64,000 nucleotides of DNA from Candidatus Methanoperedens nitratireducens. GTDB taxonomy: Archaea; Halobacteriota; Methanosarcinia; Methanosarcinales; Methanoperedenaceae. The notes below the pieces were generated by a model. That model was given only the letters and a program-made list of their open reading frames with translations. It made no database searches and was not told where the DNA came from. The number at the start of each line of letters is the position of its first letter. The stretch's first letter is position 1. The stretch lies in assembly GCA_020724545.1 (NCBI GenBank), contig DYGR01000005.1, forward strand, positions 1 to 64,000, given 5' to 3'. Below are positions 1 to 64,000 of this stretch, piece after piece. Made by a program: the position numbers and the translations under genes.

Positions 1-456
1 TCCAGCACCACAGTTCCCATGTCTTTGTTGAATGCATATTCATCTCCCCATGAAACAGTATGCATCCATAGAATCATAAATGTTTCAATTGATATTGGTG
101 GAAGGTACACCATGCTCTTTCTTCCCCAGATAGATGAATTCAAATCAGGAGTCGCCTGGTACGGCTTCCCCTATTCTGGCGGACCTGCAAACCAGTCCAT
201 GCCTGCGGATATGATAGAGCAGCTTAAAGCACCACTGTTAATGATACACGGAACACATGACCAGCCAAGCCCGATCGCAGACATCTACCGCTATGCTACG
301 GCACTCAATGCTTCTGACAAGTACTTTGAGCTTAAGGTCTACCAGGGCCAGCCCCACGGGTTCATGATCGAAAATGGAGAGCTATCGGAGAGTTTCGCAG
401 CCAGGGATGCCTACAGAGAGATGGTGGCATTCTTTGACCGCACACTGAAAGAATAA
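1..456 (+). CDS. Dienelactone hydrolase family protein, C-terminal part (5' end outside window)
   Basis: The frame is open to the window edge, so the true start lies upstream or is lost; ATGs occur at 19 and 112. The C-terminal two thirds match the dienelactone hydrolase alpha/beta-hydrolase family: the GGRY turn, a VAWYGFPYSG strand, the acid residue in HGTHDQP and the histidine in GQPHGF. The family nucleophile is a Cys in GFCMGGR; here the aligned segment reads SIDIGGR, placing Asp where Cys is expected. The residues before it do not resemble the family. The gene may be a decaying copy or a divergent hydrolase. It is convergent with the ABC permease at 464, with 7 bp between their stops. 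Confidence 0.6.
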   Translation, partial: SSTTVPMSLLNAYSSPHETVCIHRIINVSIDIGGRYTMLFLPQIDEFKSGVAWYGFPYSGGPANQSMPADMIEQLKAPLLMIHGTHDQPSPIADIYRYATALNASDKYFELKVYQGQPHGFMIENGELSESFAARDAYREMVAFFDRTLKE

Positions 457-463
457 TATAACC

Positions 464-1708
464 TTACTCATATCTTAAGGCGTCAACAGGCTTTAATTTT
501 GATGCCTGATACGCAGGAATTATTCCTGCAAGTACTCCCACTGTAACCGATACAGATAATGCCATAATTATTGAGTTCAATGATACTATTGCGGTACCTC
601 TCATCAGAGGAATACCCCCCATAAGCGCAGGCATGAAGCCTGAAAGAATTGTTCCAAGGATTATGCCTAAGATCCCTCCAACAAGCCCGATAAATCCTGC
701 ATTGAACAGGAATATGAGCAAAATGTCATGGTTGCGTGCACCAATAGCTTTCATTATCCCTATCTCTTTAGTCTTTTCAAGGACAGAAGTGAACATGGTG
801 TTTGCTATCCCGACAGCGCCGACGATCAATGAAACTGCTGCAATCGCGACAAGAAATGCATTCAATGAACTTAGCGCTTCTGCTCTTGTTTGCTGGAATT
901 GCCTGCTTGAAGAAACCGAAAAATCCCTGTCCTTTGGAGTAACATGTCTTGCAGTCATAAGTTTACTCTCGATTTTCGTGATCACTTCATCCAACTGGTC
1001 TTCGTTCTTGATCTTAACAACAAAAGAGTCGTAGATACCGTTTTTCTTGTCTTCGATCACCTGGTATGCCATCTGGATAGGCATATAGATGTTCGTGCTC
1101 TGGTCATCCAGAATTCCCACAACTCTGAAAGCACTGCCTTCTATCGTGATCATCTTATTTATCCCGATTGGCTGATCAAAATAAGAGGATGCAAGCCTTC
1201 CTCCTATAACTATTACATTCTGATCAGCAGAATCAAGCATCCGACCATTTTTTATTTTATTTGTAGTAATTTGAGACCATACCCTCTGGTCAACACCTGT
1301 TAAAGATACTTTGCCTGTTTTGCCACGATAGGAAACTTCCACACTGCCTCTGATATTTGTATCGATCAGCGCGATATCTGGTATGCCCTTCAATGCCTGA
1401 AGATCACTCCTGCTCAATACTATTTCTTTATCTGTTGCCTGAACTCCACCTGAAAAACCTCCTTCGCCTCCGCCGCCTCTCATAGCAAACATGCCCGCAC
1501 CGCGGGAGAAACCTGGTGATATAGTCACAATATCGCCACCAAGACCGCTTAGCTGAGCGGTCATTGATTGCTGCATCCCTTCTCCCATCGATACAATGGC
1601 AATTACTGCAGCAACGCCTATAACTATGCCCAGTATAGTAAGCCAGCTTCTAAGTTTGCTGTGAAGCGCCATATTAAAAGCATGCATGAAACATTTTTCA
1701 AGCTTCAT
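464..1708 (-). CDS. ABC transporter permease, MacB/FtsX type
   Basis: A 414-residue permease of the MacB/FtsX family. It has an N-terminal transmembrane helix (about residues 20-42, LTILGIVIGVAAVIAIVS), a periplasmic-type MacB core domain over about residues 50-270, and three C-terminal helices (about 285-310, 330-360, 378-402) carrying the FtsX signature KTKEIGIMKAIGA. It is the third gene of a minus-strand operon: ATPase (3094), COG1361 surface protein (1727), then this permease 18 bp later. The system probably couples ATP hydrolysis to movement of a substrate in the outer envelope rather than through a channel. Substrate unknown. Confidence 0.9.
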   Translation of the reverse strand: MKLEKCFMHAFNMALHSKLRSWLTILGIVIGVAAVIAIVSMGEGMQQSMTAQLSGLGGDIVTISPGFSRGAGMFAMRGGGGEGGFSGGVQATDKEIVLSRSDLQALKGIPDIALIDTNIRGSVEVSYRGKTGKVSLTGVDQRVWSQITTNKIKNGRMLDSADQNVIVIGGRLASSYFDQPIGINKMITIEGSAFRVVGILDDQSTNIYMPIQMAYQVIEDKKNGIYDSFVVKIKNEDQLDEVITKIESKLMTARHVTPKDRDFSVSSSRQFQQTRAEALSSLNAFLVAIAAVSLIVGAVGIANTMFTSVLEKTKEIGIMKAIGARNHDILLIFLFNAGFIGLVGGILGIILGTILSGFMPALMGGIPLMRGTAIVSLNSIIMALSVSVTVGVLAGIIPAYQASKLKPVDALRYE

Positions 1709-1726
1709 TTTAACCCGCAGGAATTA

Positions 1727-3097
1727 TCATTTCTTATTGCTTCTGAAGAAATCCTCTATTTTGAAATCTGGATCAAGCAATTTGCGACTCCTGTACTTTC
1801 GATGGGCTATAACTCCCATAAGCACAGCTATTCCGAAGAAATACCATTTGTAAGTAGAGAATACACTTCCCTGTTGTACAGTTCCTCTTCGTCCCTGCAT
1901 AGCCATTTGCCCGTCAGCAGCCGCCATACTCTGAGGTCCAAGTTTGACTTCTTTCTCGACGATTTTTCTTTCTCCCATAGTATCGGTATAGGCGATTTGC
2001 ATTAGAACTGTTTCAGATGAGCTGTTCATAGTTCTTTGCACAGGACTTCCCTGGAGACTGGCATCGCTTCTGGCTGTTCTATTCTGGGAAGTCGTAGTGC
2101 TCGTTGATGACTGCAACCTGAAGCTTGCGATCGTGTAGTCCCCTTTGTTCAGGTTTCCTATTATGACTGAATTTGAGCCGCTCACTCTCCAGCTTCTCTG
2201 CTCGGGAATGATCACCGACACCGAATATGCAGGATTGCTTCCAACATTGGCAACACTAAAAGATGTCTCACTGCCTGTGCTTTCTGAGAAAGCGACATCA
2301 AAATCGGTTCCGCCGCCAACATACACTCCTGCAATTGTTGAAATCTTCTTCTCTTCCTTTGTTATGGAGTCATAATAGCTCAAATACAGGTTCAGTTTAT
2401 ATAATCCCTGTTGCGCATTGGTGTCTGCAATCACCTGATATTCCAGATCAGCGCTGTCGCCAACGTCAATATACTTAATGTACCTGGTATTGTCGCTTCC
2501 GACAGGAAGAATAATATTGTTACCATTCTCCCAGTTGAAAGTCAGATCTCGCAACGGTGCATTTCCGACGTTATTGATCGTGAACTTCAAGCTGCTCTGC
2601 TTTCCAGGAACAAGCGCTGTCTTATCAATATGGATCACTTCAGCACTTTGTTTGCTCTTAACATCAAGGGACAGACTTTTTTGAGTCGCAGCACTGCCAC
2701 CGCTCTCATAATACTTAACTTTGAGTTCGTAACTGCCTGCAGGGGCATCTCTGTCGACCCGCATCCTGTATTTTACTATCTTTATATTTTCATTGGATTG
2801 TCCCTTATAACCTTGAATTATTCCTATGCTCTGAGCGGCGCTTTCACCGGATACAAGCTCAAAAGGATACTCAGGCACAACTTCTATTATAAGATTGTTG
2901 ACAGTCATGCCGCCGATATTCTCGACACCTAAACGCACTTCTACAATATCTCCTGCTATCGCAGGATCAGGGTCATAGTTTACAACGCTTATTGATATCA
3001 CTGTAGCGTCCACTAGATTTCCCATTTCTGCATACACTGCAGGAACGTAAACCACCAGTACCATGACCATTAAAACCGTGAACATTGTTTTTTTCAT
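1727..3097 (-). CDS. COG1361-type surface protein with C-terminal membrane anchor
   Basis: A 456-residue secreted protein lying between the ATPase and permease of a MacB-type ABC system. Residues 1-23 form a signal peptide. Tandem immunoglobulin-like NEW3/CARDB-type domains follow, with typical phrases such as DPDPAIAGDIVEVRLGVENIG and LVPGKQSSLKFTINNVGNAPL. A helix near residues 418-437 (YFFGIAVLMGVIAH) anchors it, and a short basic cytoplasmic tail ends in RSNKK. Its ATG overlaps the ATPase stop by four bases (ATGA), indicating translational coupling. It is probably the extracytoplasmic partner of the transporter (inference). No PGF/PEF sorting tail is seen. Confidence 0.85.
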   Translation of the reverse strand: MKKTMFTVLMVMVLVVYVPAVYAEMGNLVDATVISISVVNYDPDPAIAGDIVEVRLGVENIGGMTVNNLIIEVVPEYPFELVSGESAAQSIGIIQGYKGQSNENIKIVKYRMRVDRDAPAGSYELKVKYYESGGSAATQKSLSLDVKSKQSAEVIHIDKTALVPGKQSSLKFTINNVGNAPLRDLTFNWENGNNIILPVGSDNTRYIKYIDVGDSADLEYQVIADTNAQQGLYKLNLYLSYYDSITKEEKKISTIAGVYVGGGTDFDVAFSESTGSETSFSVANVGSNPAYSVSVIIPEQRSWRVSGSNSVIIGNLNKGDYTIASFRLQSSTSTTTSQNRTARSDASLQGSPVQRTMNSSSETVLMQIAYTDTMGERKIVEKEVKLGPQSMAAADGQMAMQGRRGTVQQGSVFSTYKWYFFGIAVLMGVIAHRKYRSRKLLDPDFKIEDFFRSNKK

Positions 3098-3798
3098 TTC
3101 TTATTCACCTCATCATTTTCAGATATTCTCGTTATCTGCCCATCTTTCAGTTCAATTGTTGTGTGGGCATATTTCGCCAGATTAAGGTTATGAGTGACCA
3201 TTATGATCGTTTTCCCCTGCTCTTTCCATAATCTGTGAAGCATATTCAGAACTTCTATACCTGCAACACTGTCAAGGGCCCCTGTTGGCTCATCCGCGAG
3301 GATTATCTCAGGATCGCCTGCCAGGCTTCTTGCGATGGATACCCTCTGCTGCTGACCTCCAGAAAGCTGTGCTGGCCGATGATGCATCTTGTCACCCAAC
3401 CCTACTGATATCAGTATTTCTCTTGCTCTGTTTGCTGCTTCCCGATCATCATATTCCAGGAATTCCAGTGGAAGCACCACGTTCTCAAAAGCAGACATCG
3501 ACGGGATCAGGTTATATTGCTGGAAGATAAAACCGATAGTCTTACCTCTTAATGATGCCAGGTCTGATTCGTCCAATTTGCTGATGTCTTGCGATTTGAG
3601 GTAGATGCTGCCTCTGGAAGGGATGTCCAGGCAGCCTATCAGGTTCATCATTGTCGACTTGCCGCTTCCAGAAGCGCCTATGATAGCCACAAAGTCTCCT
3701 TTCTTTATTTCAACGCTTACTCCTCTCAGTGCCGGTACTTCCACTTCGCCCATCCTGTAGATTTTCCAGACATCGCGCATTTTCATCATGGTCTCCAT
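3094..3798 (-). CDS. ABC transporter ATP-binding protein, MacB/LolD type
   Basis: A 234-residue ATPase of the MacB/LolD class. Walker A is GASGSGKST (about residues 41-49), the ABC signature is LSGGQQQRVSIARSLAG, Walker B is IILADEPTGALD and the switch histidine lies in VTHN. It is the first gene of the operon with the COG1361 protein and the FtsX-like permease. Start choice among METMMKM is unsettled: a start at the second or third Met would also fit. The family powers export or envelope remodelling; the presence of a dedicated surface protein in the operon suggests a cell-surface role. Confidence 0.93.
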   Translation of the reverse strand: METMMKMRDVWKIYRMGEVEVPALRGVSVEIKKGDFVAIIGASGSGKSTMMNLIGCLDIPSRGSIYLKSQDISKLDESDLASLRGKTIGFIFQQYNLIPSMSAFENVVLPLEFLEYDDREAANRAREILISVGLGDKMHHRPAQLSGGQQQRVSIARSLAGDPEIILADEPTGALDSVAGIEVLNMLHRLWKEQGKTIIMVTHNLNLAKYAHTTIELKDGQITRISENDEVNKK

Positions 3799-3860
3799 CG
3801 CATCACCGATTTATCCTGTCTCTACTCATTTTTCTTTTTTTACAAATATCACAACAGGCA

Positions 3861-4652
3861 TTACATGGCATACTTCAGGACATCATCAATATTATCAACA
3901 TATTCGACGTTTATACCGACATTTGCCTCTATATACTGCCTGGCATCAATTATCTCTGGTACCTGCCTTGTTACAGTCAAACCGGCTCTATTTCTCGTCT
4001 CCTCTTTATACTGCACCAGTTTACTATTCTCCTTCGGCATAAGGAACAGGTTTTTCCCGCTCTCTTTTGCAGCCCTTGCTTTTTCGACAACTCCTCCAAT
4101 TGCGCCCACGTGACCATACTGGTCTATTGTGCCTGTCAATGTCACATCTTTTTTAAGTTCCTTCTTTTCAAGAGCTGATATTACAAGTAGCGTCATCAGG
4201 GCCCCAGCACTTGAGCCGTCCACCGAAGGAATCTCCTCCAGGGACTCTATACTGAAGATCACATCGCTGCCTGAAAGCTGTATACCGGTCTTATTCTGAG
4301 CCACATAGACCGCTGTATTTGCAGCATCCTGGAACATCGTACCCATGAGCGGTTTGGTCTGTACAAGTATCCTGCCCTCTCCGGGCCTTATTTCCACGGA
4401 GATGTTGATCATGCTGCCTTCCTCCACTACCTGCCGCCTCTCGATCCTCTGCATGACAGCAGGTGCCTGGAGTTCTGCGAATCCCTGCAGGCTTGTTGGA
4501 GTGCTGTTCAGACTACTCTCAATATCTGCCGCCTTCAGCCTGTAGATTTCAAGATTCTGAAGGGCATTCTGCTCTGGCTGGATTAGAGAAACCAGGTAAA
4601 TATTCCCTGAAATCGATAGGATGAGTAAAACTGCCAGAATCTTACTTCTCAT
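3861..4652 (-). CDS. Membrane-anchored Lon-like serine protease (S16, COG1750 type)
   Basis: A 263-residue protein with an N-terminal membrane helix or signal anchor (residues 5-24) and a C-terminal Lon proteolytic (S16) domain, but no AAA+ module. The catalytic Ser lies in VDGSSAGALM and the catalytic Lys in GGVVEKARAAKESGK, with the typical TGTIDQYGHVGAIGG segment between. Such stand-alone archaeal proteases are probably active on the outer face of the membrane; their substrates are not established. It sits upstream of the ABC operon in the same direction, 62 bp away, which may link it to turnover of exported proteins (inference). Confidence 0.85.
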   Translation of the reverse strand: MRSKILAVLLILSISGNIYLVSLIQPEQNALQNLEIYRLKAADIESSLNSTPTSLQGFAELQAPAVMQRIERRQVVEEGSMINISVEIRPGEGRILVQTKPLMGTMFQDAANTAVYVAQNKTGIQLSGSDVIFSIESLEEIPSVDGSSAGALMTLLVISALEKKELKKDVTLTGTIDQYGHVGAIGGVVEKARAAKESGKNLFLMPKENSKLVQYKEETRNRAGLTVTRQVPEIIDARQYIEANVGINVEYVDNIDDVLKYAM

Positions 4653-4702
4653 AGAAAACCCTGTTTATATTAAAATCGGATGTACGAATCCCATGTCGGG
4701 GA

Positions 4703-5293
4703 TCAAGTACTATCTTTCCTTATCATTATTCTAAGTTTCATTGGAGAGGTCATAAGGACTTTGTAATCCGTATCGTTCATTGTTAGAGTACCTGTTGATA
4801 GCATTTCGCCTTCATATTCTGATATTGATAGCGAGATGTGTCCTACTGTTGCTGGCGTAAAGCCCGTCTGGTCAGTCCCATGCGGGGGTAGCGTCAGTAC
4901 ATCTCCGGTAAGAGACTGGTCGTCATAGCCTGTTATGTTGAGGGCATATGCCTGGCCTGCAAACCTGAGATCCGCCCTGATTCTGGTTGTCATTTCCGCA
5001 TCGCTTATTTCTTTTACGATCTCATCCGGGCTTTTCTTCTGCCATAGCAGGGAACGGATAAAGCCTGGTGATGCGTCTCTCATCTTTATGGCATTCACAT
5101 GCAGGATGTGGTACTGATCTCCATCCAGCGCAAACCCGTGTCCCATGAATACAGGCTCAACAAATGGCCTAACATGTCCTCTTTCTTTACCAATGCCCAT
5201 ACCAAAGGGTTGAGCAAACACAGTTACCGCAGTAACTGCCGAAACAAGCATAACAGCAGCAAATAGTATTGCTGTTTTTGTGATTAGTTTCAT
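4703..5293 (-). CDS. Secreted protein of unknown function
   Basis: A 196-residue protein not matched to a named family. The start at 5293 is preferred over an in-frame GTG/ATG further upstream because AGGTGA lies six bases before it and because it begins a clean signal peptide (MKLITKTAILFAAVMLVSA, cleavage near VFAQ). The mature part has a few short aromatic and acidic motifs (HILHVNAIKMRD, DEIVKEISDAE), no cysteines and no further membrane helix, so it is probably released or loosely bound outside the cell. It lies between a Lon-like membrane protease and a membrane regulator, all in one direction. Confidence 0.65.
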   Translation of the reverse strand: MKLITKTAILFAAVMLVSAVTAVTVFAQPFGMGIGKERGHVRPFVEPVFMGHGFALDGDQYHILHVNAIKMRDASPGFIRSLLWQKKSPDEIVKEISDAEMTTRIRADLRFAGQAYALNITGYDDQSLTGDVLTLPPHGTDQTGFTPATVGHISLSISEYEGEMLSTGTLTMNDTDYKVLMTSPMKLRIMIRKDST

Positions 5294-5366
5294 TTTATTC
5301 ACCTGAATGCCCACCAGGACTGAACGATACTTAACTTCGACGCAGAACATTGATATGAAATAAGCT

Positions 5367-6272
5367 TTATTTCAGTTCATTTTCTGATAAAAACCATTCT
5401 GAAAGTTCGATAACGTTCGTTCTTCCATATTCATGCTTTTTTATTATGTTTTTCCTTTTTAAAGCGTTTATTATGCCTGTGAGCGAAGATTTTGGAATCC
5501 CTGTCTCGTACCGGATATCAGCCTGGGTTGCAGAGCCACCATTCCTTAACAGTAAGCCTATTATCGCTCGCTCTTTATCAGAGAGAGTATCTATGATCTT
5601 TTGCATCTCACCTGTGATACGGATTTCTTTTGTTTCAGGTATTACAGGTATTATCTCTGCTTCATGGTTCTGGAATTCTTTCTTCTCATGAATTGCTGTC
5701 CCTTTATGTATCCTGTATCTATAAAACGCAAAAGTAGCTCCAGCGATCGGCAAAATAATTAGTAATATGGAGATCACAGAGGTAAATAGATCTTTTGATT
5801 GGTCTGGTACATCGATTGGCAGTTTATAATTCACTCTGATCCATGGTGATATTACCCTGTATCCCTGTATTGATAAGGCAAGTGAGTCCTCCCTGACCTG
5901 GAACTGATAGTTGAGTTCAGGTTGTATCTCAAACCTCGTTATCTCAGAACCAGGTGGAAGATAGAGCGCTAAAGAGTAGTCTGAGTAGTAACCATCTAAA
6001 GAGAAGTTAAACGACCATGTATCTGCGCTCTTTGATGTCAGCATATCTGTAACAGCATAGAGCTGGTTAGTATTGTTATCAAAAGTGTATTTCATGCCAT
6101 TTAAGAAAGGCATGTAAGACAGGGATTCAGGTGTGGCATAGCCTGTCAGGAGTACTTTCCCTGAATTGTCTACATACCCATTAAGCAATATCTGCTCCTC
6201 GCTTATCGTCTCCTGTGCATGCGCTGAGGTTATCAGTATTATCAGCAGGAACAAGAATATTCGAACGTTCAT
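5367..6272 (-). CDS. Membrane-anchored winged-helix regulator
   Basis: A 301-residue protein with a signal peptide (residues 1-19, ending SAHA), an extracytoplasmic beta-rich domain (about 25-160), one transmembrane helix (about 168-187, SVISILLIILPIAGATFAFY) and a cytoplasmic C-terminal winged-helix domain (about 225-290; ERAIIGLLLRNGGSATQADI, then a recognition helix in GIPKSSLTGIINALKRK). This layout matches COG2512-type membrane transcription regulators common in methanogens. It could sense an envelope signal and act on the downstream surface-protein/protease genes, but no operator could be identified. Confidence 0.75.
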   Translation of the reverse strand: MNVRIFLFLLIILITSAHAQETISEEQILLNGYVDNSGKVLLTGYATPESLSYMPFLNGMKYTFDNNTNQLYAVTDMLTSKSADTWSFNFSLDGYYSDYSLALYLPPGSEITRFEIQPELNYQFQVREDSLALSIQGYRVISPWIRVNYKLPIDVPDQSKDLFTSVISILLIILPIAGATFAFYRYRIHKGTAIHEKKEFQNHEAEIIPVIPETKEIRITGEMQKIIDTLSDKERAIIGLLLRNGGSATQADIRYETGIPKSSLTGIINALKRKNIIKKHEYGRTNVIELSEWFLSENELK

Positions 6273-6336
6273 GCTAACGCACTATTATGGATACTTGATG
6301 TAAAAATGTTAGCTACTGAATATAGATTCGAAAATA

Positions 6337-6411
6337 TGGGGCCGCTGAGATTTGAACTCAGGTCTCATACACCCCAAGCATGAAGGATGGTCCAGGCTAC
6401 CCTACGGCCCC
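6337..6411 (-). tRNA. tRNA-Pro (GGG anticodon)
   Basis: A full cloverleaf folds on the minus strand over 75 bases: acceptor GGGGCCG/CGGCCCC with discriminator A, D arm GGGU/AUCC, anticodon stem CAUGC/GUAUG with loop UUGGGGU (anticodon GGG), and T arm CUGAG/CUCAG with loop UUCAAAU. No intron is seen and the CCA is not encoded. The GGG anticodon reads CCC/CCU proline codons. Confidence 0.93.
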
Positions 6412-6564
6412 TCGGGTGCATCTCTTAGTTATCCTGCCAGTACTTTATTCTTTCTAATCAATTCATGAACTCAATAGGTGTATTCTTCATATATACACTT
6501 CGTTGTTTGACGATGTATCATTCGTTAGTTTTATATGCACCTACACCATTATCCAACCATTAAC

Positions 6565-7350
6565 ATGACCGAAAATGCAGCTATAGCTCCAATATATATT
6601 CCGCCTGCTCCTGGTATGAATGTTGCTTATAAAGATCTCCGGCATAAACTTGCTGAGAAAATGGCAGGAGAAGTAACGCTTTCTGATAATCCCGGAGAGA
6701 CATTAAAAAAATGGCGCTCACTTTTTGAAATCTCCCAATCCGATCTTGCTTCTTTTCTGAAAGTCTCACCATCTGTGATCAGTGACTATGAGAGCGGCAG
6801 GAGAAAATCTCCCGGGATTTTCATCGTGAGTAAGATCGTGGATGCCATCCTGGATATGGATATTGCGCGGGGAGGAGTAAAAATCCGCTCATATGAGGAC
6901 ATACTGCGGGGGGATTTCAGTGCCGATGCCATTTATGATATCCATGAGTACCTCTCGCCCATTTCAGTTGAAGAGCTAACAAAACTGATCAAAGGAGAGG
7001 TGGTATACAGCCCGGGCAGTGAATACATAAAACCATTATATGGCTATACTGTAATCGACAGTCTGAAAGCTATTCTCCAGCTCTCTTATAATGAGTTCCA
7101 GAAATTGTACGGATGGAGTTCTGAGAGAGCCATGGTCTTCACACGGGTCTCAACAGGTCGATCTCCTATGGTAGCGCTCAGAGTGACCAACTTAAAACCA
7201 GCTTTAATCGTGCTTCATGGGCTTCCAGCATCCAGTATAGACCCGATAGCAGCTAAAATCGCTGAGATAGAGCACATGCCGCTTATTACTTCTGTTATGC
7301 CTATAGCCGATATAGTTAGCGAACTACAGTCACACGATATAAGACATTAA
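6565..7350 (+). CDS. XRE-type helix-turn-helix regulator (COG1709)
   Basis: A 261-residue predicted regulator. A Cro/XRE helix-turn-helix covers about residues 45-85 (LKKWRSLFEISQSDLASFLK, then SPSVISDYESGRRKSPG). The C-terminal half has a conserved ligand-binding-like region ending in a LITSVMPIAD segment. An ATG at 6535 is in frame, but it falls within the likely TATA element (TTTTATATG, 6529-6537). Transcription would start near 6560, so the ATG at 6565 with a very short leader is preferred. Its position just before the HMG-CoA synthase operon is widespread in Euryarchaeota; control of lipid precursor synthesis is a reasonable inference. Confidence 0.8.
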   Translation: MTENAAIAPIYIPPAPGMNVAYKDLRHKLAEKMAGEVTLSDNPGETLKKWRSLFEISQSDLASFLKVSPSVISDYESGRRKSPGIFIVSKIVDAILDMDIARGGVKIRSYEDILRGDFSADAIYDIHEYLSPISVEELTKLIKGEVVYSPGSEYIKPLYGYTVIDSLKAILQLSYNEFQKLYGWSSERAMVFTRVSTGRSPMVALRVTNLKPALIVLHGLPASSIDPIAAKIAEIEHMPLITSVMPIADIVSELQSHDIRH

Positions 7351-7390
7351 TATTTTTTAAAATATCCCTAAATTAAAACAGAGGTTAAAA

Positions 7391-8431
7391 ATGAATGTTG
7401 GAATTGTTTCATACGGTGCATATATCCCCTGCTATAGAATCAAGATTGAAGAGATAGCTAAGGTATGGGGTGATAATGCAAGTAATATTATTGATGGGCT
7501 GATGATTTATGAAAAATCTGTGCCCGATATGGATGAGGATACTATTACAATAGCAGTAGAGGCTGCACGCAATGCAATAAATCGTGGTGGCGTGAATCCT
7601 GAGCGGATCGAGGCTGTATTCACAGGTTCAGAGAGCCACCCCTACGCTGTCAAGCCCACAAGTACAGTTGTGGCTGAAGCTATTGGGGCCACCCCGAATC
7701 TCACGGCTGCTGATTTTGAGTTTGCCTGCAAGGCAGGGACTGCTGCTGTCCAGGCATGTATCGGATTGGCTGAATCTGGCATGATCGATCTTGGACTGGC
7801 AATAGGTTCCGATGTCTCGCAGGGGGCACCTGGTGATGCCCTTGAGTACACAGCCGCAGCAGGCGGGGTTGCATTCATCATAGGAAAAGAAAAAACTGTA
7901 GCAAAGATCGAATCAACATATTCGTTCACCACAGATACGCCCGACTTCTGGAGAAGGGAGGGAATGCCCTATCCTGAACACGGCGGACGATTTACAGGTG
8001 AGCCGGGTTATTTTAAGCATGTGACCTCTGCAGCCTGCGGCCTTATGGATAGAATGGGTACAAAACCTTCTGATTATAAATATGCTATATTCCATCAGCC
8101 AAACGGTAAATTTCCGATCCGGGCTGCAAAGATGCTTGGTTTCTCAACTGAACAGATCAAACCCGGTCTTGTAGTTTCCCGTCTCGGGAATACATATTCA
8201 GGCTCCTGCATGATGGGATTAGCCGCAACTCTTGATATTGCCAGACCCGGAGACAGGATATTCATGACTGCTTTTGGTTCTGGTGCAGGAAGTGATGCTT
8301 TCAGTATACGTGTGACCGATAGAATAGATGAGATCCGCAATGGCGCCCCCAGTGTTGAAGAACTGCTGGCTAACCCGATATATATCAATTACGCAACCTA
8401 TGCGAAGCATAAAGGTAAGATTAAGTTATGA
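7391..8431 (+). CDS. Hydroxymethylglutaryl-CoA synthase, archaeal type
   Basis: A 346-residue enzyme that condenses acetoacetyl-CoA with acetyl-CoA to HMG-CoA, the entry to the archaeal mevalonate pathway. The acylated active-site Cys lies in [13 protein letters not shown] (about residue 111). A catalytic His lies in [11 protein letters not shown] and the conserved GNTYSGS motif follows. GAGGT precedes the ATG. It is first of a three-gene run: thiolase starts 9 bp after its stop and DUF35 follows. In a characterised methanogen the three proteins form one complex that hands acetoacetyl-CoA directly from thiolase to synthase; the same order here implies the same arrangement. Confidence 0.96.
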
Positions 8432-8440
8432 GGTGATATC

Positions 8441-9610
8441 ATGAGGGATGTTGCGATCGTCGGTGTGGGATGCACGGAATTTGGCGAATTATGGGATAGA
8501 TCATTCAGGGAACTTTTTGTTGAGGCAGGGATAAATGCTATTGAGGATGCAAATATCCAGGGAGGAAAGATCGATGCGCTTTATGTCGGAAACATGAGCG
8601 GTGGCCGCTTTATAGAACAGGAGCATCTTGGCGCTCTGATTGCTGACTATGCCGGGTTAGCAAGTCTTAATATACCCTCAACGCGTGTTGAGGCTGCCTG
8701 TGCCTCAGGCGGGCTGGCACTGCGACAGGGGATTATCGCCGTTGCATCAGGTTATCATGATATCGTAATAGCAGGCGGAGCTGAAAAAATGACTGATGTT
8801 GATATTCAAACAACAACAGACGCTCTGGCATCCGCAGCCGATAGAGAATGGGAGGGTGTGATGGGGGCCACGTTCCCCGGTCTTTATGCAATGATTGCCA
8901 GGCTTCACATGCATAAATACGCCACAACTCAGGAACAGCTTGCTTGCGTCGCAGTTAAGAACCACCATAATGGGACAATGAACCCAAAAGCACAGTTCCA
9001 GAATGAGATATCTATAGAGGCAGTTCTGAATTCGATCATGGTAGCAGATCCTCTTCACATCTATGACTGCTCGCCCATTACAGATGGTGCCTCTGCTGTT
9101 GTCATTGCACCTGCCGAGATTGCACGAAAATATACGGATACGCCCATATACGTGAAGGCATCAGCACAGGCAAGCGGAACACTTGCTCTTCATGACAGGC
9201 TGGATATAACCACACTTGATGCGACTGTGGCTGCAGCAAGCAGGGCATACAGGATGGCAAAGGTTACACCAGATGATATCGATTTTGCTGAAGTGCATGA
9301 TTGTTTCACTATCGCTGAGATATGCGCTATTGAAGACCTTGGCTTTGTGAGGAAGGGAGAAGGCGGGCCAGCCTCTCTGTCAGGCATAACTGCCATAGGA
9401 GGAAAGATACCCATAAACCCATCAGGTGGACTAAAAGCATGCGGCCATCCGGTCGGTGCGACAGGAGTAAAGCAGGCTGTTGAAGTAACGCTGCAGCTTC
9501 GCGGTGAGACAGGAAGACGCCAGATAGATGGTGCAGAGATCGGCCTTACCCACAATGTTGGAGGCTCAGGCGGCACTGCTGTTGTCCATATATTTTCAAG
9601 GGAGAGATAA
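8441..9610 (+). CDS. Acetoacetyl-CoA thiolase (acetyl-CoA C-acetyltransferase), archaeal
   Basis: A 389-residue thiolase that makes acetoacetyl-CoA from two acetyl-CoA. The nucleophilic Cys is in [11 protein letters not shown] (about residue 87), the conserved His region is in FAEVHDCFT, and the C-terminal motif [17 protein letters not shown] holds the second catalytic Cys/His pair. A strong GAGGTGAT lies before the ATG. It sits between HMG-CoA synthase and the DUF35 scaffold protein with intergenic distances of 9 and 2 bp, so all three are probably co-translated. The length is normal for the archaeal family. Confidence 0.96.
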
Positions 9611-9612
9611 AA

Positions 9613-10023
9613 ATGTCAGTCCCGAGATTCTGGAGAAGACTTAAAAATCTGTACAATCTCATAGGTACACGATGTGAGAAATGCAATGAATACTATTATC
9701 CGCCCAGGAATATGTGCCCGATCTGCAGGAGGAGCGGTTTAATGGTTCCGTTTAAATTTAAAGGATTTGGGGAGGTGCTGACTTATACGGTTATGCACAG
9801 CTCTACAAAGGATTACGCAAAGCAAACGCCCTATATACTTGCCATAATTAAGCTGGATGAAGGCCCCAATCTTACTTCACAGGTAATATGCGGTCATAAG
9901 GATATCCATATAGGCATGAGGGTGAAATCTACATTCAGAAGATTAGGTGAAGAAAGCGAGAGGGGAATGATATACTACGGAACAAAATTTGTTCCTCTGA
10001 TTAACCCGCCTAAAGAGTATTGA
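9613..10023 (+). CDS. DUF35 OB-fold/zinc-ribbon scaffold protein of the thiolase-HMG-CoA synthase complex
   Basis: A 136-residue protein. An N-terminal rubredoxin-like zinc ribbon has Cys pairs in TRCEKCNEYYYPPR and NMCPICRR (about residues 21-41). An OB-fold follows (GFGEVLTYTVMH to RRLGEE). DUF35 proteins bind acyl-CoA and in the archaeal thiolase/HMG-CoA synthase complex they bridge the two enzymes and form part of the shared CoA site. Two bases separate it from the thiolase stop, consistent with a stoichiometric complex. Confidence 0.93.
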   Translation: MSVPRFWRRLKNLYNLIGTRCEKCNEYYYPPRNMCPICRRSGLMVPFKFKGFGEVLTYTVMHSSTKDYAKQTPYILAIIKLDEGPNLTSQVICGHKDIHIGMRVKSTFRRLGEESERGMIYYGTKFVPLINPPKEY

Positions 10024-10095
10024 TTAGTTTCACCTCGCTCACATCAAGTATATATTCAGAAAATTCCTTCATTGCTACAAAGGAGGCATAAGATC

Positions 10096-10287
10096 ATGGA
10101 ATACATGCAGGATATTCAGGTATGCGAACCATTAGTTATAATGGAATCCAGCAGTCAGGACTACAGTTCAACTGTGGTGCTGCTGCGAAACCTTGCAGAG
10201 AAAAAAGATATCACATCGCTCGAAAGGAAAGCTCTGGCTGTTGCTATTAAACTGATCCAGAGCAATATCGAGACAAAAAAATCATAG
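10096..10287 (+). CDS. Small conserved-looking protein (63 aa), unknown function
   Basis: A 63-residue acidic then basic, helix-rich protein. The start at 10096 is chosen because AGGAGG at 10081-10086 lies nine bases upstream; an in-frame ATG at 10072 lacks such a site. The C-terminal half (SLERKALAVAIKLIQSN) looks like a helical hairpin. No family could be assigned with confidence. Its stop overlaps the stop of the convergent SsuA-like gene by six bases. Confidence 0.6.
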   Translation: MEYMQDIQVCEPLVIMESSSQDYSSTVVLLRNLAEKKDITSLERKALAVAIKLIQSNIETKKS

Positions 10288-11208
10288 ATTGTAATGCGGC
10301 AGTTCTGTGTGGACTTCCTCAATAAAACGGTGCTCAAATATCTCGCTCTCGGATAAATTCCTTGAGATATATTTTAGCCTGTGAAGCACAGGCACAAAAG
10401 ACATGGTGGAGCCAACAAAATCAGAGGACAGCGCAGCACAGTATTTTGGTGAAACCCTGTAGGCATCCAGAATAAAGTCATCGTCCACGATTCCTGTCAG
10501 TTTCGAGACTATCCCTGCTGCATCTGCAGGTTTTGTCCTAATAAAATTACTGGCTTCCTCATGCATCTTTAAGAAACCCGGGATTACATCAGGATATTGC
10601 ATCAATTCCTTCCTGATAACTATCCCATAGCTCGGGTTGTTGGGCCAGAGCCTGTATGGTGGAACAATTATCTTTGCACCGCAGGCGCGCGCCGCTGCAA
10701 TAGCAAGAGACGGCGTCCCGATTGCTGCGTCGATCTCACCATCCACCAGCGCCTCAAGAACAAAGTCAGTCCATGCAAAGTTCTTTACCTTAATATTGAG
10801 CTTCGCTTCCTCTAACGCATTATTAATTATGACATCGTGAATTGAGCCTCTGGGGGGAGAGCCGATAACCTTTCCTTCGAACTGCGACAGTACGGCATTG
10901 AGATCCATCAGATCATTAAGTGTCCTGTACTCCCTCCTGGCTATCAGCACCGTTCCTTCAACATGGCCTCCTGCTATACATATAATCTGAACTCCGCGGT
11001 CGATACCGATAATGGCTGGAGGAAGGCCGATATACCCGATATCTATCTCCTCGCTCGCAAAAGCATTTACGATATCAGGACCAGAAGCAAAGAGCTTCCA
11101 GTTTGCATGGATGCCTGCCCTATCCAGCCAGTCCGTGCCCATTAGAATAAAAGAGGTATGATAGGCAGTGGATAGATGGCCGATGTTGATGAGATTGGGG
11201 TTAAGCAT
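10282..11208 (-). CDS. SsuA/NMT1-type substrate-binding-like protein, no signal peptide
   Basis: A 308-residue protein with the type II periplasmic-binding fold of the SsuA/THI5/NMT1 group. Typical segments are the N-terminal IGHLSTAYHTSFILM, IVNAFASEEIDIGYIGLPPAIIG and VLEALVDGEIDAAIGTPSLA. No signal peptide or lipobox is present at the start and no ABC permease or ATPase is adjacent. It may therefore be a cytoplasmic ligand-binding or enzymatic homologue rather than a transporter component. It overlaps the end of the WrbA gene by eight bases, so the two are probably co-transcribed. Ligand unknown. Confidence 0.75.
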   Translation of the reverse strand: MLNPNLINIGHLSTAYHTSFILMGTDWLDRAGIHANWKLFASGPDIVNAFASEEIDIGYIGLPPAIIGIDRGVQIICIAGGHVEGTVLIARREYRTLNDLMDLNAVLSQFEGKVIGSPPRGSIHDVIINNALEEAKLNIKVKNFAWTDFVLEALVDGEIDAAIGTPSLAIAAARACGAKIIVPPYRLWPNNPSYGIVIRKELMQYPDVIPGFLKMHEEASNFIRTKPADAAGIVSKLTGIVDDDFILDAYRVSPKYCAALSSDFVGSTMSFVPVLHRLKYISRNLSESEIFEHRFIEEVHTELPHYNL

Positions 11209-11827
11209 TATTAATTTTTTTACTAATTTCGGCTATTCTCCTGCCAAGTGTTTTCGCAATCTCAAGATCATTCTCAAGCGGCATCCTGTCTGCATTTGGT
11301 CCGGAAACCGAAGAGGCGCCGTAAGGTGAGCCTCCGGATACAGGATCTATTGAGAACAGCCTCTGCTCTGAGTAAGGAATACCCACGATTATCATGCCCA
11401 GGTGAAATAACGGCACCATGGAGGTTATAATAGTGGTTTCCTGACCACCGTGCTGGGTGCTTGTGCTTGTGAATATACCTGCTACCTTGTTCTCCAGTGC
11501 ACCCCTGAGCCACAGGCCTCCTGTCCTGTCAATATATTGCTTCATCTGAGCCGACATATTGCCATACCGTGTTGGGGTACCGAATGCTATGCCATCGGCC
11601 CACTCCAGATCATCCATAGTGGCGATTGGAATGTCCTTTAGCTCCTCTATTACCTTTTTCATCGCTTCGGTAAATTTTTCTTTCGGAACGAGCTCTTCAA
11701 CCTGCCGTAACCGCACTTCAGTGTCCTTAACACTTCCTGCACCCTCAGCTACGGCCTTTGCAAGACTTGCAACATTACCTGTCATACTGTAGAATACTAC
11801 AAGGATATTTGTTTTATCTTTTACCAT
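11201..11827 (-). CDS. wrbA: WrbA-type NAD(P)H:quinone oxidoreductase (flavodoxin fold)
   Basis: A 208-residue flavoprotein. The FMN phosphate loop is VVFYSMTGNVASLA (about residues 10-23). The WrbA family motifs GIAFGTPTRYGNMSAQMKQY and the STSTQHGGQETTI loop are present, with a C-terminal GASSVSGPNADRMP segment. WrbA proteins reduce quinones by two electrons and are linked to oxidative stress. A TATA-like run (CTATATATTTA, about 11861-11871) lies about 35-45 bp upstream of the start and is well placed for this gene; it could also serve the divergent uppP. Confidence 0.92.
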   Translation of the reverse strand: MVKDKTNILVVFYSMTGNVASLAKAVAEGAGSVKDTEVRLRQVEELVPKEKFTEAMKKVIEELKDIPIATMDDLEWADGIAFGTPTRYGNMSAQMKQYIDRTGGLWLRGALENKVAGIFTSTSTQHGGQETTIITSMVPLFHLGMIIVGIPYSEQRLFSIDPVSGGSPYGASSVSGPNADRMPLENDLEIAKTLGRRIAEISKKINNA

Positions 11828-11928
11828 AAAACCTCTCCGCTAATTACTGCATGGAGAATAAGCTATATATTTATTTTGCCTTCCTAAACTTCAGGGAAAG
11901 ATACTAAAGAGATAAGCTACATCAGAGT

Positions 11929-12705
11929 ATGGGTTTTATGGAAATTGTTTATGTTATTTTGCTCGCTATTATACAGGGAATCACAGAATGGCTTCCTATC
12001 TCAAGTTCTGCGCATCTGGCTCTGGCACAGCAGATTCTGGATGTTCAGCCGCCTATACTTTTCGATATTTTTCTACACGTCGGTACCATTGCCGCAGTCA
12101 TGGTCTTCATGCGCAATGAAATCCTCGATATGCTCAGGGCACTGGTAAAAGCCGATATTGGTGATGAAAATTTCAGACTTGCTGCCCTTGTAATTGCTGC
12201 AAGCATCCCGACAGCAGTCGTAGGCTTTACGTTCCGGGATTTCTTTGAATCAATGTTCCTGGATTCCAAGGCTATTGGCACAGCACTGGTTATAACAGGC
12301 ATTTTCCTCCTCATCTGCGAGATAAAAAAAGGGCACATGACCATTTCGATACTGAGCGCATTATTGATCGGCCTGGCGCAGGGAATCGCTGTGGCCCCCG
12401 GGATCTCAAGAAGCGGTGCGACAATTGGCGCTGCCCTGCTACTTGGAGTAAAAAGGGAGAATGCTGCAAAATTCTCTTTCCTGCTCTCAATACCTGCAAT
12501 CTTAGGTGCAACGCTTTTTGAGGCAAAGGATGCTTCATTTGTCGGAATGGATAATGGAATGATTTTTGTCGCACCGCTTGTCTCGGCAATAGTCGGTTAT
12601 TTCACTATAGGGTTCTTTTTGAGATACGTGAAGGAGAAGGGGATGCGCCCGTTTGCCTATTACTGCCTGATTTTTGGGGCGCTTGCCTTCATATTCCTGA
12701 CATAA
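11929..12705 (+). CDS. uppP: Undecaprenyl-diphosphatase family protein (UppP/BacA)
   Basis: A 258-residue integral membrane phosphatase of the UppP family. The two signature loops are visible: an early Glu/Ser segment in GITEWLPISSSAHL (about residues 17-30) and PGISRSGATIGAALL (about 150-165). About seven to eight hydrophobic helices are predicted. In Archaea the substrate would be a polyprenyl (dolichyl-type) diphosphate, recycled during glycan assembly, which fits the glycan cluster later in this window. Length is near the bacterial family norm. Expressed divergently from wrbA. Confidence 0.94.
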   Translation: MGFMEIVYVILLAIIQGITEWLPISSSAHLALAQQILDVQPPILFDIFLHVGTIAAVMVFMRNEILDMLRALVKADIGDENFRLAALVIAASIPTAVVGFTFRDFFESMFLDSKAIGTALVITGIFLLICEIKKGHMTISILSALLIGLAQGIAVAPGISRSGATIGAALLLGVKRENAAKFSFLLSIPAILGATLFEAKDASFVGMDNGMIFVAPLVSAIVGYFTIGFFLRYVKEKGMRPFAYYCLIFGALAFIFLT

Positions 12706-12770
12706 GCCTGTGCTTTTAAAAAGCAAAAATAATAAATACGATCAGTGCACAGAAACGGTGAGGCGGTTAT

Positions 12771-13274
12771 ATGGTACATATAGTAAAAAGCATGATCGGT
12801 GAAGCACTTGTGGGTGATGGTCCCGAAGTAGCGCACATCGACCTGGTAATAGGACCAAAGGGAAGCGCGGTTGAAACAGCGTTCATGAATTCTCTTGCGA
12901 TGCCAAGAAGCGGGCACACGCCCCTTCTGGCAGTGATTGAGCCAAACCTGCAACCTAAGCCCTCCACGCTGATGGTAAACAAGGTCACGATCAAGAACGC
13001 AACCCAGGCAGTGCTCATGTTCGGGCCTGCGCAGGCGGCAGTGGCCAAGGCAGTGATGGACAGCGTCGAGGAGGGAGTAATTGAAAAAAATGACGCTGAG
13101 GATCTGCTTCTCATCGTCTCCGTGTTCATACACTGGGATGCGACTGATAAGCAGAAGATATATGACTACAACTACGAGGCTACAAAACTCGCAATTAAAA
13201 GAGCAATCAATAGAGAGCCTTCCGTGAATGAAGCCCTATCAAGAAAGGAAGTAGCCAAACACCCATTTGCCTGA
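12771..13274 (+). CDS. fae: Formaldehyde-activating enzyme (Fae)
   Basis: A 167-residue protein of the Fae family, which condenses formaldehyde with tetrahydromethanopterin to methylene-H4MPT. The family core is clear: HIDLVIGPKGSAVETAFMN with the conserved His, a GHTPLLAVIEPN segment and MVNKVTIKNATQAVLMFGPAQ. GGTGAGG precedes the ATG. In methanogens and their relatives Fae protects against formaldehyde or links it to C1 metabolism. No hexulose-phosphate synthase is fused to it. It lies convergent to hisF with a short inverted repeat between. Confidence 0.95.
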   Translation: MVHIVKSMIGEALVGDGPEVAHIDLVIGPKGSAVETAFMNSLAMPRSGHTPLLAVIEPNLQPKPSTLMVNKVTIKNATQAVLMFGPAQAAVAKAVMDSVEEGVIEKNDAEDLLLIVSVFIHWDATDKQKIYDYNYEATKLAIKRAINREPSVNEALSRKEVAKHPFA

Positions 13275-13294
13275 GGATTCACGAGGTAGAGCCA

Positions 13295-13317
13295 ACCCGG
13301 GACATTTATACCCGGGT
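13295..13317. terminator. Inverted repeat between convergent fae and hisF
   Basis: ACCCGGG at 13295-13301 and CCCGGGT at 13311-13317 form a perfect seven-base stem with a nine-base A/T loop. It lies between two convergent genes and overlaps the last codons of hisF. It has no long T-tract, so termination is an inference. Confidence 0.4.
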
Positions 13318-14127
13318 AGCAACGCCCTTTTTCTTCAGATACTTCTTTGCCTCTTCGATTGTGTATTCCCCGAAATGGAAGATACTCGCAGCAAGCGCAG
13401 CGTCTGCCTTGCCTCTGGTAAATACATCATACATATGCTCGATATTTCCTGCCCCACCAGAGGCTATTATCGGTATATCCAGCGTCTCTGATAGGGTGCG
13501 GGTTATAGGGAGGTCGTAGCCATCCTTTGTTCCGTCCCTATCCATACTGGTAAGCAATATCTCGCCTGAGCCAAGTTCTTCTACTTTTTGTGCCCACAGC
13601 ACAGTATCAAGACCTGTAGGTGTCCTGCCGCCAAAGATTACAACCTCATACCACGCCTCTGTCCCATCCTCAAGCTCGATAATTGTCTTATCCTTATTAT
13701 CTTTAATATTAAGATTGCGTCTGCAATCGATTGCAGTGACAATGCACTGTGAGCCGAATATCTCTGAGGATTCCTTTACAAATTCGGGGTTTTTCACTGC
13801 TGCAGTGTTGATTGAGACTTTATCTGCCCCTGCACGCAGGATATTCCGTATGGCATCCGTGCTGCTTATCCCGCCCCCGACTGTAAGGGGAATAAACACC
13901 TCATCTGCCGTCCTCTCTATCACATCGATCATTGTTCCTCTTCGCTCATGGGATGCCGTTATATCCAGAAAGACAAGCTCATCTGCCCCCTGCTCGTTGT
14001 ACCTCTTTGCGAGATGTACCGGGTCGCCAGCTTCTCTTAGATGGACGAACTCAATTCCTTTGACCACGCATCCTCCTATTTTGTCAAGGGTCACATCAAG
14101 GCATGGAATGATACGTTTAGTGAGCAT
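13306..14127 (-). CDS. hisF: Imidazole glycerol phosphate synthase subunit HisF
   Basis: A 273-residue (beta/alpha)8 barrel cyclase of histidine biosynthesis that makes imidazole glycerol phosphate and AICAR with ammonia from HisH. The canonical N-terminus [12 protein letters not shown] begins at 14127, which is preferred over an ATG nine bases upstream. The two catalytic Asp residues are in IPCLDV and in [15 protein letters not shown], and both phosphate-binding loops (VGGGISS and ASGGAG) are present. No other his genes are nearby. It is a stand-alone gene between fae and the TBP gene. Confidence 0.96.
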
Positions 14128-14183
14128 TGCCTGCATTTAGTTACTATGCAGTGAAATAGTTTTGGGAAAAGAAAAAAATAGGG

Positions 14184-14750
14184 CTACAGTAGCCCCAGTC
14201 CGTCAAGTTCTTCCACGATCTTCTCAACCGCTGCCTCGGCATCCTCAGGTCTCTTTCCACCCGTAACTACGAGTTTTCCTGAACCGAACAGCAGCATAAC
14301 CACTTTTGGCTGGGATAATCGATACACAAGGCCCGGGAACTGTTCAGGCTCGTACTCGATATTCTCAAGCCCAAGACCTATGGCTATGGCATTGAGATTC
14401 AGCACTGTCCCCAGATCAGCAGAAGCCACGATATTCTGTATCGTTATCTCAGGTTTTTCCGGGATATTAATACCTGTTGCCTTTAATTTTTCAAAAACTT
14501 TGGTAAGACCGCTGCTTACATCCTCGATACTCTTTGCTCCAGTACAGACGATCTTTCCGCTTCCGAAAATGAGCGCCGCTGTTTTTGGTGCCGCGGTTCT
14601 GTACACTACTCCGGGGAACCTCTCTTTGTTATAGTCTGCCCCTTCAAGGATGCTGATAACCTGATTAAGATCAAGCTTTGTTCCAATCCCTGTTGACGCA
14701 ACCACGTTTTCTATTTTTATAGATTTTTTAGCTTCTTCAGCCTTTGTCAT
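14184..14750 (-). CDS. tbp: TATA-box-binding protein
   Basis: A 188-residue general transcription factor made of two direct TBP repeats, about residues 10-95 and 101-185. Each shows the FPG(V/L)VYR and IFGSGK or LFGSGK motifs that form the saddle on TATA DNA. The ATG at 14750 is chosen because GGGTGAT lies at ordinary distance before it; an ATG nine bases upstream overlaps that site. The C-terminus lacks a long acidic tail. The divergent region to the thermosome gene is very A/T-rich and holds several TATA-like sites. Confidence 0.97.
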
Positions 14751-14961
14751 AGTCATCACCCTTTATATAGGGTATTTAAAGCTTTAAATAGGTTCGCATA
14801 TATAATTATAAACTATTTATATAAACATCCAGAAATATATAATATCACTCAGGTAAATGATGGCATGAGCTTCACCAGAGCCTTCAACCGTTATTATTAT
14901 ATAGAACCTCAAACATTGTTTTGCGAAAATGCTAACCCATCAATTATATAATCCTATAAGG

Positions 14962-14970
14962 TTTATATAA
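14962..14970 (+). promoter_or_regulatory. TATA box of the thermosome gene
   Basis: TTTATATAA lies about 50 bp before the chosen start at 15012, giving an expected transcript start near 14990-14995 and a short leader that contains the GGAGG at 14998-15002. The placement is typical for an archaeal promoter; no experimental support is available. Confidence 0.55.
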
Positions 14971-15011
14971 TTCACCGGGAATCAAAAATCATAAACTGGA
15001 GGATGATATTT

Positions 15012-16673
15012 ATGGCAGCACAACTTGGAGGACAACCCATTATAATTTTGAAAGAAGGTACAGAGAGAATACGCGGAAGAGAAGCACGGAGCAACAATAT
15101 TATGGCGGCAAAAGCGGTTGCTGCAGCTATAAGGACTACACTGGGGCCAAAAGGCATGGATAAGATGCTTGTTGGCGGCGGTGATATCACAATTACAAAT
15201 GACGGTGTTACTATCCTGAGGGAGATGGATATTGAACATCCTGCTGCAAAGATGCTTGTCGAAGTGGCAAAGACCCAGGATGATGAAGTTGGGGACGGAA
15301 CGACAACGGCTGCAGTGCTCACAGGAGAATTGCTGGGACGCGCAGAGGAGCTACTGGAGCAGGATGTGCACCCCACGGTCATCGTGGCTGGCTACAGGAT
15401 GGCTGCTGAGAAGGCAGTTGAGTTTCTGGAGGATATCACATATACTATCACTGAGAATGATTCTGCTGCCCTGCTTAACATTGCAAAAACAGCAATGACC
15501 GGAAAAGGTGCAGAGGGCTCAAAGGAAAAACTTGCAGAGATCGTAGTTGAGGCGATCAGGTCTATAGTGGATGAGGAAGACGGGAAGAAATCAGTTGATA
15601 TCGATAATATAAAAATAGAGAAAAAAGTCGGCCAGAGTGTAGAGAATAGTGAGTTAATCAGAGGCATTATTCTTGATAAGAATAAGGCACACCATCAGAT
15701 GCCGGACAGGGTGACAGATGCGAAAATTGCCCTTATCACACGGCCTATAGAATTTAGCAAGATGGAACTTGATGCAGAGATTAAGATCTCAACACCTGGT
15801 GAGCTTGCGCACTACCTTGACCAGGAAGAGCAGATCGTTCGGGATATCGTGGACCGAATTGGGGCTGTGGGGGCGAATGTTGTGCTCTGCCAGCTTGGTA
15901 TTGATGATATCGCCCAGCATTTCCTGGCAAAAGCAGGTATTCTTGCTATTGAACGTGTTGAGAAAAAGGATATCGAGAAAGTGGCAAGGGCCACAGGGGC
16001 CAATCTCATCACAAGCGTTGATGATTTTGAGGCATCGGATATAGGAAGCGCAGGGCTTGTGGAGCTCAGAGGGCATGGCGAGGATAAGATGCTCTATATC
16101 AAAGAGTGCAGCAATCCCAGGGCGGTATCAATCCTGATCCGCGGCGGAACAGAGCATGTGGTGGACAGCACTGAGCTGGCTCTTGAAGATGCCTTAAGAG
16201 CAGTCGGAGTGGCGATTGAAGATGAAAAACTCGTTTCGGGTGCGGGCTCACCTGAGATTGAGCTGGCATTGCGATTAAACGAGCACGCTTCGACACTTAA
16301 AGGCAGGGAACAGCTTGCTGTTATAAAGTTTGCGCAGGCGCTTGAGGTTATCCCGAGAACCCTTGCTGAGAATGCAGGTCTTGATCCCATCGATATGCTG
16401 GTAGAGCTTCGAAGCCAGCATGAGAAAGGAAAGAAGGATGGCGGGCTGAACGTGTTCACAGGAGAAGTAGAGGATATGTGGGAAAACGGTGTTATTGAAC
16501 CCCTGCGTGTTAAGATACAGGCCATAAACTCTGCTACCGAAGCAGCCATCATGATACTGAGGATTGATGATGTGCTTGCTGCAACAGGCGGAATGGAACA
16601 TGGAGGGGAGTGTGGCCCAGGCGGTTGCGGTATGGGAGGCATGGGAGGCATGCCTCCCGGCATGATGATGTAA
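15012..16673 (+). CDS. ths: Thermosome subunit (group II chaperonin)
   Basis: A 553-residue group II chaperonin subunit, forming double-ring ATP-driven folding chambers in the cytosol. ATP-binding signatures are [11 protein letters not shown], the DGVTILREM segment and [15 protein letters not shown]. Equatorial and intermediate motifs near [18 protein letters not shown] follow, and the C-terminal tail is Gly/Met-rich ([12 protein letters not shown]). GGAGG at 14998-15002 fixes the start at 15012; an ATG at 15003 would sit directly on that site. Only one subunit gene is in the window. Confidence 0.97.
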
Positions 16674-16680
16674 AGTAATC

Positions 16681-17277
16681 ATGCTTACAAAATCAGAGGG
16701 AGAGTTTGCAGTATGCCTTGCCAGGAGAGCTATAGAGGGCTGCATAAAGAATAGAATAAAAACTAGGCCTGATAACCTGCCCGGTGTATTTAGCGAAAGT
16801 CGCGGTGTTTTTGTTACACTGAATAAAAAAAAGAATATAAAAGAGCTTAGAGGCTGCATAGGAAGGCTTTATCCTGTGATGCCTCTTGGGGAAGCGATAA
16901 TAGTATCTGCGATCAATGCGGCCAGGGATGACCCGAGGTTTTACCCTGTTAAACCAGAAGAGATCGATTACCTTATTATCGAGGTTACAGTACTCACTGC
17001 TCCGAAGCTCATTAACGCAAGACCCGAGGATCTGCCAGAGAATATAATAATAGGAAGGGACGGGCTGATAGTGTCAGAGGGCCTCCGCCAGGGACTGCTG
17101 CTTCCGCAGGTAGCTGTAGAACATGGATTTGATAGTACTGAATTTTTATGCCAGACATGCATGAAGGCAGGGCTCATGCCGGATGCATGGCTTAATGGCG
17201 TACAGGTGTATTCCTTTAAAGGGCAGATATTCGAAGAGATCGAACCTGGCGGAGAGATCATGGAGAGAATATTATAG
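16681..17277 (+). CDS. AMMECR1-domain protein
   Basis: A 198-residue member of the AMMECR1 family (TIGR00296-like). The family signature [10 protein letters not shown] is at about residues 57-66, preceded by GVFVTLNK, and the C-terminal half has [22 protein letters not shown]-like text with the conserved Cys residues. Molecular function is not established; the fold and conservation suggest an enzyme or RNA-linked role. It begins 7 bp after the thermosome stop and could be expressed with it. Convergent with endoQ, stops 4 bp apart. Confidence 0.92.
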
Positions 17278-17281
17278 TTCA

Positions 17282-18496
17282 CTACAGAACGAATTCAAAC
17301 AGCGATTTCTGGGGTCCAGGCTCGTTATGAGCACAAGACTCAGTGCCGGTTAACTCTATGCGCCCATACTGTCCCCCGCCGCCAGGATGGACTGTCACTT
17401 TCCCTTCCCTGAAAGCAATTATTGCATTGATAACGCGATTATCGACTCCTGATCCTCTAATATCGGCATCAACAAGTACCGCCACTTCAGACCCGAATCG
17501 TTCTATGAGCATATTCCATACTCCCTGGACACTCTTTGTATTGACTCCCATTCCCAGTGCCATTGCGATGATCTCGGATAATGGTATCAGATGAAGGTAC
17601 CCGGGCCTGTGGGACGGATGTCGGGGCCTATCGTATGATGCCAGTTCATTGACCCTATCCCTTACGCCTTTTTTGATCACCCCGCCGCATGAGCATCTCC
17701 ATGCTCTGGTTATGCTCTCTTGAAGAGTGTAATGCTTATAGCACCGGATGCATGCGCTCTCATTATACTTTCCCTCCTCAGGAGGCAAACCCACATTGAG
17801 AATTGGTTTTCTTCCCATCTCCCGGATTATCGCCATCCTTAACTCATCAAAACTGATATCGTTCATCTCAAAGCGGTTAAACTCCCGCGCAAGTTTATTC
17901 ACATACGGGGAATGTGCATCCGAGTTTGAGAGAAAAGTAAGGCATCGAAGCTCCGGGATCCTGTCTGCATACGATGTATCTGCGCTCAAACCCAGTTCAA
18001 TAAAATAGATATACTTTGCCATATCCCCATAGCAATCCCTGAGCGAATTATGGTATGCATACATCGCGGTCCACGGGGTAAAAGCATGTGCAGGGCCGAT
18101 AAGTGCTCCCGCATCCCTGGCAGCCCGTGCAATCATCTCACCGCTCAGCCTGACACTCGGCCTGCCGTCAGAATCGATATTATTCGATCTTGGTCTCATG
18201 AATTCATATAATTCCTCAGCCTTTGATATGGAAGGAACAATCAGAAGATGATGAACCTGATCTATATCCTCAACCTCGGTCGTGAGGATAAAACTGGTAT
18301 CATTTAATTTGAAGATCCCGTTTTCTTCTTTTAGCTTTTTTATCTGGGCTAACCATTCTGGATGCAGGCAGTCGCCCGTAGCCACAAGCTGTATCCCTTT
18401 TTTTCTGGATTCTGCGGCAAGAGTAGGAAGATCCATCTTTGTTGAGGTTGCCGCACTGTATTTTGAATGAATATGGAGATCTGCGTTTACCTGCAT
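17282..18496 (-). CDS. Endonuclease Q-like PHP-domain protein (EndoQ, TIGR00375 family)
   Basis: A 404-residue protein. An N-terminal PHP metal-dependent phosphoesterase domain starts with NADLHIHSKYS, continues with a second metal ligand region GDCLHPEW and has later ligands in IGPAHAFTPW and FLSNSDAHSP. A zinc motif follows (CIRCYKHY ... WRCSCGG, about residues 245-270), then a helix-hairpin-like C-terminus. This order matches EndoQ, the archaeal endonuclease that nicks 5' of deaminated bases such as uracil and hypoxanthine. Activity here is inferred from the family. Confidence 0.85.
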   Translation of the reverse strand: MQVNADLHIHSKYSAATSTKMDLPTLAAESRKKGIQLVATGDCLHPEWLAQIKKLKEENGIFKLNDTSFILTTEVEDIDQVHHLLIVPSISKAEELYEFMRPRSNNIDSDGRPSVRLSGEMIARAARDAGALIGPAHAFTPWTAMYAYHNSLRDCYGDMAKYIYFIELGLSADTSYADRIPELRCLTFLSNSDAHSPYVNKLAREFNRFEMNDISFDELRMAIIREMGRKPILNVGLPPEEGKYNESACIRCYKHYTLQESITRAWRCSCGGVIKKGVRDRVNELASYDRPRHPSHRPGYLHLIPLSEIIAMALGMGVNTKSVQGVWNMLIERFGSEVAVLVDADIRGSGVDNRVINAIIAFREGKVTVHPGGGGQYGRIELTGTESCAHNEPGPQKSLFEFVL

Positions 18497-18644
18497 GATG
18501 GGCTAATGAACCGTAAAGCATATAGCGATTGCGTTGTAATGGCGATGAAAAAGCACGTGTATGTTGAGGGAATTACAGAAATAAAAAAACGACAGGTGGA
18601 AATTCACTATCTTATCTCATTTTTCTTTTTATCCTGCTCTCTTG

Positions 18645-19787
18645 CTAGTCGTCCCCACCGCCTCTGCTGCTGCCTCCGCCTCTGTCATCGCCCGCTTCGG
18701 TGCCGCGTCTGTCCTCTCTCCTGTCCTCCTGCCTGTCTTCCCTTCTATCTTCTCTTCGTTCCCTGATCTCGATTTCCAATCTGTTTATATCATCTATTGT
18801 CAGGGCAGATACCTTCTGGAAAATCCCTTCAACTATCTCATCCCTGTCAATGGTGTTCAAACTGAACTGCAGTTCAGCCTCAACCTCAGAAACCCCCCTT
18901 CCAGCTTCGACTTCTATTTTCAGCCTGTCCTCGGCTGCTTCAGGGGTTCCTGTTACTGCTGGGGTTGCTGCTGCTGTTCCGGTCACTGTTGCTGTCGCAG
19001 TTGGTGTAGCCCCTGCTTCGGTTTCGATCTCAATTAAATTGTTGATATCGTCCTTAGCCAGTTTAATTCTATCCAGGACCTGGCGTGTTATGGTCTCGCG
19101 GTCCGTGCTGTCGGACAGGAATTTAACCCTGATTTTAACCTCTGCCGCATTTCCGCGGATCTCTGTCTTGATCTCTCTTTTTTCTATTTCAATTTCGCGT
19201 ATTCTAATCCGCTGGCGGTCTTCTATCTCACGCTCAAATTTTACCCTTGTTTTTAATTCAAACCTTTCCTCAAGTCTTTGGCTGTTATTGAAAGCCCTCT
19301 CCAGACCCGGGCTATCCGGATGCGATTCAAGGAGCTGTCTCAAAACAAGCTGATGTCTTATTATCCTCCTTTGCTCTACGACGAGCTGCGAAGCATTTCC
19401 TGTAAATCCTGAAACTGATTCATTTATCTCTTCAATTTTCTCTCTGTACCTTTCAATTGCTCTATTTACTTCTTCAATATCGTTCCTATTTAATCCAGCC
19501 TTTACCTCGGCCAATCGCAGTCTCGCATGCTCTATCTGTTTTTGGATTTTTCTGCTAGAGTTAAAAGTGAATGCCTCATCAAATTTTTCAAATGCAATTT
19601 TTAACCCGTATAGAGCACTCCCGGGACCGATTGATCCATTATATGGCTCTATGTCGTTGACAATGTCAGTCGATCTATCATCCGGTGCCATGTCATCTGT
19701 TTGTGATGCACCGGTATTTATCATAAAAGCCAGTGCCAGAAAAACAGCCCCGGCTAGTACAATATACCCCATATTTTTATCTTTCAA
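18645..19787 (-). CDS. DUF5667-type anchored protein with Arg/Glu/Asp repeat tail
   Basis: A 380-residue protein. A TTG at 19787 is preferred as start because GGAGGTGA lies four bases upstream and it opens directly on the signal anchor (NMGYIVLAGAVFLALAFM); an ATG at 19820 overlaps no such site. The DUF5667 region (PGSALYGLKIAFEKFDEAF, then HARLRLAEVKAGL) is followed by long charged helices likely to form coiled coils, a Thr/Ala/Pro-rich linker (about residues 250-280), and a tail of RREDR repeats ending in Gly/Ser/Asp. It is probably extracellular. Role unknown. Confidence 0.75.
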   Translation of the reverse strand: MKDKNMGYIVLAGAVFLALAFMINTGASQTDDMAPDDRSTDIVNDIEPYNGSIGPGSALYGLKIAFEKFDEAFTFNSSRKIQKQIEHARLRLAEVKAGLNRNDIEEVNRAIERYREKIEEINESVSGFTGNASQLVVEQRRIIRHQLVLRQLLESHPDSPGLERAFNNSQRLEERFELKTRVKFEREIEDRQRIRIREIEIEKREIKTEIRGNAAEVKIRVKFLSDSTDRETITRQVLDRIKLAKDDINNLIEIETEAGATPTATATVTGTAAATPAVTGTPEAAEDRLKIEVEAGRGVSEVEAELQFSLNTIDRDEIVEGIFQKVSALTIDDINRLEIEIRERREDRREDRQEDRREDRRGTEAGDDRGGGSSRGGGDD

Positions 19788-20101
19788 GCTCTCACCTCCA
19801 GGCAAACTGCCTTTAGCCATGATTAATCCTGATAGAATATAAACTTTCTTACAGTCTTGATTATATCAGATCGTTCCCTCTTGCCCCCAAAAGTTCTGAA
19901 ATCAGATTCCAAACGCAGATAAACGCAGATAAAAGGTTTATAATTTTTACACACTAATTGCTGTTCGGGAGTGAGGATTGATCTGCGCTTATTAGCGGAT
20001 GGTCTCCCTCAGATAACAAAGTATTTATCCAGTTACTGCTATTTCATAATTGCTCAGTGGGATAGTTTGTGTATAAATTTAAAGAGAGGGTAGATCTTTA
20101 A
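19788..20101. other. Divergent intergenic region with GCAGAT repeat
   Basis: This 314 bp gap separates two divergent genes. It holds a tandem AACGCAGAT motif at about 19914-19931, one of several related repeats in the window, and a TATA-like GTATAAATT at 20071-20079 that lies about 25 bp before the LVIVD gene start, so that transcript may be nearly leaderless. No small gene is supported. Confidence 0.5.
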
Positions 20102-22120
20102 ATGTTTAACAGATTCCTTAAATGGCTTCAGAATTCAACAAAACTGGAGAAGGCAATAGTCATAACTATAATTGTAGTAGCGGGTGCTGCTGCCCTGTTC
20201 TTCATTGAGACAGGAAAAGAGATCTATCCCCCGCCTGCTCCGACTGCAACCCCGGAGCCAGCACCAGTACAGACCCCGGCAGTTATTACTTCAAAGATAC
20301 AGAAGATCGGGCACCTTGGAAATGGAAATTCGTTTGATATGGTGGAGGCGAATGGATACCTGTATGCCGGCCAGGGCACAGAGGTCAGGGTATATGATAC
20401 CTCATCTGAGAGCAAAATAGCGCAGCTTGACTGGAAAGATTACGTTTTTAGAATTAATACAGAATATCTTGTGAGAGCACTGTACATCGACTCAGGCTAT
20501 CTGTACATAGCGAATACAAAAAGACTTGTTATTCTTGATATCTCCAGCCCATCCTCACCAGTTATGGTATCATACATCGAGCCGCTTACATCGAAATCAG
20601 CACAGCTGCGTGATGTTGAGATCAAAGGGGATTACGCTTTTCTCTCAGCCCCGGGTGCCGGGGTATTAGTAGTTGATGTATCTGATAAGAAAAATCCTGT
20701 GCTTGCAGCCAAACTTAAACTTGGCGGCTATAACAGACCCAGAAGACTCACAATATCTGATAACTATCTATACGCTGCGATGGAATCTGATAACAGGCTG
20801 GATATTATAGATATCACAGATCCAGCAAATCCATCGATAAGGGGAAGCTGGTCTGCGGATTCTGGAAATAGCAGTCTGTCCGGTGTTGCTGTGGAAGGAA
20901 AATACGCATATGTTGCCGAGTACCATAAGGGCGTGCATGTTGTGGATATATCAGAACCGGAAAATCCCGTTGGTGTGACAAAACTTATGGGCATCAATGC
21001 CAATGATATCAAGATCCTTGATAACTATGCCTATGTGTCAGTAAGATATCAGGGATTCGATATAATAGACATCTCCAATCCACTTGACATCAAAATCATT
21101 GGCAAAGGAACAGGTATTAAGGGATACATTGAAGGAATATTCCCGACATCCAGATACACGTTTATCGCTGCTGAATCCAGGGGTCTGGTCATATATGATA
21201 CATCAGATGTAAAAGAACCGGGATTGATGGTAACAATACCTGTGGTTGGCGGTGCGGATTCAGTAGCGGTAAAAGACAATTACCTCTACATAGGTGCCCA
21301 TAACGATGGGGTCTGGGTTGTGGATGTAAGCAACCCTGCAGAGCCCAGGGAAGTTGCATTTGTTAATAGCGGGGGCAGAAATGAGGGTGTAGAGATACAG
21401 GGTAATTACCTGTTTGCTGCATCCGACTGGGGAGGGCTTAATACGATTGATATAACCGATCCAGAAAATCCTGTGCTTGTGGTGAACCGCTACGGAGATA
21501 ATATTGATGGTAATGCCCTGCCAGACGGGGATTATCTGTACACCTCTATCTATTATCCCACCAAATCACTGGGAGTTATCAGTATGTCTGATCCAAAAAA
21601 GCTTGTATATGTATCAAAATCAGCGTATAATACCTCAAAAAGCAGGTTCGCAAAGTATGGTCCGGACTATTTATTAGCCGCAGTTGCAGGCAGCAGCAGA
21701 GGACTGTATATATTTGACATAAGTGAAAAAACAAATCCCGTACCGGTAAGCGTGTTCGATTCTGGAGTAGCTTATAAAGATATTGCAGTTAACGGAAATA
21801 CTGTAGTCGCCCTTACCGGGAACAGCATAGTTACACTCGATATAAGCAATGCAGCGAATCCTGTTCTACTTAATAAAATTGACTATACTGGCGCATGGTC
21901 TGGTCGCTCAGTTGATATCCATAATAACATTGCCTATGCAGCCGGGGGGCCGAGAGGAGATATCCGGGCGTTTGACATTACAGACCCGTCAGATATAAAG
22001 CTAATAGATACCTTTGACCTGCCAGAGAATGCCGAAGATATACGTTACTCTGATGGAAAGCTGTTTGTTGCTGCTGGCAAAGCAGGAGCATATATCCTCT
22101 CTGTGCCTACTGCAGATTAA
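20102..22120 (+). CDS. Membrane-anchored LVIVD-repeat beta-propeller protein
   Basis: A 672-residue protein with an N-terminal signal anchor (about residues 17-38), a Pro/Ala/Thr linker (44-63) and then about 14 tandem LVIVD-type repeats of roughly 42-46 residues. Each carries a variant of YLYIA...GL.VVDISNP..P. Fourteen repeats would fit two seven-bladed propellers. Such proteins are usually extracellular; no enzymatic residues are recognisable. No strong ribosome-binding site precedes the ATG at 20102; a TATA-like element about 25 bp upstream fits a short or absent leader. Confidence 0.85.
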   Translation: MFNRFLKWLQNSTKLEKAIVITIIVVAGAAALFFIETGKEIYPPPAPTATPEPAPVQTPAVITSKIQKIGHLGNGNSFDMVEANGYLYAGQGTEVRVYDTSSESKIAQLDWKDYVFRINTEYLVRALYIDSGYLYIANTKRLVILDISSPSSPVMVSYIEPLTSKSAQLRDVEIKGDYAFLSAPGAGVLVVDVSDKKNPVLAAKLKLGGYNRPRRLTISDNYLYAAMESDNRLDIIDITDPANPSIRGSWSADSGNSSLSGVAVEGKYAYVAEYHKGVHVVDISEPENPVGVTKLMGINANDIKILDNYAYVSVRYQGFDIIDISNPLDIKIIGKGTGIKGYIEGIFPTSRYTFIAAESRGLVIYDTSDVKEPGLMVTIPVVGGADSVAVKDNYLYIGAHNDGVWVVDVSNPAEPREVAFVNSGGRNEGVEIQGNYLFAASDWGGLNTIDITDPENPVLVVNRYGDNIDGNALPDGDYLYTSIYYPTKSLGVISMSDPKKLVYVSKSAYNTSKSRFAKYGPDYLLAAVAGSSRGLYIFDISEKTNPVPVSVFDSGVAYKDIAVNGNTVVALTGNSIVTLDISNAANPVLLNKIDYTGAWSGRSVDIHNNIAYAAGGPRGDIRAFDITDPSDIKLIDTFDLPENAEDIRYSDGKLFVAAGKAGAYILSVPTAD

Positions 22121-22127
22121 AGTATAG

Positions 22128-23591
22128 TTATTGCAGGCTGGGTTTTGAACCTCTTATGATCTCAAGGAACATTGTTTTGCTCAGGTAACCTGAGCTGATA
22201 ATCAGTAATGTAAATAGAGTAATTGAAGTAATAACCCCTATCAGGACAGGTGGATCTATATAATATAAAAACAGGAATGTGACTGTAAGCGACGCAATAA
22301 GTCGATCGATCCTGTGCAGGAGGATCTTAAGAGGGGAGAGATCGCTGGAGTAATGTATGGTTAACAGTGTATACAGGATCAAAAGAGCGGTATAAGATAT
22401 ATATGCCCCCACAAATCCATTCCCATAGCCGTATCCTTCAAAAAAATCTATTAAGAATCTGGTCAGGAAAAAGAACAAAGGCAGGAGAAAAAAGCTTCTA
22501 ATGGTAAGCGCTATGTAATCCTTTGAATTTTTGGTAAAAGATAGATTCAAGTTTGCAAGGAATATCTGAATAAAATTGAAAAGATAGCCTATTGCTAATA
22601 TAAATACATACTCGGATGCAAGTATATAATCCTCTGAAAAAAATTTTGCCACGATATAGTCTGCATAGAAGTACAGTATTATTATCAGAAGGACCAGCAG
22701 AGAGAACAGCCCTCTTGTTACATCACCTAACCCTCCTTTTTCATAAACAGTATTTTTGTTCGGATTTGTTGCTTCTGGTACGGATACGTAGCTCATAGTG
22801 CCCACTGAGAAGAGCAGAACAGAAGCGATAGTTAAGGAAACATCGTAATAGCCCTGCCATACAACGCCCAGATCATGGCTCAGGACTATTTTAATTATGT
22901 ACTGCCCCATTGAAGAAAAAGAGCCAACAATGAAGAGAGAGGAGCCAAAGACAAACATCCTTTTTGACGGGATGTTGATTGGCCGAATCAGGCTAAAATA
23001 ACCCCTGAACCGCTCTGATAATGATATATAGACCAGAGGAATGGCATTAGAGAGAGCAAAAATAAGAATTACTATAGCAAAAGAGTTTATATTGAATATA
23101 TAAACTAAAATGAATACAACCGCTAATCTGAATAGCGAGGGCAGGGTCATTATTATCCCTGGCATAGAGTAGATTCTCAATCCCTTAAAAAGTCCCTGGA
23201 AGACCACGGTTATGCTAATAAAAAGAAGCGAACTTATGATCACGATATAGAGAAGTTCCCATCTCTCCATAGGCAGATTTAGATAATTAAAAAATTCTTT
23301 ATTATATATAAACAAAAGAATAGCTAAGAGGGTTGTTATCAATAGACTAAAAGCCATTGCTGATCCGAAATAGTTCTTGCCCTCACCAGCATGGGACAGT
23401 ATGTAAAAAAAATTGAGAGTGGATACCAGTTGAAACATTCCAGGCAGCGAGATCGCCACCAGCGTTATAATTCCATACTCATAAGGCGTTATGCTATTTG
23501 CAAGCACGACCTTTGTCAGTGCGCCTACCCCTCTTTGCAGGACTATAAATAATATAAAAATTATTGAATAGAATGTTAACGTCTTCTTCAT
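22128..23591 (-). CDS. Polysaccharide flippase, Wzx/MOP superfamily
   Basis: A 487-residue integral membrane protein with about 14 hydrophobic helices spread over its whole length, the pattern of Wzx/RfbX-type lipid-linked oligosaccharide flippases. The N-terminal segment (QRGVGALTKVVLANSITPYEYGI) is typical for the family. It is the last gene of the minus-strand glycan operon (32.0 to 22.1 kb), 6 bp after the first ATP-grasp gene. It probably moves a polyprenyl-linked glycan to the outer face of the membrane. Confidence 0.88.
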   Translation of the reverse strand: MKKTLTFYSIIFILFIVLQRGVGALTKVVLANSITPYEYGIITLVAISLPGMFQLVSTLNFFYILSHAGEGKNYFGSAMAFSLLITTLLAILLFIYNKEFFNYLNLPMERWELLYIVIISSLLFISITVVFQGLFKGLRIYSMPGIIMTLPSLFRLAVVFILVYIFNINSFAIVILIFALSNAIPLVYISLSERFRGYFSLIRPINIPSKRMFVFGSSLFIVGSFSSMGQYIIKIVLSHDLGVVWQGYYDVSLTIASVLLFSVGTMSYVSVPEATNPNKNTVYEKGGLGDVTRGLFSLLVLLIIILYFYADYIVAKFFSEDYILASEYVFILAIGYLFNFIQIFLANLNLSFTKNSKDYIALTIRSFFLLPLFFFLTRFLIDFFEGYGYGNGFVGAYISYTALLILYTLLTIHYSSDLSPLKILLHRIDRLIASLTVTFLFLYYIDPPVLIGVITSITLFTLLIISSGYLSKTMFLEIIRGSKPSLQ

Positions 23592-23597
23592 ATATGC

Positions 23598-24725
23598 TCA
23601 GATTACTATGCGTTTTAACTTTCTAATGAATTTTATTGGAACACTGGCCAGAAATGGTTTAATATCATCAAGCTCAAAGATGTAATACGCATCATCCTCA
23701 TGAAATTTAATATAATTTATTAATTCAGTTAGTTTATAACTGACAGGATATTCACCTTTTAATATGGCGAGTAAATGATATAGATCAGCAAATATGGGAT
23801 GGCGGCATTTTAATCCTGTTTTGTAACTGAGTGAAGTATCTATATCTCCCTCTTCCTCCATTTTATATAGCAAATATGGATAATCAACCCCGGCCGCCAT
23901 AGCTGCCTGCACTGAGCCCCAGAACCTCGGATTTATTTCTAATAGTTTTGGTTTCTTATCGCGCTCATCTATTATAAAATCAAAATCAGCTATACCGTAA
24001 TAATCCAGAGGTTCCAGAAACTTCATGCCCAGCTTTAATATATCGGGCTGCTCCACAGTTTCAACAAAGCTTGACGGCCCTGTCTTTAAAGGATAAGTCC
24101 TGATTACTTTTAATACAGTAGCTCTCCTGACCCTGGAGTCTCTATTTAATAAAAGTTCCAATTTATATTTTTCCTTAAAAGGAATTTTTTCTTGAATAAT
24201 CAGGGGACCATAATTATTTAGAACATGTTTGTAAGCACTTTTAAATCCCTCTGGTGAATCTACTATTGCTATTCCTCTCCCGCCGGTTCCTCTATCAGGT
24301 TTTATCATAACCGGAAAACCAATCTCTTTTCCTACCCTGTCTAAATCATCTGAGCCATTAACAAAGTATGTTTTAGGACAGGGGATATTATTCTCTATTG
24401 CATGTTTAACCAGTGAGGATTTATTACTTAATTTTTCAAGAACAGGGTAATCAGAAAATGGTAATCTACATTTATATCTTGCCTTATTTTTAGCCAGAAG
24501 CATCATCAGATCTTCATCCACAGGCATTACAATATCTTTATCAGATAGCTTTGAAAAAAAATCAATATTGTTATTTGATACTATCCTGCGGCTGCAATAT
24601 TTCGAAAAAAAAGTTAAGGCATATCTATTACTTGAAAGTACAGTAGTGTCTATCTTTTTTCTTCCAAGAGACCTTGTTATTGCTAAAGCGGTGTTACCGT
24701 CACCAGCAGTGATTACTGCACTCAT
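23598..24725 (-). CDS. ATP-grasp ligase, copy 1
   Basis: A 375-residue ATP-grasp protein. The domain order is a Rossmann-like N-terminal part (MSAVITAGDGNTALAITRS), the ATP-grasp core from about residue 105 (IPCPKTYFVNG, then FPVMIKPDRGTGGRGI) and the metal-binding end ADFDFIIDER...LEINPRFWGS. ATP-grasp enzymes join a carboxylate, through acyl phosphate, to an amine or other nucleophile. It is closely similar to the next gene at 24814 throughout, so the pair is a tandem duplication. In a glycan cluster it may add amino acids to sugars (inference). Confidence 0.88.
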   Translation of the reverse strand: MSAVITAGDGNTALAITRSLGRKKIDTTVLSSNRYALTFFSKYCSRRIVSNNNIDFFSKLSDKDIVMPVDEDLMMLLAKNKARYKCRLPFSDYPVLEKLSNKSSLVKHAIENNIPCPKTYFVNGSDDLDRVGKEIGFPVMIKPDRGTGGRGIAIVDSPEGFKSAYKHVLNNYGPLIIQEKIPFKEKYKLELLLNRDSRVRRATVLKVIRTYPLKTGPSSFVETVEQPDILKLGMKFLEPLDYYGIADFDFIIDERDKKPKLLEINPRFWGSVQAAMAAGVDYPYLLYKMEEEGDIDTSLSYKTGLKCRHPIFADLYHLLAILKGEYPVSYKLTELINYIKFHEDDAYYIFELDDIKPFLASVPIKFIRKLKRIVI

Positions 24726-24813
24726 CTTTTGCTCCCTTTCATTAGCTCTATTCTATTCTCAGCATCGCTCTTACCAGTGCTTTTCAATTTAATATACAGA
24801 ATTAAATCACCCC

Positions 24814-25944
24814 TTATGTATCCTTCTTTGCCCCAAATTTTCTGTGTAGTTTGATCGGGATCAAAGCCAGAAATGGCTTAACATCCTCTAATTCAAAGAT
24901 GTAATATGAATCATCCTGGTGAAATTTAAGATAATCAACTATATTGGTTAGTTTATAAGAGAGAGGGTAGTTTCCCCTTAATACTGCCAGTAAACGATAC
25001 AGGTCATTAAATATGGCAAAACGACACTTTACCCCGAGTTTGTAATTAAGTGAGACATCGATATCTCCTTCTACTGCCATTTTATATAGTAAATACGGAT
25101 AGTCAACCCCGGATGTAATGGCTGCCTGAATTGATTTCCAGAACCTCGGATTTATTTCCATTAATACTGGCTTTTTATTGCGTTCATCTATCACAAAATC
25201 AAAATCAGCCATACCATAATAATTCAGGGATTCCAGCAACTTTAAACTATAATTTACTAGATCCGGCCGCTCCACGGTTTCTACAAAAACTGAAGGCCCT
25301 GTTACCAGTGGATATGCCCTGTGTACTTTTAATACAGTAACTCTCCTTGCCTTTGAATCGCTATTTAATAGGGCCTGTACTTTATATTTTTCTTTAAAAG
25401 GAATTTTCTCTTGAATAGAGGCCGGGCCATAATTTTTTAAAACATGCCTGTAAGTATTTTTTAGTTCTTCTGGTGAATCTACTATTGCTATTCCGCTCCC
25501 TCCAGTTCCGCTATTAGGTTTTATTACAACTGGAAAATCAAGTTCTTTTGCTACCCCATCTAAAGTGTCTGAACCATTAACAAAGCATGTTTTAGGGCAT
25601 GGAATCTTATTCTCCATGGCATGCCTGATCAATGAAGATTTGTTAATGATTTTTTCAAGAGTGGAGTACTCAGAAAAGGGCAATCTGCATCTCAGTCTCT
25701 GCTTATTCTTAGCCAGAAGCAGCATAACATCCTCATCCATAGGCATTATAATATCCTCCCCAGACATTCTCTTGAAAAAATCAATATTGTAGTCAGATAT
25801 TGCCTTATGGTTGCAGTATTTTGAATAGAATGACAGTGCATGCCTGTCTTTTGCAACTACAGTAGTATCTATATCCTTTTTTCCCAGAGATCTCAAAACA
25901 GATAGAGCAACATTAAACTCACCATTTATGATAACCGCATTCAT
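24814..25944 (-). CDS. ATP-grasp ligase, copy 2
   Basis: A 376-residue paralogue of the gene at 23598, collinear over the full length with matching landmarks (IPCPKTCFVNG, FPVVIKPNSGTGGSGI, ADFDFVIDERNKKPVLMEINPRFW). Differences cluster in the N-terminal Rossmann part and the C-terminal 60 residues. All core ATP- and metal-binding residues remain, so both copies look active and may differ in substrate. It is 14 bp downstream of a FemAB-like gene, and an 88 bp gap separates it from copy 1. Confidence 0.88.
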   Translation of the reverse strand: MNAVIINGEFNVALSVLRSLGKKDIDTTVVAKDRHALSFYSKYCNHKAISDYNIDFFKRMSGEDIIMPMDEDVMLLLAKNKQRLRCRLPFSEYSTLEKIINKSSLIRHAMENKIPCPKTCFVNGSDTLDGVAKELDFPVVIKPNSGTGGSGIAIVDSPEELKNTYRHVLKNYGPASIQEKIPFKEKYKVQALLNSDSKARRVTVLKVHRAYPLVTGPSVFVETVERPDLVNYSLKLLESLNYYGMADFDFVIDERNKKPVLMEINPRFWKSIQAAITSGVDYPYLLYKMAVEGDIDVSLNYKLGVKCRFAIFNDLYRLLAVLRGNYPLSYKLTNIVDYLKFHQDDSYYIFELEDVKPFLALIPIKLHRKFGAKKDT

Positions 25945-25958
25945 TCTTTCCTTCCTCC

Positions 25959-26963
25959 CTATTTTACAGTCTGTCTTGCTATTTTATAAATATATGATGA
26001 ATACTTAACTGCTGAATACCATATAGCGAGTTCAGGATTGTACTTTGATTTAAAATGCCGCAATCTTGGATCATCGCCGCCGTCCATCTCCTCGTAATAT
26101 CTGTATCCATTATTACATGCCCATTTTATAGCCTCCCACTGTACCAGGTCGTTAGGAGATATTCCTTTAAGATCCGATTTTGGCACGCCCACCCACAGGT
26201 ACATGATATCCTTATAGCACAGAGAGATCATACCCCCTACTTTCTCTCCTTTGTATGTAGCAATAAAAATCTTCAGGTTGTCTGGATGAAATGTATCATA
26301 TAATTCTGATAGATATCTACTATGATCTGATGGCCTAAAACCCTGCCTCTCAAATCTCCTGTACAGGGAGGAGCGTATAAATCCTATATCCTCTTTATTC
26401 CCTTCTTCTACCCCGACACCCTCTCTAATCGCTCTATTAATATCAACTCTGAGCTTTCTATCAAACTGCTCCCATACATGATCTACGCCACCGGTAAGAT
26501 TAATACGATAGGTGTATAGTGGTTCTACCTGGTATCCACCCCATATAAAAGGTCTTGAATCAAATAGGCCAGGGGAGGAGCGGATCCTGACATACTTGCA
26601 TTTGAGTTCAATGAAGAGAAATCTATCTATCTCTTCCTGAAGCTGCATAAAAGTACTCTCTTTTTTATTCTGCTTCAAGTTATCATAATCCAGGATAACC
26701 GGCCCCAGGTACAGGAGATATGCCTTAGGAAGAGGTGAGAATGCAATATTAAAAAATCCTTTTTTTTGTATAAATACTGGATAGATTCCGACCAGGTTTT
26801 CGCCCCTGTAGGCCATTAGAGGATAAAGGACACTGCTGGTATGGTTTTGTACGATCTTAAGCCATTCCCATGTATGAAATAATGTTCCATGCGATGATGA
26901 TGCTACTGCACTGTTCCATTTCTCTATATCCGACTCACCGGCTACCTTTATCTCCAGGGTCAT
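25959..26963 (-). CDS. FemAB-like GNAT-fold transferase, copy 1
   Basis: A 334-residue protein with two GNAT-like halves, as in FemAB/FmhB aminoacyltransferases and the FemAB-related proteins of PEP-CTERM exopolysaccharide clusters. Landmarks are SSHGTLFHTWEWLKIV near the N-terminus, a central VDINRAIREGVGVEEG, and YYEEMDGGDDPRLRHFKSKYNPE near the C-terminus. The start at 26963 is chosen for the GGTGA site seven bases upstream, and its ATG overlaps the previous stop (ATGA). It may transfer an amino acid or acyl group to a glycan; the donor is unknown. Confidence 0.85.
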   Translation of the reverse strand: MTLEIKVAGESDIEKWNSAVASSSHGTLFHTWEWLKIVQNHTSSVLYPLMAYRGENLVGIYPVFIQKKGFFNIAFSPLPKAYLLYLGPVILDYDNLKQNKKESTFMQLQEEIDRFLFIELKCKYVRIRSSPGLFDSRPFIWGGYQVEPLYTYRINLTGGVDHVWEQFDRKLRVDINRAIREGVGVEEGNKEDIGFIRSSLYRRFERQGFRPSDHSRYLSELYDTFHPDNLKIFIATYKGEKVGGMISLCYKDIMYLWVGVPKSDLKGISPNDLVQWEAIKWACNNGYRYYEEMDGGDDPRLRHFKSKYNPELAIWYSAVKYSSYIYKIARQTVK

Positions 26964-27988
26964 ATTTTGTTCACCCACCTCTTTACACTAACGTTTTTTC
27001 TAACAATATCAGTAATTAGCTTTGATATAGAGGAGGAATATCTCTCTGCCGAAAAAGTAACTACCAGGTCTGGATTGAATTTTGAATTAGAGCTATAAAG
27101 TCTCCTATCGCCTGCGGTTCCTGTTATCCTGTAATGCTTGAAGCCATTATCATATGCCCATTTAATACATTCCCAGTCTAATAAATCGTTAGCGTGCTCA
27201 ACTGCCTTAACATTACCTATCCACGCGGCGGCTGCATGTTTGAAATAAACATCTATAGAACCGCTAATAACATTTCCCTCATGCTCTGCCACAAATACCC
27301 TGAGGTTAGAGGGGTAGAGTGTATCATACATCTCAAGCAGATAATCTTTTGAGACGTGGACTTTCCTTCCCTGCTCGGCATATCGCTCCACCAGCAGTTC
27401 ATAGATGTGCAGCATATCCTCTCTACTGCCCTCTCTTACAGAAATACCCCGCCTCTGCGCTCTTTTTATATCCTGTTTTGTGTTTTTTCTGATATTCGAC
27501 CATATTTTATCTAACTCATCATTCAGGCAGAAGATGTAATTGTATGTCGGTTCAACATCGTACCCTCCCCACTTGTAGCAGCGCGAGTCCTGCAAAGACG
27601 CAGAACTTAAGACCAGGTAATCCGGATTTATGCTGGAGAATATAAATTCATCAACACTTTTCTGGAATTCTATAGTAATTGATTCTCTTTTATGCTGCTT
27701 TAATCCATCATAACCCGCTAATACCGGTCCGAGCCTGGGGATGGCTACATGTGGTGGGGGGGAAAATAGAAGCTTCATCCACAGTTTTTTCTGGTAAAAG
27801 AGGGGAATGCACCCTACAGGTTCAATGCCTCTTTGTACTATTACAGGGTATAGCTTTGTTTTAGAATATTTCTCTAATATCTTCAGGCACTTCCATGTAT
27901 GGAATACAGTGCCATGGGGCGAAGATTCCACGATCCTATCCCACAGTTCAGCATCGCTATCATCAGCGATTCTCGACTCAATTTCCAT
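26960..27988 (-). CDS. FemAB-like GNAT-fold transferase, copy 2
   Basis: A 342-residue paralogue of the gene downstream at 25959. It shares SSPHGTVFHTWKCLKIL, the DIKRAQRRGISVREGSREDM segment and a matching YRITGTAGDRRLYSSNSKFNP C-terminal motif. The GNAT-type acyl-donor fold is duplicated as in FemAB. It overlaps the deacetylase gene by 11 bases and the next FemAB gene by four, so the operon is tightly coupled. Divergence between the copies is greater than between the two ATP-grasp copies, suggesting an older duplication or different substrates. Confidence 0.85.
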   Translation of the reverse strand: MEIESRIADDSDAELWDRIVESSPHGTVFHTWKCLKILEKYSKTKLYPVIVQRGIEPVGCIPLFYQKKLWMKLLFSPPPHVAIPRLGPVLAGYDGLKQHKRESITIEFQKSVDEFIFSSINPDYLVLSSASLQDSRCYKWGGYDVEPTYNYIFCLNDELDKIWSNIRKNTKQDIKRAQRRGISVREGSREDMLHIYELLVERYAEQGRKVHVSKDYLLEMYDTLYPSNLRVFVAEHEGNVISGSIDVYFKHAAAAWIGNVKAVEHANDLLDWECIKWAYDNGFKHYRITGTAGDRRLYSSNSKFNPDLVVTFSAERYSSSISKLITDIVRKNVSVKRWVNKI

Positions 27989-29585
27989 GGTTCCACTCCG
28001 TGAATTCTATCTCTACATACTCATTATTTTTAAGACTATCAGTTCGGATTGAAAATTGATCCCCATTTGCCCCGATAACCCTGGCATTGGAGATTTTCTT
28101 AACAATCATCTTTTCAGGTGGATAAACATTCAGGAAATGGTTTTTTTCCTTTGGATACGGGATTATTCTCAGGCATGTACCTTCATAATCCCACTCAAAG
28201 CTTGTTTTTTCTCTCCATATCCACCAGCTGGAGATCTCCCTGGCGCTTGTAACCCAGGCATTCTTTTTCTTGCAGTATTCTATCATTTTCTCATAATAAG
28301 CACTCCATCCCGGGAATTCATGATCATTAAATACTGAGTGGTGCCACAGCAATGTAACCACACCCCCGGATCTCTCCACCTCTCCTAGAATCTTTAATCC
28401 CTCTACGCATGGGTTTTTGTACCTGAAAAAAGGAAGGTCCTCGATCACAAGAGGGATCTCAAGGATAGAGAGAGCGCGGTCCTCATGTGCGTAAAAGGGC
28501 CTGAACGGAAAGCATGTGCCCCATCTAAAACCAATACAGTTATTGAAGCCCAGGGTAGTATCATACTCAAGCCCTGCCCTCTCCTGATGCAGCCAGGTCT
28601 GGGGGATGCTAAGATTAAGGTTGTGCTGCCTGATACCATGGACCTCACTTCCAAGTGCACCCTCCAGCGCTTCTTTCTCTTTTTGTATTTTCTCAAAATC
28701 GTTATGGGAATAAAAAGAACCGTGCAGACCAACATCCCATCCCTTTGAATGTAATTCCCTTATCATACTCGCAACTTTCGGGTTATTAAAACTGTATCTT
28801 CTCCCGGAGTGTCTCCAGGTTTTTTTATCAAGCAGTTTTACTTTCCCTGTTTCGTTAAGAAAGAAAAAAGAGGATCTGACACCAAGCTTATTCTCCAGTT
28901 CCATTATCCTCTCAAAAGTCCAGTACGGCTCTTCTCCCCTGATCTTATGTATAAATGAGGATGACTGGTTATAGATACCTCTCAGGTCATATCTGGCAGC
29001 AAATCTGAGAGGATAGGTTATCCATTGGTATATTTTTTTTATCTCATCAACATCATGTGTCAGACAGACTGCAAATCTCTTCCCGTCTGGCCAGAATGCC
29101 TTGTGTACAAGGGGCAAGTTTGACCTCTTATGGGCATTGAGCAATGAATTAAATAAAATTTCACCATAGTAATCGGCAAATGGAATGCTTACTATGCCAT
29201 TCTTTTCTCCTCCTATATGCATCCATACTTTCTCAAGGTATCCCGACAGGCTGTAGCCTATATGCCTGAATATATCCAGGCCTATGATTATATCCCCACC
29301 CACAGCAACAGCACACGGGTATTTTCTATTATCCCCTGAGTATGTTAGCAGTGCATCCCCTTCACCAGTCAGGTCAAGAGGAACTCTAAACACAGGCAAT
29401 CTCTCATTCCCCAGTTCAATCCAGCCGGTTATATTCTTAAGATTTATTCTATTATGATTATAAGAAACAAACCGTATCTGTGATCGTTGATCTGTGCTTG
29501 TAAGATCAATACCGTATTTTATAAGGAAACTTCTCAGGCCATACAGAGAGTACCTGTCTTTTGTGAAATTAATTGTTATGCTCAT
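27978..29585 (-). CDS. Polysaccharide deacetylase-like protein
   Basis: A 535-residue cytoplasmic protein with a polysaccharide deacetylase (NodB-like) domain over about residues 175-440. The metal-binding motif is CLTHDVDE, the next conserved strand is SSFFFLNE, and HGSFYSHN plus GIRQHNL form the later active-site pieces. A conserved LWHHSVF follows near the end. An N-terminal ~150-residue extension and a C-terminal beta-rich segment flank it. Start choice is uncertain: a TTG at 29597 overlaps the previous stop, while the ATG at 29585 is standard. It probably removes acetyl groups from glycan intermediates. Confidence 0.82.
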   Translation of the reverse strand: MSITINFTKDRYSLYGLRSFLIKYGIDLTSTDQRSQIRFVSYNHNRINLKNITGWIELGNERLPVFRVPLDLTGEGDALLTYSGDNRKYPCAVAVGGDIIIGLDIFRHIGYSLSGYLEKVWMHIGGEKNGIVSIPFADYYGEILFNSLLNAHKRSNLPLVHKAFWPDGKRFAVCLTHDVDEIKKIYQWITYPLRFAARYDLRGIYNQSSSFIHKIRGEEPYWTFERIMELENKLGVRSSFFFLNETGKVKLLDKKTWRHSGRRYSFNNPKVASMIRELHSKGWDVGLHGSFYSHNDFEKIQKEKEALEGALGSEVHGIRQHNLNLSIPQTWLHQERAGLEYDTTLGFNNCIGFRWGTCFPFRPFYAHEDRALSILEIPLVIEDLPFFRYKNPCVEGLKILGEVERSGGVVTLLWHHSVFNDHEFPGWSAYYEKMIEYCKKKNAWVTSAREISSWWIWREKTSFEWDYEGTCLRIIPYPKEKNHFLNVYPPEKMIVKKISNARVIGANGDQFSIRTDSLKNNEYVEIEFTEWNHGN

Positions 29586-29593
29586 ATCAGATC

Positions 29594-30946
29594 TCAAATC
29601 CTCAGCGGTACTTTGGATGTGACAAATTTTCGCTTCCCAGACCTTCCTGATGATGGAATCTCCTCAACGAATTCTATATTCACTTCTACATCGCCCCCAA
29701 TTTTGCTCTGGATTTTATTCTTTATATTATGTAGATCATTTACTGTAAATCTATCATTTTTAATAATTTTTACAATTATTTTATCTATTCTTTCCTGGAT
29801 TACCTGAAACTGATCCACTCCTTCAACACTTTTAAATAGAACAGTAAAGAACTGAACTACTATAAAACCACCTGCAGGCGTTATTATGATATCAGTATCC
29901 CGCCCCTCAATTGATCTCATCAGGGATAGTCCTCTACCGCAGTTGCACAGCTCCTCAGAGAATTTCCCAAGGTCGTTTATATCATACCTGATAAACGGCA
30001 TAGCATAGTTATTGAGATTTGTAAAAACAATCTTGCCGATCTCATCTGGCGCTACTCTTTCTCCCTCTTTAATGAATTCTACAACCGCATCCTCATCGCA
30101 TATATGGTATTCATCATGGTTCTCGCACTGAAAAGAGATCGGTGTTCCTTCTCCACCATACCCATCAAATATCTTACAATTGAACTGCCTCTCTATAGCC
30201 TCCCTGTAATGCGGGAATAACATATCCCCCGTAGTTGCAATATTAGCTCCTGTATAGTATATATACAGATTTTGCATAAGTTTTGATATAGTATACAGAT
30301 ACGATGCGTATCCTCTGATGATCTTGGGACTAAATTTTTTTATTCTACTTAATTCTTGACCCAGGTTATTCTCAGTAATTCCTGAAGCATAAACATAACA
30401 GGTATTTAGTAACCTGTCCTGGATCTTCTTACTGGCTGTTGTTCTGGAGTTCAGGCTTATCTTTACATACGGATCGCCTATATTATACCCGGCCCATGTC
30501 CAGCAGCGATATGTCTGCGCCCATCCAGAGGAATACGCTCCTTTATCAAGATAATACCTCATGGGTTCGCCTGTTGAGCCACTGCTGTGAAACTCTATAA
30601 TTCTTGACTTATTAATATTCCTTGCAACAAGCTCTGGCAGGTTCTTACGTATTGTATCCTTTGTCAGGATGGGTAATTTTTCTAAATCATCCTTATTCTT
30701 TATATCCCCAGGATGAATATTTCTCTCTTTAAACATTTTATGATAATATGGAACATTGGTATATGCATGATTGATCAGCGCCCTGAGTTTTTTGTTCTGC
30801 AGTTCTTCAAGTCCTTCTCTTGACCACCACTGTGTTTTGCAAAGTAATGAGAGATACTGCTGTGTATTTGTACCATAACACAGCTCCATTACCGGGAATA
30901 ATAGATTTCTAAAAATTTTGCTGTACACTCCCCCTCCTGTACTCAT
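29594..30946 (-). CDS. PaaK/CapK-type adenylate-forming enzyme
   Basis: A 450-residue member of the phenylacetate-CoA ligase/CapK group. The ANL P-loop-like motif is FHSSGSTGEPMRYY, the adenine segment is DGYGGEGTPISFQCE, and the hinge region is EGRDTDIIITPAG. The start at 30946 has GGGGAG five bases upstream. The gene overlaps the end of the DUF354 gene by 38 bases. CapK-like enzymes are common in capsule and exosortase-linked exopolysaccharide clusters, where they may activate an acyl group for transfer to sugars; no acyl-carrier protein is adjacent. Confidence 0.85.
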   Translation of the reverse strand: MSTGGGVYSKIFRNLLFPVMELCYGTNTQQYLSLLCKTQWWSREGLEELQNKKLRALINHAYTNVPYYHKMFKERNIHPGDIKNKDDLEKLPILTKDTIRKNLPELVARNINKSRIIEFHSSGSTGEPMRYYLDKGAYSSGWAQTYRCWTWAGYNIGDPYVKISLNSRTTASKKIQDRLLNTCYVYASGITENNLGQELSRIKKFSPKIIRGYASYLYTISKLMQNLYIYYTGANIATTGDMLFPHYREAIERQFNCKIFDGYGGEGTPISFQCENHDEYHICDEDAVVEFIKEGERVAPDEIGKIVFTNLNNYAMPFIRYDINDLGKFSEELCNCGRGLSLMRSIEGRDTDIIITPAGGFIVVQFFTVLFKSVEGVDQFQVIQERIDKIIVKIIKNDRFTVNDLHNIKNKIQSKIGGDVEVNIEFVEEIPSSGRSGKRKFVTSKVPLRI

Positions 30947-31997
30947 AAAAACTCCCCGGGTATCCTTCAATAAAATCGGTCATCCAGGCGGTTACATCTA
31001 TCTTATCTTTTAACAGCCTCTCCCTCTTACGTTCCCAATCCGCTTTTGAGTTTTTATCCTCAAGTATCTCCCCTGCTCTCTTGAGGGCAGAAGCAGTATC
31101 GGGATAGAAATAAAGGAGATTATACTTATCCCTCAGTTCAAGGAAGTTGCCGCTCGACTCGCCTGTAGCCCTGCCTTTTGAATCAGCCTCTATGTGGACT
31201 GCCGGTGTCCCGAGCATGGCTGCTTCTACTGCTGTGGTGCCTCCCTCTCCTATGTAGAGCTGCGCAAAAGCAAGCAGGGAATGAAGCTTCTCTGGAGGGA
31301 TTTTAAGGGCATACCTCTCAAGCTTTTTATCAAGTGCTCTCTCAGAGCTTACAATAACGCGGCCAGAGTTCTCTAGCTCTCTTATAAATTCTTCCTCTTT
31401 TTTAATCCCTTTTAGACCTATATCATGGTTGGCTCTCCAGGATATAAGCCGCATGATTATGAATTTCTCGTTTTTGGATATACCAAGAGAATCCAGAACA
31501 GAAGCATCAGGTTTAAAATATGCAGGATGTAAATAAGCAATTTCCTTGTACCCGTTATATTTTACATGTTTGTCAGGATCAAGTATTTCTCTAAAGCATG
31601 CAGGTGTGCATATAGTACTGGCAAAAGGATACGTCAGTGCGCTCGCTATTTTAACATTCTCGGTATCCGTGAAAATTAAGCTCTTTGCACCTGTAAGTTT
31701 TGCGACCTGGGCAGCATAGGGGTTATGTACTCCTATAAGAAGCTGGGGCTTGAAGTTTTTAATGGTTTTATAAAGCTTATAATCTATTACAGGCATTCCC
31801 AGGGCTTTTTTCAGTATGCTGTCATGGTTTTCACCAATATTGGTGTATTCAAGCCTGTATAAATTTAGCAGCATAAGAGCTACTTCTTTATTTCTGGCTG
31901 TGATCTTTACATCATGTCCCCTGTTCTCAAGATTCCTTATTGTATTCCTGAAAAAGTGCACATGGGCAGGATGGCCTATATCAATTACCACTCTCAC
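30909..31997 (-). CDS. DUF354 glycosyltransferase-like protein
   Basis: A 362-residue protein of the DUF354 family, which has a GT-B-like fold. The N-terminal motif IDIGHPAHVHFFRN and the late donor-site motif GEGGTTAVEAAMLGTPA are both clear. A GTG at 31997 is chosen: it gives the family N-terminus (VRVVIDIG) and has GGAG six bases upstream. The upstream 36 bases repeat the start region twice more (see repeat). It is the first gene of the minus-strand glycan operon. Likely a sugar transferase; donor and acceptor unknown. Confidence 0.83.
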   Translation of the reverse strand: MRVVIDIGHPAHVHFFRNTIRNLENRGHDVKITARNKEVALMLLNLYRLEYTNIGENHDSILKKALGMPVIDYKLYKTIKNFKPQLLIGVHNPYAAQVAKLTGAKSLIFTDTENVKIASALTYPFASTICTPACFREILDPDKHVKYNGYKEIAYLHPAYFKPDASVLDSLGISKNEKFIIMRLISWRANHDIGLKGIKKEEEFIRELENSGRVIVSSERALDKKLERYALKIPPEKLHSLLAFAQLYIGEGGTTAVEAAMLGTPAVHIEADSKGRATGESSGNFLELRDKYNLLYFYPDTASALKRAGEILEDKNSKADWERKRERLLKDKIDVTAWMTDFIEGYPGSFYEYRRGSVQQNF

Positions 31998-32033
31998 AAC
32001 TAACTCCACTCTTACGACTAACTCCACTCTTAT
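31980..32033 (-). repeat. Three 18-bp tandem copies at the DUF354 gene start
   Basis: Read on the minus strand, three successive 18-base units begin ATAAGAGTGGAGTTAG, GTAAGAGTGGAGTTAG and GTGAGAGTGGTAATTG. The first two differ by two bases; the third is diverged and holds the coding start. Each of the first two units contains the GGAG ribosome-binding sequence, so the start region has been duplicated in place. Confidence 0.8.
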
Positions 32034-32239
32034 AACTTATTAACGCATAAATCCCTTATTAAGTTTTCTATACCATGAGTTGTGGGCAAGATGGAATATA
32101 AAGCAATATTAAATATATGAAACATTATTTTAATAATGATATAATTATAGCTTTTGGAAATCGCTAAATTTATATAGTTACAGGTAGTAGTAGCTAATGC
32201 TCTTGGCGAGTGGGTAGGCTTTGAGCAAAAATTAAAGGA

Positions 32240-32779
32240 GTGGTTAATATTAGGAACAAAATTGTAGCTGTAGCTACGCTTTTTGCCGTGATGATAGCCA
32301 TTACGGGAATAGCGGCGGCGCAGAATGAGATCAGAGTGGAACCTGGCGTGATAACTATCGACGCAGGTGGAACGGCAACACAGGAAGTAACTGTAACTGC
32401 AGAGGATGGTAATATAAAATCACTTACAGTCAGTGGCGATGGATTTAAAATAACAGATAAGTTCGATGTATTGATTGATGGGGAAGAAAGGACATCAATA
32501 TCGGGAGATTTCCCTTCTCCTAAGACATTTATTGTTACCCTTATTAATGGTAAAGGTGCGTCGGATGAAGATTTTACCATTAGTTTTAAATCAACATTCA
32601 CTCATGGCGATGTTCAAACTAAGAAAGCAAAGATACAGAATGACATCATAATAAGGCCGACACCAACACCAACACCTGTACCCATCGCTGTCCCTGAATT
32701 CCCAACCGTAGCTCTGCCGATTGCCGCAATAATGGGACTGGTATTCCTCTTCCAGTACAGGAGAAGGAGAAACAGCTAA
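32240..32779 (+). CDS. PEF-CTERM secreted protein
   Basis: A 179-residue surface protein. It starts at a GTG (32240) closely following AAAGGAG, opens with a signal peptide (about residues 4-28, ending AAA), has one beta-sandwich domain, a Pro/Thr-rich stretch (TPTPTPVP) and a textbook PEF-CTERM tail: PEFPTVALPI, a hydrophobic helix and RRRRNS. PEF-CTERM is recognised by an archaeosortase, which cuts the tail and links the protein to the membrane or a glycolipid. It lies beside the glycan cluster but faces the opposite way. No archaeosortase gene is in the window. Confidence 0.88.
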   Translation: MVNIRNKIVAVATLFAVMIAITGIAAAQNEIRVEPGVITIDAGGTATQEVTVTAEDGNIKSLTVSGDGFKITDKFDVLIDGEERTSISGDFPSPKTFIVTLINGKGASDEDFTISFKSTFTHGDVQTKKAKIQNDIIIRPTPTPTPVPIAVPEFPTVALPIAAIMGLVFLFQYRRRRNS

Positions 32780-32796
32780 CATAGAGTGAGAAAAGA

Positions 32797-32823
32797 TAGC
32801 CAGACTTTCCTGGCTACTCTTTT
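32797..32823 (+). terminator. Hairpin after the PEF-CTERM gene
   Basis: TAGCCAG (32797-32803) and CTGGCTA (32810-32816) form a perfect seven-base stem with a six-base loop, followed by CTCTTTT. It lies 18 bp after the stop codon and could end transcription of the PEF-CTERM gene. Confidence 0.6.
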
Positions 32824-32847
32824 ACTACAGTAAAAAGAGGAGGTATA

Positions 32848-32994
32848 TTGGAGATAATTGAAGTTAAATGTGAGAATTGCAGCAGGAAGATCTATATTCA
32901 AGAGGATTATATCAGGAAAAAGATGTTCTGTACACTTGGATGCATGGACTCATATACGGGAGAGCCATCCTTGAAATGCAGAACGCTTAACTGA
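32848..32994 (+). CDS. Small zinc-finger protein, 48 aa
   Basis: An open frame of 48 codons starts at TTG (32848) after a strong GAGGAGG four bases upstream. The product has six Cys residues: a CENC pair near residue 9-12, CTLGC near residue 30-34 and a Cys near the C-terminus (LKCRTLN). The CxxC...CxxxC layout suggests a treble-clef or ribbon zinc site. It lies between a PEF-CTERM gene and a membrane sugar-phosphate transferase. No family was recognised. The TTG start and short length leave some doubt, but the ribosome-binding site and Cys spacing argue for a real gene. Confidence 0.6.
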   Translation: MEIIEVKCENCSRKIYIQEDYIRKKMFCTLGCMDSYTGEPSLKCRTLN

Positions 32995-33050
32995 TATTTT
33001 TCTTTTTACTTTATTTTGTCAAATAAATATATGTAATTCACCATTAGCCT

Positions 33051-33114
33051 GGTGAGAGTGTTTGAGGTTTATTTATATTTATGATCAGGGTGAGAGTATT
33101 TGAAGTATATCTAT
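33051..33114 (+). repeat. Direct repeat at the sugar-phosphate transferase start
   Basis: GGTGAGAGTGTTTGAGGTTT at 33051-33070 and GGTGAGAGTATTTGAAGTAT at 33089-33108 are copies of one start region; over 26 bases there are four mismatches. The second copy carries the ribosome-binding site and TTG start of the real gene. The first copy gives a frame that stops after 13 codons. Confidence 0.75.
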
Positions 33115-34074
33115 TGGCTTTTTATTGAGATCGCGGTTGTATTTCTGCTTCCTTTTTTAATTATGCTTATCACTATGCCCTACCTTATACGGAAGCTCAA
33201 AGAAAAGGGTTTTGTGGCAAAGGATTACCATAAAAAGGGTGAGAAGATGGTACCTACAGGTGGAGGGATTGCCATCATGCTTGCTGCTCTTTTCTCTCTA
33301 TCCATAAATTCACTGTTCTATAAATTCGATGCCATCAATTATGTGATATTAAGTGTGATTATGCTGTTTGGTCTGTTCGGCATCCTCGATGACATGATAG
33401 ATATCGGAAGGACAGTAAAGCTTATCCTTGTGTATTATAGCTCATATCCATTAATACAGTATGCAACACATTCAGGAGTGATATCTCCTTTTTTTGGCCA
33501 GGTCGATTTTGCAAATTTCTACAGCCAATTTATCGTGCCTACTTACGTACTGGTAACTGCTAATCTTGTAAATATGCATTCAGGCTTCAATGGAATGTCA
33601 TCAGGACTTTCGCTCATAGTTCTTATCTCACTGCTCATTAAATCCCTGATAGCGGGGTCTATTGAGGATATCAATAAGATTATGGCCATCTTTGCGATCA
33701 CAGGTGCAACACTTGGTTTTCATCTATTCGAACGCTACCCCTCCCGCGTGTTCTGGGGAAATATAGGATCATTGACCGTAGGTGCGGCGATTGGCGTGCT
33801 GATAGTCATGCAGGGTTACATCATCAGCGGGTTTGTCATGCTTCTTCCCCATACGATCAATTTCTTGATGTATGTGTACTGGCGTATCAAAAAATACCCG
33901 CCTGCAAAATTTGGAAAGATAAGGGACGATGGCACACTCGAGGTCCCAAATCCCCTAACTCTTAAGTGGGTGCTTCCATATTACATGAAGATGACAGAGA
34001 AACAGGCAACCTATGCTATGTATGCAGTAACAGCAGTGTTTTGTATTATAGGGATATTATTAATTGATGGATAA
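33100..34074 (+). CDS. Glycosyl-4 family UDP-sugar:polyprenyl-phosphate sugar-1-P transferase
   Basis: A 324-residue membrane protein with about ten helices of the MraY/WecA/Alg7 family. Conserved cytoplasmic loops are KDYHKKGEKMVPTGGGIAI (about residues 43-61), GILDDMIDIG (Asp pair), NMHSGFNGMSSG and GNIGSLTVGAAIG. Such enzymes load GlcNAc-1-P or a related sugar onto polyprenyl phosphate, the first membrane step of N-glycan or exopolysaccharide assembly. The TTG start at 33100 follows GGTGAGAG. It heads a run with the hexapeptide acyltransferase (12 bp on) and aminotransferase. Confidence 0.92.
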   Translation: MKYIYWLFIEIAVVFLLPFLIMLITMPYLIRKLKEKGFVAKDYHKKGEKMVPTGGGIAIMLAALFSLSINSLFYKFDAINYVILSVIMLFGLFGILDDMIDIGRTVKLILVYYSSYPLIQYATHSGVISPFFGQVDFANFYSQFIVPTYVLVTANLVNMHSGFNGMSSGLSLIVLISLLIKSLIAGSIEDINKIMAIFAITGATLGFHLFERYPSRVFWGNIGSLTVGAAIGVLIVMQGYIISGFVMLLPHTINFLMYVYWRIKKYPPAKFGKIRDDGTLEVPNPLTLKWVLPYYMKMTEKQATYAMYAVTAVFCIIGILLIDG

Positions 34075-34086
34075 GGAGTTATAACC

Positions 34087-34746
34087 ATGGAACATAAAAG
34101 AACAGGATACTTCAAAATATATGGGCAAAGTAACATTGGAAAGAACACCATACTTGGTGAAGGTGTGATCATTGGCTATCCGACAGCCAGTATTCTGAGA
34201 CAGGCAGCATCTGATGGGATAAGTATAGATGATATGGATTTTAGAGGTGCTGTCATAGGGGATAATGCGGTCATCAGGTCGAATTCTATTATTTATACTG
34301 ATGTCGAGACTGGCAGTAACCTGCGTACCGGACACAATGTCCTGATTCGTGAAGAGACCATCACAGGGGATAATGTGCTTATCGGCACCAACACTATCAT
34401 AGATGGACGCACGATGATTGGAAACAACGTCAGCATACAGGGGAATGTGTACATACCATTGAATGTTATAATTGAGGACAATGTTTTCATAGGGCCGTGC
34501 GCAGTGCTTACCAATGATAGATATCCTGTAAGGAGAAAATCAGATCTGATAGGCCCTATCCTGAGAAGGGGTGCATCTGTTGGGGCAAATGCCACTTTAC
34601 TGCCTGGAGTTGAGATCGGTGAGGGCGCTATGGTGGCTGCAGGTGCACTTGTGACAAAGGATGTGCCGTCGTGGAAATTAGCGATAGGTTTCCCGGCCGT
34701 AATAAAGGATCTGACAGAAGAGCTAAGAACTGTTAATACCATCTGA
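34087..34746 (+). CDS. Left-handed beta-helix (hexapeptide) acyltransferase
   Basis: A 219-residue protein built almost entirely of hexapeptide repeats such as [16 protein letters not shown] and [14 protein letters not shown], with the extended loop [13 protein letters not shown] typical of WbpD-type UDP-GlcNAc3NA N-acetyltransferases. The C-terminal repeats end in [15 protein letters not shown]. It is followed after 5 bp by a DegT aminotransferase, the usual partner that makes the amino sugar to be acetylated. It therefore probably N-acetylates a UDP-amino sugar for surface glycans. Confidence 0.9.
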
Positions 34747-34751
34747 ATATT

Positions 34752-35843
34752 ATGATTCCTATAGCAAAGCCTTTTATTGGTGAAGAAGAGATCGATGCTG
34801 TTACCGGGGCGCTCAGGTCTGGTAATATTGCTGAAGGTCAGAAAGTAAAAGATTTTGAGGCTGCCTTTGCTGAGTATGCGGGCACATCCCATGCGGTTGC
34901 AGTTAGCTCAGGGACTGCCGCGCTCCATGTGGCGCTGCTTGCGCATAATATCGGGACCGGGGATGAGGTTATAACGACTCCCTTTACTTTCGTTGCATCA
35001 TCCAACTCGGTTTTGTTCACAGGCGCAAGGCCGGTTTTTGCTGATATCGAGGAGAACACATACAATATAGATCCTGAGAGCATTGTTGAGAAAATAACCC
35101 CGAGAACAAAGGCCATTGTTCCTGTTCATCTGTACGGGCAGGCTGCAGATATGAGGAGCATAATGGAGATCGCGCAGGATAATGATCTACTTGTGATAGA
35201 GGATGCCTGCCAGGCGCACGGGGCTACCTATAATGGTAAAATGGCAGGCTCATTCGGCACAGGTACATTCAGTTTCTATCCAACCAAGAACATGACCACA
35301 GGAGAAGGGGGTATGATAACAACAGATGATAAAGATGCAGTAGAACGCGCACGAATGATCAGGTCACACGGCTCAAAGCAGAGGTATTTCCATGAGATCC
35401 TGGGGTATAACTTGCGTATGACCGATATGGCTGCTGCTTTAGGGCTGGTTCAGTTAAGGAGGCTTGATGGTTTCAATCAGACCAGGATCAATAATGCGGA
35501 GTACCTGAGCAGCAGGTTAAATAAAATCAAAGGAATAAAGGTTCCCTGTATATCAGGGCACTGCAGGCATGTATTCCACCAGTACACTGTGAGGTTAAAC
35601 AGCGAATCTGTATCAAGAGACGATGCTGTATCCCTCTTAAGCCAGAGGGGGATAGGCACAGGGATATATTATCCCCTGCCGATCCATAAACAGCCCTTCT
35701 ATAAGCAGATAGGATACAATGATTCCCTGCCGGTATCCGAGAGAGCAGCGTCCGAGGTGATCTCCCTGCCGGTTCACCCTGCTGTTAGTAAGAATGATCT
35801 GGATACAATCTCTGAGGCATTGAGGGAGATATTGCTTAGCTGA
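34752..35843 (+). CDS. DegT/DnrJ/EryC1-family sugar aminotransferase
   Basis: A 363-residue PLP-dependent aminotransferase of sugar nucleotides. The N-terminal KPFIGEEEIDAVTGALRSG, the substrate motif AVSSGTAALHVAL, the VIEDACQAHGA segment that holds the PLP-ring Asp, and the Lys in FSFYPTKNMTTGEGG are all in place. The preceding acetyltransferase is 5 bp away, so the pair likely makes an N-acetylated amino sugar for the surface glycan. After this gene the sequence changes to a repeat-rich accessory region. Confidence 0.95.
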   Translation: MIPIAKPFIGEEEIDAVTGALRSGNIAEGQKVKDFEAAFAEYAGTSHAVAVSSGTAALHVALLAHNIGTGDEVITTPFTFVASSNSVLFTGARPVFADIEENTYNIDPESIVEKITPRTKAIVPVHLYGQAADMRSIMEIAQDNDLLVIEDACQAHGATYNGKMAGSFGTGTFSFYPTKNMTTGEGGMITTDDKDAVERARMIRSHGSKQRYFHEILGYNLRMTDMAAALGLVQLRRLDGFNQTRINNAEYLSSRLNKIKGIKVPCISGHCRHVFHQYTVRLNSESVSRDDAVSLLSQRGIGTGIYYPLPIHKQPFYKQIGYNDSLPVSERAASEVISLPVHPAVSKNDLDTISEALREILLS

Positions 35844-36017
35844 TATCTGCGTTTATTTGCGTTCATCCGCGGTAATGGATGGCTAGCAGCGCGCTGGATC
35901 TGATCGCAGATAGCCGTGCAGCCATGAAGCGCAAGATAAACACCGAACTAAAACGAACTGAACGAACTCTTTGATCATGGATTTCAAGTTCAAGCCAGTA
36001 TTTCGTTTTCGATTGAT
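35844..36017. repeat. Repeat-filled intergenic region (copies of three dispersed repeats)
   Basis: This gap starts with an inverted copy of the AACGCAGAT-type repeat (35845-35877). It continues with a copy of the CTGATCGCAGATAGCCGTGC repeat (35875-35930), found also at 37822-37869 and 38809-38861. It ends with an 84 bp element (35931-36014, starting GCAAGATAAACACCGAAC) repeated at 40400-40483. No gene is supported. Confidence 0.75.
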
Positions 36018-36347
36018 CTACTCATTCTGCAGCCGTCCCTTGAACAGCGCCAGCAGGTCATTGAGTGCATATTTCCCTTTCAGCCTGTATGCTAAAGCGG
36101 CTGTGCCGGTTAAGACAAGGATCACCATGGATACATTTACAAGATTGATCTTTACTCCCAGGAAGTAGTTGAGCCAGAAAACCGCCAGAGGCACAAGCGC
36201 AATGCTCAGGCCGAAAGATAGAGCGATGCGCTCTATCCAGTCGATCTCTTCTTTTGTGAAGAACACAAAACTCCATGCAAAACCAGGCAGGAACAGCGCA
36301 AATGCAGAGCCTGAGATTATCCTTATTATCTCAACAATATCAACCAT
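36018..36347 (-). CDS. DUF1616-like membrane protein
   Basis: A 109-residue membrane protein with three hydrophobic helices (about residues 10-28, 43-62, 66-86) and the motif IISGSAFALFLPGFAWSFV typical of DUF1616 proteins. The start at 36347 is supported by GAGGAGG nine bases upstream; that site lies inside the end of a broken upstream gene. DUF1616 proteins occur with S-layer and glycan genes in methanogens, but their function is unknown. It is a short family member and may be only the N-terminal module. Confidence 0.72.
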   Translation of the reverse strand: MVDIVEIIRIISGSAFALFLPGFAWSFVFFTKEEIDWIERIALSFGLSIALVPLAVFWLNYFLGVKINLVNVSMVILVLTGTAALAYRLKGKYALNDLLALFKGRLQNE

Positions 36348-36534
36348 CTTTTTCATCCTCCTCAAAAAGCAGCAGTGAAAGCATTATAATAAGTACACCT
36401 GCTACAATGGAGATCAAATAAGCAAGCCCTCCAATGTCCTGGATCTTGTACCAGACTATCAATAAGAGCGCCGTCTATAACGTTCACTTTATCGTCATTG
36501 TTCATATCTGCGCCGTCATCGTATCTTGCTATAA
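36340..36534 (-). pseudogene. Remnant of a surface protein with dockerin-like motif and C-terminal helix
   Basis: Read on the minus strand, one frame gives YDDGADMNNDDKVNVIDG, a dockerin-like calcium motif. A different frame just downstream gives WYKIQDIGG followed by a hydrophobic helix (LISIVAGVLIIMLSLLLF) and the tail EEDEKDG before a stop that overlaps the DUF1616 start. The two pieces are joined by a frameshift near 36455. The 5' part is missing, cut off where the HicB-like gene begins. It is probably the decayed upstream partner of the DUF1616 gene. Confidence 0.55.
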
Positions 36535-36774
36535 TCAATCTGCATAGACAGCTACCATTGGTTCTGAGAAAATATGAACTTCCTTTTCAGGTATTGGTTC
36601 TCTGTCTTCGATGAGTTCTTCTATTATCATTTCAACTACTTCTCTTATATTCTTTAATGCTTCTTCTTTAGTATACCCCCATGTAGCTCCTCCTTTATCT
36701 TCCAGGGCCGGACAATAAGCATGCCAGCGATCTTCATCCGGTTCTACCACTACTTTCAAAACATATGTTCTCAT
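36535..36774 (-). CDS. HicB-like antitoxin-family protein (orphan)
   Basis: A 79-residue protein of the HicB family: an N-terminal beta-alpha fold (YVLKVVVEPDEDRWHAYCPALE), the typical GYTKEEALKNIREVVEMIIEEL helix and a C-terminal strand. The start at 36774 is favoured by AGAGGT nine bases upstream; longer in-frame extensions lack a site. No HicA toxin is visible on either side, so this is an orphan or acts with a distant partner. It lies at the edge of the repeat-rich island and abuts a broken gene. Confidence 0.8.
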   Translation of the reverse strand: MRTYVLKVVVEPDEDRWHAYCPALEDKGGATWGYTKEEALKNIREVVEMIIEELIEDREPIPEKEVHIFSEPMVAVYAD

Positions 36775-36950
36775 TTTTGTTTTACCTCTGCTTTCTCCAT
36801 TATACAGCATTACATCATAGATGCTATTAAATCTTATCAAAATTTTAAACCGCAGATTAACGCAGATGACTTCGGAGCAACTCTTAAGAGAATAATTCCG
36901 AAGGGTTTATTTAATTTTTCTTTGTATATTAATTCTCCAAAATCCACTTG

Positions 36951-37122
36951 TGGGATGGAACCAAAGATTATATGGTAGAGACCGTGTTGGAGGTAAATGG
37001 CACCGGCATCCTTTTGAGGCTCCACGGACGCATGACTTACGGGTGATGGAGGGAAGGATATAACTCCCGAGGAGTTTATTGATGAAGTTTTTGAAATCTT
37101 ATTGAGAGAAAAATTAATTTGA
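36951..37122 (+). pseudogene. Decayed small protein, possibly TumE/DUF6516-like toxin
   Basis: On the plus strand, GRDRVGGKWHRHPFEAPRTHD in one frame is followed by DITPEEFIDEVFEILL in another, with a frameshift near 37055 and in-frame stops upstream. The His/Arg-rich centre and the acidic C-terminal helix resemble the end of TumE-type (DUF6516) toxin-antitoxin proteins, though this assignment is tentative. The rest of the 36841-37169 gap holds a short GCAGATTAACGCAGAT repeat copy (36849-36864) and no other gene. Confidence 0.35.
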
Positions 37123-37169
37123 TACAAACATAAAACCCATACTCAGCCAAAAACCAATAAACAGACCTC

Positions 37170-37424
37170 TTATACTGCAACTTCACTCAGGCTTAATTCT
37201 CCTGCTGCCACAGGATGGACAAGCAAGGTGGATTCGTGAAATTTCTTCATGATTTTATCGATTTTTTCAGAGACCTCAGGGGTATAGTAGGCTTCGCCGC
37301 ATTCTTCACAGATATATGCAGAGACGTCTTTTATTGTGAGTACTTCCTTCCCTACTTTTACCACAAACTCTGTCTTTCCTTTGATAAGCTTGCCTTTACA
37401 AAAACTGCATTTATCAGGTTTCAT
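37170..37424 (-). CDS. YgiT-type zinc-finger protein (MqsA-like), orphan
   Basis: An 84-residue protein with the YgiT/MqsA-type zinc finger: CSFCKG near the start and CEECGE near residue 50, followed by a helical stretch (EVSEKIDKIMKKF). The start at 37424 has AAGGAG six bases upstream and matches the usual family N-terminus; an ATG at 37487 is possible but would add an unusual extension. Unlike the complete pair at 38884/39135, no toxin gene precedes it, so it appears to be an orphan antitoxin. Confidence 0.78.
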   Translation of the reverse strand: MKPDKCSFCKGKLIKGKTEFVVKVGKEVLTIKDVSAYICEECGEAYYTPEVSEKIDKIMKKFHESTLLVHPVAAGELSLSEVAV

Positions 37425-37965
37425 TACAATCTCCTTAAATTCATCTTTTGCAAATAGTTCTTTTAGATGATTATGATAAACACCCATTGTTATCTCTTCT
37501 CCTTATCACCTTTATCTTTAAAATAGTTACTTAAAGCTCCTTCATGGTTTTTTGTCTAAATCCTGTGCTTTTGGAACTTGATGCCAGCAAGCGCCGAATA
37601 TATTGGTTTCAGCTATTTGCTGTGAGGCAGATACGGGAAGGTGAGATTCAGGCACAGAGAAATAGGGTGGTTAAAATTTATATAGCATTCTAATTATTCA
37701 ATTGGCAGCGCAGATATGTTATCGGGGCAACCTCCTATAGACATTGAATAATAAAGGAACTGCAGATGAACGCCGATGAACGCAGATGCCTGTTGCCCTG
37801 ATCCTCTCTATTTTAGAAAAATATGGCCTGCGGCGCTGGGTCTGATCGCGGATAGCCGTGCAGCCATGACGTTTCTGACTTATCCGAAGCCTGTACAGCG
37901 GACTTTTGCTGATGGCGGCCACGCCGTACAAAGGTATAATAACATTAATACCAACTATTATAGAG
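37425..37965. repeat. Repeat mosaic in gap between toxin-antitoxin genes
   Basis: The gap holds no supported gene. It contains an 88 bp element (37701-37788, GATATGTTATCGGGGCAACC core, ending in the CGCCGATGAACGCAGATG repeat) that recurs at 39676-39763. It also holds a copy of the CTGATCGCGGATAGCCGTGC element (37822-37869) and a 35 bp element (37894-37928, TACAGCGGACTTTTGCTGAT) that recurs at 40721-40755. Confidence 0.75.
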
Positions 37966-38196
37966 ATGGAAGAAAGAATAGTCGTTAATCCAAAAATTAT
38001 GGTTGGAAAACCTATTATTAGAGGTACGAGAATTCCAGTGGATGCTATAATAAAAAGATTGGCGGATGGAATGAGCATAAGTGAGATACTTGAAGAGTAT
38101 CCGAATCTTACAGAAGAGGATATTAGAGCAGCACTACGGTATGTTTCAGAGGTTGTTGCCGGAGAGGAAATTATCCCGATTGTGGAGATGGCTTGA
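37966..38196 (+). CDS. DUF433-family antitoxin
   Basis: A 76-residue DUF433 protein. Its conserved centre reads VNPKIMVGKPIIRGTRIPV, then IIKRLADGMSISEILEEYP and LTEEDIRAALRY. This helix-turn-helix-like fold is the usual antitoxin partner of DUF5615 PIN-like toxins. The ATG at 37966 lacks a strong ribosome-binding site. Its stop overlaps the TTG start of the toxin gene by three bases, so the two are translationally coupled. The upstream region consists of dispersed repeats. Confidence 0.88.
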   Translation: MEERIVVNPKIMVGKPIIRGTRIPVDAIIKRLADGMSISEILEEYPNLTEEDIRAALRYVSEVVAGEEIIPIVEMA

Positions 38197-38543
38197 AATT
38201 CAAGTTCCTTATAGATGAATGTACAGGTAAGAGACTATCGGCCATGTTAAAGAATGCCGGACATGATGTTATTTTTGTTGGGGACTGGAAACCCTCAGCA
38301 TCTGATGATGAAGTTCTCCAAAAAGCAAATGAAGATGAGAGAATTTTGATTACCGACGATAAGGATTTTGGGGAGCTTGTTTTCAGACTGGATAATCCTT
38401 CCAGGGGAATCATACTAATAAGAACTTCAACGACCAATCCTGCCACAAGATTTCGTTTGCTTGAAACACTTTTAAAATCAATCAATGTAAATGAAAAATT
38501 TATTGTTCTGAAAGATAATGCTGTAAAGATAAGGGATACATAA
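38193..38543 (+). CDS. DUF5615 PIN-like toxin
   Basis: A 116-residue PIN-like nuclease of the DUF5615 group. The N-terminal acidic motif is FLIDECTGKRLSAML, the second is ASDDEVLQKANEDERILITDDKDFGEL with the conserved Asp residues, and GIILIRTS follows. It starts at TTG 38193, within the stop of the DUF433 antitoxin (TTGA overlap). The pair matches the VapB45/VapC45-type arrangement, with an expected RNase activity that is checked by the antitoxin. Confidence 0.88.
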   Translation: MKFKFLIDECTGKRLSAMLKNAGHDVIFVGDWKPSASDDEVLQKANEDERILITDDKDFGELVFRLDNPSRGIILIRTSTTNPATRFRLLETLLKSINVNEKFIVLKDNAVKIRDT

Positions 38544-38883
38544 ATGCGTTGATATCTCTTTGGGCAACATTTTTCTAAAACACTAATCTGAATGCCAATC
38601 TGACAGCGCCCGTCTCCGCCCGTTTAAGCGCCGCTCTTGAGCAGAGTGATCCTATTGATAAACCTGCTACCCTGATCTTCCCTTCCCGCTGTATGACTGC
38701 ATTATCGATCTCTGCTTTGCGCTCTTTGCGGCCTTTGCGGTGAGCGATGCGGTGGGCGATCTACACCTTAAACCGCGAAGAACGCAAAGTACGCAAAGAA
38801 ATAAAAACAATGGATGGCCGGCGGCGCTGGGTCTGATCGCGGATAGCCGTGCAGCCATGAAGCCTATGACTGCTTCTACACCA
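38544..38883. repeat. Intergenic repeats (CCCGTCTCCGCCC element and relatives)
   Basis: A ~200 bp element at 38600-38799 (starting CTGACAGCGCCCGTC) recurs at 40508-40632 and 41738-41911, each copy differing in length at the right end. It is followed by a third copy of the GATAGCCGTGCAGCCATGA element (38809-38861). Short forms of GCTCTTTGCGGCCTTTGCGG and GAACGCAAAGTACGCAAAG, common in many prokaryotic repeat families, lie at its right side. No gene is supported. Confidence 0.75.
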
Positions 38884-39138
38884 TTACGCTAGAGCTGTCG
38901 CCATTGCATCTATTTCATATGCTGTAAATTTGGTACTGGCAATTTCTTTATGTTTGAATTTTTGAATTATTTTTTCAATTTTTTTCATGGTATTATAATC
39001 CACTATAGATTCACCACAATGCAGACACACTTTGGCTGGCAGGTTGTCGATAACTAACAGTTCACCATCTATCCATACATCTTCTCGAATCTTATCCTTT
39101 TTTAGTTGTCCTCCACAAACAGGACATTTTAGAGTCAT
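38884..39138 (-). CDS. YgiT-type zinc-finger antitoxin (MqsA-like)
   Basis: An 84-residue protein with CPVCGG near the N-terminus and CLHCGE near residue 45, the paired zinc knuckles of YgiT/MqsA-type antitoxins, then a helical C-terminus. A start at 39138 gives an ATGA overlap with the toxin's stop codon and the usual family N-terminus; an ATG at 39162 is also in frame. It follows a DUF4258 toxin, the normal partner, so the pair is complete. Confidence 0.88.
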   Translation of the reverse strand: MTLKCPVCGGQLKKDKIREDVWIDGELLVIDNLPAKVCLHCGESIVDYNTMKKIEKIIQKFKHKEIASTKFTAYEIDAMATALA

Positions 39139-39431
39139 TTTCTTTTCTTGTGTGCTATCCATAAGTTATCATCTGGATAATAGGTTGTGATTATAAATAA
39201 CTGTTCCTCAGCAACAGCACATACAGCATGTAGATATTTCTGATCGAGTTTCGCACAGAGTAAAAAGCTTGGATATGGTTTATCATCCTCATATTCTTCT
39301 ATTATCCCACCATTAAGTAAACATTGTTTCACTTCGGTGGAGTCGATTTTACGCTTATACATTTGTGTTCTTGCATGGTGTGTAAATTCTATAGCTTCTT
39401 TTTTAGCGAGTTCTCTTATCCTTTCAATCAC
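39135..39431 (-). CDS. DUF4258 toxin (MqsR/RelE-like)
   Basis: A 98-residue DUF4258 protein. The family motif EFTHHARTQMYKRKI lies at about residues 15-29 and KQCLLNGGIIEEYEDDKPYPSFLL follows, with the ITTYYPD end strand. Such proteins are ribonuclease-like toxins that pair with YgiT zinc-finger antitoxins, as here, where the toxin gene comes first. The genes overlap by four bases, indicating coupling. Confidence 0.88.
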   Translation of the reverse strand: MIERIRELAKKEAIEFTHHARTQMYKRKIDSTEVKQCLLNGGIIEEYEDDKPYPSFLLCAKLDQKYLHAVCAVAEEQLFIITTYYPDDNLWIAHKKRK

Positions 39432-39840
39432 ATTATCACTGCTATTTTTAAGTCTTGCAAGCCTTCACATAGTATAAGAGTAACGATTCAATACCGCTCA
39501 CTTGATGCGTTCGGAATTTTTTTTGATGCTCAACCTGAATACTATCTCCTACTCATCCAAGCCCTTTGCTATGAGGCGGATGTGGGAATGTGGGGTTTTG
39601 GCGCAATGAGGGGGGGATGCAAGCGGTCGATGTAAAGGGGACGGGATAACATAAGTATAACATCATAGCTATTAAATTGGCGGTGCCGATATGTTACCGG
39701 GGCAACCTCCTGTAGACATTGAATAATAAAGGAACCGCAGATGAACGCCGATGAACGCAGATGACTTATACGAAGCTGTTCAATTAGCCATGTGAAAGTG
39801 GGATTTGTTGTGGGTAAATAGATGATGTTTGAGGTCTTGT
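39432..39840. repeat. Gap with second copy of the 88 bp element
   Basis: The left part (39432-39670) holds no gene, although its stretch GCTATGAGGCGGATGTGGGA resembles 37615-37640 near the other copy, so the repeat is longer than 88 bp in degenerate form. The 39676-39763 copy matches 37701-37788 with few changes and ends in GATGAACGCAGATG. A short A/T-rich stretch leads to the acylphosphatase-like gene. Confidence 0.7.
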
Positions 39841-40365
39841 ATGAAGTTAAATTTAATACTGTTTGGATACATGGATACTTTTATGCAGACATGCTACAAC
39901 ATAATGATCACTGGCAAAGTTCAGGATATCGGATTCAGAGCTCTTATAGAGGATATCGCAAGACTTTACGACCTGCGGGGCTTTACTTTTAATGATATAG
40001 ATGGTAGCATAAAAATGGTGTGCTGCGGTGAGAATGGAGTCGTGGCTGATTTTCTGGAGGAACTTAGAGCTAAGGGAACGCAAAGGGGCGCTGTAATTGA
40101 TGAAATCACAAGTAAAGAAATACCTTTTGAGATTTACCTACCACAAAGATTTTTGAGGTTATATACAGACGAACTAACAGATATCGGCAGAAAGCTGGAT
40201 AAAGGGAACGAGTTATTAGGAGATATAAAGAAGGATACTTCAGCACTTCCGGAAATTAGATCTGTACTAGAATCTTTTACATTAGAGCAAAGAGAGCACA
40301 ATCAGTGGATCAAAGAGCATAACCAGCGGCTTGAGAAAATCCTTGAAAGACTCGCTGAGAAATAA
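39841..40365 (+). CDS. Acylphosphatase-domain protein with C-terminal coiled coil
   Basis: A 174-residue protein. An acylphosphatase domain covers about residues 22-105: the phosphate loop and catalytic Arg are in GKVQDIGFRAL and the catalytic Asn is in FTFNDIDG, where the family usually has W-V-R-N. The C-terminal 60 residues are charged and helical (EQREHNQWIKEHNQRLEKIL), probably a coiled coil, which is unusual for this family. GAGGT lies five bases before the ATG at 39841. Isolated C-terminal text of a paralogue survives at 41607-41654. Confidence 0.75.
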   Translation: MKLNLILFGYMDTFMQTCYNIMITGKVQDIGFRALIEDIARLYDLRGFTFNDIDGSIKMVCCGENGVVADFLEELRAKGTQRGAVIDEITSKEIPFEIYLPQRFLRLYTDELTDIGRKLDKGNELLGDIKKDTSALPEIRSVLESFTLEQREHNQWIKEHNQRLEKILERLAEK

Positions 40366-40818
40366 CTGTTATTGTATTATCACATCTGAGGCTAGATTTG
40401 CAAGATAAACACCGAACTAAAACGAACTGAACGGACTCTTTGATCAGTGATTCCCAGTTCAAGCTAGTATTTCGCTTTCGATTCAAATCGAGTCATATCT
40501 TTTTTCTGCGCCCGTCTCCGCCCGTGTAAGCGCCGCTCTTGAGCGCAGTGATTCTATTGATAAACCTGTTACCCTGATCTTCCCCGCCCGCTGTATGACA
40601 GCATTATCAATCTCTGCTTTGCGCCCTTTGACTTTCTATCTTATCCCTGCGCCTAGCTCTCTTGTCGTGCCCATGCTGTATGTATTCATGCATGATATTA
40701 TGTCTGAGAGGGGAGCGCAGTACAGCGGACTTTTACTGATGGCGGCCACGCCGTATTTATACTGGGTGTTGCAGGGGCGCGGGGGCGCTGTAGCTGTTGT
40801 GTCATCTGTATAAAATGT
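40366..40818. repeat. Repeat mosaic after the acylphosphatase gene
   Basis: Three repeated elements fill this gap: the 84 bp GCAAGATAAACACC element (40400-40483), a shorter copy of the GCCCGTCTCCGCCC element (40508-40632) and the 35 bp TACAGCGGACTTTTACTGAT element (40721-40755). A 72-codon frame (40595-40813) crosses two of them; it has no ribosome-binding site and is not called. Confidence 0.72.
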
Positions 40819-41316
40819 TTATGGATTCCATCTTACCAAAAAATCTACACGATCAAAGTCTCCGTCGTTTGTTGCGATATTAGAAATACCATTAATATCA
40901 CAAGTTGCTACGATAATCGCATCATTAGTCATTAAACTATATTTTACCATACATGATTTTGCTAAACTGAATATTTCTTTAGTCGCGCTAAGGATTTCTA
41001 AGTTTGGAATCAACTCGATTTTATTAACAAGCTCGTAAGACTTCAAACCTGACAAAATAGTTGAATCTTGCTTTATGAGCGCAGGAACCTGAAACAATCT
41101 TAATTGATACTTTTCCGCAATTTCTCCAATAACAAGTTTATGGAGCAATTCATTTAGAACAATAACAGAGGTTTTACCACATACAATTCCAAGTTCGATA
41201 TTTTTTAAGAAATTTTTTGTACTTTGCCCAAATTCAGGATGGTTCGTTAGGTTGTATAAAAAGATATTAGTGTCTATGAAAAATTTAGATTCCGGTTCTG
41301 CTCTATCGAGTTTCAT
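40819..41316 (-). CDS. PIN-domain toxin (VapC-like)
   Basis: A 165-residue PIN-domain nuclease. The first acidic residue is in FFIDTNIFLYNL, the middle Glu in SVIVLNELLHKL, and the last acidic cluster in LMTNDAIIVATCD and IATNDGDFDRV. Its ATG overlaps the stop of the upstream antitoxin gene (ATGA). VapC-type proteins cleave tRNA or rRNA; the target here is unknown. It lies between repeat-filled gaps in the toxin-antitoxin island. Confidence 0.9.
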   Translation of the reverse strand: MKLDRAEPESKFFIDTNIFLYNLTNHPEFGQSTKNFLKNIELGIVCGKTSVIVLNELLHKLVIGEIAEKYQLRLFQVPALIKQDSTILSGLKSYELVNKIELIPNLEILSATKEIFSLAKSCMVKYSLMTNDAIIVATCDINGISNIATNDGDFDRVDFLVRWNP

Positions 41317-41522
41317 GCCATATCTTCAGGATTGTACGTTTCTTCATTTTCAACCAATTCGTCAACTAACTCTTTTCTGATAGGTAAAGATCCACTAATC
41401 TCTTCGACTATGGATTTCTCCGGAACTTCTTTTATAGTTACAATTACGTCTTTATCACTTAATTTTAATTTTTCATGCAATAATTTGCCATCCTTTACTT
41501 TTGCAGGGATTGTAATTTGCAT
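41313..41522 (-). CDS. AbrB/DUF104-like antitoxin
   Basis: A 69-residue protein whose N-terminus (MQITIPAKVKDGKLLHEKLKL) has the short beta-hairpin of AF2212/DUF104-like or AbrB-like antitoxins. An acidic C-terminal tail probably wraps the toxin. The start at 41522 follows GGTGA by five bases; longer in-frame starts lack one. It precedes and overlaps the VapC-like gene, which supports the pairing even though the family assignment is loose. Confidence 0.7.
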   Translation of the reverse strand: MQITIPAKVKDGKLLHEKLKLSDKDVIVTIKEVPEKSIVEEISGSLPIRKELVDELVENEETYNPEDMA

Positions 41523-41606
41523 GGGTTTCACCAAGTGCATATATCTTTTTATAATATAAATATCAAACGTTTTGATTAACATCGATTTGTAATAAAGCAA
41601 GACTGC

Positions 41607-41654
41607 CACAACCAGCGCCTTGAGAAGATTCTTGAAAAGCTCGCTGAGCGATAG
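41607..41654 (+). pseudogene. C-terminal fragment of an acylphosphatase-coiled-coil paralogue
   Basis: The plus-strand text HNQRLEKILEKLAER followed by a stop matches the last 15 residues of the protein at 39841 (HNQRLEKILERLAEK). The rest of this copy is missing. The following bases are also related. This remnant marks a past duplication or recombination around the VapC pair. Confidence 0.6.
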
Positions 41655-41737
41655 CTTGCATTATATCATCAAATCATAAATATAAGAACCCTGACGTCAG
41701 TATGTTCCCGAAACAACGTCATTTCGCAATTCCGATA

Positions 41738-41911
41738 CTGACAGCGCCAAGCTCCGCCCGTGTAAGCGCTGCTCTTGAGCAGAGTGATCCTATTGATAAG
41801 CCTGTTACCCTGATCTTCCCTGCCCGCTGTATGACAGCATTATCAAGCTCTGCTTTGCGATCTTTGCGCCCTTTACGGTGAGCGATCTACACCTTAAACC
41901 GCGAAGAATTG
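41738..41911. repeat. Third copy of the CTGACAGCGCC element
   Basis: Matches 38600-38799 over most of its length, including GCAGAGTGATCCTATTGATA and ACCTTAAACCGCGAAGAA, but lacks a short GATGCGGTGGGC insert. The surrounding gap (41655-41922) has no gene. Confidence 0.78.
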
Positions 41912-41922
41912 AAGAAAATTGC

Positions 41923-42180
41923 CTACCGATACACTCTGTTCATTTTCTCTATTCTAAATACTAAGATGGTTTCTTTCGATTTTAATAATTTATAAAGTAT
42001 CCTGAAGTCTCCAATTCTTAACCTGTATACGTCCTTCTCGCCTTGGAGTTTTTTAAAGCCTGCTGGAAAAGGAGTCTCTTCAAGTGCTTTTATCCTGTTA
42101 AAAACTCTCACTTTACTGGGTTCATCCAACTTTGAAAGGTATTGGTAGGCTTTGCTGCTCAATTCCACCTTGTATTTCAT
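41923..42180 (-). CDS. RelE/ParE-family toxin
   Basis: An 85-residue RelE-type mRNA interferase-like protein. Landmarks are YKVELSSKAYQYLSKL at the start, the LQGEKDVYRLRIGDFRILYKL core with the conserved Arg residues, and a C-terminal VFRIEKMNRVYR strand. The antitoxin gene ends one base before its ATG (TGA|ATG), so the two are coupled. It is the closest complete toxin-antitoxin pair to the IS4 element. Confidence 0.92.
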   Translation of the reverse strand: MKYKVELSSKAYQYLSKLDEPSKVRVFNRIKALEETPFPAGFKKLQGEKDVYRLRIGDFRILYKLLKSKETILVFRIEKMNRVYR

Positions 42181-42429
42181 TCAAATCCCAAGTGCCTTTT
42201 CTGCCTCGGCCAAGGAGATCGTCTTTCCTTTCGCATACTCTTCCATCGCCTCTAGCATATCTGATTTTTCTTCATCAGTCAGCTCTTCGATTAGCATTTC
42301 TTCTATGCTCTCGATCTTTTCTTTTAATGTCGCTATGTCCTGCTTTAATTCGATCAGTTCATCCAGTTTTTTGCTAATATTTTCCAGCAGTTGCGTTAAG
42401 ACCCTTTCTTTAGCGATATTAGTTTCCAT
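42181..42429 (-). CDS. Antitoxin partner of RelE
   Basis: An 82-residue, acidic, helix-rich protein with a heptad-like N-terminal half (LLENISKKLDELIELKQDI, then KEKIESIEEML) and a C-terminal LAEAEKALGI that probably binds the toxin. No DNA-binding motif is certain. The order antitoxin-toxin with direct abutment supports the call more than the sequence does. Confidence 0.75.
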   Translation of the reverse strand: METNIAKERVLTQLLENISKKLDELIELKQDIATLKEKIESIEEMLIEELTDEEKSDMLEAMEEYAKGKTISLAEAEKALGI

Positions 42430-42486
42430 TTTTGAACCTCTTAAAATCTTAATTCAATATATCAATGTATGACAATACCTTCGCCA

Positions 42487-43842
42487 TTAATGAGTATTAA
42501 TACTACCTATTTTCGTTATTTGTTCAAATATTTGCTGAATTAAAATTGGATCAGGCTTTTCCGGTATCAATTTTAATGTTTCATAGAGATATTTGCCTGC
42601 TCTAAAGTATGCTTTGAGGTCTTGAACTCCAAAAAGTGGATTATGTTTACGCGCCTCATCGATTAAAGCAAAAGATATGTTCACCATGAAAAATGCCAGG
42701 TTGACCGCGTTAGTGATTGGTATTTTCTTGACATTCATAAAATCTTCCAATCCCCAATATTGCTTTGCATCTCGAAAATTGAACTCAATCTGAAATCTCA
42801 GACTGTAATAATCGATCAGCTTCCCGTAAGGTAAATCCAGATCGCTGCTGAATAAAATTACATGCGACTTTGCATGAGTTACAAGATTCGTTTTAACAAT
42901 AATGACAACATTAAGCTGTTGAGCGAATAGCTTATGCAGCAATGTCATTTGATATATTTCGGTTTGAATTGACTCTTCGCGGGTAGTTTCTTTCAAATAG
43001 TCTTTTGGAATATTGTCATAATCGACTCTATCGCCATATTTTTTACATTTACCACGACCGCTATATTTACCTGAATAAGAAAAATATAGCGCAGAGTTAC
43101 GGTGAAGTTTGGAAATCAAGTGCAGTGAGGGGATCCCACATTGTTTGACCATTTGCAGGGCATTATTATTTCCAAATGCCCCATCAAGCACGATATAGGT
43201 GAGGATAGTGCCATTTCCAATGATCTGCAGAACTTCTTTCAGCATACTCTGAATAAAACACAGATACGGTGATAGTTCGACAATCTCCTTGTTTTTGTTT
43301 TTACTGCCTTTGGGTCGACCTGGTTTATTTTTTTTCTCAGGTTTACTCTTATTTTGGTCTTTTTTGTTTTGTTCCTCAGAAATCAAGCTTTCCACACCAG
43401 TTTCTTTTTCAGAACGAACAATTTGTTGAATCATTAGTGGAAAGGATGTTCGATGCTTTGTGCTGATCAAAGAAAAAGTGAAAAAGGATACTCCAGGAAC
43501 CGCTTTATCATACAGCGATGAGAAAAAACGATCGATGCCGTGAGTTTTTTTGCCTGATTTTGTCACCACTGTTTCATCACCTGCTATGATGAATGTATCG
43601 TCAGATGATAGAAACCAATGATGAATCAGGCACCAGTGAACTTTGGCCCATGCAATAGGAGTATTGAAGAATCGTTGAACAGTACGATAACTTCCACCTT
43701 CACCTGCCCAACGGGAAATACCAAGCATAGTCACTCGAACGGTCATGGCTAATAGTGCTGTCACGATGACAGTCAACTGAGATATAGTCGTTGAACTCAG
43801 ACAGGTTTTTAAACATTGAAGACGTGATATAACGTTGAACAT
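42487..43842 (-). CDS. IS4-family transposase
   Basis: A 451-residue DDE transposase. The first catalytic Asp is in FIIAGDETVVTKSGKKTHG, the second in YIVLDGAFGNNNAL, and the YREK signature with the catalytic Glu is YSLRFQIEFNFRDAK. A basic low-complexity stretch (about residues 160-185) lies between. The gene is intact and sits within perfect inverted repeats, so the element may still move. A strong 12 bp hairpin lies just upstream of the start. Confidence 0.94.
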   Translation of the reverse strand: MFNVISRLQCLKTCLSSTTISQLTVIVTALLAMTVRVTMLGISRWAGEGGSYRTVQRFFNTPIAWAKVHWCLIHHWFLSSDDTFIIAGDETVVTKSGKKTHGIDRFFSSLYDKAVPGVSFFTFSLISTKHRTSFPLMIQQIVRSEKETGVESLISEEQNKKDQNKSKPEKKNKPGRPKGSKNKNKEIVELSPYLCFIQSMLKEVLQIIGNGTILTYIVLDGAFGNNNALQMVKQCGIPSLHLISKLHRNSALYFSYSGKYSGRGKCKKYGDRVDYDNIPKDYLKETTREESIQTEIYQMTLLHKLFAQQLNVVIIVKTNLVTHAKSHVILFSSDLDLPYGKLIDYYSLRFQIEFNFRDAKQYWGLEDFMNVKKIPITNAVNLAFFMVNISFALIDEARKHNPLFGVQDLKAYFRAGKYLYETLKLIPEKPDPILIQQIFEQITKIGSINTH

Positions 43843-43850
43843 ACAAGTTC

Positions 43851-43891
43851 CTGGGATATATCTATTGAATACAACGTGTGATATATCCCAG
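43851..43891 (-). promoter_or_regulatory. 12-bp inverted repeat before the transposase start
   Basis: CTGGGATATATC (43851-43862) and GATATATCCCAG (43880-43891) are perfect arms around a 17-base loop. It lies within the IS, eight bases upstream of the transposase ATG. On a read-in transcript it would form a strong hairpin next to the translation start. A dampening role is inference. Confidence 0.5.
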
Positions 43892-43903
43892 AATTAATTC
43901 ATC

Positions 43904-44629
43904 TTATCTTATATATATAGCAGTGTGGCGAAGGTATTGACTATGGAAAATGATAATTGCTGTTATACTTCGATTATTTTTGTAAAAAATCCAATTCATC
44001 AGGAAAGCAGCAGGGATGATACTTACGACGAAATTCAAAGCATATATAATATTCATATGAATTAATTTGTTTTGGTAATAACCATTAATTAAGAATAAAG
44101 GCAAATGCCATAATATCCATAATAATGCGAAAATCCAGGTTGCTTTCATAAGACTTTTTCCTTTTCTCAAACTATCAACACCGTAACCTCTCCAACCTAA
44201 CTCTTCAAAAGTTGGTGCAAGAAAGAGGATAATTAAAATAATGATAACCTCTCCTCCAAAAATGGTAAATTCTGGAGAGATAGAAAATTGCTCGACTGGT
44301 TGTCCAAATAATAATGATATTGCCGTGGCAAGAAACAAAGAAAAAGGCATTATTAATAGAATTACCGGCCAGAATTTCAATTTGATAAGCTTCAGGTTAA
44401 AGATTCTGTTTTTGAAGTCTTTTTTTAACTCGCTGTTTTTTGAACCATAAATCATAAACATTGCAATGACAAAGGGTGCGAATAAACCTGGCAGCATGGC
44501 TGGAATTTGATAAGATTCTAAGCCTTTAGCATGGCTAAAAAATGCAGCTGTGAAGAGTGATATCCAGGTGACTAAAAGGGTTATAAAAAAATATTTGAAA
44601 GGTTTGTAGTTGTATGTCATTTTTAGCAC
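43904..44629 (-). CDS. CPBP-family intramembrane metalloprotease, C-terminus disrupted by IS4
   Basis: A 241-residue membrane protein of the CPBP (type II CAAX prenyl protease/Abi) family. Motif 1 is EELGWRGYG (about residue 143), motif 2 is FALLWILWHLPLF, and a late conserved His is in IIIFHS. Seven or so helices are predicted. The final residues after IIFHS are encoded by the IS4 end; before insertion the frame would have run into the left flank (SYIDILN then stop). Most catalytic residues remain, so it could still be active. It lies 9 bp after an ABC ATPase gene. Confidence 0.8.
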   Translation of the reverse strand: MLKMTYNYKPFKYFFITLLVTWISLFTAAFFSHAKGLESYQIPAMLPGLFAPFVIAMFMIYGSKNSELKKDFKNRIFNLKLIKLKFWPVILLIMPFSLFLATAISLLFGQPVEQFSISPEFTIFGGEVIIILIILFLAPTFEELGWRGYGVDSLRKGKSLMKATWIFALLWILWHLPLFLINGYYQNKLIHMNIIYALNFVVSIIPAAFLMNWIFYKNNRSITAIIIFHSQYLRHTAIYIR

Positions 44630-44638
44630 CTAATTTCA

Positions 44639-45376
44639 TTATAACCCATGCTCCTCATTTCCTGTCACTCCTGTATCGCTTGCGATCATGCCATCCCGCA
44701 TTGTTATTATCCGGTCAGTCTGCCGCGCAACTTCCATATCATGCGTCACGACAATGATGGTCTGACCTTTTTCACTTAGCCCTTTTAAGAGATCAACTAT
44801 CACTTCACGAGTCTTTGTATCCACTGCACCTGTTGGTTCATCCGCAAGGATGATAGCAGGATGATTTGCCATAGCCCTGGCAATGGATACACGCTGCTGC
44901 TGCCCTCCTGATAATTCCGATGGCCTGTGTTTTAACCGGTCGCCAAGTCCAATCTGAGTGAGCAGCTCTACAGCTCTTTCTTTTCTCCTGGATCTTGGTA
45001 TCCTGGAAAAACGCATCGCAATATCCACGTTCTCCATTGCAGTAAGCGTGGATAGCAGGTTGAAATGCTGGAACACAAAACCGATCTTTTCCCTTCGTAT
45101 CCTTGGAGCTTCGCCCTCGTTTGCTTTTGTGATTTCATTACCTTCGATAAACACACTGCCCCCGGTGGGTCTATCAAGCAGCCCTATCATCGACAGCAGC
45201 GTCGACTTCCCGCTCCCCGAAGGGCCAACTATGCTTATGAATTCACCTTTCCTTACCTCAAAACTAACATCGTTGAGCGCATGCACTGGTATCTTGCCCT
45301 GCATATACGTTTTCGTAAGGTTCCTGATGCGGAGAATCGGTTCTCTGCCGTTACCATTATTTCCATTTTCACTCAT
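44639..45376 (-). CDS. ABC transporter ATP-binding protein, MacB/LolD type
   Basis: A 245-residue ATPase: Walker A GPSGSGKST, the Q-loop region VFQHFNLL, signature LSGGQQQRVSIARAMAN, Walker B AIILADEPTGAVD and the switch His in VTHD. It overlaps the permease gene by eight bases. In the order PGF-CTERM protein, permease, ATPase, it is the third gene of the second MacB-type system in this window. It shares the operon layout of an exporter or envelope-remodelling system with a dedicated surface protein. Confidence 0.93.
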   Translation of the reverse strand: MSENGNNGNGREPILRIRNLTKTYMQGKIPVHALNDVSFEVRKGEFISIVGPSGSGKSTLLSMIGLLDRPTGGSVFIEGNEITKANEGEAPRIRREKIGFVFQHFNLLSTLTAMENVDIAMRFSRIPRSRRKERAVELLTQIGLGDRLKHRPSELSGGQQQRVSIARAMANHPAIILADEPTGAVDTKTREVIVDLLKGLSEKGQTIIVVTHDMEVARQTDRIITMRDGMIASDTGVTGNEEHGL

Positions 45377-46523
45377 ATCGCAGCGCCTCCATCGGACTCA
45401 TTTTCGTTGCTCTATAAGCAGGATAGGTACCGCATACAATTCCAAGCACCATTGCGAACAACAGGGCGACTGCTGCAAGCCTTGGAGTTATAGAGAAAAG
45501 CGCCGACCCCTGGGAACTGAGAAAAATGTTGTTAAGAAAATGTACTGTGATTCCACCTGCAGCAATGCCAGCAATACCTCCGATCACTCCCATAAATGCA
45601 GCCTCTCCCATGGTCATGAAAAGAATGCTTTTTCGCTCAGCGCCGAGCGCCTTGAGAAGCCCGAATTCCTTTGTTCTTTCAGAGACCGACATGAGCATCG
45701 TGTTCATCACGCTCAAGCCCCCTATGATGGCTGCAAGCACTGCAGCGCTTATGGTAATCAGACTGAAAATGACAAGCTGCCCCTGAAAACTTTTCCTCAG
45801 CGTATCGGGTGATTCGCTTTTAACTTTCTCTACACTCAGCTCTATCCTTTTCGCAAGTTCTTCAGGATCAGCACCGGGAGCAGGCTTGGCATAAATGAAT
45901 GATACAGTGTTTTCCATTCCATAGAACTTCTGTGCCCTGTCAAGAGGCATCTGAACCGCAGAATCAAAAATAGAACCTGTGTACTCAAGTATCCCCACCA
46001 CGCTGACATTTCTGGTATTGGTTATGGATGATGTACGCTGCATCCTTTTACTTTTTATCTCAAGTTCATCTCCGACCTTAAGATCGAACTTCCGGGCTAT
46101 GCTGCTGCCGATGACCGCCCTGTAGCCATCTCCGGGAACCAGATATCGACCTGCTGCAAGCTTTGCATCCTTCAATTGTTTTTCAGGAATAACACCAAAA
46201 ACCATGTCACCACCCCCGAATCCTCCAACCCCTTCAGGATCAAGAGAAGCTATCAGTACTCCGTGGGCATCCTGAACCCCGGGCACTCTTTTGATCTGTC
46301 TGACTTTTGATTCATCAAGACTTCCAATGCCGCCCAGTGTTCCATCTGGCTGCACCTGGATATTATTTGCCATAAGTTTCAATGACCTGTCTACAACGAG
46401 GTTCATATGCTCTGACATCCCGCCCATGACAACAACAGCAAAAATGCCCAGGGCAATACCAAATATGGTAAGTCCTGTCCTCATTTTTCTCTGAGTGAGG
46501 CTTCGGATTATGAGATCGAACAT
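45369..46523 (-). CDS. ABC transporter permease, MacB/FtsX type
   Basis: A 384-residue permease with an N-terminal helix (FGIALGIFAVVVMGG), an extracellular MacB-like domain (about residues 45-250) and three C-terminal helices with the FtsX motif RTKEFGLLKALGAERKSI. It follows the PGF-CTERM protein by 1 bp and overlaps the ATPase by eight. It is related to, but not closely similar to, the permease at 464. Confidence 0.93.
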   Translation of the reverse strand: MFDLIIRSLTQRKMRTGLTIFGIALGIFAVVVMGGMSEHMNLVVDRSLKLMANNIQVQPDGTLGGIGSLDESKVRQIKRVPGVQDAHGVLIASLDPEGVGGFGGGDMVFGVIPEKQLKDAKLAAGRYLVPGDGYRAVIGSSIARKFDLKVGDELEIKSKRMQRTSSITNTRNVSVVGILEYTGSIFDSAVQMPLDRAQKFYGMENTVSFIYAKPAPGADPEELAKRIELSVEKVKSESPDTLRKSFQGQLVIFSLITISAAVLAAIIGGLSVMNTMLMSVSERTKEFGLLKALGAERKSILFMTMGEAAFMGVIGGIAGIAAGGITVHFLNNIFLSSQGSALFSITPRLAAVALLFAMVLGIVCGTYPAYRATKMSPMEALRYE

Positions 46524-46524
46524 T

Positions 46525-47670
46525 CTAACCGCCCCGCTTTATCCATGCTACCGCAAGTACGGCTATCAAAAGAACGAGCGCTGTGAAACCAGGAGTGCTT
46601 TTTACGGGAGGAGTTTCAGGCGCTTTGTCTTCTTCATGGATGCGCAGAACCGTTTCATAAGTATCCAGTGCTGTGTTCTGCTGATTTACCGCCTTTATCT
46701 CAACATCATACGTCCCTGGCGCAAGCCCCTTCCATACCACTCCAGCAGTATCTTCTTTTCCTGAAACAAGAATTTCTTCTATCTGCTGGCGATATGTTTT
46801 TGTTTCATTTGTCGCCCTGTTTCTTGCCGTTACTTCTATGAAACCATCAAAAGGGACCCGGGACTTCCCTCGCAGTGTTATACTGGCACCGTATTCATCG
46901 ACCTCAACATCATCATGCAGGATCTCTACTTCGTCGCTTGCAGTGAAAACTGCGATATATGTATTGATCAGCGGTGAAGCATAAAGCCTGTGCATTAATA
47001 TTTTTGCCCGTACAGTATATTCCCCATTATCAGCAAGCAGAAACGGCCATGTTATCTTTAGCTCCTTGTTCGCTGTGAGATACACGTCCTTTTCAGTCTT
47101 TGTATAAACAATATCGTTCTTATCAAGCAGCTCTATTTTGATATCAACAGCGCCTGGATTGAAAGGGCGGAGCAGTAACTGCACCCCTTTGTTCGAAGGC
47201 GAGAAATCCACCACATGAAAACTGGGCATGGCAACAGTGCCATATGATACCTGATAGGATTTTTTATCATGAATGGCGGTGTCGTTATACAGGCTCACTT
47301 GAGCAGTGTAGTAATCATGCTGGGGTTTATTCTGCCATAGTATTACTTTGGAGACCTGCTCTCCGGCTTTTGTTTCAAATGGTACTTCCTGTGATTCTAC
47401 TACCTTTTCTCCATTCATGAGTTCAAAAACCGCTTTCCCCTGATGAATCTGGCTGGACTTAATGGTGACCTCGCTTGTGGTGAAATCGGAAAAAAAGTCT
47501 ACTATTTCAAGAGCTGCAACTGCCGAGTTCACGAATGTAAAAGTGCAAATGATCAGCAGTACAGTTCTAATTATTGATTTTCTTCTGTTAAGACTATATG
47601 CGCCTGATACCGAGCTTTCAAGAATACTTCTGGGCGGGCTGAATATAGCACACGCTAATCGTTTATTCAT
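46525..47670 (-). CDS. PGF-CTERM surface protein of an ABC operon
   Basis: A 381-residue secreted protein. The start at 47670 has GGAGG eight bases upstream. A late signal helix spans about residues 35-53 (TVLLIICTFTFVNSAVAA). Three or four beta-sandwich (CARDB/Ig-like) domains follow. The C-terminus is a PGF-CTERM sorting tail: STPGFTALVLL, hydrophobic helix, then KRGG. It should be processed by archaeosortase A. Being first in an operon with a MacB-type permease and ATPase, it is likely the exported or sensing partner of that system. Confidence 0.85.
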   Translation of the reverse strand: MNKRLACAIFSPPRSILESSVSGAYSLNRRKSIIRTVLLIICTFTFVNSAVAALEIVDFFSDFTTSEVTIKSSQIHQGKAVFELMNGEKVVESQEVPFETKAGEQVSKVILWQNKPQHDYYTAQVSLYNDTAIHDKKSYQVSYGTVAMPSFHVVDFSPSNKGVQLLLRPFNPGAVDIKIELLDKNDIVYTKTEKDVYLTANKELKITWPFLLADNGEYTVRAKILMHRLYASPLINTYIAVFTASDEVEILHDDVEVDEYGASITLRGKSRVPFDGFIEVTARNRATNETKTYRQQIEEILVSGKEDTAGVVWKGLAPGTYDVEIKAVNQQNTALDTYETVLRIHEEDKAPETPPVKSTPGFTALVLLIAVLAVAWIKRGG

Positions 47671-47902
47671 TTTTATTCCTCCTACATAGATCATCCAGAT
47701 CTGTACGTTAACCTGTGTACCTTAATAAGTGTAATGTCTTAATACATAAACTTTACGATTAATAGTCAAGCCTATGAATTTAAAAACGTAACGTATATTA
47801 GTTTATAAGTAAATCATATGAATTGATACTTAGGTAAAATGAGTATATACACATATGTAAAAATCATTTGACAAATTGGCGTAAACAGGATGAAAATATA
47901 AT
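47671..47902. promoter_or_regulatory. Divergent regulatory region, similar to 57040-57260
   Basis: This A/T-rich gap separates the PGF-CTERM operon from a divergent winged-helix gene. Several blocks recur in the gap at 57040-57260: TTAATAC, CGATTAAT, ATATGAATTGAT and TTGACAAAT...AAACAGGAT. The shared blocks suggest a common ancestral regulator-promoter unit. Confidence 0.5.
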
Positions 47903-48223
47903 ATGAGCCCGCTTGAAAAGTTATTCGGCAAAACGGCACAGATGACTGTGCTGGAATATCTCATGAAAAACAAAGGAGAAATCAATTACCTCTCAGGAAT
48001 TGCGCAGGGTACTGGATTATATCACTCCAGCGTAGCAAGAGTGTTAGAACCTCTTCTGGAAAATAACATAGTTATTGAGAAAAAGATTGGAAAGCAGATG
48101 CGGTCCTTTACTCTAAATGAAGAGCATAAAGCCACAAAACTCCTGGTGAAGTTCTACGATGAGTTGAAACCAGTACTGGGAGATCAATTACCGTCACCTG
48201 GGGATAAAAACAGTGTGATTTAA
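47903..48223 (+). CDS. Winged-helix transcriptional regulator
   Basis: A 106-residue MarR/ArsR-like winged-helix protein: KTAQMTVLEYLMKNKGEI forms the first helices, GLYHSSVARVLEPLLENN the recognition helix and KKIGKQMRSFTLNEEH the wing, with a C-terminal helix for dimerisation. It is divergent from the PGF-CTERM/ABC operon and is the natural candidate to control it. A decayed copy of its 5' end is present at 57216-57262. Confidence 0.83.
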   Translation: MSPLEKLFGKTAQMTVLEYLMKNKGEINYLSGIAQGTGLYHSSVARVLEPLLENNIVIEKKIGKQMRSFTLNEEHKATKLLVKFYDELKPVLGDQLPSPGDKNSVI

Positions 48224-48310
48224 CAAGATTCTGCAATTAGCATGTACAGGCTTAAAACTGCAGGGTACAATCGATGATCATCATCGGATTCCGTGATATA
48301 CCTCCTTGCG

Positions 48311-48475
48311 TTAGTGGGGTCGGAACTCCTCTCCAATGCCGTCTACAAAAAGCTCAACACGGCCGCACTTGGGACAGACATAAACATCGAAATGCTCCCG
48401 GTTCACAAACAGTTCGCCTAACTCTCCAAATAAGATATCTACGGCGTTCCCTGGGATATTTAGCAACCTCTTCAG
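48311..48475 (-). pseudogene. C-terminal zinc-ribbon fragment
   Basis: A minus-strand frame of 54 codons without a proper start codon gives NAVDILFGELGELFVN followed by VYVCPKCGRVELFVDG and the end EEFRPH. The C-P-K-C-G knuckle and the strands around it look like the end of a membrane or zinc-ribbon protein. The 5' part is absent; the frame begins directly after the lipoprotein gene. The remainder of the 48224-48486 gap shows no gene. Confidence 0.45.
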
Positions 48476-48486
48476 GTGATTGACTT

Positions 48487-49455
48487 TTAAGATTCAATCC
48501 TAAAAGGAATAACGCCAGAGTAATCATTAGGAACGTTATATGTTATATTATTGAATATTATTCCAGCTTTATATGTCCCTGGTTTGACTGTATTGTTAAA
48601 TTTGTCAGTTTGATCCCAAAATGTGCTTACACCCCCTCCGCCACCTGTTCCGCCTGAGAAACTTTCTCCGAGACGTCCAAAGGATTTGCTCCAGATTATA
48701 GTATTGTTTACATCGGATAGTACAAAGATTGTTTCATTTGCAATCGCAGGAAAACTTCCTCCTCTTAAATTCGTAGAATATAATGATAAAATCACTGGTT
48801 CTCCAACATTGAATACTAAATCTTTCCTTTGTCCGTAGGGAGGTGAGTAGTAATTGTAATACCCAACACTAAAAGTTGTCTTAATTTCATCAGGTATTGT
48901 AAATAAAGTTATATCCTGCAGATAGGTTATTGTGCTGTAGCCTGTGGTGCTATTAAATAACACTTTATTATCATTATCGTTTATAATAACTGAATAACAG
49001 CCCATCTTTGTATTTCTTACACCCTCATCGGGAATAATTAGTAGTGCTCTGCTGTTGTTAACTAACTCAGTTACCTCATGCTTGTTCTCATATACCACAG
49101 TAACTTTATATGCTTTTTTTAAAACTTCATTATCGTTGATAACAACGGTTACGAGCGATGCTCCGCAACTAATCGAAACGGGAAAAGAGGGATTGTATCC
49201 CGTCGTAGTGTGAGTTATGGACATTTTGTCGCTCTCATCGACTGATAAGTAATAAATTCCTGTTACCCATTGAGTTTCATACAAAATTACAGTAGAATTC
49301 TCTACAGTTCGAATCACCAAAGGTGTTACATTTTTTTCAGTAAGAAACTGCTTTATTTGGGGTTCAGAAAGAGGTTTGTATGTCTTTTGTACGCATCCTG
49401 TAATTATTAAAGATAAAATTATTAATGTAAAAAATACTATTTGCAAACGTTTCAT
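48487..49455 (-). CDS. Lipoprotein of unknown function
   Basis: A 322-residue protein with a lipoprotein signal: a hydrophobic stretch (VFFTLIILSLI) then the lipobox ITGC at about residue 21. The mature part is beta-rich, with a Gly-rich loop (ESFSGGTGGGGGVS) and a C-terminal YDYSGVIPF-like end (PNDYSGVIPFRIES). No family recognised. Its ATG overlaps the stop of a 26-codon gene fragment (ATGA). It ends the block of minus-strand surface genes. Confidence 0.7.
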   Translation of the reverse strand: MKRLQIVFFTLIILSLIITGCVQKTYKPLSEPQIKQFLTEKNVTPLVIRTVENSTVILYETQWVTGIYYLSVDESDKMSITHTTTGYNPSFPVSISCGASLVTVVINDNEVLKKAYKVTVVYENKHEVTELVNNSRALLIIPDEGVRNTKMGCYSVIINDNDNKVLFNSTTGYSTITYLQDITLFTIPDEIKTTFSVGYYNYYSPPYGQRKDLVFNVGEPVILSLYSTNLRGGSFPAIANETIFVLSDVNNTIIWSKSFGRLGESFSGGTGGGGGVSTFWDQTDKFNNTVKPGTYKAGIIFNNITYNVPNDYSGVIPFRIES

Positions 49456-49532
49456 AATATTTTTTCCACCAGAGGATCAGGGGTTTTGGATTGTCCAATG
49501 TGTTTGGAGATCGGCTTCTCAATATCTTGCAT
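49452..49532 (-). pseudogene. Truncated paralogue of the membrane protein at 50672
   Basis: A 26-codon minus-strand frame begins MQDIEKPISKHIGQSKTPDP, closely matching the N-terminus of the 235-residue protein at 50672 (MQDIEKPTSGNLEQSKTPES). It stops after 26 residues. It lies right after the second NosD gene, as its paralogue lies after the first, and still has a GGTGA-containing ribosome-binding site. Confidence 0.65.
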
Positions 49533-49537
49533 GAGGA

Positions 49538-50623
49538 TCAGGTCACCTTCCCTGCGTAAGTAGGCTTATCTCTTGCTGAATGGATATTTTCGTGTAGAAG
49601 TCGGTAGATGTTTTTTGACTCCAGCACTCTTGCGTCCACATAGCGTGCGGCCAGCATTAATATGTATATAAGCATAACCACAATAAACGCTAATGGAATC
49701 GAGAATTTCATCCAGAGCCAAAAGACAAGACTGATGCCAGTATAGATGTTTGAGTTGGCGGTGTTCCCATTCAACATGTTGTTGTCGGAATCGCTCAGAC
49801 CAATACCGTATCCTTTGTTCGAGTTGGCAGTGTTGCTGCGTAGTGTATTGTTACCGGAATAGGTCAAATAGATGCCGATGCTGTTATTTAAAACAATGTC
49901 GCCATCCAACGTATTATTACCAGAATATTTCAGAGAGATGCCGTAGTAGTTGTTCGATGCATTATTGCCAGTCAACATGTTATTGCTGGATGATTCCAGA
50001 CCGATGCCCCTAATGTGGTTTGAGTTGGCAGTATTGCCTCTCAGCGTATTGTAATTGGACATTATTAGAATTATTCCGTCGCCCCCGAAAGTTTTAAACC
50101 CTTTTTTGTCTGTCAGCACATAGTAGTTGGAGCTGGCAATGTTGCTGCTTAGTGTGTTATTGTTGGAAGATATTAGAAAGATGCCATAACTACTATTTGA
50201 GACATTGTTATTTCTGATTATATTGCCATCAGAATTTACATAGATTCCGGCATATGCCTGGATAGCATTAGGTGAACTACCAGAGTTTATGGCTGTAAAT
50301 CCCTCAAGCGTGCTCCATCCTGCGCTCAAAGTAATAGCGCTGCCATTTCCACTTGCATCTACTATAGGCTTACCCTCGCCTGTGTCCACGCCTCTTAGAA
50401 TAAGCCTTTTGGTTACATTTACATTCTCGTAATACGTGCCGCTATTAACAAGAATTGTATCCCAGTTGCTCGCATTATTAATAGCATCCTGAATCTTTGT
50501 ATAATTCGAGCCACCGCTTTTATCCACCTTAAGGGTAGCCGCTCCTGCGCTATCCCCCAGCAATAGAAATATCAGAGCCATTATTCCAGCTATTTTGATA
50601 GTGTTTATTTTATATATTTTCAT
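49538..50623 (-). CDS. NosD-type right-handed beta-helix protein with C-terminal helix
   Basis: A 361-residue secreted protein. The start at 50623 follows GGTGAG. A signal peptide (about residues 9-30) is followed by the NosD start motif (TKIQDAINNASNWDTILVNSG) and about ten copies of a beta-helix repeat rich in NNTLxxNxAxxN. After the last repeat it runs abruptly into a transmembrane helix (FSIPLAFIVVMLIYIL) and a 35-residue tail. It lacks the PGF-pre-PGF region of its longer paralogue at 51444 and appears to be a shorter member of a duplicated pair. Confidence 0.82.
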   Translation of the reverse strand: MKIYKINTIKIAGIMALIFLLLGDSAGAATLKVDKSGGSNYTKIQDAINNASNWDTILVNSGTYYENVNVTKRLILRGVDTGEGKPIVDASGNGSAITLSAGWSTLEGFTAINSGSSPNAIQAYAGIYVNSDGNIIRNNNVSNSSYGIFLISSNNNTLSSNIASSNYYVLTDKKGFKTFGGDGIILIMSNYNTLRGNTANSNHIRGIGLESSSNNMLTGNNASNNYYGISLKYSGNNTLDGDIVLNNSIGIYLTYSGNNTLRSNTANSNKGYGIGLSDSDNNMLNGNTANSNIYTGISLVFWLWMKFSIPLAFIVVMLIYILMLAARYVDARVLESKNIYRLLHENIHSARDKPTYAGKVT

Positions 50624-50671
50624 ATGAATCTCACCTTTTCTTTCGCACAAATATATCTGCTATTGCATCCT

Positions 50672-51379
50672 TCAGGCACCCCTATACTTCCATCGAGCAA
50701 TCAGAACTAACATTGGATAACCTAAAGCTATTATTAAGATGAAAAGCCCATACCAAAAATATGGTCTGGAGTATTGAGCTAGCTTTTCTTCAACGATTAT
50801 CGTAGCATTCACCTCTTTAGGTTCAAGGTTTGTTATCACGATACTGTAATTTCCATCTGGGAGCAACTTTATGTATATAGAATCACTCTGATGGCTTAAT
50901 TCAGGCACCGTTACATAGAAAGAGAAGGATGAAACATCGCTTAAGGGGCTCCTCCAGCTTAAGTTATTGGGGCCATATACTATGCCTTCAAGCCTCATGT
51001 AACTATTAGACCTCAAATAAAAGAAGTAGTGGGGTCTATTCCATTCGTTGATACCGTTACCTAACGGATATGTGCGGGGTGATCCCCCCATAAAAAATGA
51101 AGTCGGTCCATGCACCTTAAGCCCCCTCTCACTGTTCAAGCGGACATACTCAATATCTAATTTAAACTCCAACTGGCCATTGCCGGGAATAATTATGGAA
51201 CGGCTGCCAACGGAATCAGCACGGTCCTCCAGCGATGTATATATTATGAAATATGCGCCAACGATTAACAGTGTGATGAAAAGAATTGATGGGTAAACCT
51301 TCTTGATGCCGACTACCAGCGACTCAGGAGTTTTGGATTGCTCAAGGTTTCCGGATGTTGGCTTCTCAATATCTTGCAT
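50672..51379 (-). CDS. Membrane protein with two helices and an outside domain
   Basis: A 235-residue protein not matched to a named family. It has a cytoplasmic N-terminus (MQDIEKPTSGNLEQ), a helix at about residues 32-50 (ILFITLLIVGAYFIIYTSL), a beta-rich outside domain with aromatic and Pro/Gly motifs (SFFMGGSPRTYPLGNG), and a second helix near the C-terminus (FILIIALGYPMLVLI) before a basic end. It lies 64 bp after the split NosD/PGF protein, as the truncated paralogue at 49452 follows the other NosD gene. Confidence 0.72.
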   Translation of the reverse strand: MQDIEKPTSGNLEQSKTPESLVVGIKKVYPSILFITLLIVGAYFIIYTSLEDRADSVGSRSIIIPGNGQLEFKLDIEYVRLNSERGLKVHGPTSFFMGGSPRTYPLGNGINEWNRPHYFFYLRSNSYMRLEGIVYGPNNLSWRSPLSDVSSFSFYVTVPELSHQSDSIYIKLLPDGNYSIVITNLEPKEVNATIIVEEKLAQYSRPYFWYGLFILIIALGYPMLVLIARWKYRGA

Positions 51380-51443
51380 AATTCTATCACCAATTACTTT
51401 GAGTCTTGATCGATACGTTTCATCAATTAAGAAGATGAAGGGA

Positions 51444-53312
51444 TCATCTTCTCCTCTGCCTGGGTATATAAACTGCCAAGAGTGTTATTATTGCCAGAAC
51501 TATATCAAATCCTGCAGCCTTCTTTGTCTGATCTTCTGTTTGAGCTGGATCTATTGCCTCTGCTTGAACCGTTGATTTGGTGATGTTTGCTTCTGCTGGT
51601 GCTGCTGTTGTTATCGAATCTCTAAATCCTGCTATAGCGAATGAAGAGAAGGAATCTGTTTTTGCCTCATAGTAGGTGTATGTGCTGTCTTTGGATTTTT
51701 CCGTGGTCTCCAGAGTAATCCATCCGTTTCCATCCCACCTGACCATCTTGATATCACTGCCTGCAAGCTTGCTATTATTAAGCCACGAGTTCTCAACCCT
51801 GAACCTGATGATAGCTTCCTTTATATTCTTGGGTACAGCAAAACCTGATGTTCCAACCCAGATGTTTATATTTCTATAAACAATACCCTGCGGAGGACTT
51901 TTTACTAGCGAAGATGTGTCTCTCAGCACTTCTACAGCAGCAGTAACGTCTCCAGCACTGGTATTACCCGTTATATTGACAAACAATATGGGATTGCTCT
52001 TGTTAGCGAATTTGTATGATGTGACCTTATCTTTAAAGATATGAAGATCATATTTCTCTTTTATCTCTATATTTGCATAATTCTCACCTGAAGCTCCGCC
52101 GCCACCACCTCCACCACTGCTTCCACTGCTGCTACTTCCGCTTGGAGAATATGTTGTAGTAGGTGATGGCGGTAAGGCTACTACGCCCATATCTGCCCAC
52201 AAAATATACTCATTCTCTGCAGTATCTACAGCATGTACCATTGCTTTATAATTACCCGTTGGAACAGACCGGGATTCCATACGTGGATTACGATCATCTC
52301 CGATACTCCATAAAGTAAAGGTTGTGCCATCTATCTTTTCAGGTTGTTGCGTTAATCCAGACTTATATTTCAGATTGCTGATTTTGAAAGAACTGTTTCC
52401 GCTTTCTATTTCAAGAATTTCTGTTTCATTACTAACAAACTCAAGATTAAATGTTGTATTGTTGAATATCAAAAATGCTGGCTGCCAATCCTGTGTTGCA
52501 TTCTTCATGAAATAGCCATCTACTAATACAAATTGCGGCTCTGTCTGCACAGTAAAAATAGTAGCTGGATATTCATAAGCTGTTCCATTAGTAATATTGG
52601 CAGCTATTCCACGCCAAGGTCCCGGCGGATTGATCGTGTAGCGACCGCTTATGCCTGTGCTGTTTATAATCACAGCAATGACGGTCTGATCTGGCGCTGT
52701 CAAATTGCTTGAGTCCACGATTCCAAAAGTCACTGCTCTAAGATTTGCATCGCTCACATCAGCAGACAACATCGCTGGGTTTGTAGCATTTATTGACATG
52801 TTTGGAACTACCGAGAAGTTTGTAATAATAGGTGGAGTGAGCGGTAAGTAATCAACGCTGTTATTGTTAAGTGCATATGATTCATCGCATATCCCATCAC
52901 TATCATCATCCATGCAGTTCTGGCTAAAGCCTGTGCCATTGGGGTTCGCCCAGAAATTGCCGCCGATATAGGGGCCGCCGATAATATTCGTTCCAGCGGT
53001 TTTTGAGATGTTCCAGGTATTGTTTCCATTATCCCAAGCGTTGTTGGTATTGTTGAAGTAATTGTTGTAGATCAAGTTGCTATTGGAAGAGTTCAGCCAG
53101 ATGCCATAGTGAACGTTGTCCGAGATATTGTTATCACTAATTATATTGTTATTGCTATAACGAACTAGACTAATGCTAAAGTTGTTAGATAGGGCAGTGT
53201 TATTTCTCAGTATATTATTTCTAGAATAATCAAGACCGATACCACCGTTGTTCAAGTTAACAGTGTTGTCGGTCAGTGTATTGTTATTAGACTCAAATAA
53301 AAGAATACACAA
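51444..53312 (-). CDS. NosD beta-helix protein with PGF-pre-PGF domain, 3' part of a split gene
   Basis: A 622-residue frame that lacks a signal peptide and opens in the middle of a NosD beta-helix (ESNNNTLTDNTVNL). After the helix come Ig-like domains, a Gly/Ser-rich linker (SSGGGGGGGASGE), a PGF-pre-PGF domain (IEIKEKYDLHIFKDKVTSYKF; TDSFSSFAIAGF) and a sorting-like tail (AAGFDIVLAII...RQRRR) close to PGF-CTERM. It overlaps the upstream frame (53293-54387) by 20 bases. One base removed from the TTTT run near 53296 joins the two into a single protein of about 980 residues. Confidence 0.82.
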   Translation of the reverse strand: MCILLFESNNNTLTDNTVNLNNGGIGLDYSRNNILRNNTALSNNFSISLVRYSNNNIISDNNISDNVHYGIWLNSSNSNLIYNNYFNNTNNAWDNGNNTWNISKTAGTNIIGGPYIGGNFWANPNGTGFSQNCMDDDSDGICDESYALNNNSVDYLPLTPPIITNFSVVPNMSINATNPAMLSADVSDANLRAVTFGIVDSSNLTAPDQTVIAVIINSTGISGRYTINPPGPWRGIAANITNGTAYEYPATIFTVQTEPQFVLVDGYFMKNATQDWQPAFLIFNNTTFNLEFVSNETEILEIESGNSSFKISNLKYKSGLTQQPEKIDGTTFTLWSIGDDRNPRMESRSVPTGNYKAMVHAVDTAENEYILWADMGVVALPPSPTTTYSPSGSSSSGSSGGGGGGGASGENYANIEIKEKYDLHIFKDKVTSYKFANKSNPILFVNITGNTSAGDVTAAVEVLRDTSSLVKSPPQGIVYRNINIWVGTSGFAVPKNIKEAIIRFRVENSWLNNSKLAGSDIKMVRWDGNGWITLETTEKSKDSTYTYYEAKTDSFSSFAIAGFRDSITTAAPAEANITKSTVQAEAIDPAQTEDQTKKAAGFDIVLAIITLLAVYIPRQRRR

Positions 53313-54387
53313 AGATGCCAGGGCCGCTGTTTTGCCAAGCAGTATTATTAATGATTATATTGTTGTTCGAATTCACTACAATTCCTCCCCCATCGGGCCA
53401 CGTTACACTAGATCCTATAGCGATAAATCCGTCAAGAATACTATTCCCAGCACTCAAGTTTATAGCGCTGCATCTTCCATTAACACACCTATGATTGGCA
53501 TTTACAATAGGCTTACCGCCGCCGTTGTCAATACCGCGCAGAATAAGCTGCTTGTTAACAACTACGTTCTCAGAATAGATACCGCTATAAACCAGAATCG
53601 TATCCCCATCGCTCGCATTATCTATAGCATCCTGTATTTTCGTATAATCCGCACCTCCGCTGTCGTCTACAGTGATAGTTCTTGTACCTGCCCCACTTGA
53701 AATCTTTACCAGCCAGGCATCATTATATCCTGCCCCATATGACCAAGTCTCACCCGCAAGTATAAATCCACCATCTGAGGTCTGCCGAACAGAGAATACA
53801 GCATCAAAATCTGCTCCCCCGAATGTTCTGCTCAACAGTTCGTTGCCACTTGCATCGGTCTTTATCAGCCAGGCATTCACATATCCAGCCCCATACGACC
53901 ATGTCTCACCTGCAAGTATATATCCGCCATCCGAGGTTTGCTGGACTGAGAACACCCCATCATTATTTGTTCCTCCGAATGTTCGATCCCACTGCATGTT
54001 ACCGCCTGCATCAGTTTTTATTAGCCATGCATCAAATTCTCCATTTCCAGATGAGTTCGTTATTCCTGCTATAACATATCCACTATCTGAGGTCCTCTGT
54101 ACTGAGTAAGCCTTATCAAAGCCTGTCCCTCCGAACGTTTTGCTCCATTGCATATTACCATTAGCATCTGTTTTAACAAGCCAGACATCTGCAAGGCCAT
54201 TACCATATGATGTAGTCCCGCCTGCAAATACATAGCCCCCATCTGATGTCTGCAGAACAGAGTTAGCTATATCCTCGAATCTTCCGCCGAATGTTTTATT
54301 CCATTCTTCTAAAGGTACTGCGCCTGCACCGCCTGCAAATATGCTCAGCACGATTAATGCAATTGCAATGTTAGAATATCTGTTCAT
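53293..54387 (-). CDS. SBBP-repeat/NosD protein, 5' part of a split gene
   Basis: A 364-residue frame. The ATG at 54387 follows GCGGAG. It has a signal peptide (NIAIALIVLSIFAGGAGA) and four SBBP-type beta-propeller repeats of about 48 residues (motif WSKTFGG...SVQ.TSDGGY.LAG). A NosD start follows (DYTKIQDAIDNASDGDTILV) and then beta-helix repeats that end abruptly at VYSFI. The missing rest of the helix continues in the next frame at 51444. It is probably a surface protein, now broken, or intact with a sequencing error or programmed slip. Confidence 0.82.
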   Translation of the reverse strand: MNRYSNIAIALIVLSIFAGGAGAVPLEEWNKTFGGRFEDIANSVLQTSDGGYVFAGGTTSYGNGLADVWLVKTDANGNMQWSKTFGGTGFDKAYSVQRTSDSGYVIAGITNSSGNGEFDAWLIKTDAGGNMQWDRTFGGTNNDGVFSVQQTSDGGYILAGETWSYGAGYVNAWLIKTDASGNELLSRTFGGADFDAVFSVRQTSDGGFILAGETWSYGAGYNDAWLVKISSGAGTRTITVDDSGGADYTKIQDAIDNASDGDTILVYSGIYSENVVVNKQLILRGIDNGGGKPIVNANHRCVNGRCSAINLSAGNSILDGFIAIGSSVTWPDGGGIVVNSNNNIIINNTAWQNSGPGIFVYSFI

Positions 54388-54399
54388 ATTACTCCGCAT

Positions 54400-54870
54400 T
54401 TACTTTTTAGGTTTTATCATACCAATGATAAGCAAAATAAGAGATGCTATGAAAATTATCGGTGAAATAAACAAAATCCAGATCATCCCATAATCGCCTT
54501 CTGCTGTCGCAAGAAATAGCATGAACAGTGCAAAACTTATCACCAATAAGATTGCTCCTGCTCTGAGAAATCTGTTTTTTCTTACTTTTGATGCTGTTAA
54601 CCAGCCTAATATTGATGCGACTAAAAGGCCAATTATACCAATTATATTATCGATTTTCCTCTTTGGTGTAGGGGGTTGGGGATAGGGCGGATCATTTGTA
54701 GAATCAGAAGGTATATAACCGCCATCAAGAGTTTCCTGAACAGATAAAACATCATCATCCGTCCCTCCAAATGTCTTGATCCACATCTCATGTGGAGCTG
54801 CACCTGCGCTTCCTGCCAGCATGACAAGCAAAATTATTGCAGTTATGATACCACTAACGTTTTTATTCAT
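54400..54870 (-). CDS. Short membrane protein with one SBBP repeat
   Basis: A 156-residue protein starting at 54870, six bases after AGGAG. It has a signal peptide (GIITAIILLVMLAGSAGA), a single SBBP-like repeat (WIKTFGGTDDDVLSVQETLDG), a Pro linker (PPYPQPPTPKRK) and three transmembrane helices. The lone SBBP repeat suggests it is a shortened relative of the four-repeat protein that follows: its stop codon is directly next to that gene's first in-frame ATG. Function unknown. Confidence 0.72.
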   Translation of the reverse strand: MNKNVSGIITAIILLVMLAGSAGAAPHEMWIKTFGGTDDDVLSVQETLDGGYIPSDSTNDPPYPQPPTPKRKIDNIIGIIGLLVASILGWLTASKVRKNRFLRAGAILLVISFALFMLFLATAEGDYGMIWILFISPIIFIASLILLIIGMIKPKK

Positions 54871-54910
54871 AATATCTCCTACAGATTCGTAGCTACCAAA
54901 GATTAACAAT

Positions 54911-55501
54911 CTACTCTCTTTTAGCATCCTGCGCTCCTGCCTTCCAGACCTGCACTACCTTTCTCTCATCGGGGTCGACCAACGCAGAAATCCCTTCCCA
55001 TGTCACGCTCAGAAGCGTTTTTGGCACATAGAATTTCTCAGATGTCCCCGGTAAGATGCGTCTTACAGTCGAAGCGCCTGCGCTGGAAACTGATACTGCT
55101 ACTTCCTGATTTCCAAGTGCAATGCCGATTGCCTCGTTTCTGAATTGAGAAGGTATTGCCTCAAGTAGATAGCCGGTTAGCAGCAATTCATCACCCTCAT
55201 ACACAAAATCATATATATCCGGGTCGCCTGAGTCTTTTGCTTGAGCTATCACCTTCAGGCGCAGCCCTTTACCATCAGCGCTGGGAATTATGTTTATCAT
55301 CTCATATTCTGTTCTATAAGGGGTTATCTCTGCCCACAGCAGTTCTTCTATCTTTGCAGCATCATCTGGCTTATCTGACCACTGTACCTGATGCACCCAC
55401 GAAGGTTTTACATCCGATTGTTTCTGGCTCAAGCTAAGTCCAATACCGAGAGTTAATATTATGAGAACAAATCCGATTACGAATTTTATCTTTGTAGCCA
55501 T
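54911..55501 (-). CDS. Secreted or anchored protein, unknown
   Basis: A 196-residue protein with an N-terminal signal anchor (residues 6-25, FVIGFVLIILTLGIGLSL). The outer part is an alpha/beta domain with the phrases PYRTEYEMINIIP and SQFRNEAIGIALGNQEV. It is not matched to a named family. It is in the same direction as, and 40 bp upstream of, the short SBBP membrane protein. No sorting tail is seen. Confidence 0.65.
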   Translation of the reverse strand: MATKIKFVIGFVLIILTLGIGLSLSQKQSDVKPSWVHQVQWSDKPDDAAKIEELLWAEITPYRTEYEMINIIPSADGKGLRLKVIAQAKDSGDPDIYDFVYEGDELLLTGYLLEAIPSQFRNEAIGIALGNQEVAVSVSSAGASTVRRILPGTSEKFYVPKTLLSVTWEGISALVDPDERKVVQVWKAGAQDAKRE

Positions 55502-55589
55502 GATCCATCAACTTCCTTTTTAATTATCGTTTTTCAATCCTGCTAAGATAAACTGCAATTGCTGAGAGAACTGTTATTCATGCTATCGC

Positions 55590-55676
55590 TCAATCTCTTT
55601 TTTTTCTGAAGATCTGCTTCAAGATAAGTGTGATTATAGCTAGCAGCAGCGGAATTGGCTCATGGTTTTTACTCAT
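55590..55676 (-). CDS. Small membrane peptide resembling a sorting tail
   Basis: A 28-residue frame starts at ATG 55676 after GGTGAG. The product is one hydrophobic helix (PIPLLLAIITLILKQIF) and a basic end (RKKRD), the layout of a C-terminal sorting signal without its protein. It lies between two secreted-protein genes. It could be a true small membrane protein or the end of a lost gene. Confidence 0.4.
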   Translation of the reverse strand: MSKNHEPIPLLLAIITLILKQIFRKKRD

Positions 55677-55707
55677 GCTCTCACCACCATTGCAGATAAG
55701 TAGGAGT

Positions 55708-55729
55708 AAAAAAGGAGGTATTACCCTCC
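55708..55729 (-). terminator. Terminator at the end of the NEW3-type protein gene
   Basis: On the minus strand GGAGG and CCTCC pair around a six-base loop that contains the stop codon, followed directly by six T bases. The form is that of an intrinsic terminator. Confidence 0.6.
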
Positions 55730-56992
55730 AATCGTTACAGTATACTCAAACCTCTCCGTGTTCCTTGGCAGCACCGAAAGCTTCCATTCACCGGGCGAAC
55801 CCTGGACGGTATACGTCTCTACATACTGTGTCCCCATCTCCTGGTAGATGCCTGTGCTCTCAATTTCCCATGGCGGGATGTCCCCGCCCATGCTAACACC
55901 ACCTTTTATCACTCTCTTTTGGACTTTCAGCTCGGCTTTTCCTGTCGGGCCTTCAATGGAGGTCTCAAAGGATGGTTCTTTATTGGCTTTTGTCCCCTGA
56001 CCATATGGACCCCGTGGATACATTCCAAAGGAGTTAGAGCTTATCTCCAGGGTTACAGCTACTGCTTCTTTCAGGTTAAAGCTCTTCACAAAAGGCTCAG
56101 TTGGCTGTTTCCATATATTGAAGTTTAGTTGTACTCTTCCTTCCCATTCCCTGACTGATCTATCGTCTATGCCAAGATCTATATAGCCGTTGTAATAACC
56201 CTTGGCATCAGCAGGCACTTTTACATGGATTTTTACTATCTCAGTTTTACCGGCAGGAATATTCGCTGGTGCAGTTATGGTTATAGCATCATCAGTTAAA
56301 GCCGGAGCCGTCATGCCATAAGGTCCGCCATAGTACATATCGCTCCCCATCCTTGGGCTTATGCCTATCGCTTTATCTCCTGTGTTCTTTAGCTTTATCT
56401 CGTAATCGTATTCCTTCCCTGCCTCAAGCTGGTCGCTTATATAAGGCGTCATTATCTGGATTTTGGGCGGGGTCCAGACATCAATGGAAAGGCTGAAGGA
56501 ATGGACATAATTGGGGAAAGGCTGGGGATAGGGCGTAGGTATTACCTCATCTGTAAAAGCGATCTGAGCACCGTAATATCCTATGGATGCATCCTTCGGC
56601 ACAGATGCTTTTACTGTAAATTTCCGGCTTCCACCTGCCTCTATCTCAGCACTGCCTGGTGTAACAGTTATCCACTCTTTTTCCATCATATACTCACCGT
56701 AAGGCGGTATAACTATGTTTGGCTTAACACTGACAGTTTTTTTCTCCTTGTTCTTAATAGTGACTGTAATTTCTTTTGTCTCCCCTGGCTGCAACCTGAA
56801 ATTGCTGTTGTAGCGGGGTGAGATCTCAAGCTTTGTGAAGTTGATTGTCTGCATATCTCCCGCAGGTAAAGGCGGAACGCTAACAGCCTGCTCTGCCACT
56901 GCCATACTGTTACCTGAGACGCTGCTTACCCCAATGACTGCAAATATGCTCAATACAATCATTGCAGTCATGATACTTCCATATTTGTTCAT
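55721..56992 (-). CDS. Secreted COG1470-type protein with NEW3-like domains
   Basis: A 423-residue secreted protein. The signal peptide (IMTAMIVLSIFAVIGVSSVSG) closely matches those of nearby surface genes. The mature part consists of three or four Ig-like domains of the NEW3 type: LQPGETKEITVTIKNKEKK, IEAGGSRKFTVKASVPKDAS and LEAGKEYDYEIKLKNTGD. No transmembrane or sorting tail is present at the C-terminus (ends ERFEYTVTIGG), so it may be released or bound by glycans. Its upstream region (56993-57352) resembles the regulatory gap at 47.7 kb. Confidence 0.82.
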   Translation of the reverse strand: MNKYGSIMTAMIVLSIFAVIGVSSVSGNSMAVAEQAVSVPPLPAGDMQTINFTKLEISPRYNSNFRLQPGETKEITVTIKNKEKKTVSVKPNIVIPPYGEYMMEKEWITVTPGSAEIEAGGSRKFTVKASVPKDASIGYYGAQIAFTDEVIPTPYPQPFPNYVHSFSLSIDVWTPPKIQIMTPYISDQLEAGKEYDYEIKLKNTGDKAIGISPRMGSDMYYGGPYGMTAPALTDDAITITAPANIPAGKTEIVKIHVKVPADAKGYYNGYIDLGIDDRSVREWEGRVQLNFNIWKQPTEPFVKSFNLKEAVAVTLEISSNSFGMYPRGPYGQGTKANKEPSFETSIEGPTGKAELKVQKRVIKGGVSMGGDIPPWEIESTGIYQEMGTQYVETYTVQGSPGEWKLSVLPRNTERFEYTVTIGG

Positions 56993-57215
56993 ATTTTCCT
57001 CCTAAGTTCTTTGCTGTCAAACTTGACGATTAACAGGCAAATCCTGATCTTTAAGTATCATTTCTTAATACTTAAATGTTACCGATTAATCGTCTAGTTG
57101 ATTTAATAATTCAGTAACCTATATTGATATATACAAAAGTATATGAATTGATGCACAACTATAACGAAAACATAATCATGTATAAGAGGTTATTTTGACA
57201 AATCTACACAAACAG

Positions 57216-57262
57216 GATAAAACTGTTAGCCCTCTCGAAAGCGATTCAACAAAATCCCACAA
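57216..57262 (+). pseudogene. Decayed 5' end of a winged-helix regulator
   Basis: The plus-strand text SPLESDSTKSHN, then stop, matches the start SPLEKLFGKTAQ of the gene at 47903 in position relative to the TTGACAAAT...AAACAGGAT block, but the ATG is gone. The bases after it are still loosely related. It sits in a 360 bp gap with no other gene, upstream of the secreted protein at 55721 as the intact regulator is upstream of the PGF-CTERM operon. Confidence 0.5.
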
Positions 57263-57352
57263 CTAAGTGTGCCGATATATCCTATACAAAAATAGCAGAA
57301 AGAACCGAATCTTCTGATGGCATTTTATAATATGCTTAGCCAGTACTGGGTA

Positions 57353-57859
57353 TTAATCCACACGTTTCATCACAAACTCGCAACAGTCATCCCCTTTTGC
57401 AGTACACCTTACTTCCTCGGCATCTATATCCATACCTTTAAGCACCTCTGTCAGACCTGCGTTATAACCCCTCAAAAAATGACAGACTGCAGTTTCTGAA
57501 TTCACATAACCTCTAGCAATAAATGAATTCTCAACCCTTACCACAAGCTCATTTTTGTTATCTTCTTCTATACTAAACTTTCCCCATCCAAGTTCTGCGT
57601 AGAAGTTCTGAACTGCTTCAATGAACTTTTTATCTTTTAAACCCCATTCATTGCTGAAGCGATTGATCCACTGAAGACCAGCTTTCTTGCCAGCTTCGTA
57701 TAAAAGCACAGATGCACCATCAAGGCCCAATATCTTTTCAGCGTTCTTCTGCAAATTAACAAAGGTTTCAATGCTCACTATGATAGCAGGGACTTCAATG
57801 ACCGAGAACTCTCCTGTGCTCCTTTCCCATGAAGCAGTTTCTTTGACGTCTTTTAACAT
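57353..57859 (-). CDS. V4R-domain protein
   Basis: A 168-residue protein of the V4R (4-vinyl reductase) family. Landmarks are LLYEAGKKAGLQWINRF, the FSIEEDNKNELVVRVENSF strand pair and the C-terminal CHFLRGYNAGLTEVLKG...VRCTAKGDDCCEF with the conserved Cys residues. V4R domains bind small hydrophobic ligands or metals and often regulate aromatic or methyl metabolism; in methanogens they occur as stand-alone proteins. No partner gene is adjacent, so the role is open. Confidence 0.8.
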   Translation of the reverse strand: MLKDVKETASWERSTGEFSVIEVPAIIVSIETFVNLQKNAEKILGLDGASVLLYEAGKKAGLQWINRFSNEWGLKDKKFIEAVQNFYAELGWGKFSIEEDNKNELVVRVENSFIARGYVNSETAVCHFLRGYNAGLTEVLKGMDIDAEEVRCTAKGDDCCEFVMKRVD

Positions 57860-58030
57860 AAGTAATCAGAATAATTGTACATGTAACTTAAATTTATCTA
57901 TACTTCTGAAGAGATGCAGTCAATGAATTGTAGTACTATAAATAGCTTTTCTTCTATTTTGAGTTAAATTTAAATATCATTAACTATACAGTAGGTATCC
58001 GTATGCCTTGGTAGGCAGGAAGGTGATAAC

Positions 58031-59344
58031 ATGGAAATTAAAAAATCTATATACTATTTAAAGTATTTTTTAATTGCAGCAATTTTACTTTCGATATTTG
58101 CTGGTGCCGCGTATGCGGAAGAAGAACTCGGAATTGATACTGGTGATACCGCGTGGATTCTAATCAGTACAGCCCTCGTAATGCTAATGATTCCTGGAGT
58201 AGGCTTATTCTACAGCGGTATGGTGCGGCGCAAGAACGCTCTTTCGACGATAATGCTCAGCTTTGCTATACTTGCGTTGATAAGCGTGCAGTGGGTGCTC
58301 TTTGGCTACAGCCTTGCATTCGGCCCTGATATCGGGGGTGTGATCGGCGGCCTTGACTGGCTCGGGCTCAATGGTGTAGGCCAGGAGCCAAATGCCGACT
58401 ATGCGGCAACCATTCCTGGACTTGCATTCATGATGTTCCAGGCCATGTTCGCCATAATCACGGTTGCGCTCATTACTGGCGCATTCGTTGAGCGCATAAA
58501 GTTCAGCGCATTCATGGTATTCGCCCTGCTCTGGGCAACCCTTGTGTACGACCCAATAGCACACTGGGTATGGGGTGTAGGTGGATGGCTTGGCGAGATG
58601 GGTGCGCTTGATTTTGCAGGCGGCACAGTGGTGCATATAAGCTCAGGTATCTCGGCTCTTGCGATTGCACTGGTAATAGGAGCGCGCAAAGGCTTCGGGA
58701 AGCAGCCCATGGAACCGCACAACATACCCATGACTGTGCTTGGTGCTGTATTGCTGTGGTTTGGCTGGTTCGGGTTCAATGCAGGCAGCGCATTAGCGAG
58801 CGACGGACTTGCTGCAAGCGCCTTTGTGGTAACCAATACAGCAGCAGCGGCGGCAGCACTGATGTGGACGCTGTTAAGCTGGTACAATAAGAGGCCAAGC
58901 GTACTTGGTACTGCAACAGGCGCAGTCGTCGGTCTGGTGGCAATCACGCCAGCAGCAGGTTTTGTTACACCTCTTGCAGCGATTATAATAGGAGCAGTGG
59001 CAGCAGTATTGAGCTACTATGCGATGCTCTTCAGGATGAAGCGCAACATCGATGAATCCCTTGATGTCTGGGCATGCCACGGCATAGGCGGGACATGGGG
59101 TGCGATTGCCACTGGCATATTCGCCACTGCTGCTGTAAATTCAGCAGGCTCTGGCCTGATTGACGGTAACGCAGGGCAGGTTGTAACCCAGATAGCAGCA
59201 GTCGGTGTGGTATGGGTATACGCCTTTGTTGTGACCTTCATACTTGCAAAAATTATAGATGCAACCATTGGTCTGCGTGTGCGCGAGGAAGAGGAAGCAG
59301 TAGGTCTGGATATTGCCCAGCATGCTGAAAAGGCTTACGCTTGA
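58031..59344 (+). CDS. amt: Ammonium transporter Amt
   Basis: A 437-residue channel of the Amt/Mep/Rh family. A signal peptide ([17 protein letters not shown]) precedes about 11 helices. Typical motifs are [17 protein letters not shown], the ammonium pore His region [13 protein letters not shown], and [18 protein letters not shown] with the second His. A ribosome-binding GGAAGGTGA lies before the ATG, and a small TGCCT/AGGCA hairpin lies at 58004-58017. It is followed after 10 bp by GlnK, which binds and blocks Amt when nitrogen is plentiful. Confidence 0.96.
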
Positions 59345-59354
59345 GGTGAGAAAA

Positions 59355-59708
59355 ATGAAGAAAATCGAGGCAATAATAAGACCTGAAAGTCTTGAATCAG
59401 TACGTGCAGCGCTTGAAGAGAAAGGTATCGTGAGCATGACCGTTGCAGAAGTGCAGGGACGCGGACGCCAGAAGGGCATTAGTTTGCAGTGGCGCGCAGG
59501 TGAGTACCGCGTTGAGTTCCTGCCAAAGCTCAGGCTGGATATGATCGTGGACGACAAAGACGTGGAAACGGCAATAACTTCGATAACAGAGGCTGCAAAA
59601 ACTGGATACAATGGCAATGGCAAGTACGGCGACGGCAAGATCTTTATCTATCCGGTCGAAGAGGTCGTGCGTGTGAGCACAGGCGAGCGCGGAAAGGAAG
59701 CCATTTAA
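59355..59708 (+). CDS. glnK: PII nitrogen-regulatory protein GlnK
   Basis: A 117-residue PII protein. The start at 59355 follows GAGGTGAG and gives the family N-terminus MKKIEAIIRPESLESVRAAL. The T-loop reads QGRGRQKGISLQWRAGEYRVEFLPK-like text, with the Tyr typical of position 51, and the ATP-site motifs are GDGKIFIYPVEE and the TGERG end. It senses 2-oxoglutarate and ADP/ATP and controls the adjacent ammonium channel. The amt-glnK pairing is conserved. Confidence 0.96.
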   Translation: MKKIEAIIRPESLESVRAALEEKGIVSMTVAEVQGRGRQKGISLQWRAGEYRVEFLPKLRLDMIVDDKDVETAITSITEAAKTGYNGNGKYGDGKIFIYPVEEVVRVSTGERGKEAI

Positions 59709-59748
59709 ATCTGGCTTCCTACCTCCTGTGAACAGATTGTTATGCCGT

Positions 59749-60927
59749 TTAAATCAATCTCATTCTTTTACCAACCTTCTCAAATATAGCTATCGCCTCA
59801 TCCAGATCCTCATCAGTATGCTGGGCAGTCACGATGATCCTGACCCTGGCTTTATCCTTTGTCACCAGTGGGAACACGATTGGCTTTGCAAAAAGCCCTT
59901 CCTGGAACAACTGGCCTGAGAGTTCCACCGCAGTCCTGCTCTCCCCGGCCATGACCGGCGTGATTGGTGTCTGGCTGTGGCCAATATCGAATCCAAGATC
60001 GCTCATAGCCTTCTTGAAGTACCGTGTGTTATCCCAGAGTTTTTTTAGATGCTCTGGCTCATCCTGTACCATGCGCAGGGCTTCCATAGTGGCGGCTGCC
60101 ACGCAGGGCGGGTGAGCAGTGGTAAATATGAAACTGCGTGCCGAATTGATAAGGTATTCCCTCAACTCCCGTCTCCCTGCAATATAACCACCCAGGCTTC
60201 CGAAAGCCTTGCTCATTGTACCCATATCGATATCCACCCTGCCATCCAGTCCAAAATGATCGATTATTCCCCTGCCGTCCTTACCTAATACCCCGTCACC
60301 ATGGGCATCATCCACCATGATCATGGCATCATGCTCCTCTGCCAGCTCTACTATCTGATCCAGCGGTGCGATATCCCCATCCATGCTGAACACGCCATCA
60401 GTGATGATGAGCCTGCGTCTTGCGTCTTTTGTCTCATGCAGTGCCTTCCTCAAACCGTCCATATCCAGATGTGGGTATACCATTCGCCTGGATCTGGTCA
60501 ACCTTACCCCATCGATGATACTGCCGTGATTGAGCTCGTCGCTGATGATGGCATCCTCTTCTCCCATCAGGGACTGTATGGTACCCCTGTTGGCCGCAAT
60601 ACCGGCCACGAACACCAGTGAAGCTTCAGTGTGCTTGTATTCAGCCAGCATATTCTCAAGCCGGATATGTACCTCCATAGTACCTGCAATCTGGCGCACT
60701 GCCCCAGAACCGAATCCCCAGCAATCAATCGCTTCCCTGGCCGCGGCCCGCAGCCCTGGATGGTTTGCAAAACCCAGGTAGTTATTGCTGCACATCATGA
60801 TGACCTCTTTCCCGTTCATTACCACACGGTTCCTCTGCTCAGTACTGAGGATAGGAAGTTCTGTGAACAGGTTCTGGTCACGAAGGCTCTGTATCGACTC
60901 TTTTAAAAAATCCATTCTTGTGGTCAT
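59749..60927 (-). CDS. Glycine C-acetyltransferase / 8-amino-7-oxononanoate synthase family (KBL/BioF)
   Basis: A 392-residue PLP enzyme of the alpha-oxoamine synthase family. Conserved pieces are the substrate motif MMCSNNYLGFANHP, SDELNHGSIIDG, the PLP-ring Asp in MIMVDDAHGDGVLG, and the Schiff-base Lys in DIDMGTMSKAFGSLGGY. KBL makes 2-amino-3-ketobutyrate from glycine and acetyl-CoA; BioF uses pimeloyl thioesters and alanine. Close similarity of the two and absence of bio or tdh genes nearby leave the exact reaction open, with KBL slightly favoured. Confidence 0.88.
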   Translation of the reverse strand: MTTRMDFLKESIQSLRDQNLFTELPILSTEQRNRVVMNGKEVIMMCSNNYLGFANHPGLRAAAREAIDCWGFGSGAVRQIAGTMEVHIRLENMLAEYKHTEASLVFVAGIAANRGTIQSLMGEEDAIISDELNHGSIIDGVRLTRSRRMVYPHLDMDGLRKALHETKDARRRLIITDGVFSMDGDIAPLDQIVELAEEHDAMIMVDDAHGDGVLGKDGRGIIDHFGLDGRVDIDMGTMSKAFGSLGGYIAGRRELREYLINSARSFIFTTAHPPCVAAATMEALRMVQDEPEHLKKLWDNTRYFKKAMSDLGFDIGHSQTPITPVMAGESRTAVELSGQLFQEGLFAKPIVFPLVTKDKARVRIIVTAQHTDEDLDEAIAIFEKVGKRMRLI

Positions 60928-61076
60928 AAGATAAACTCACCTCTTCTAATATATGATTTAGAGCCTCTTCCCAAAAATTAGTAGGTTCAAAATAATTTCT
61001 ATTTGTCCGGATCTGAGAAAAAGAGAAACAAATATAGATAACATTATTAAATCTGCAGTTAAAAAGGGAACCCAAT

Positions 61077-61796
61077 ATGTCAGACCAATTAACAATAGAA
61101 CAATTAGCAAAAGAGTACGAGAATAGATCTCCCCTGAAAATATTAGAGTATGCGCTTGGCAATTACGGGAATATTGCAATCTCTTTCAGCGGGGCAGAGG
61201 ATGTGGTATTGATCGATATGGCAAAGAAGATAAAGCCCGATTTTCGGGTTTTTACACTTGATACAGGGCGACTTCATCTTGAAACCTATCAGTTCATAGA
61301 AGAGGTCAGGAATACATACAATATTAACATAGAGGTGTTCTTCGCTAACCGGGATGCTACAGAGAAACTCGCCAGGGAAAAGGGATTGTTCTCATTCTAC
61401 AGAGATGGGCATAAGGAATGCTGCGATGCGCGCAAGGTCGATCCCCTGAAGCGCGCCCTCAATACAGTGGATGCATGGATAACAGGGCAGCGCAAGGATC
61501 AGAGTCCCGGAACAAGGACGGATGTGCCCGTCATTCAGAAAGACCCAACGTTCGGAACTGGCAATCTTGTGAAATTCAATCCGATTGCTAACTGGACATC
61601 CAGACAGGTATGGGATTATATAAGGGAGAACAACGTCCCCTATAACAAGCTCCATGAGAGGGGATATATCAGCATAGGGTGCGAGCCGTGCACAAGACCC
61701 GTGCTCCCTGGCCAGCATGAGCGCGAAGGACGCTGGTGGTGGGAGGATGTCACAAAGAAGGAATGCGGCCTGCATGCCGGGAATGTGAAGAGGTAG
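61077..61796 (+). CDS. Adenylylsulfate (APS) reductase, assimilatory CysH type
   Basis: A 239-residue enzyme of the PAPS/APS reductase family. The PP-loop substrate part is [16 protein letters not shown], then [13 protein letters not shown]. Four cysteines form the iron-sulfur site typical of APS-specific enzymes: [13 protein letters not shown] and GCEPCTRPV. The C-terminal catalytic Cys is in KKECGLHAG. It reduces APS to sulfite and AMP. The next gene encodes ATP sulfurylase, which makes APS; they are 15 bp apart. The 4Cys motif argues against a PAPS-only enzyme. Confidence 0.94.
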
Positions 61797-61811
61797 ATAA
61801 CCGGGATAACA

Positions 61812-62948
61812 ATGACACAGAATAGACCCCATGGCGGAAGATTAATAGATCGAGTTTTACCTGAACAGAAGCAGAAAAAACTCACAGAACAGGCAGGAGA
61901 GTACCAGAGTATTTCCATCTCCACAGATCTAATGAAGGATGTCGAGAACATCGCAAGCGGCCTCTTCAGCCCTCTTGAAGGTTTTAACTGCCGCGAGGAT
62001 TATGAGAGCATTCTATACAATAAACGCCTCTCAGATGGTCTTCCATGGACGATCCCGGTTGTGCTTGATGTCGAGAATAATGCTATAAAAGAAGGGGATG
62101 AGATTCTCATCAGGAACAGCGACCATATTGTGGCAGTGATGCATGTCGAAGAGAGATTCAGTTTTGATAAGAGGTCTCATGCCGAGCAGGTATTCGGGAC
62201 AAACGACGCTGCGCATCCCGGCGTTGCAAAGACATACTCAATGAAGGATACGCTGCTTGGCGGAAAGATAGACCTCATTAATGAATCAAAAACTCCTTAT
62301 TATAAGTATGCTATGAAACCAGAAGAGACAAGGAACCTGTTCAAAGAGAAAGGATGGGAAAGAATCGTCGGGTTCCAGACAAGGAATGTTGCGCACCTTG
62401 GCCATGAGTATCTGCAAAAATCCGCACTCTCAGTGGTGGACGGGCTTTTCATAAACCCTGTTATAGGCAAGAAAAAGAGGGGCGACTTCAGGGACGAGGT
62501 AATCCTTGAGAGCTACGAGGTGCTTATCGATAATTACTATCCCAGGGACAGGGTTGTGCTTGGCATCTTCCAGACCGAGATGCGCTATGCAGGCCCGAGG
62601 GAAGCGATATTCCACGCGATCGTAAGAAAGAACTATGGATGCACGCATTTCATTATTGGAAGAGACCACGCAGGTGTGGGAAATTTCTATCACCCGTTTG
62701 CTGCGCAGGAGATATTCAAGGAATTCCCTGATATAGGAATCGAGCCCATGTTCTTTATGTCGTTTTTCCACTGCAATAAGTGCGGCGGGATAACGAATGA
62801 CAAGGTATGCCCGCATAACGACAGGATCGATTTTAGCGGCACGAAGATGAGGCAGATGATCGAGAGCGGGAAGCGGCCTACAGCGGATTCGATGCGCCCT
62901 GAGGTTGCTGATGTGATACTCAAGTCAGGCAAGCCCTTTGTGGAATAG
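61812..62948 (+). CDS. sat: Sulfate adenylyltransferase (ATP sulfurylase)
   Basis: A 378-residue ATP sulfurylase of the Sat/homo-oligomeric type. The substrate motif is VGFQTRNVAHLGHEYL, where many relatives have QTRNPxHxxHE; the second motif is GRDHAGVGNFY and the third is RYAGPREAIFHA. A zinc site is in HCNKCGG. It activates sulfate with ATP to APS for the reductase encoded upstream. The pair suggests assimilation of sulfate; dissimilatory aprAB or dsrAB genes are absent here. Confidence 0.96.
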   Translation: MTQNRPHGGRLIDRVLPEQKQKKLTEQAGEYQSISISTDLMKDVENIASGLFSPLEGFNCREDYESILYNKRLSDGLPWTIPVVLDVENNAIKEGDEILIRNSDHIVAVMHVEERFSFDKRSHAEQVFGTNDAAHPGVAKTYSMKDTLLGGKIDLINESKTPYYKYAMKPEETRNLFKEKGWERIVGFQTRNVAHLGHEYLQKSALSVVDGLFINPVIGKKKRGDFRDEVILESYEVLIDNYYPRDRVVLGIFQTEMRYAGPREAIFHAIVRKNYGCTHFIIGRDHAGVGNFYHPFAAQEIFKEFPDIGIEPMFFMSFFHCNKCGGITNDKVCPHNDRIDFSGTKMRQMIESGKRPTADSMRPEVADVILKSGKPFVE

Positions 62949-62954
62949 GGCACT

Positions 62955-62995
62955 GGTATTAATACCCTGAATCCCCATTGTTACTTAATGGGGAT
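62955..62995. promoter_or_regulatory. Palindrome and inverted repeat between sat and the molybdopterin gene
   Basis: GGTATTAATACC (62955-62966) is a perfect 12 bp palindrome. ATCCCCATT (62971-62979) and AATGGGGAT (62987-62995) form a perfect 9 bp stem with a 7-base loop, five bases before the next ATG. No T-tract follows. They could be an operator pair or a terminator-like hairpin. Confidence 0.45.
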
Positions 62996-63000
62996 CATAT

Positions 63001-63570
63001 ATGCAGAGATTTATACAGAGGCTTCCGCCACATCAGCGTATAGCAAAGGATTTTCCTGTCCTGCATTACGGGCGGGTGCCTGAATTCGACAAGAGAACAT
63101 GGGACTTTAGAGTTGAAGGGCTGGTTGAAAAACCTATCCGGCTGACATACGATCAATTCCTGGCGCTGGATCGAACGGCAGTAATGAGCGATCTTCACTG
63201 CGTCACAGGATGGAGCAAGCTTGATCTGGGATGGGAAGGGGTGCTTTTCAGGGATCTGGCAAAGACAGTAAAACCAAAAAGCAGCGCAAAATTTGTTACA
63301 ATAGAGGCTGAGAACGAATATACCACAAGCCTGCCTCTTGCTGATCTTATGGAGCCTGATGTGATTTTTGCCTATAATCTTGATGGGAAGCCGCTTGAGC
63401 CCAAACATGGAGGGCCACTTCGCATTGTTGTTCCAAAAAAATACGGGTATAAGAGCGCAAAATGGGTAAGAGGGGTAATATTTACAGAAAAGCGGGAACC
63501 GGGCTTCTGGGAAAAGAAAGGGTACAGCTACAGTGCAGATCCGTGGAAGGAGGAGAGGTATTCGTACTGA
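63001..63570 (+). CDS. Sulfite-oxidase-like molybdopterin-binding protein
   Basis: A 189-residue protein with the oxidoreductase molybdopterin-binding domain (SUOX/YedY-type fold). The conserved Cys that would hold molybdenum is in LHCVTGWSKLDLGWEG (about residue 64). The pterin-contact segments GGPLRIVVPKKYGYKSAKWV and the SLPLADL strand are present. No signal peptide, heme or dimerisation domain is seen, so it is a minimal cytoplasmic form. It lies downstream of the sulfate-activation operon; a role in sulfite or protein-sulfoxide chemistry is possible but unproven. Confidence 0.88.
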   Translation: MQRFIQRLPPHQRIAKDFPVLHYGRVPEFDKRTWDFRVEGLVEKPIRLTYDQFLALDRTAVMSDLHCVTGWSKLDLGWEGVLFRDLAKTVKPKSSAKFVTIEAENEYTTSLPLADLMEPDVIFAYNLDGKPLEPKHGGPLRIVVPKKYGYKSAKWVRGVIFTEKREPGFWEKKGYSYSADPWKEERYSY

Positions 63571-63594
63571 CAGATCGTACTGACAGATCGTACT
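63563..63594 (+). repeat. 13-bp tandem repeat at the gene end
   Basis: CGTACTGACAGAT is repeated exactly at 63563-63575 and 63576-63588, followed by a partial third copy. It covers the stop codon of the molybdopterin gene. The rest of the gap to 63754 shows no gene. Confidence 0.8.
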
Positions 63595-63754
63595 ACCTCA
63601 CAATTCTATTGCTGGGCATCCACGTCGAAGCATGAGGGTTTGTATCGTATGTTCGTTGTTCTGGCTTAGCAATGAAATTAAGGGGGGCACGGAGCAGGCA
63701 CATGGAGTTCATCGCAAAATTATAAGTATCAACAGACCCATTAACTCTTAGTAC

Positions 63755-64000
63755 ATGACTCAAAAACCAAAAAAGCATGGAAAATCGGTATTCTTAGGAC
63801 GAGGTATCGGTACTAATATAGGTACATCTATAGGGGCACTCAAGGAACATATAGCTGCGCCAATTAGAACAGATAGTAAACCTATACACAAAGCAGGTAT
63901 TCCAGTACATATTTTAACTAAAGAAGACATCAAGAAAGAGATAGCTGAAGGTGAAAAAAGATTCGATATGCCTGTGGATGATTTTTATAAAGCGTGGCAA
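63755..64000 (+). CDS. Hypothetical protein, 3' end beyond the window
   Basis: An open frame of 82 codons from ATG 63755 runs off the window. The N-terminal part is basic with a Gly-rich stretch (FLGRGIGTNIGTSIGALKEH). The later part ends in an acidic/helical EDIKKEIAEGEKRFDM stretch like those seen in short antitoxin-like or transposon-adjacent proteins. No ribosome-binding site is evident. Function is not known. Confidence 0.5.
   Translation, partial: MTQKPKKHGKSVFLGRGIGTNIGTSIGALKEHIAAPIRTDSKPIHKAGIPVHILTKEDIKKEIAEGEKRFDMPVDDFYKAWQ

Follow-up and report, generated by a model that had tools for sequence, protein, structure and literature searches.

The window analysed here, a stretch of 64,000 nucleotides from the methane-eating archaeon Candidatus Methanoperedens, contains an operon that on balance appears to make a surface glycan whose amino sugar carries amino acids. 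Archaea lack murein, and to our knowledge FemAB-type amino-acid substitution of glycans is hardly documented among them. The operon offers a concrete gene set and a predicted mass shift, in a genus that has PEF-CTERM proteins and archaeosortase C. The original prediction of a glycan operon with amide-forming enzymes in a murein-free host was supported, as was its general idea of amino acids placed on a sugar, for which a VimE-like deacetylase would give the free amine and the Wbp/Vim pathway a precedent (PMC7468200).

Organization of the locus

Eight genes follow one another on the minus strand, from 32027 to 22128. The first encodes a DUF354 protein (D354, 30909..32027; PF04007, 88 bits), a probable GT-B glycosyltransferase. 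It is followed by genes for a PaaK/CapK-like AMP-forming ligase (29594..30970), a VimE-like carbohydrate N-deacetylase (DEAC, 27978..29597), the FemAB-like proteins FB2 (26960..27988) and FB1 (25959..26978), the predicted ATP-grasp amide ligases AG2 (24814..25944; PF02786, 57 bits) and AG1 (23598..24725), and a Wzx-like flippase for polysaccharide export (22128..23591; PF01943, 31.4 bits, above cut-off). The two ATP-grasp and two FemAB-like proteins named in the original prediction were all found and match Pfam families above cut-off, namely ATP-grasp families for AG1 and AG2 and both Acetyltransf_6 and FemAB for FB1 and FB2. The PaaK-like ligase matches the NCBIfam DVU1553 family (138 bits) and PaaK (121 bits), both below cut-off, and its motifs SSGSTG, RYD, GRD and GKRKF are all present. 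Neighbouring genes of the run overlap or are separated by 6-88 bases, which points to a single operon.

Divergent from the operon, on the plus strand, lie genes for a secreted protein with a PEF-CTERM archaeosortase signal (32240..32779; TIGR03024, 30.8 bits, cut-off 23), an MraY/WecA-type transferase of sugar 1-phosphate to a lipid carrier (33100..34074; PF00953, 88 bits), a NeuD/PglD-like hexapeptide acyltransferase (34087..34746; PF00132, 92 bits; TIGR03570, 77 bits, below cut-off) and a PseC-like DegT-family sugar aminotransferase (34752..35843; PF01041, 449 bits; TIGR03588, 325 bits, below the cut-off of 423). The same locus with the same gene order is present in M. nitroreducens ANME-2d (L045), where AG2 is 98% identical. 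All open reading frames are open there, with 92-98% amino acid identity and dN/dS values of 0.07-0.38 relative to the window, indicating that these are real genes under selection.

Elsewhere in the window, positions 36000-42400 contain only short open reading frames, followed by a DDE_5 transposase. An Rfam search of 31900-43000 gave no match, and a search for tandem repeats in the gene-poor stretch beside the operon revealed nothing of note. Positions 49538-54399 encode NosD/beta-helix proteins that resemble pieces of one interrupted gene; one of them has a PGF-pre-PGF domain.

The ATP-grasp pair

AG1 and AG2 share 67% identity over 370 amino acids and are sisters in the tree (support 100/98), while outside relatives are single-copy. 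By sequence and tree, the pair is a local, Methanoperedens-specific duplication. AG1 evolves faster (dN/dS 0.377 vs 0.084 for AG2). In both proteins K142, E179, E263 and N265 are among the conserved columns of the alignment, so that the ATP-grasp fold is accompanied by the ATP lysine, the glutamate and the E-x-N metal residues. The AG2 model (pLDDT 89.8) has an ordinary ATP-grasp fold. The best matches in the fold search were carboxylases, with biotin carboxylase, PurK and PylC ranked alike; the family is broad. An amino acid or an amine may serve as acceptor but is a candidate only, the substrate being unreadable from the sequence.

ATP-grasp enzymes activate carboxylates and the family is not specific, and AG1 and AG2 might instead amidate the carboxylate of a uronic acid with an amino acid or amine, not extending a FemAB product at all. 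We regard this as somewhat unlikely. No clear uronic-acid enzymes are encoded beside the operon, and the DegT protein is closer to PseC than to uronate enzymes.

Each of the four outside genomes whose ATP-grasps are closest to AG2 (L046, L047, L056 and L104) has a FemAB gene adjoining the ATP-grasp gene, and chance adjacency of the two gene types was rejected on these grounds. The same ATP-grasp family also occurs in many bacterial loci in which no FemAB was detected. In the literature searched, nothing was found on a pairing of ATP-grasp and FemAB proteins in polysaccharide loci. In another species of the genus, two genes of this ATP-grasp family form a tandem pair of independent origin (L039; G028 contig 84, 12061-15715), followed by a FemAB_like (PF04339) protein.

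Two non-equivalent FemAB-like proteins

FB1 and FB2 share 40% identity over 335 amino acids and fall into two separate clades; sequences from a Methanomicrobiaceae MAG and a 'Deltaproteobacteria' MAG are found in both (the phylum given for a MAG contig is that of its deposited record). A tandem duplication of the FemAB genes was rejected on the basis of this tree; FB1 and FB2 are, judged by their sequences, ancient paralogues that travel together. The adjacent paralogue pairs of the original prediction thus stand (67% and 40% identity), and its "paired duplications" hold for the ATP-grasps but not for the FemABs. Both proteins score below the cut-off of 260 bits of the XrtA/PEP-CTERM FemAB equivalog TIGR03019 (53.8 and 47.3 bits).

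The FB-family profile matches FemX over nearly its full length (positions 12-309 of 348, E 5.7e-19). In this alignment F304-K305 of FemX corresponds to F309-K310 of FB1, and FB2 has S300-N301. Lys305 of FemX and Lys329 of DhpH-C are catalytic (PMC12945691). Across 36 aligned FemAB proteins the aromatic residue and the lysine are kept, the exceptions being the FB2 group and the protein of locus L032, which has lost the aromatic residue and kept the lysine (S-K). The FB2 group comprises FB2 and its Methanoperedens orthologues (S-N, A-S) together with members from Methanogenium, Methanomicrobiaceae and Deltaproteobacteria (Y-S, Y-A). All six members of this clade (support 96/92) have lost the Lys305 equivalent, and all six keep a second lysine two residues on (S-K), which might substitute for it. 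An ATP-grasp gene is present in each of the six loci encoding a Lys-less FB2 and in none of the deacetylase-linked F-K loci read later, an observation only, since the six are not independent. A separate FemAB group of Methanosarcinales (L198, L199, L202 and L203) has F-I or F-A at the position of the catalytic lysine.

The original prediction that core motifs are kept was correct for AG1, AG2 and FB1 and failed for FB2, where the equivalent of the catalytic FemX lysine is lost; loss of such a site in one copy is part of what the original prediction itself named as counting against it. Two equivalent FemABs were hence not borne out, and because FB2 lacks the lysine equivalent, one amino acid per FemAB and two in all is not the safest reading. 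FB2 as a pseudogene or a product of drift was rejected, given its dN/dS of 0.069 and its retention in several lineages.

It is possible, if on the doubtful side, that FB2 is catalytically dead and acts as a heterodimer partner of FB1 or as a substrate binder, no second amino acid being added. The uniform loss, across its clade, of a lysine that is catalytic in FemX and DhpH-C, under purifying selection as strong as that on FB2, would fit such a role. However, the loci L033 and L104 lack FB1, the second lysine could take over, and other Lys-less FemABs exist, as in the F-I or F-A group. In either case, the Lys-less clade is a natural test of how essential the catalytic lysine is.

In the FB1 model (pLDDT 88.5) a pair of GNAT-like domains spans the whole protein, and the model superimposes on FemX with a TM score of 0.70. 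Its best 18 PDB matches are FemX, Sbb17/Sba18, FemA and MprF/A-PGS-type domains, all of them transferases that depend on aminoacyl-tRNA or domains homologous to these; tandem GNATs that use acyl-CoA rank lower (TM about 0.3-0.6). A plain GNAT acetyltransferase, the objection foreseen in the original prediction, is disfavoured for FB1 by this ranking. Together, the fold neighbours and the match to the catalytic lysine favour aminoacyl-tRNA as the FB1 donor, short of proof.

FB1 and FB2 could also be ordinary N-acyltransferases, with the PaaK-like ligase making an acyl-CoA whose acyl group is put on a freed amine, and no amino acid involved. A PaaK-like gene with intact adenylation motifs does lie in the same operon, and another lies near the D354-DEAC pair in locus L156. 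Nevertheless, most related cassettes (L031, L032, L033, L047, L056 and L104) have no PaaK gene, and both the tRNA-dependent fold neighbours of FB1 and the agreement of its K310 motif with FemX speak against this alternative, which we consider unlikely.

The deacetylase and its recurring association with FemAB

DEAC matches the VimE equivalog NF053580 with 95.5 bits (E 2.5e-27), well below the cut-off of 440, placing it in the same superfamily only. Its presumed metal-site residues, THDxD (180-184), H292, H325 and H419, are invariant in 12 relatives. Its gene stands directly upstream of FB2, and the enzyme would supply the missing chemical step, a free amine.

A deacetylase-FemAB cassette recurs across archaea. 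The D354-DEAC pair was present in most DEAC loci read, and a DUF354-deacetylase-FemAB cassette in L056 and L104 (Methanogenium and a 'Deltaproteobacterium' are among the carriers), L187, L188, L190-L193, L195 and L197. The deacetylase-FemAB pair was found on a Methanomicrobiaceae contig and in several genomes of the same order and the same class; L047 has it on a contig that begins there, and L199 has it without DUF354. The loci read later added further F-K FemAB proteins beside the deacetylase. Most DEAC genes of the Methanosarcina type have no adjoining FemAB, so the enzyme is not invariably tied to one. In Methanosarcina the gene that usually comes after it is another one, whose start resembles a family-2 glycosyltransferase, indicating that the cassette is modular.

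On the same contig, 80-93 kb along, a second cluster encodes two ATPgrasp_Ter/PylC-like proteins together with a WbmS-like deacetylase and a FemAB, and hence this genome brings FemAB, deacetylase and ATP-grasp together more than once. This second glycan cluster (L036; own contig C6, 74001-94000) comprises WecB, DegT, two epimerases, the FemAB (TIGR03019, 86 bits) and a phosphoesterase; the two ATP-grasp ligases flank the deacetylase, and further genes encode a HAD protein, a glycosyltransferase, a flippase and an AsnB-like amidotransferase.

A possible link to protein sorting

In sister species, PEF-CTERM proteins whose genes stand between archaeosortase C and an MraY-hexapeptide-DegT block like that of the window (about 73% identity) share 36-38% identity with the PEF-CTERM protein encoded beside the operon. 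In L137, L139 and L141 such a homologous block neighbours archaeosortase C, and the MraY protein of the window is 73-81% identical to those encoded beside archaeosortase C in these three loci and in L144 and L146. In all five loci an archaeosortase C-type gene lies opposite a gene for a protein of 970-1130 amino acids, followed by the PEF-CTERM and MraY genes; in L137 the large protein is a DUF1616 protein with a VanZ-like gene beside it. A search of the 64,000-nucleotide window revealed no archaeosortase. The genome has two archaeosortase C genes above cut-off, on other contigs (C77 and C35); distances between genes of this genome were taken from search coordinates. Contig C77 also carries a bacterial-type exosortase (L135:6405-7220; 8TM_EpsH, 163 bits, cut-off 106; XrtA, 186 bits, just below 208), with archaeosortase C 8 kb away.

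Of 12 genomes, 3 have a FemAB gene no more than 10 kb away from an archaeosortase-family gene, compared with 0.4 expected (P about 0.007, a rough, post hoc estimate that includes one weak archaeosortase C match, G022). These observations make a link between the glycan and protein sorting possible. We know of no acceptor for archaeosortase C or for most exosortases.

In one form of this link, archaeosortase C would join the proteins that it sorts to the glycan, the free amine of the sugar-borne amino acid receiving PEF-CTERM proteins, much as T9SS cargo is linked by a seryl or glycyl sugar; Veith et al. 2020 suggested the same for exosortase loci. The neighbouring PEF-CTERM gene and MraY-hexapeptide-DegT block, the proximity count and the two archaeosortase C genes of the genome are consistent with this idea. 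We nonetheless judge it unlikely: both archaeosortase C genes lie outside the window, the proximity test is approximate, the synthesis of many glycans commonly starts with MraY and DegT genes, and archaetidylethanolamine has been proposed as the nucleophile for archaeosortase A (PMC7157517). Quite improbable is the fullest version, in which a tRNA-dependent FemAB, a Lys-less FemAB and the ATP-grasps build a peptide-like decoration on an archaeal amino sugar that is the acceptor for archaeosortase C. If true, the aminoacyl sugar would be the archaeal counterpart of the linking sugar for sorted proteins.

A proposed pathway

The preferred reading, a surface glycan with an aminoacylated amino sugar, suggests the following steps, whose sequence is as conjectural as the identity of the sugar and of its amino acids. 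Judged by their families, the MraY, hexapeptide, DegT and DUF354 proteins would build a lipid-linked, N-acetylated amino sugar. The deacetylase, to go by its family, context and conserved metal-site residues, would then take off one N-acetyl group and expose an amine, to which FB1, a putative tRNA-dependent enzyme according to its modelled fold and aligned lysine, would move an amino acid from aminoacyl-tRNA. AG2 and the newer AG1, whose ATP-grasp sites are intact, may ligate a further or different free amino acid, driven by ATP and independently of tRNA, to the sugar or to the first amino-acid residue. In wall cross-links Fem ligases add glycine and L-amino acids and ATP-grasp ligases D-amino acids (PMC2922099), a reason for both types to occur in one operon. 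FB2, Lys-less yet under purifying selection, would be either a partner with a specialised role or an enzyme with altered properties, and the flippase would export the finished unit. Counting against this pathway, the matches to VimE and to FemAB/TIGR03019 are far below the equivalog cut-offs, and the PaaK-like CoA ligase of the operon could supply an acyl-CoA donor. The Methanosarcina-type deacetylase genes with no FemAB neighbour and the bacterial ATP-grasp loci with no detected FemAB weigh in the same direction.

Comparison with known systems

The nearest functional precedent, by analogy, is the Wbp/Vim pathway of Porphyromonas and Tannerella, in which VimE deacetylates an amino sugar and VimA, itself a match to TIGR03019, adds serine or glycine, as shown genetically and by mass spectrometry (PMC7468200). 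A VimE-superfamily deacetylase and a FemAB-like protein are common to both. The window differs in a deacetylase far below the VimE cut-off, in two FemABs, one without the catalytic lysine, in the extra ATP-grasp pair, in an archaeal host without outer membrane or T9SS, and in a sugar that is probably not diNAcGlcA. XrtA/PEP-CTERM exopolysaccharide loci (TIGR03019) likewise unite FemAB, deacetylase and glycan genes and have a sortase-type signal protein in their vicinity, whereas the FemABs of the window score 54 and 47 bits against a cut-off of 260, and the locus has an ATP-grasp pair and no sortase. FemABX enzymes (FemX, FemA, MurM) and Sbb17/Orf11/DhpH-C, of which Orf11 catalyses the tRNA-dependent glycylation of streptothrisamine (PMC12945691), share the tandem GNAT fold, the top structural matches and the F-K motif of FB1; identity is 12-17%, however, the host lacks peptidoglycan and FB2 lacks the lysine. 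PRK12767-type, carbamoyl-phosphate-synthase-like ATP-grasps (2pn1, PylC and the archaeal Ddl of pseudomurein) resemble AG1 and AG2 in fold and in ATP and metal residues, but no characterised member has a matching context and the window proteins score far below the equivalog cut-offs. In the Caulobacter holdfast, a polysaccharide deacetylase (HfsH) and a FemAB/GNAT-like protein (HfsK), proposed to act on freed amines, form a similar couple, with no ATP-grasp described in the parts of that report consulted (PMC5362036).
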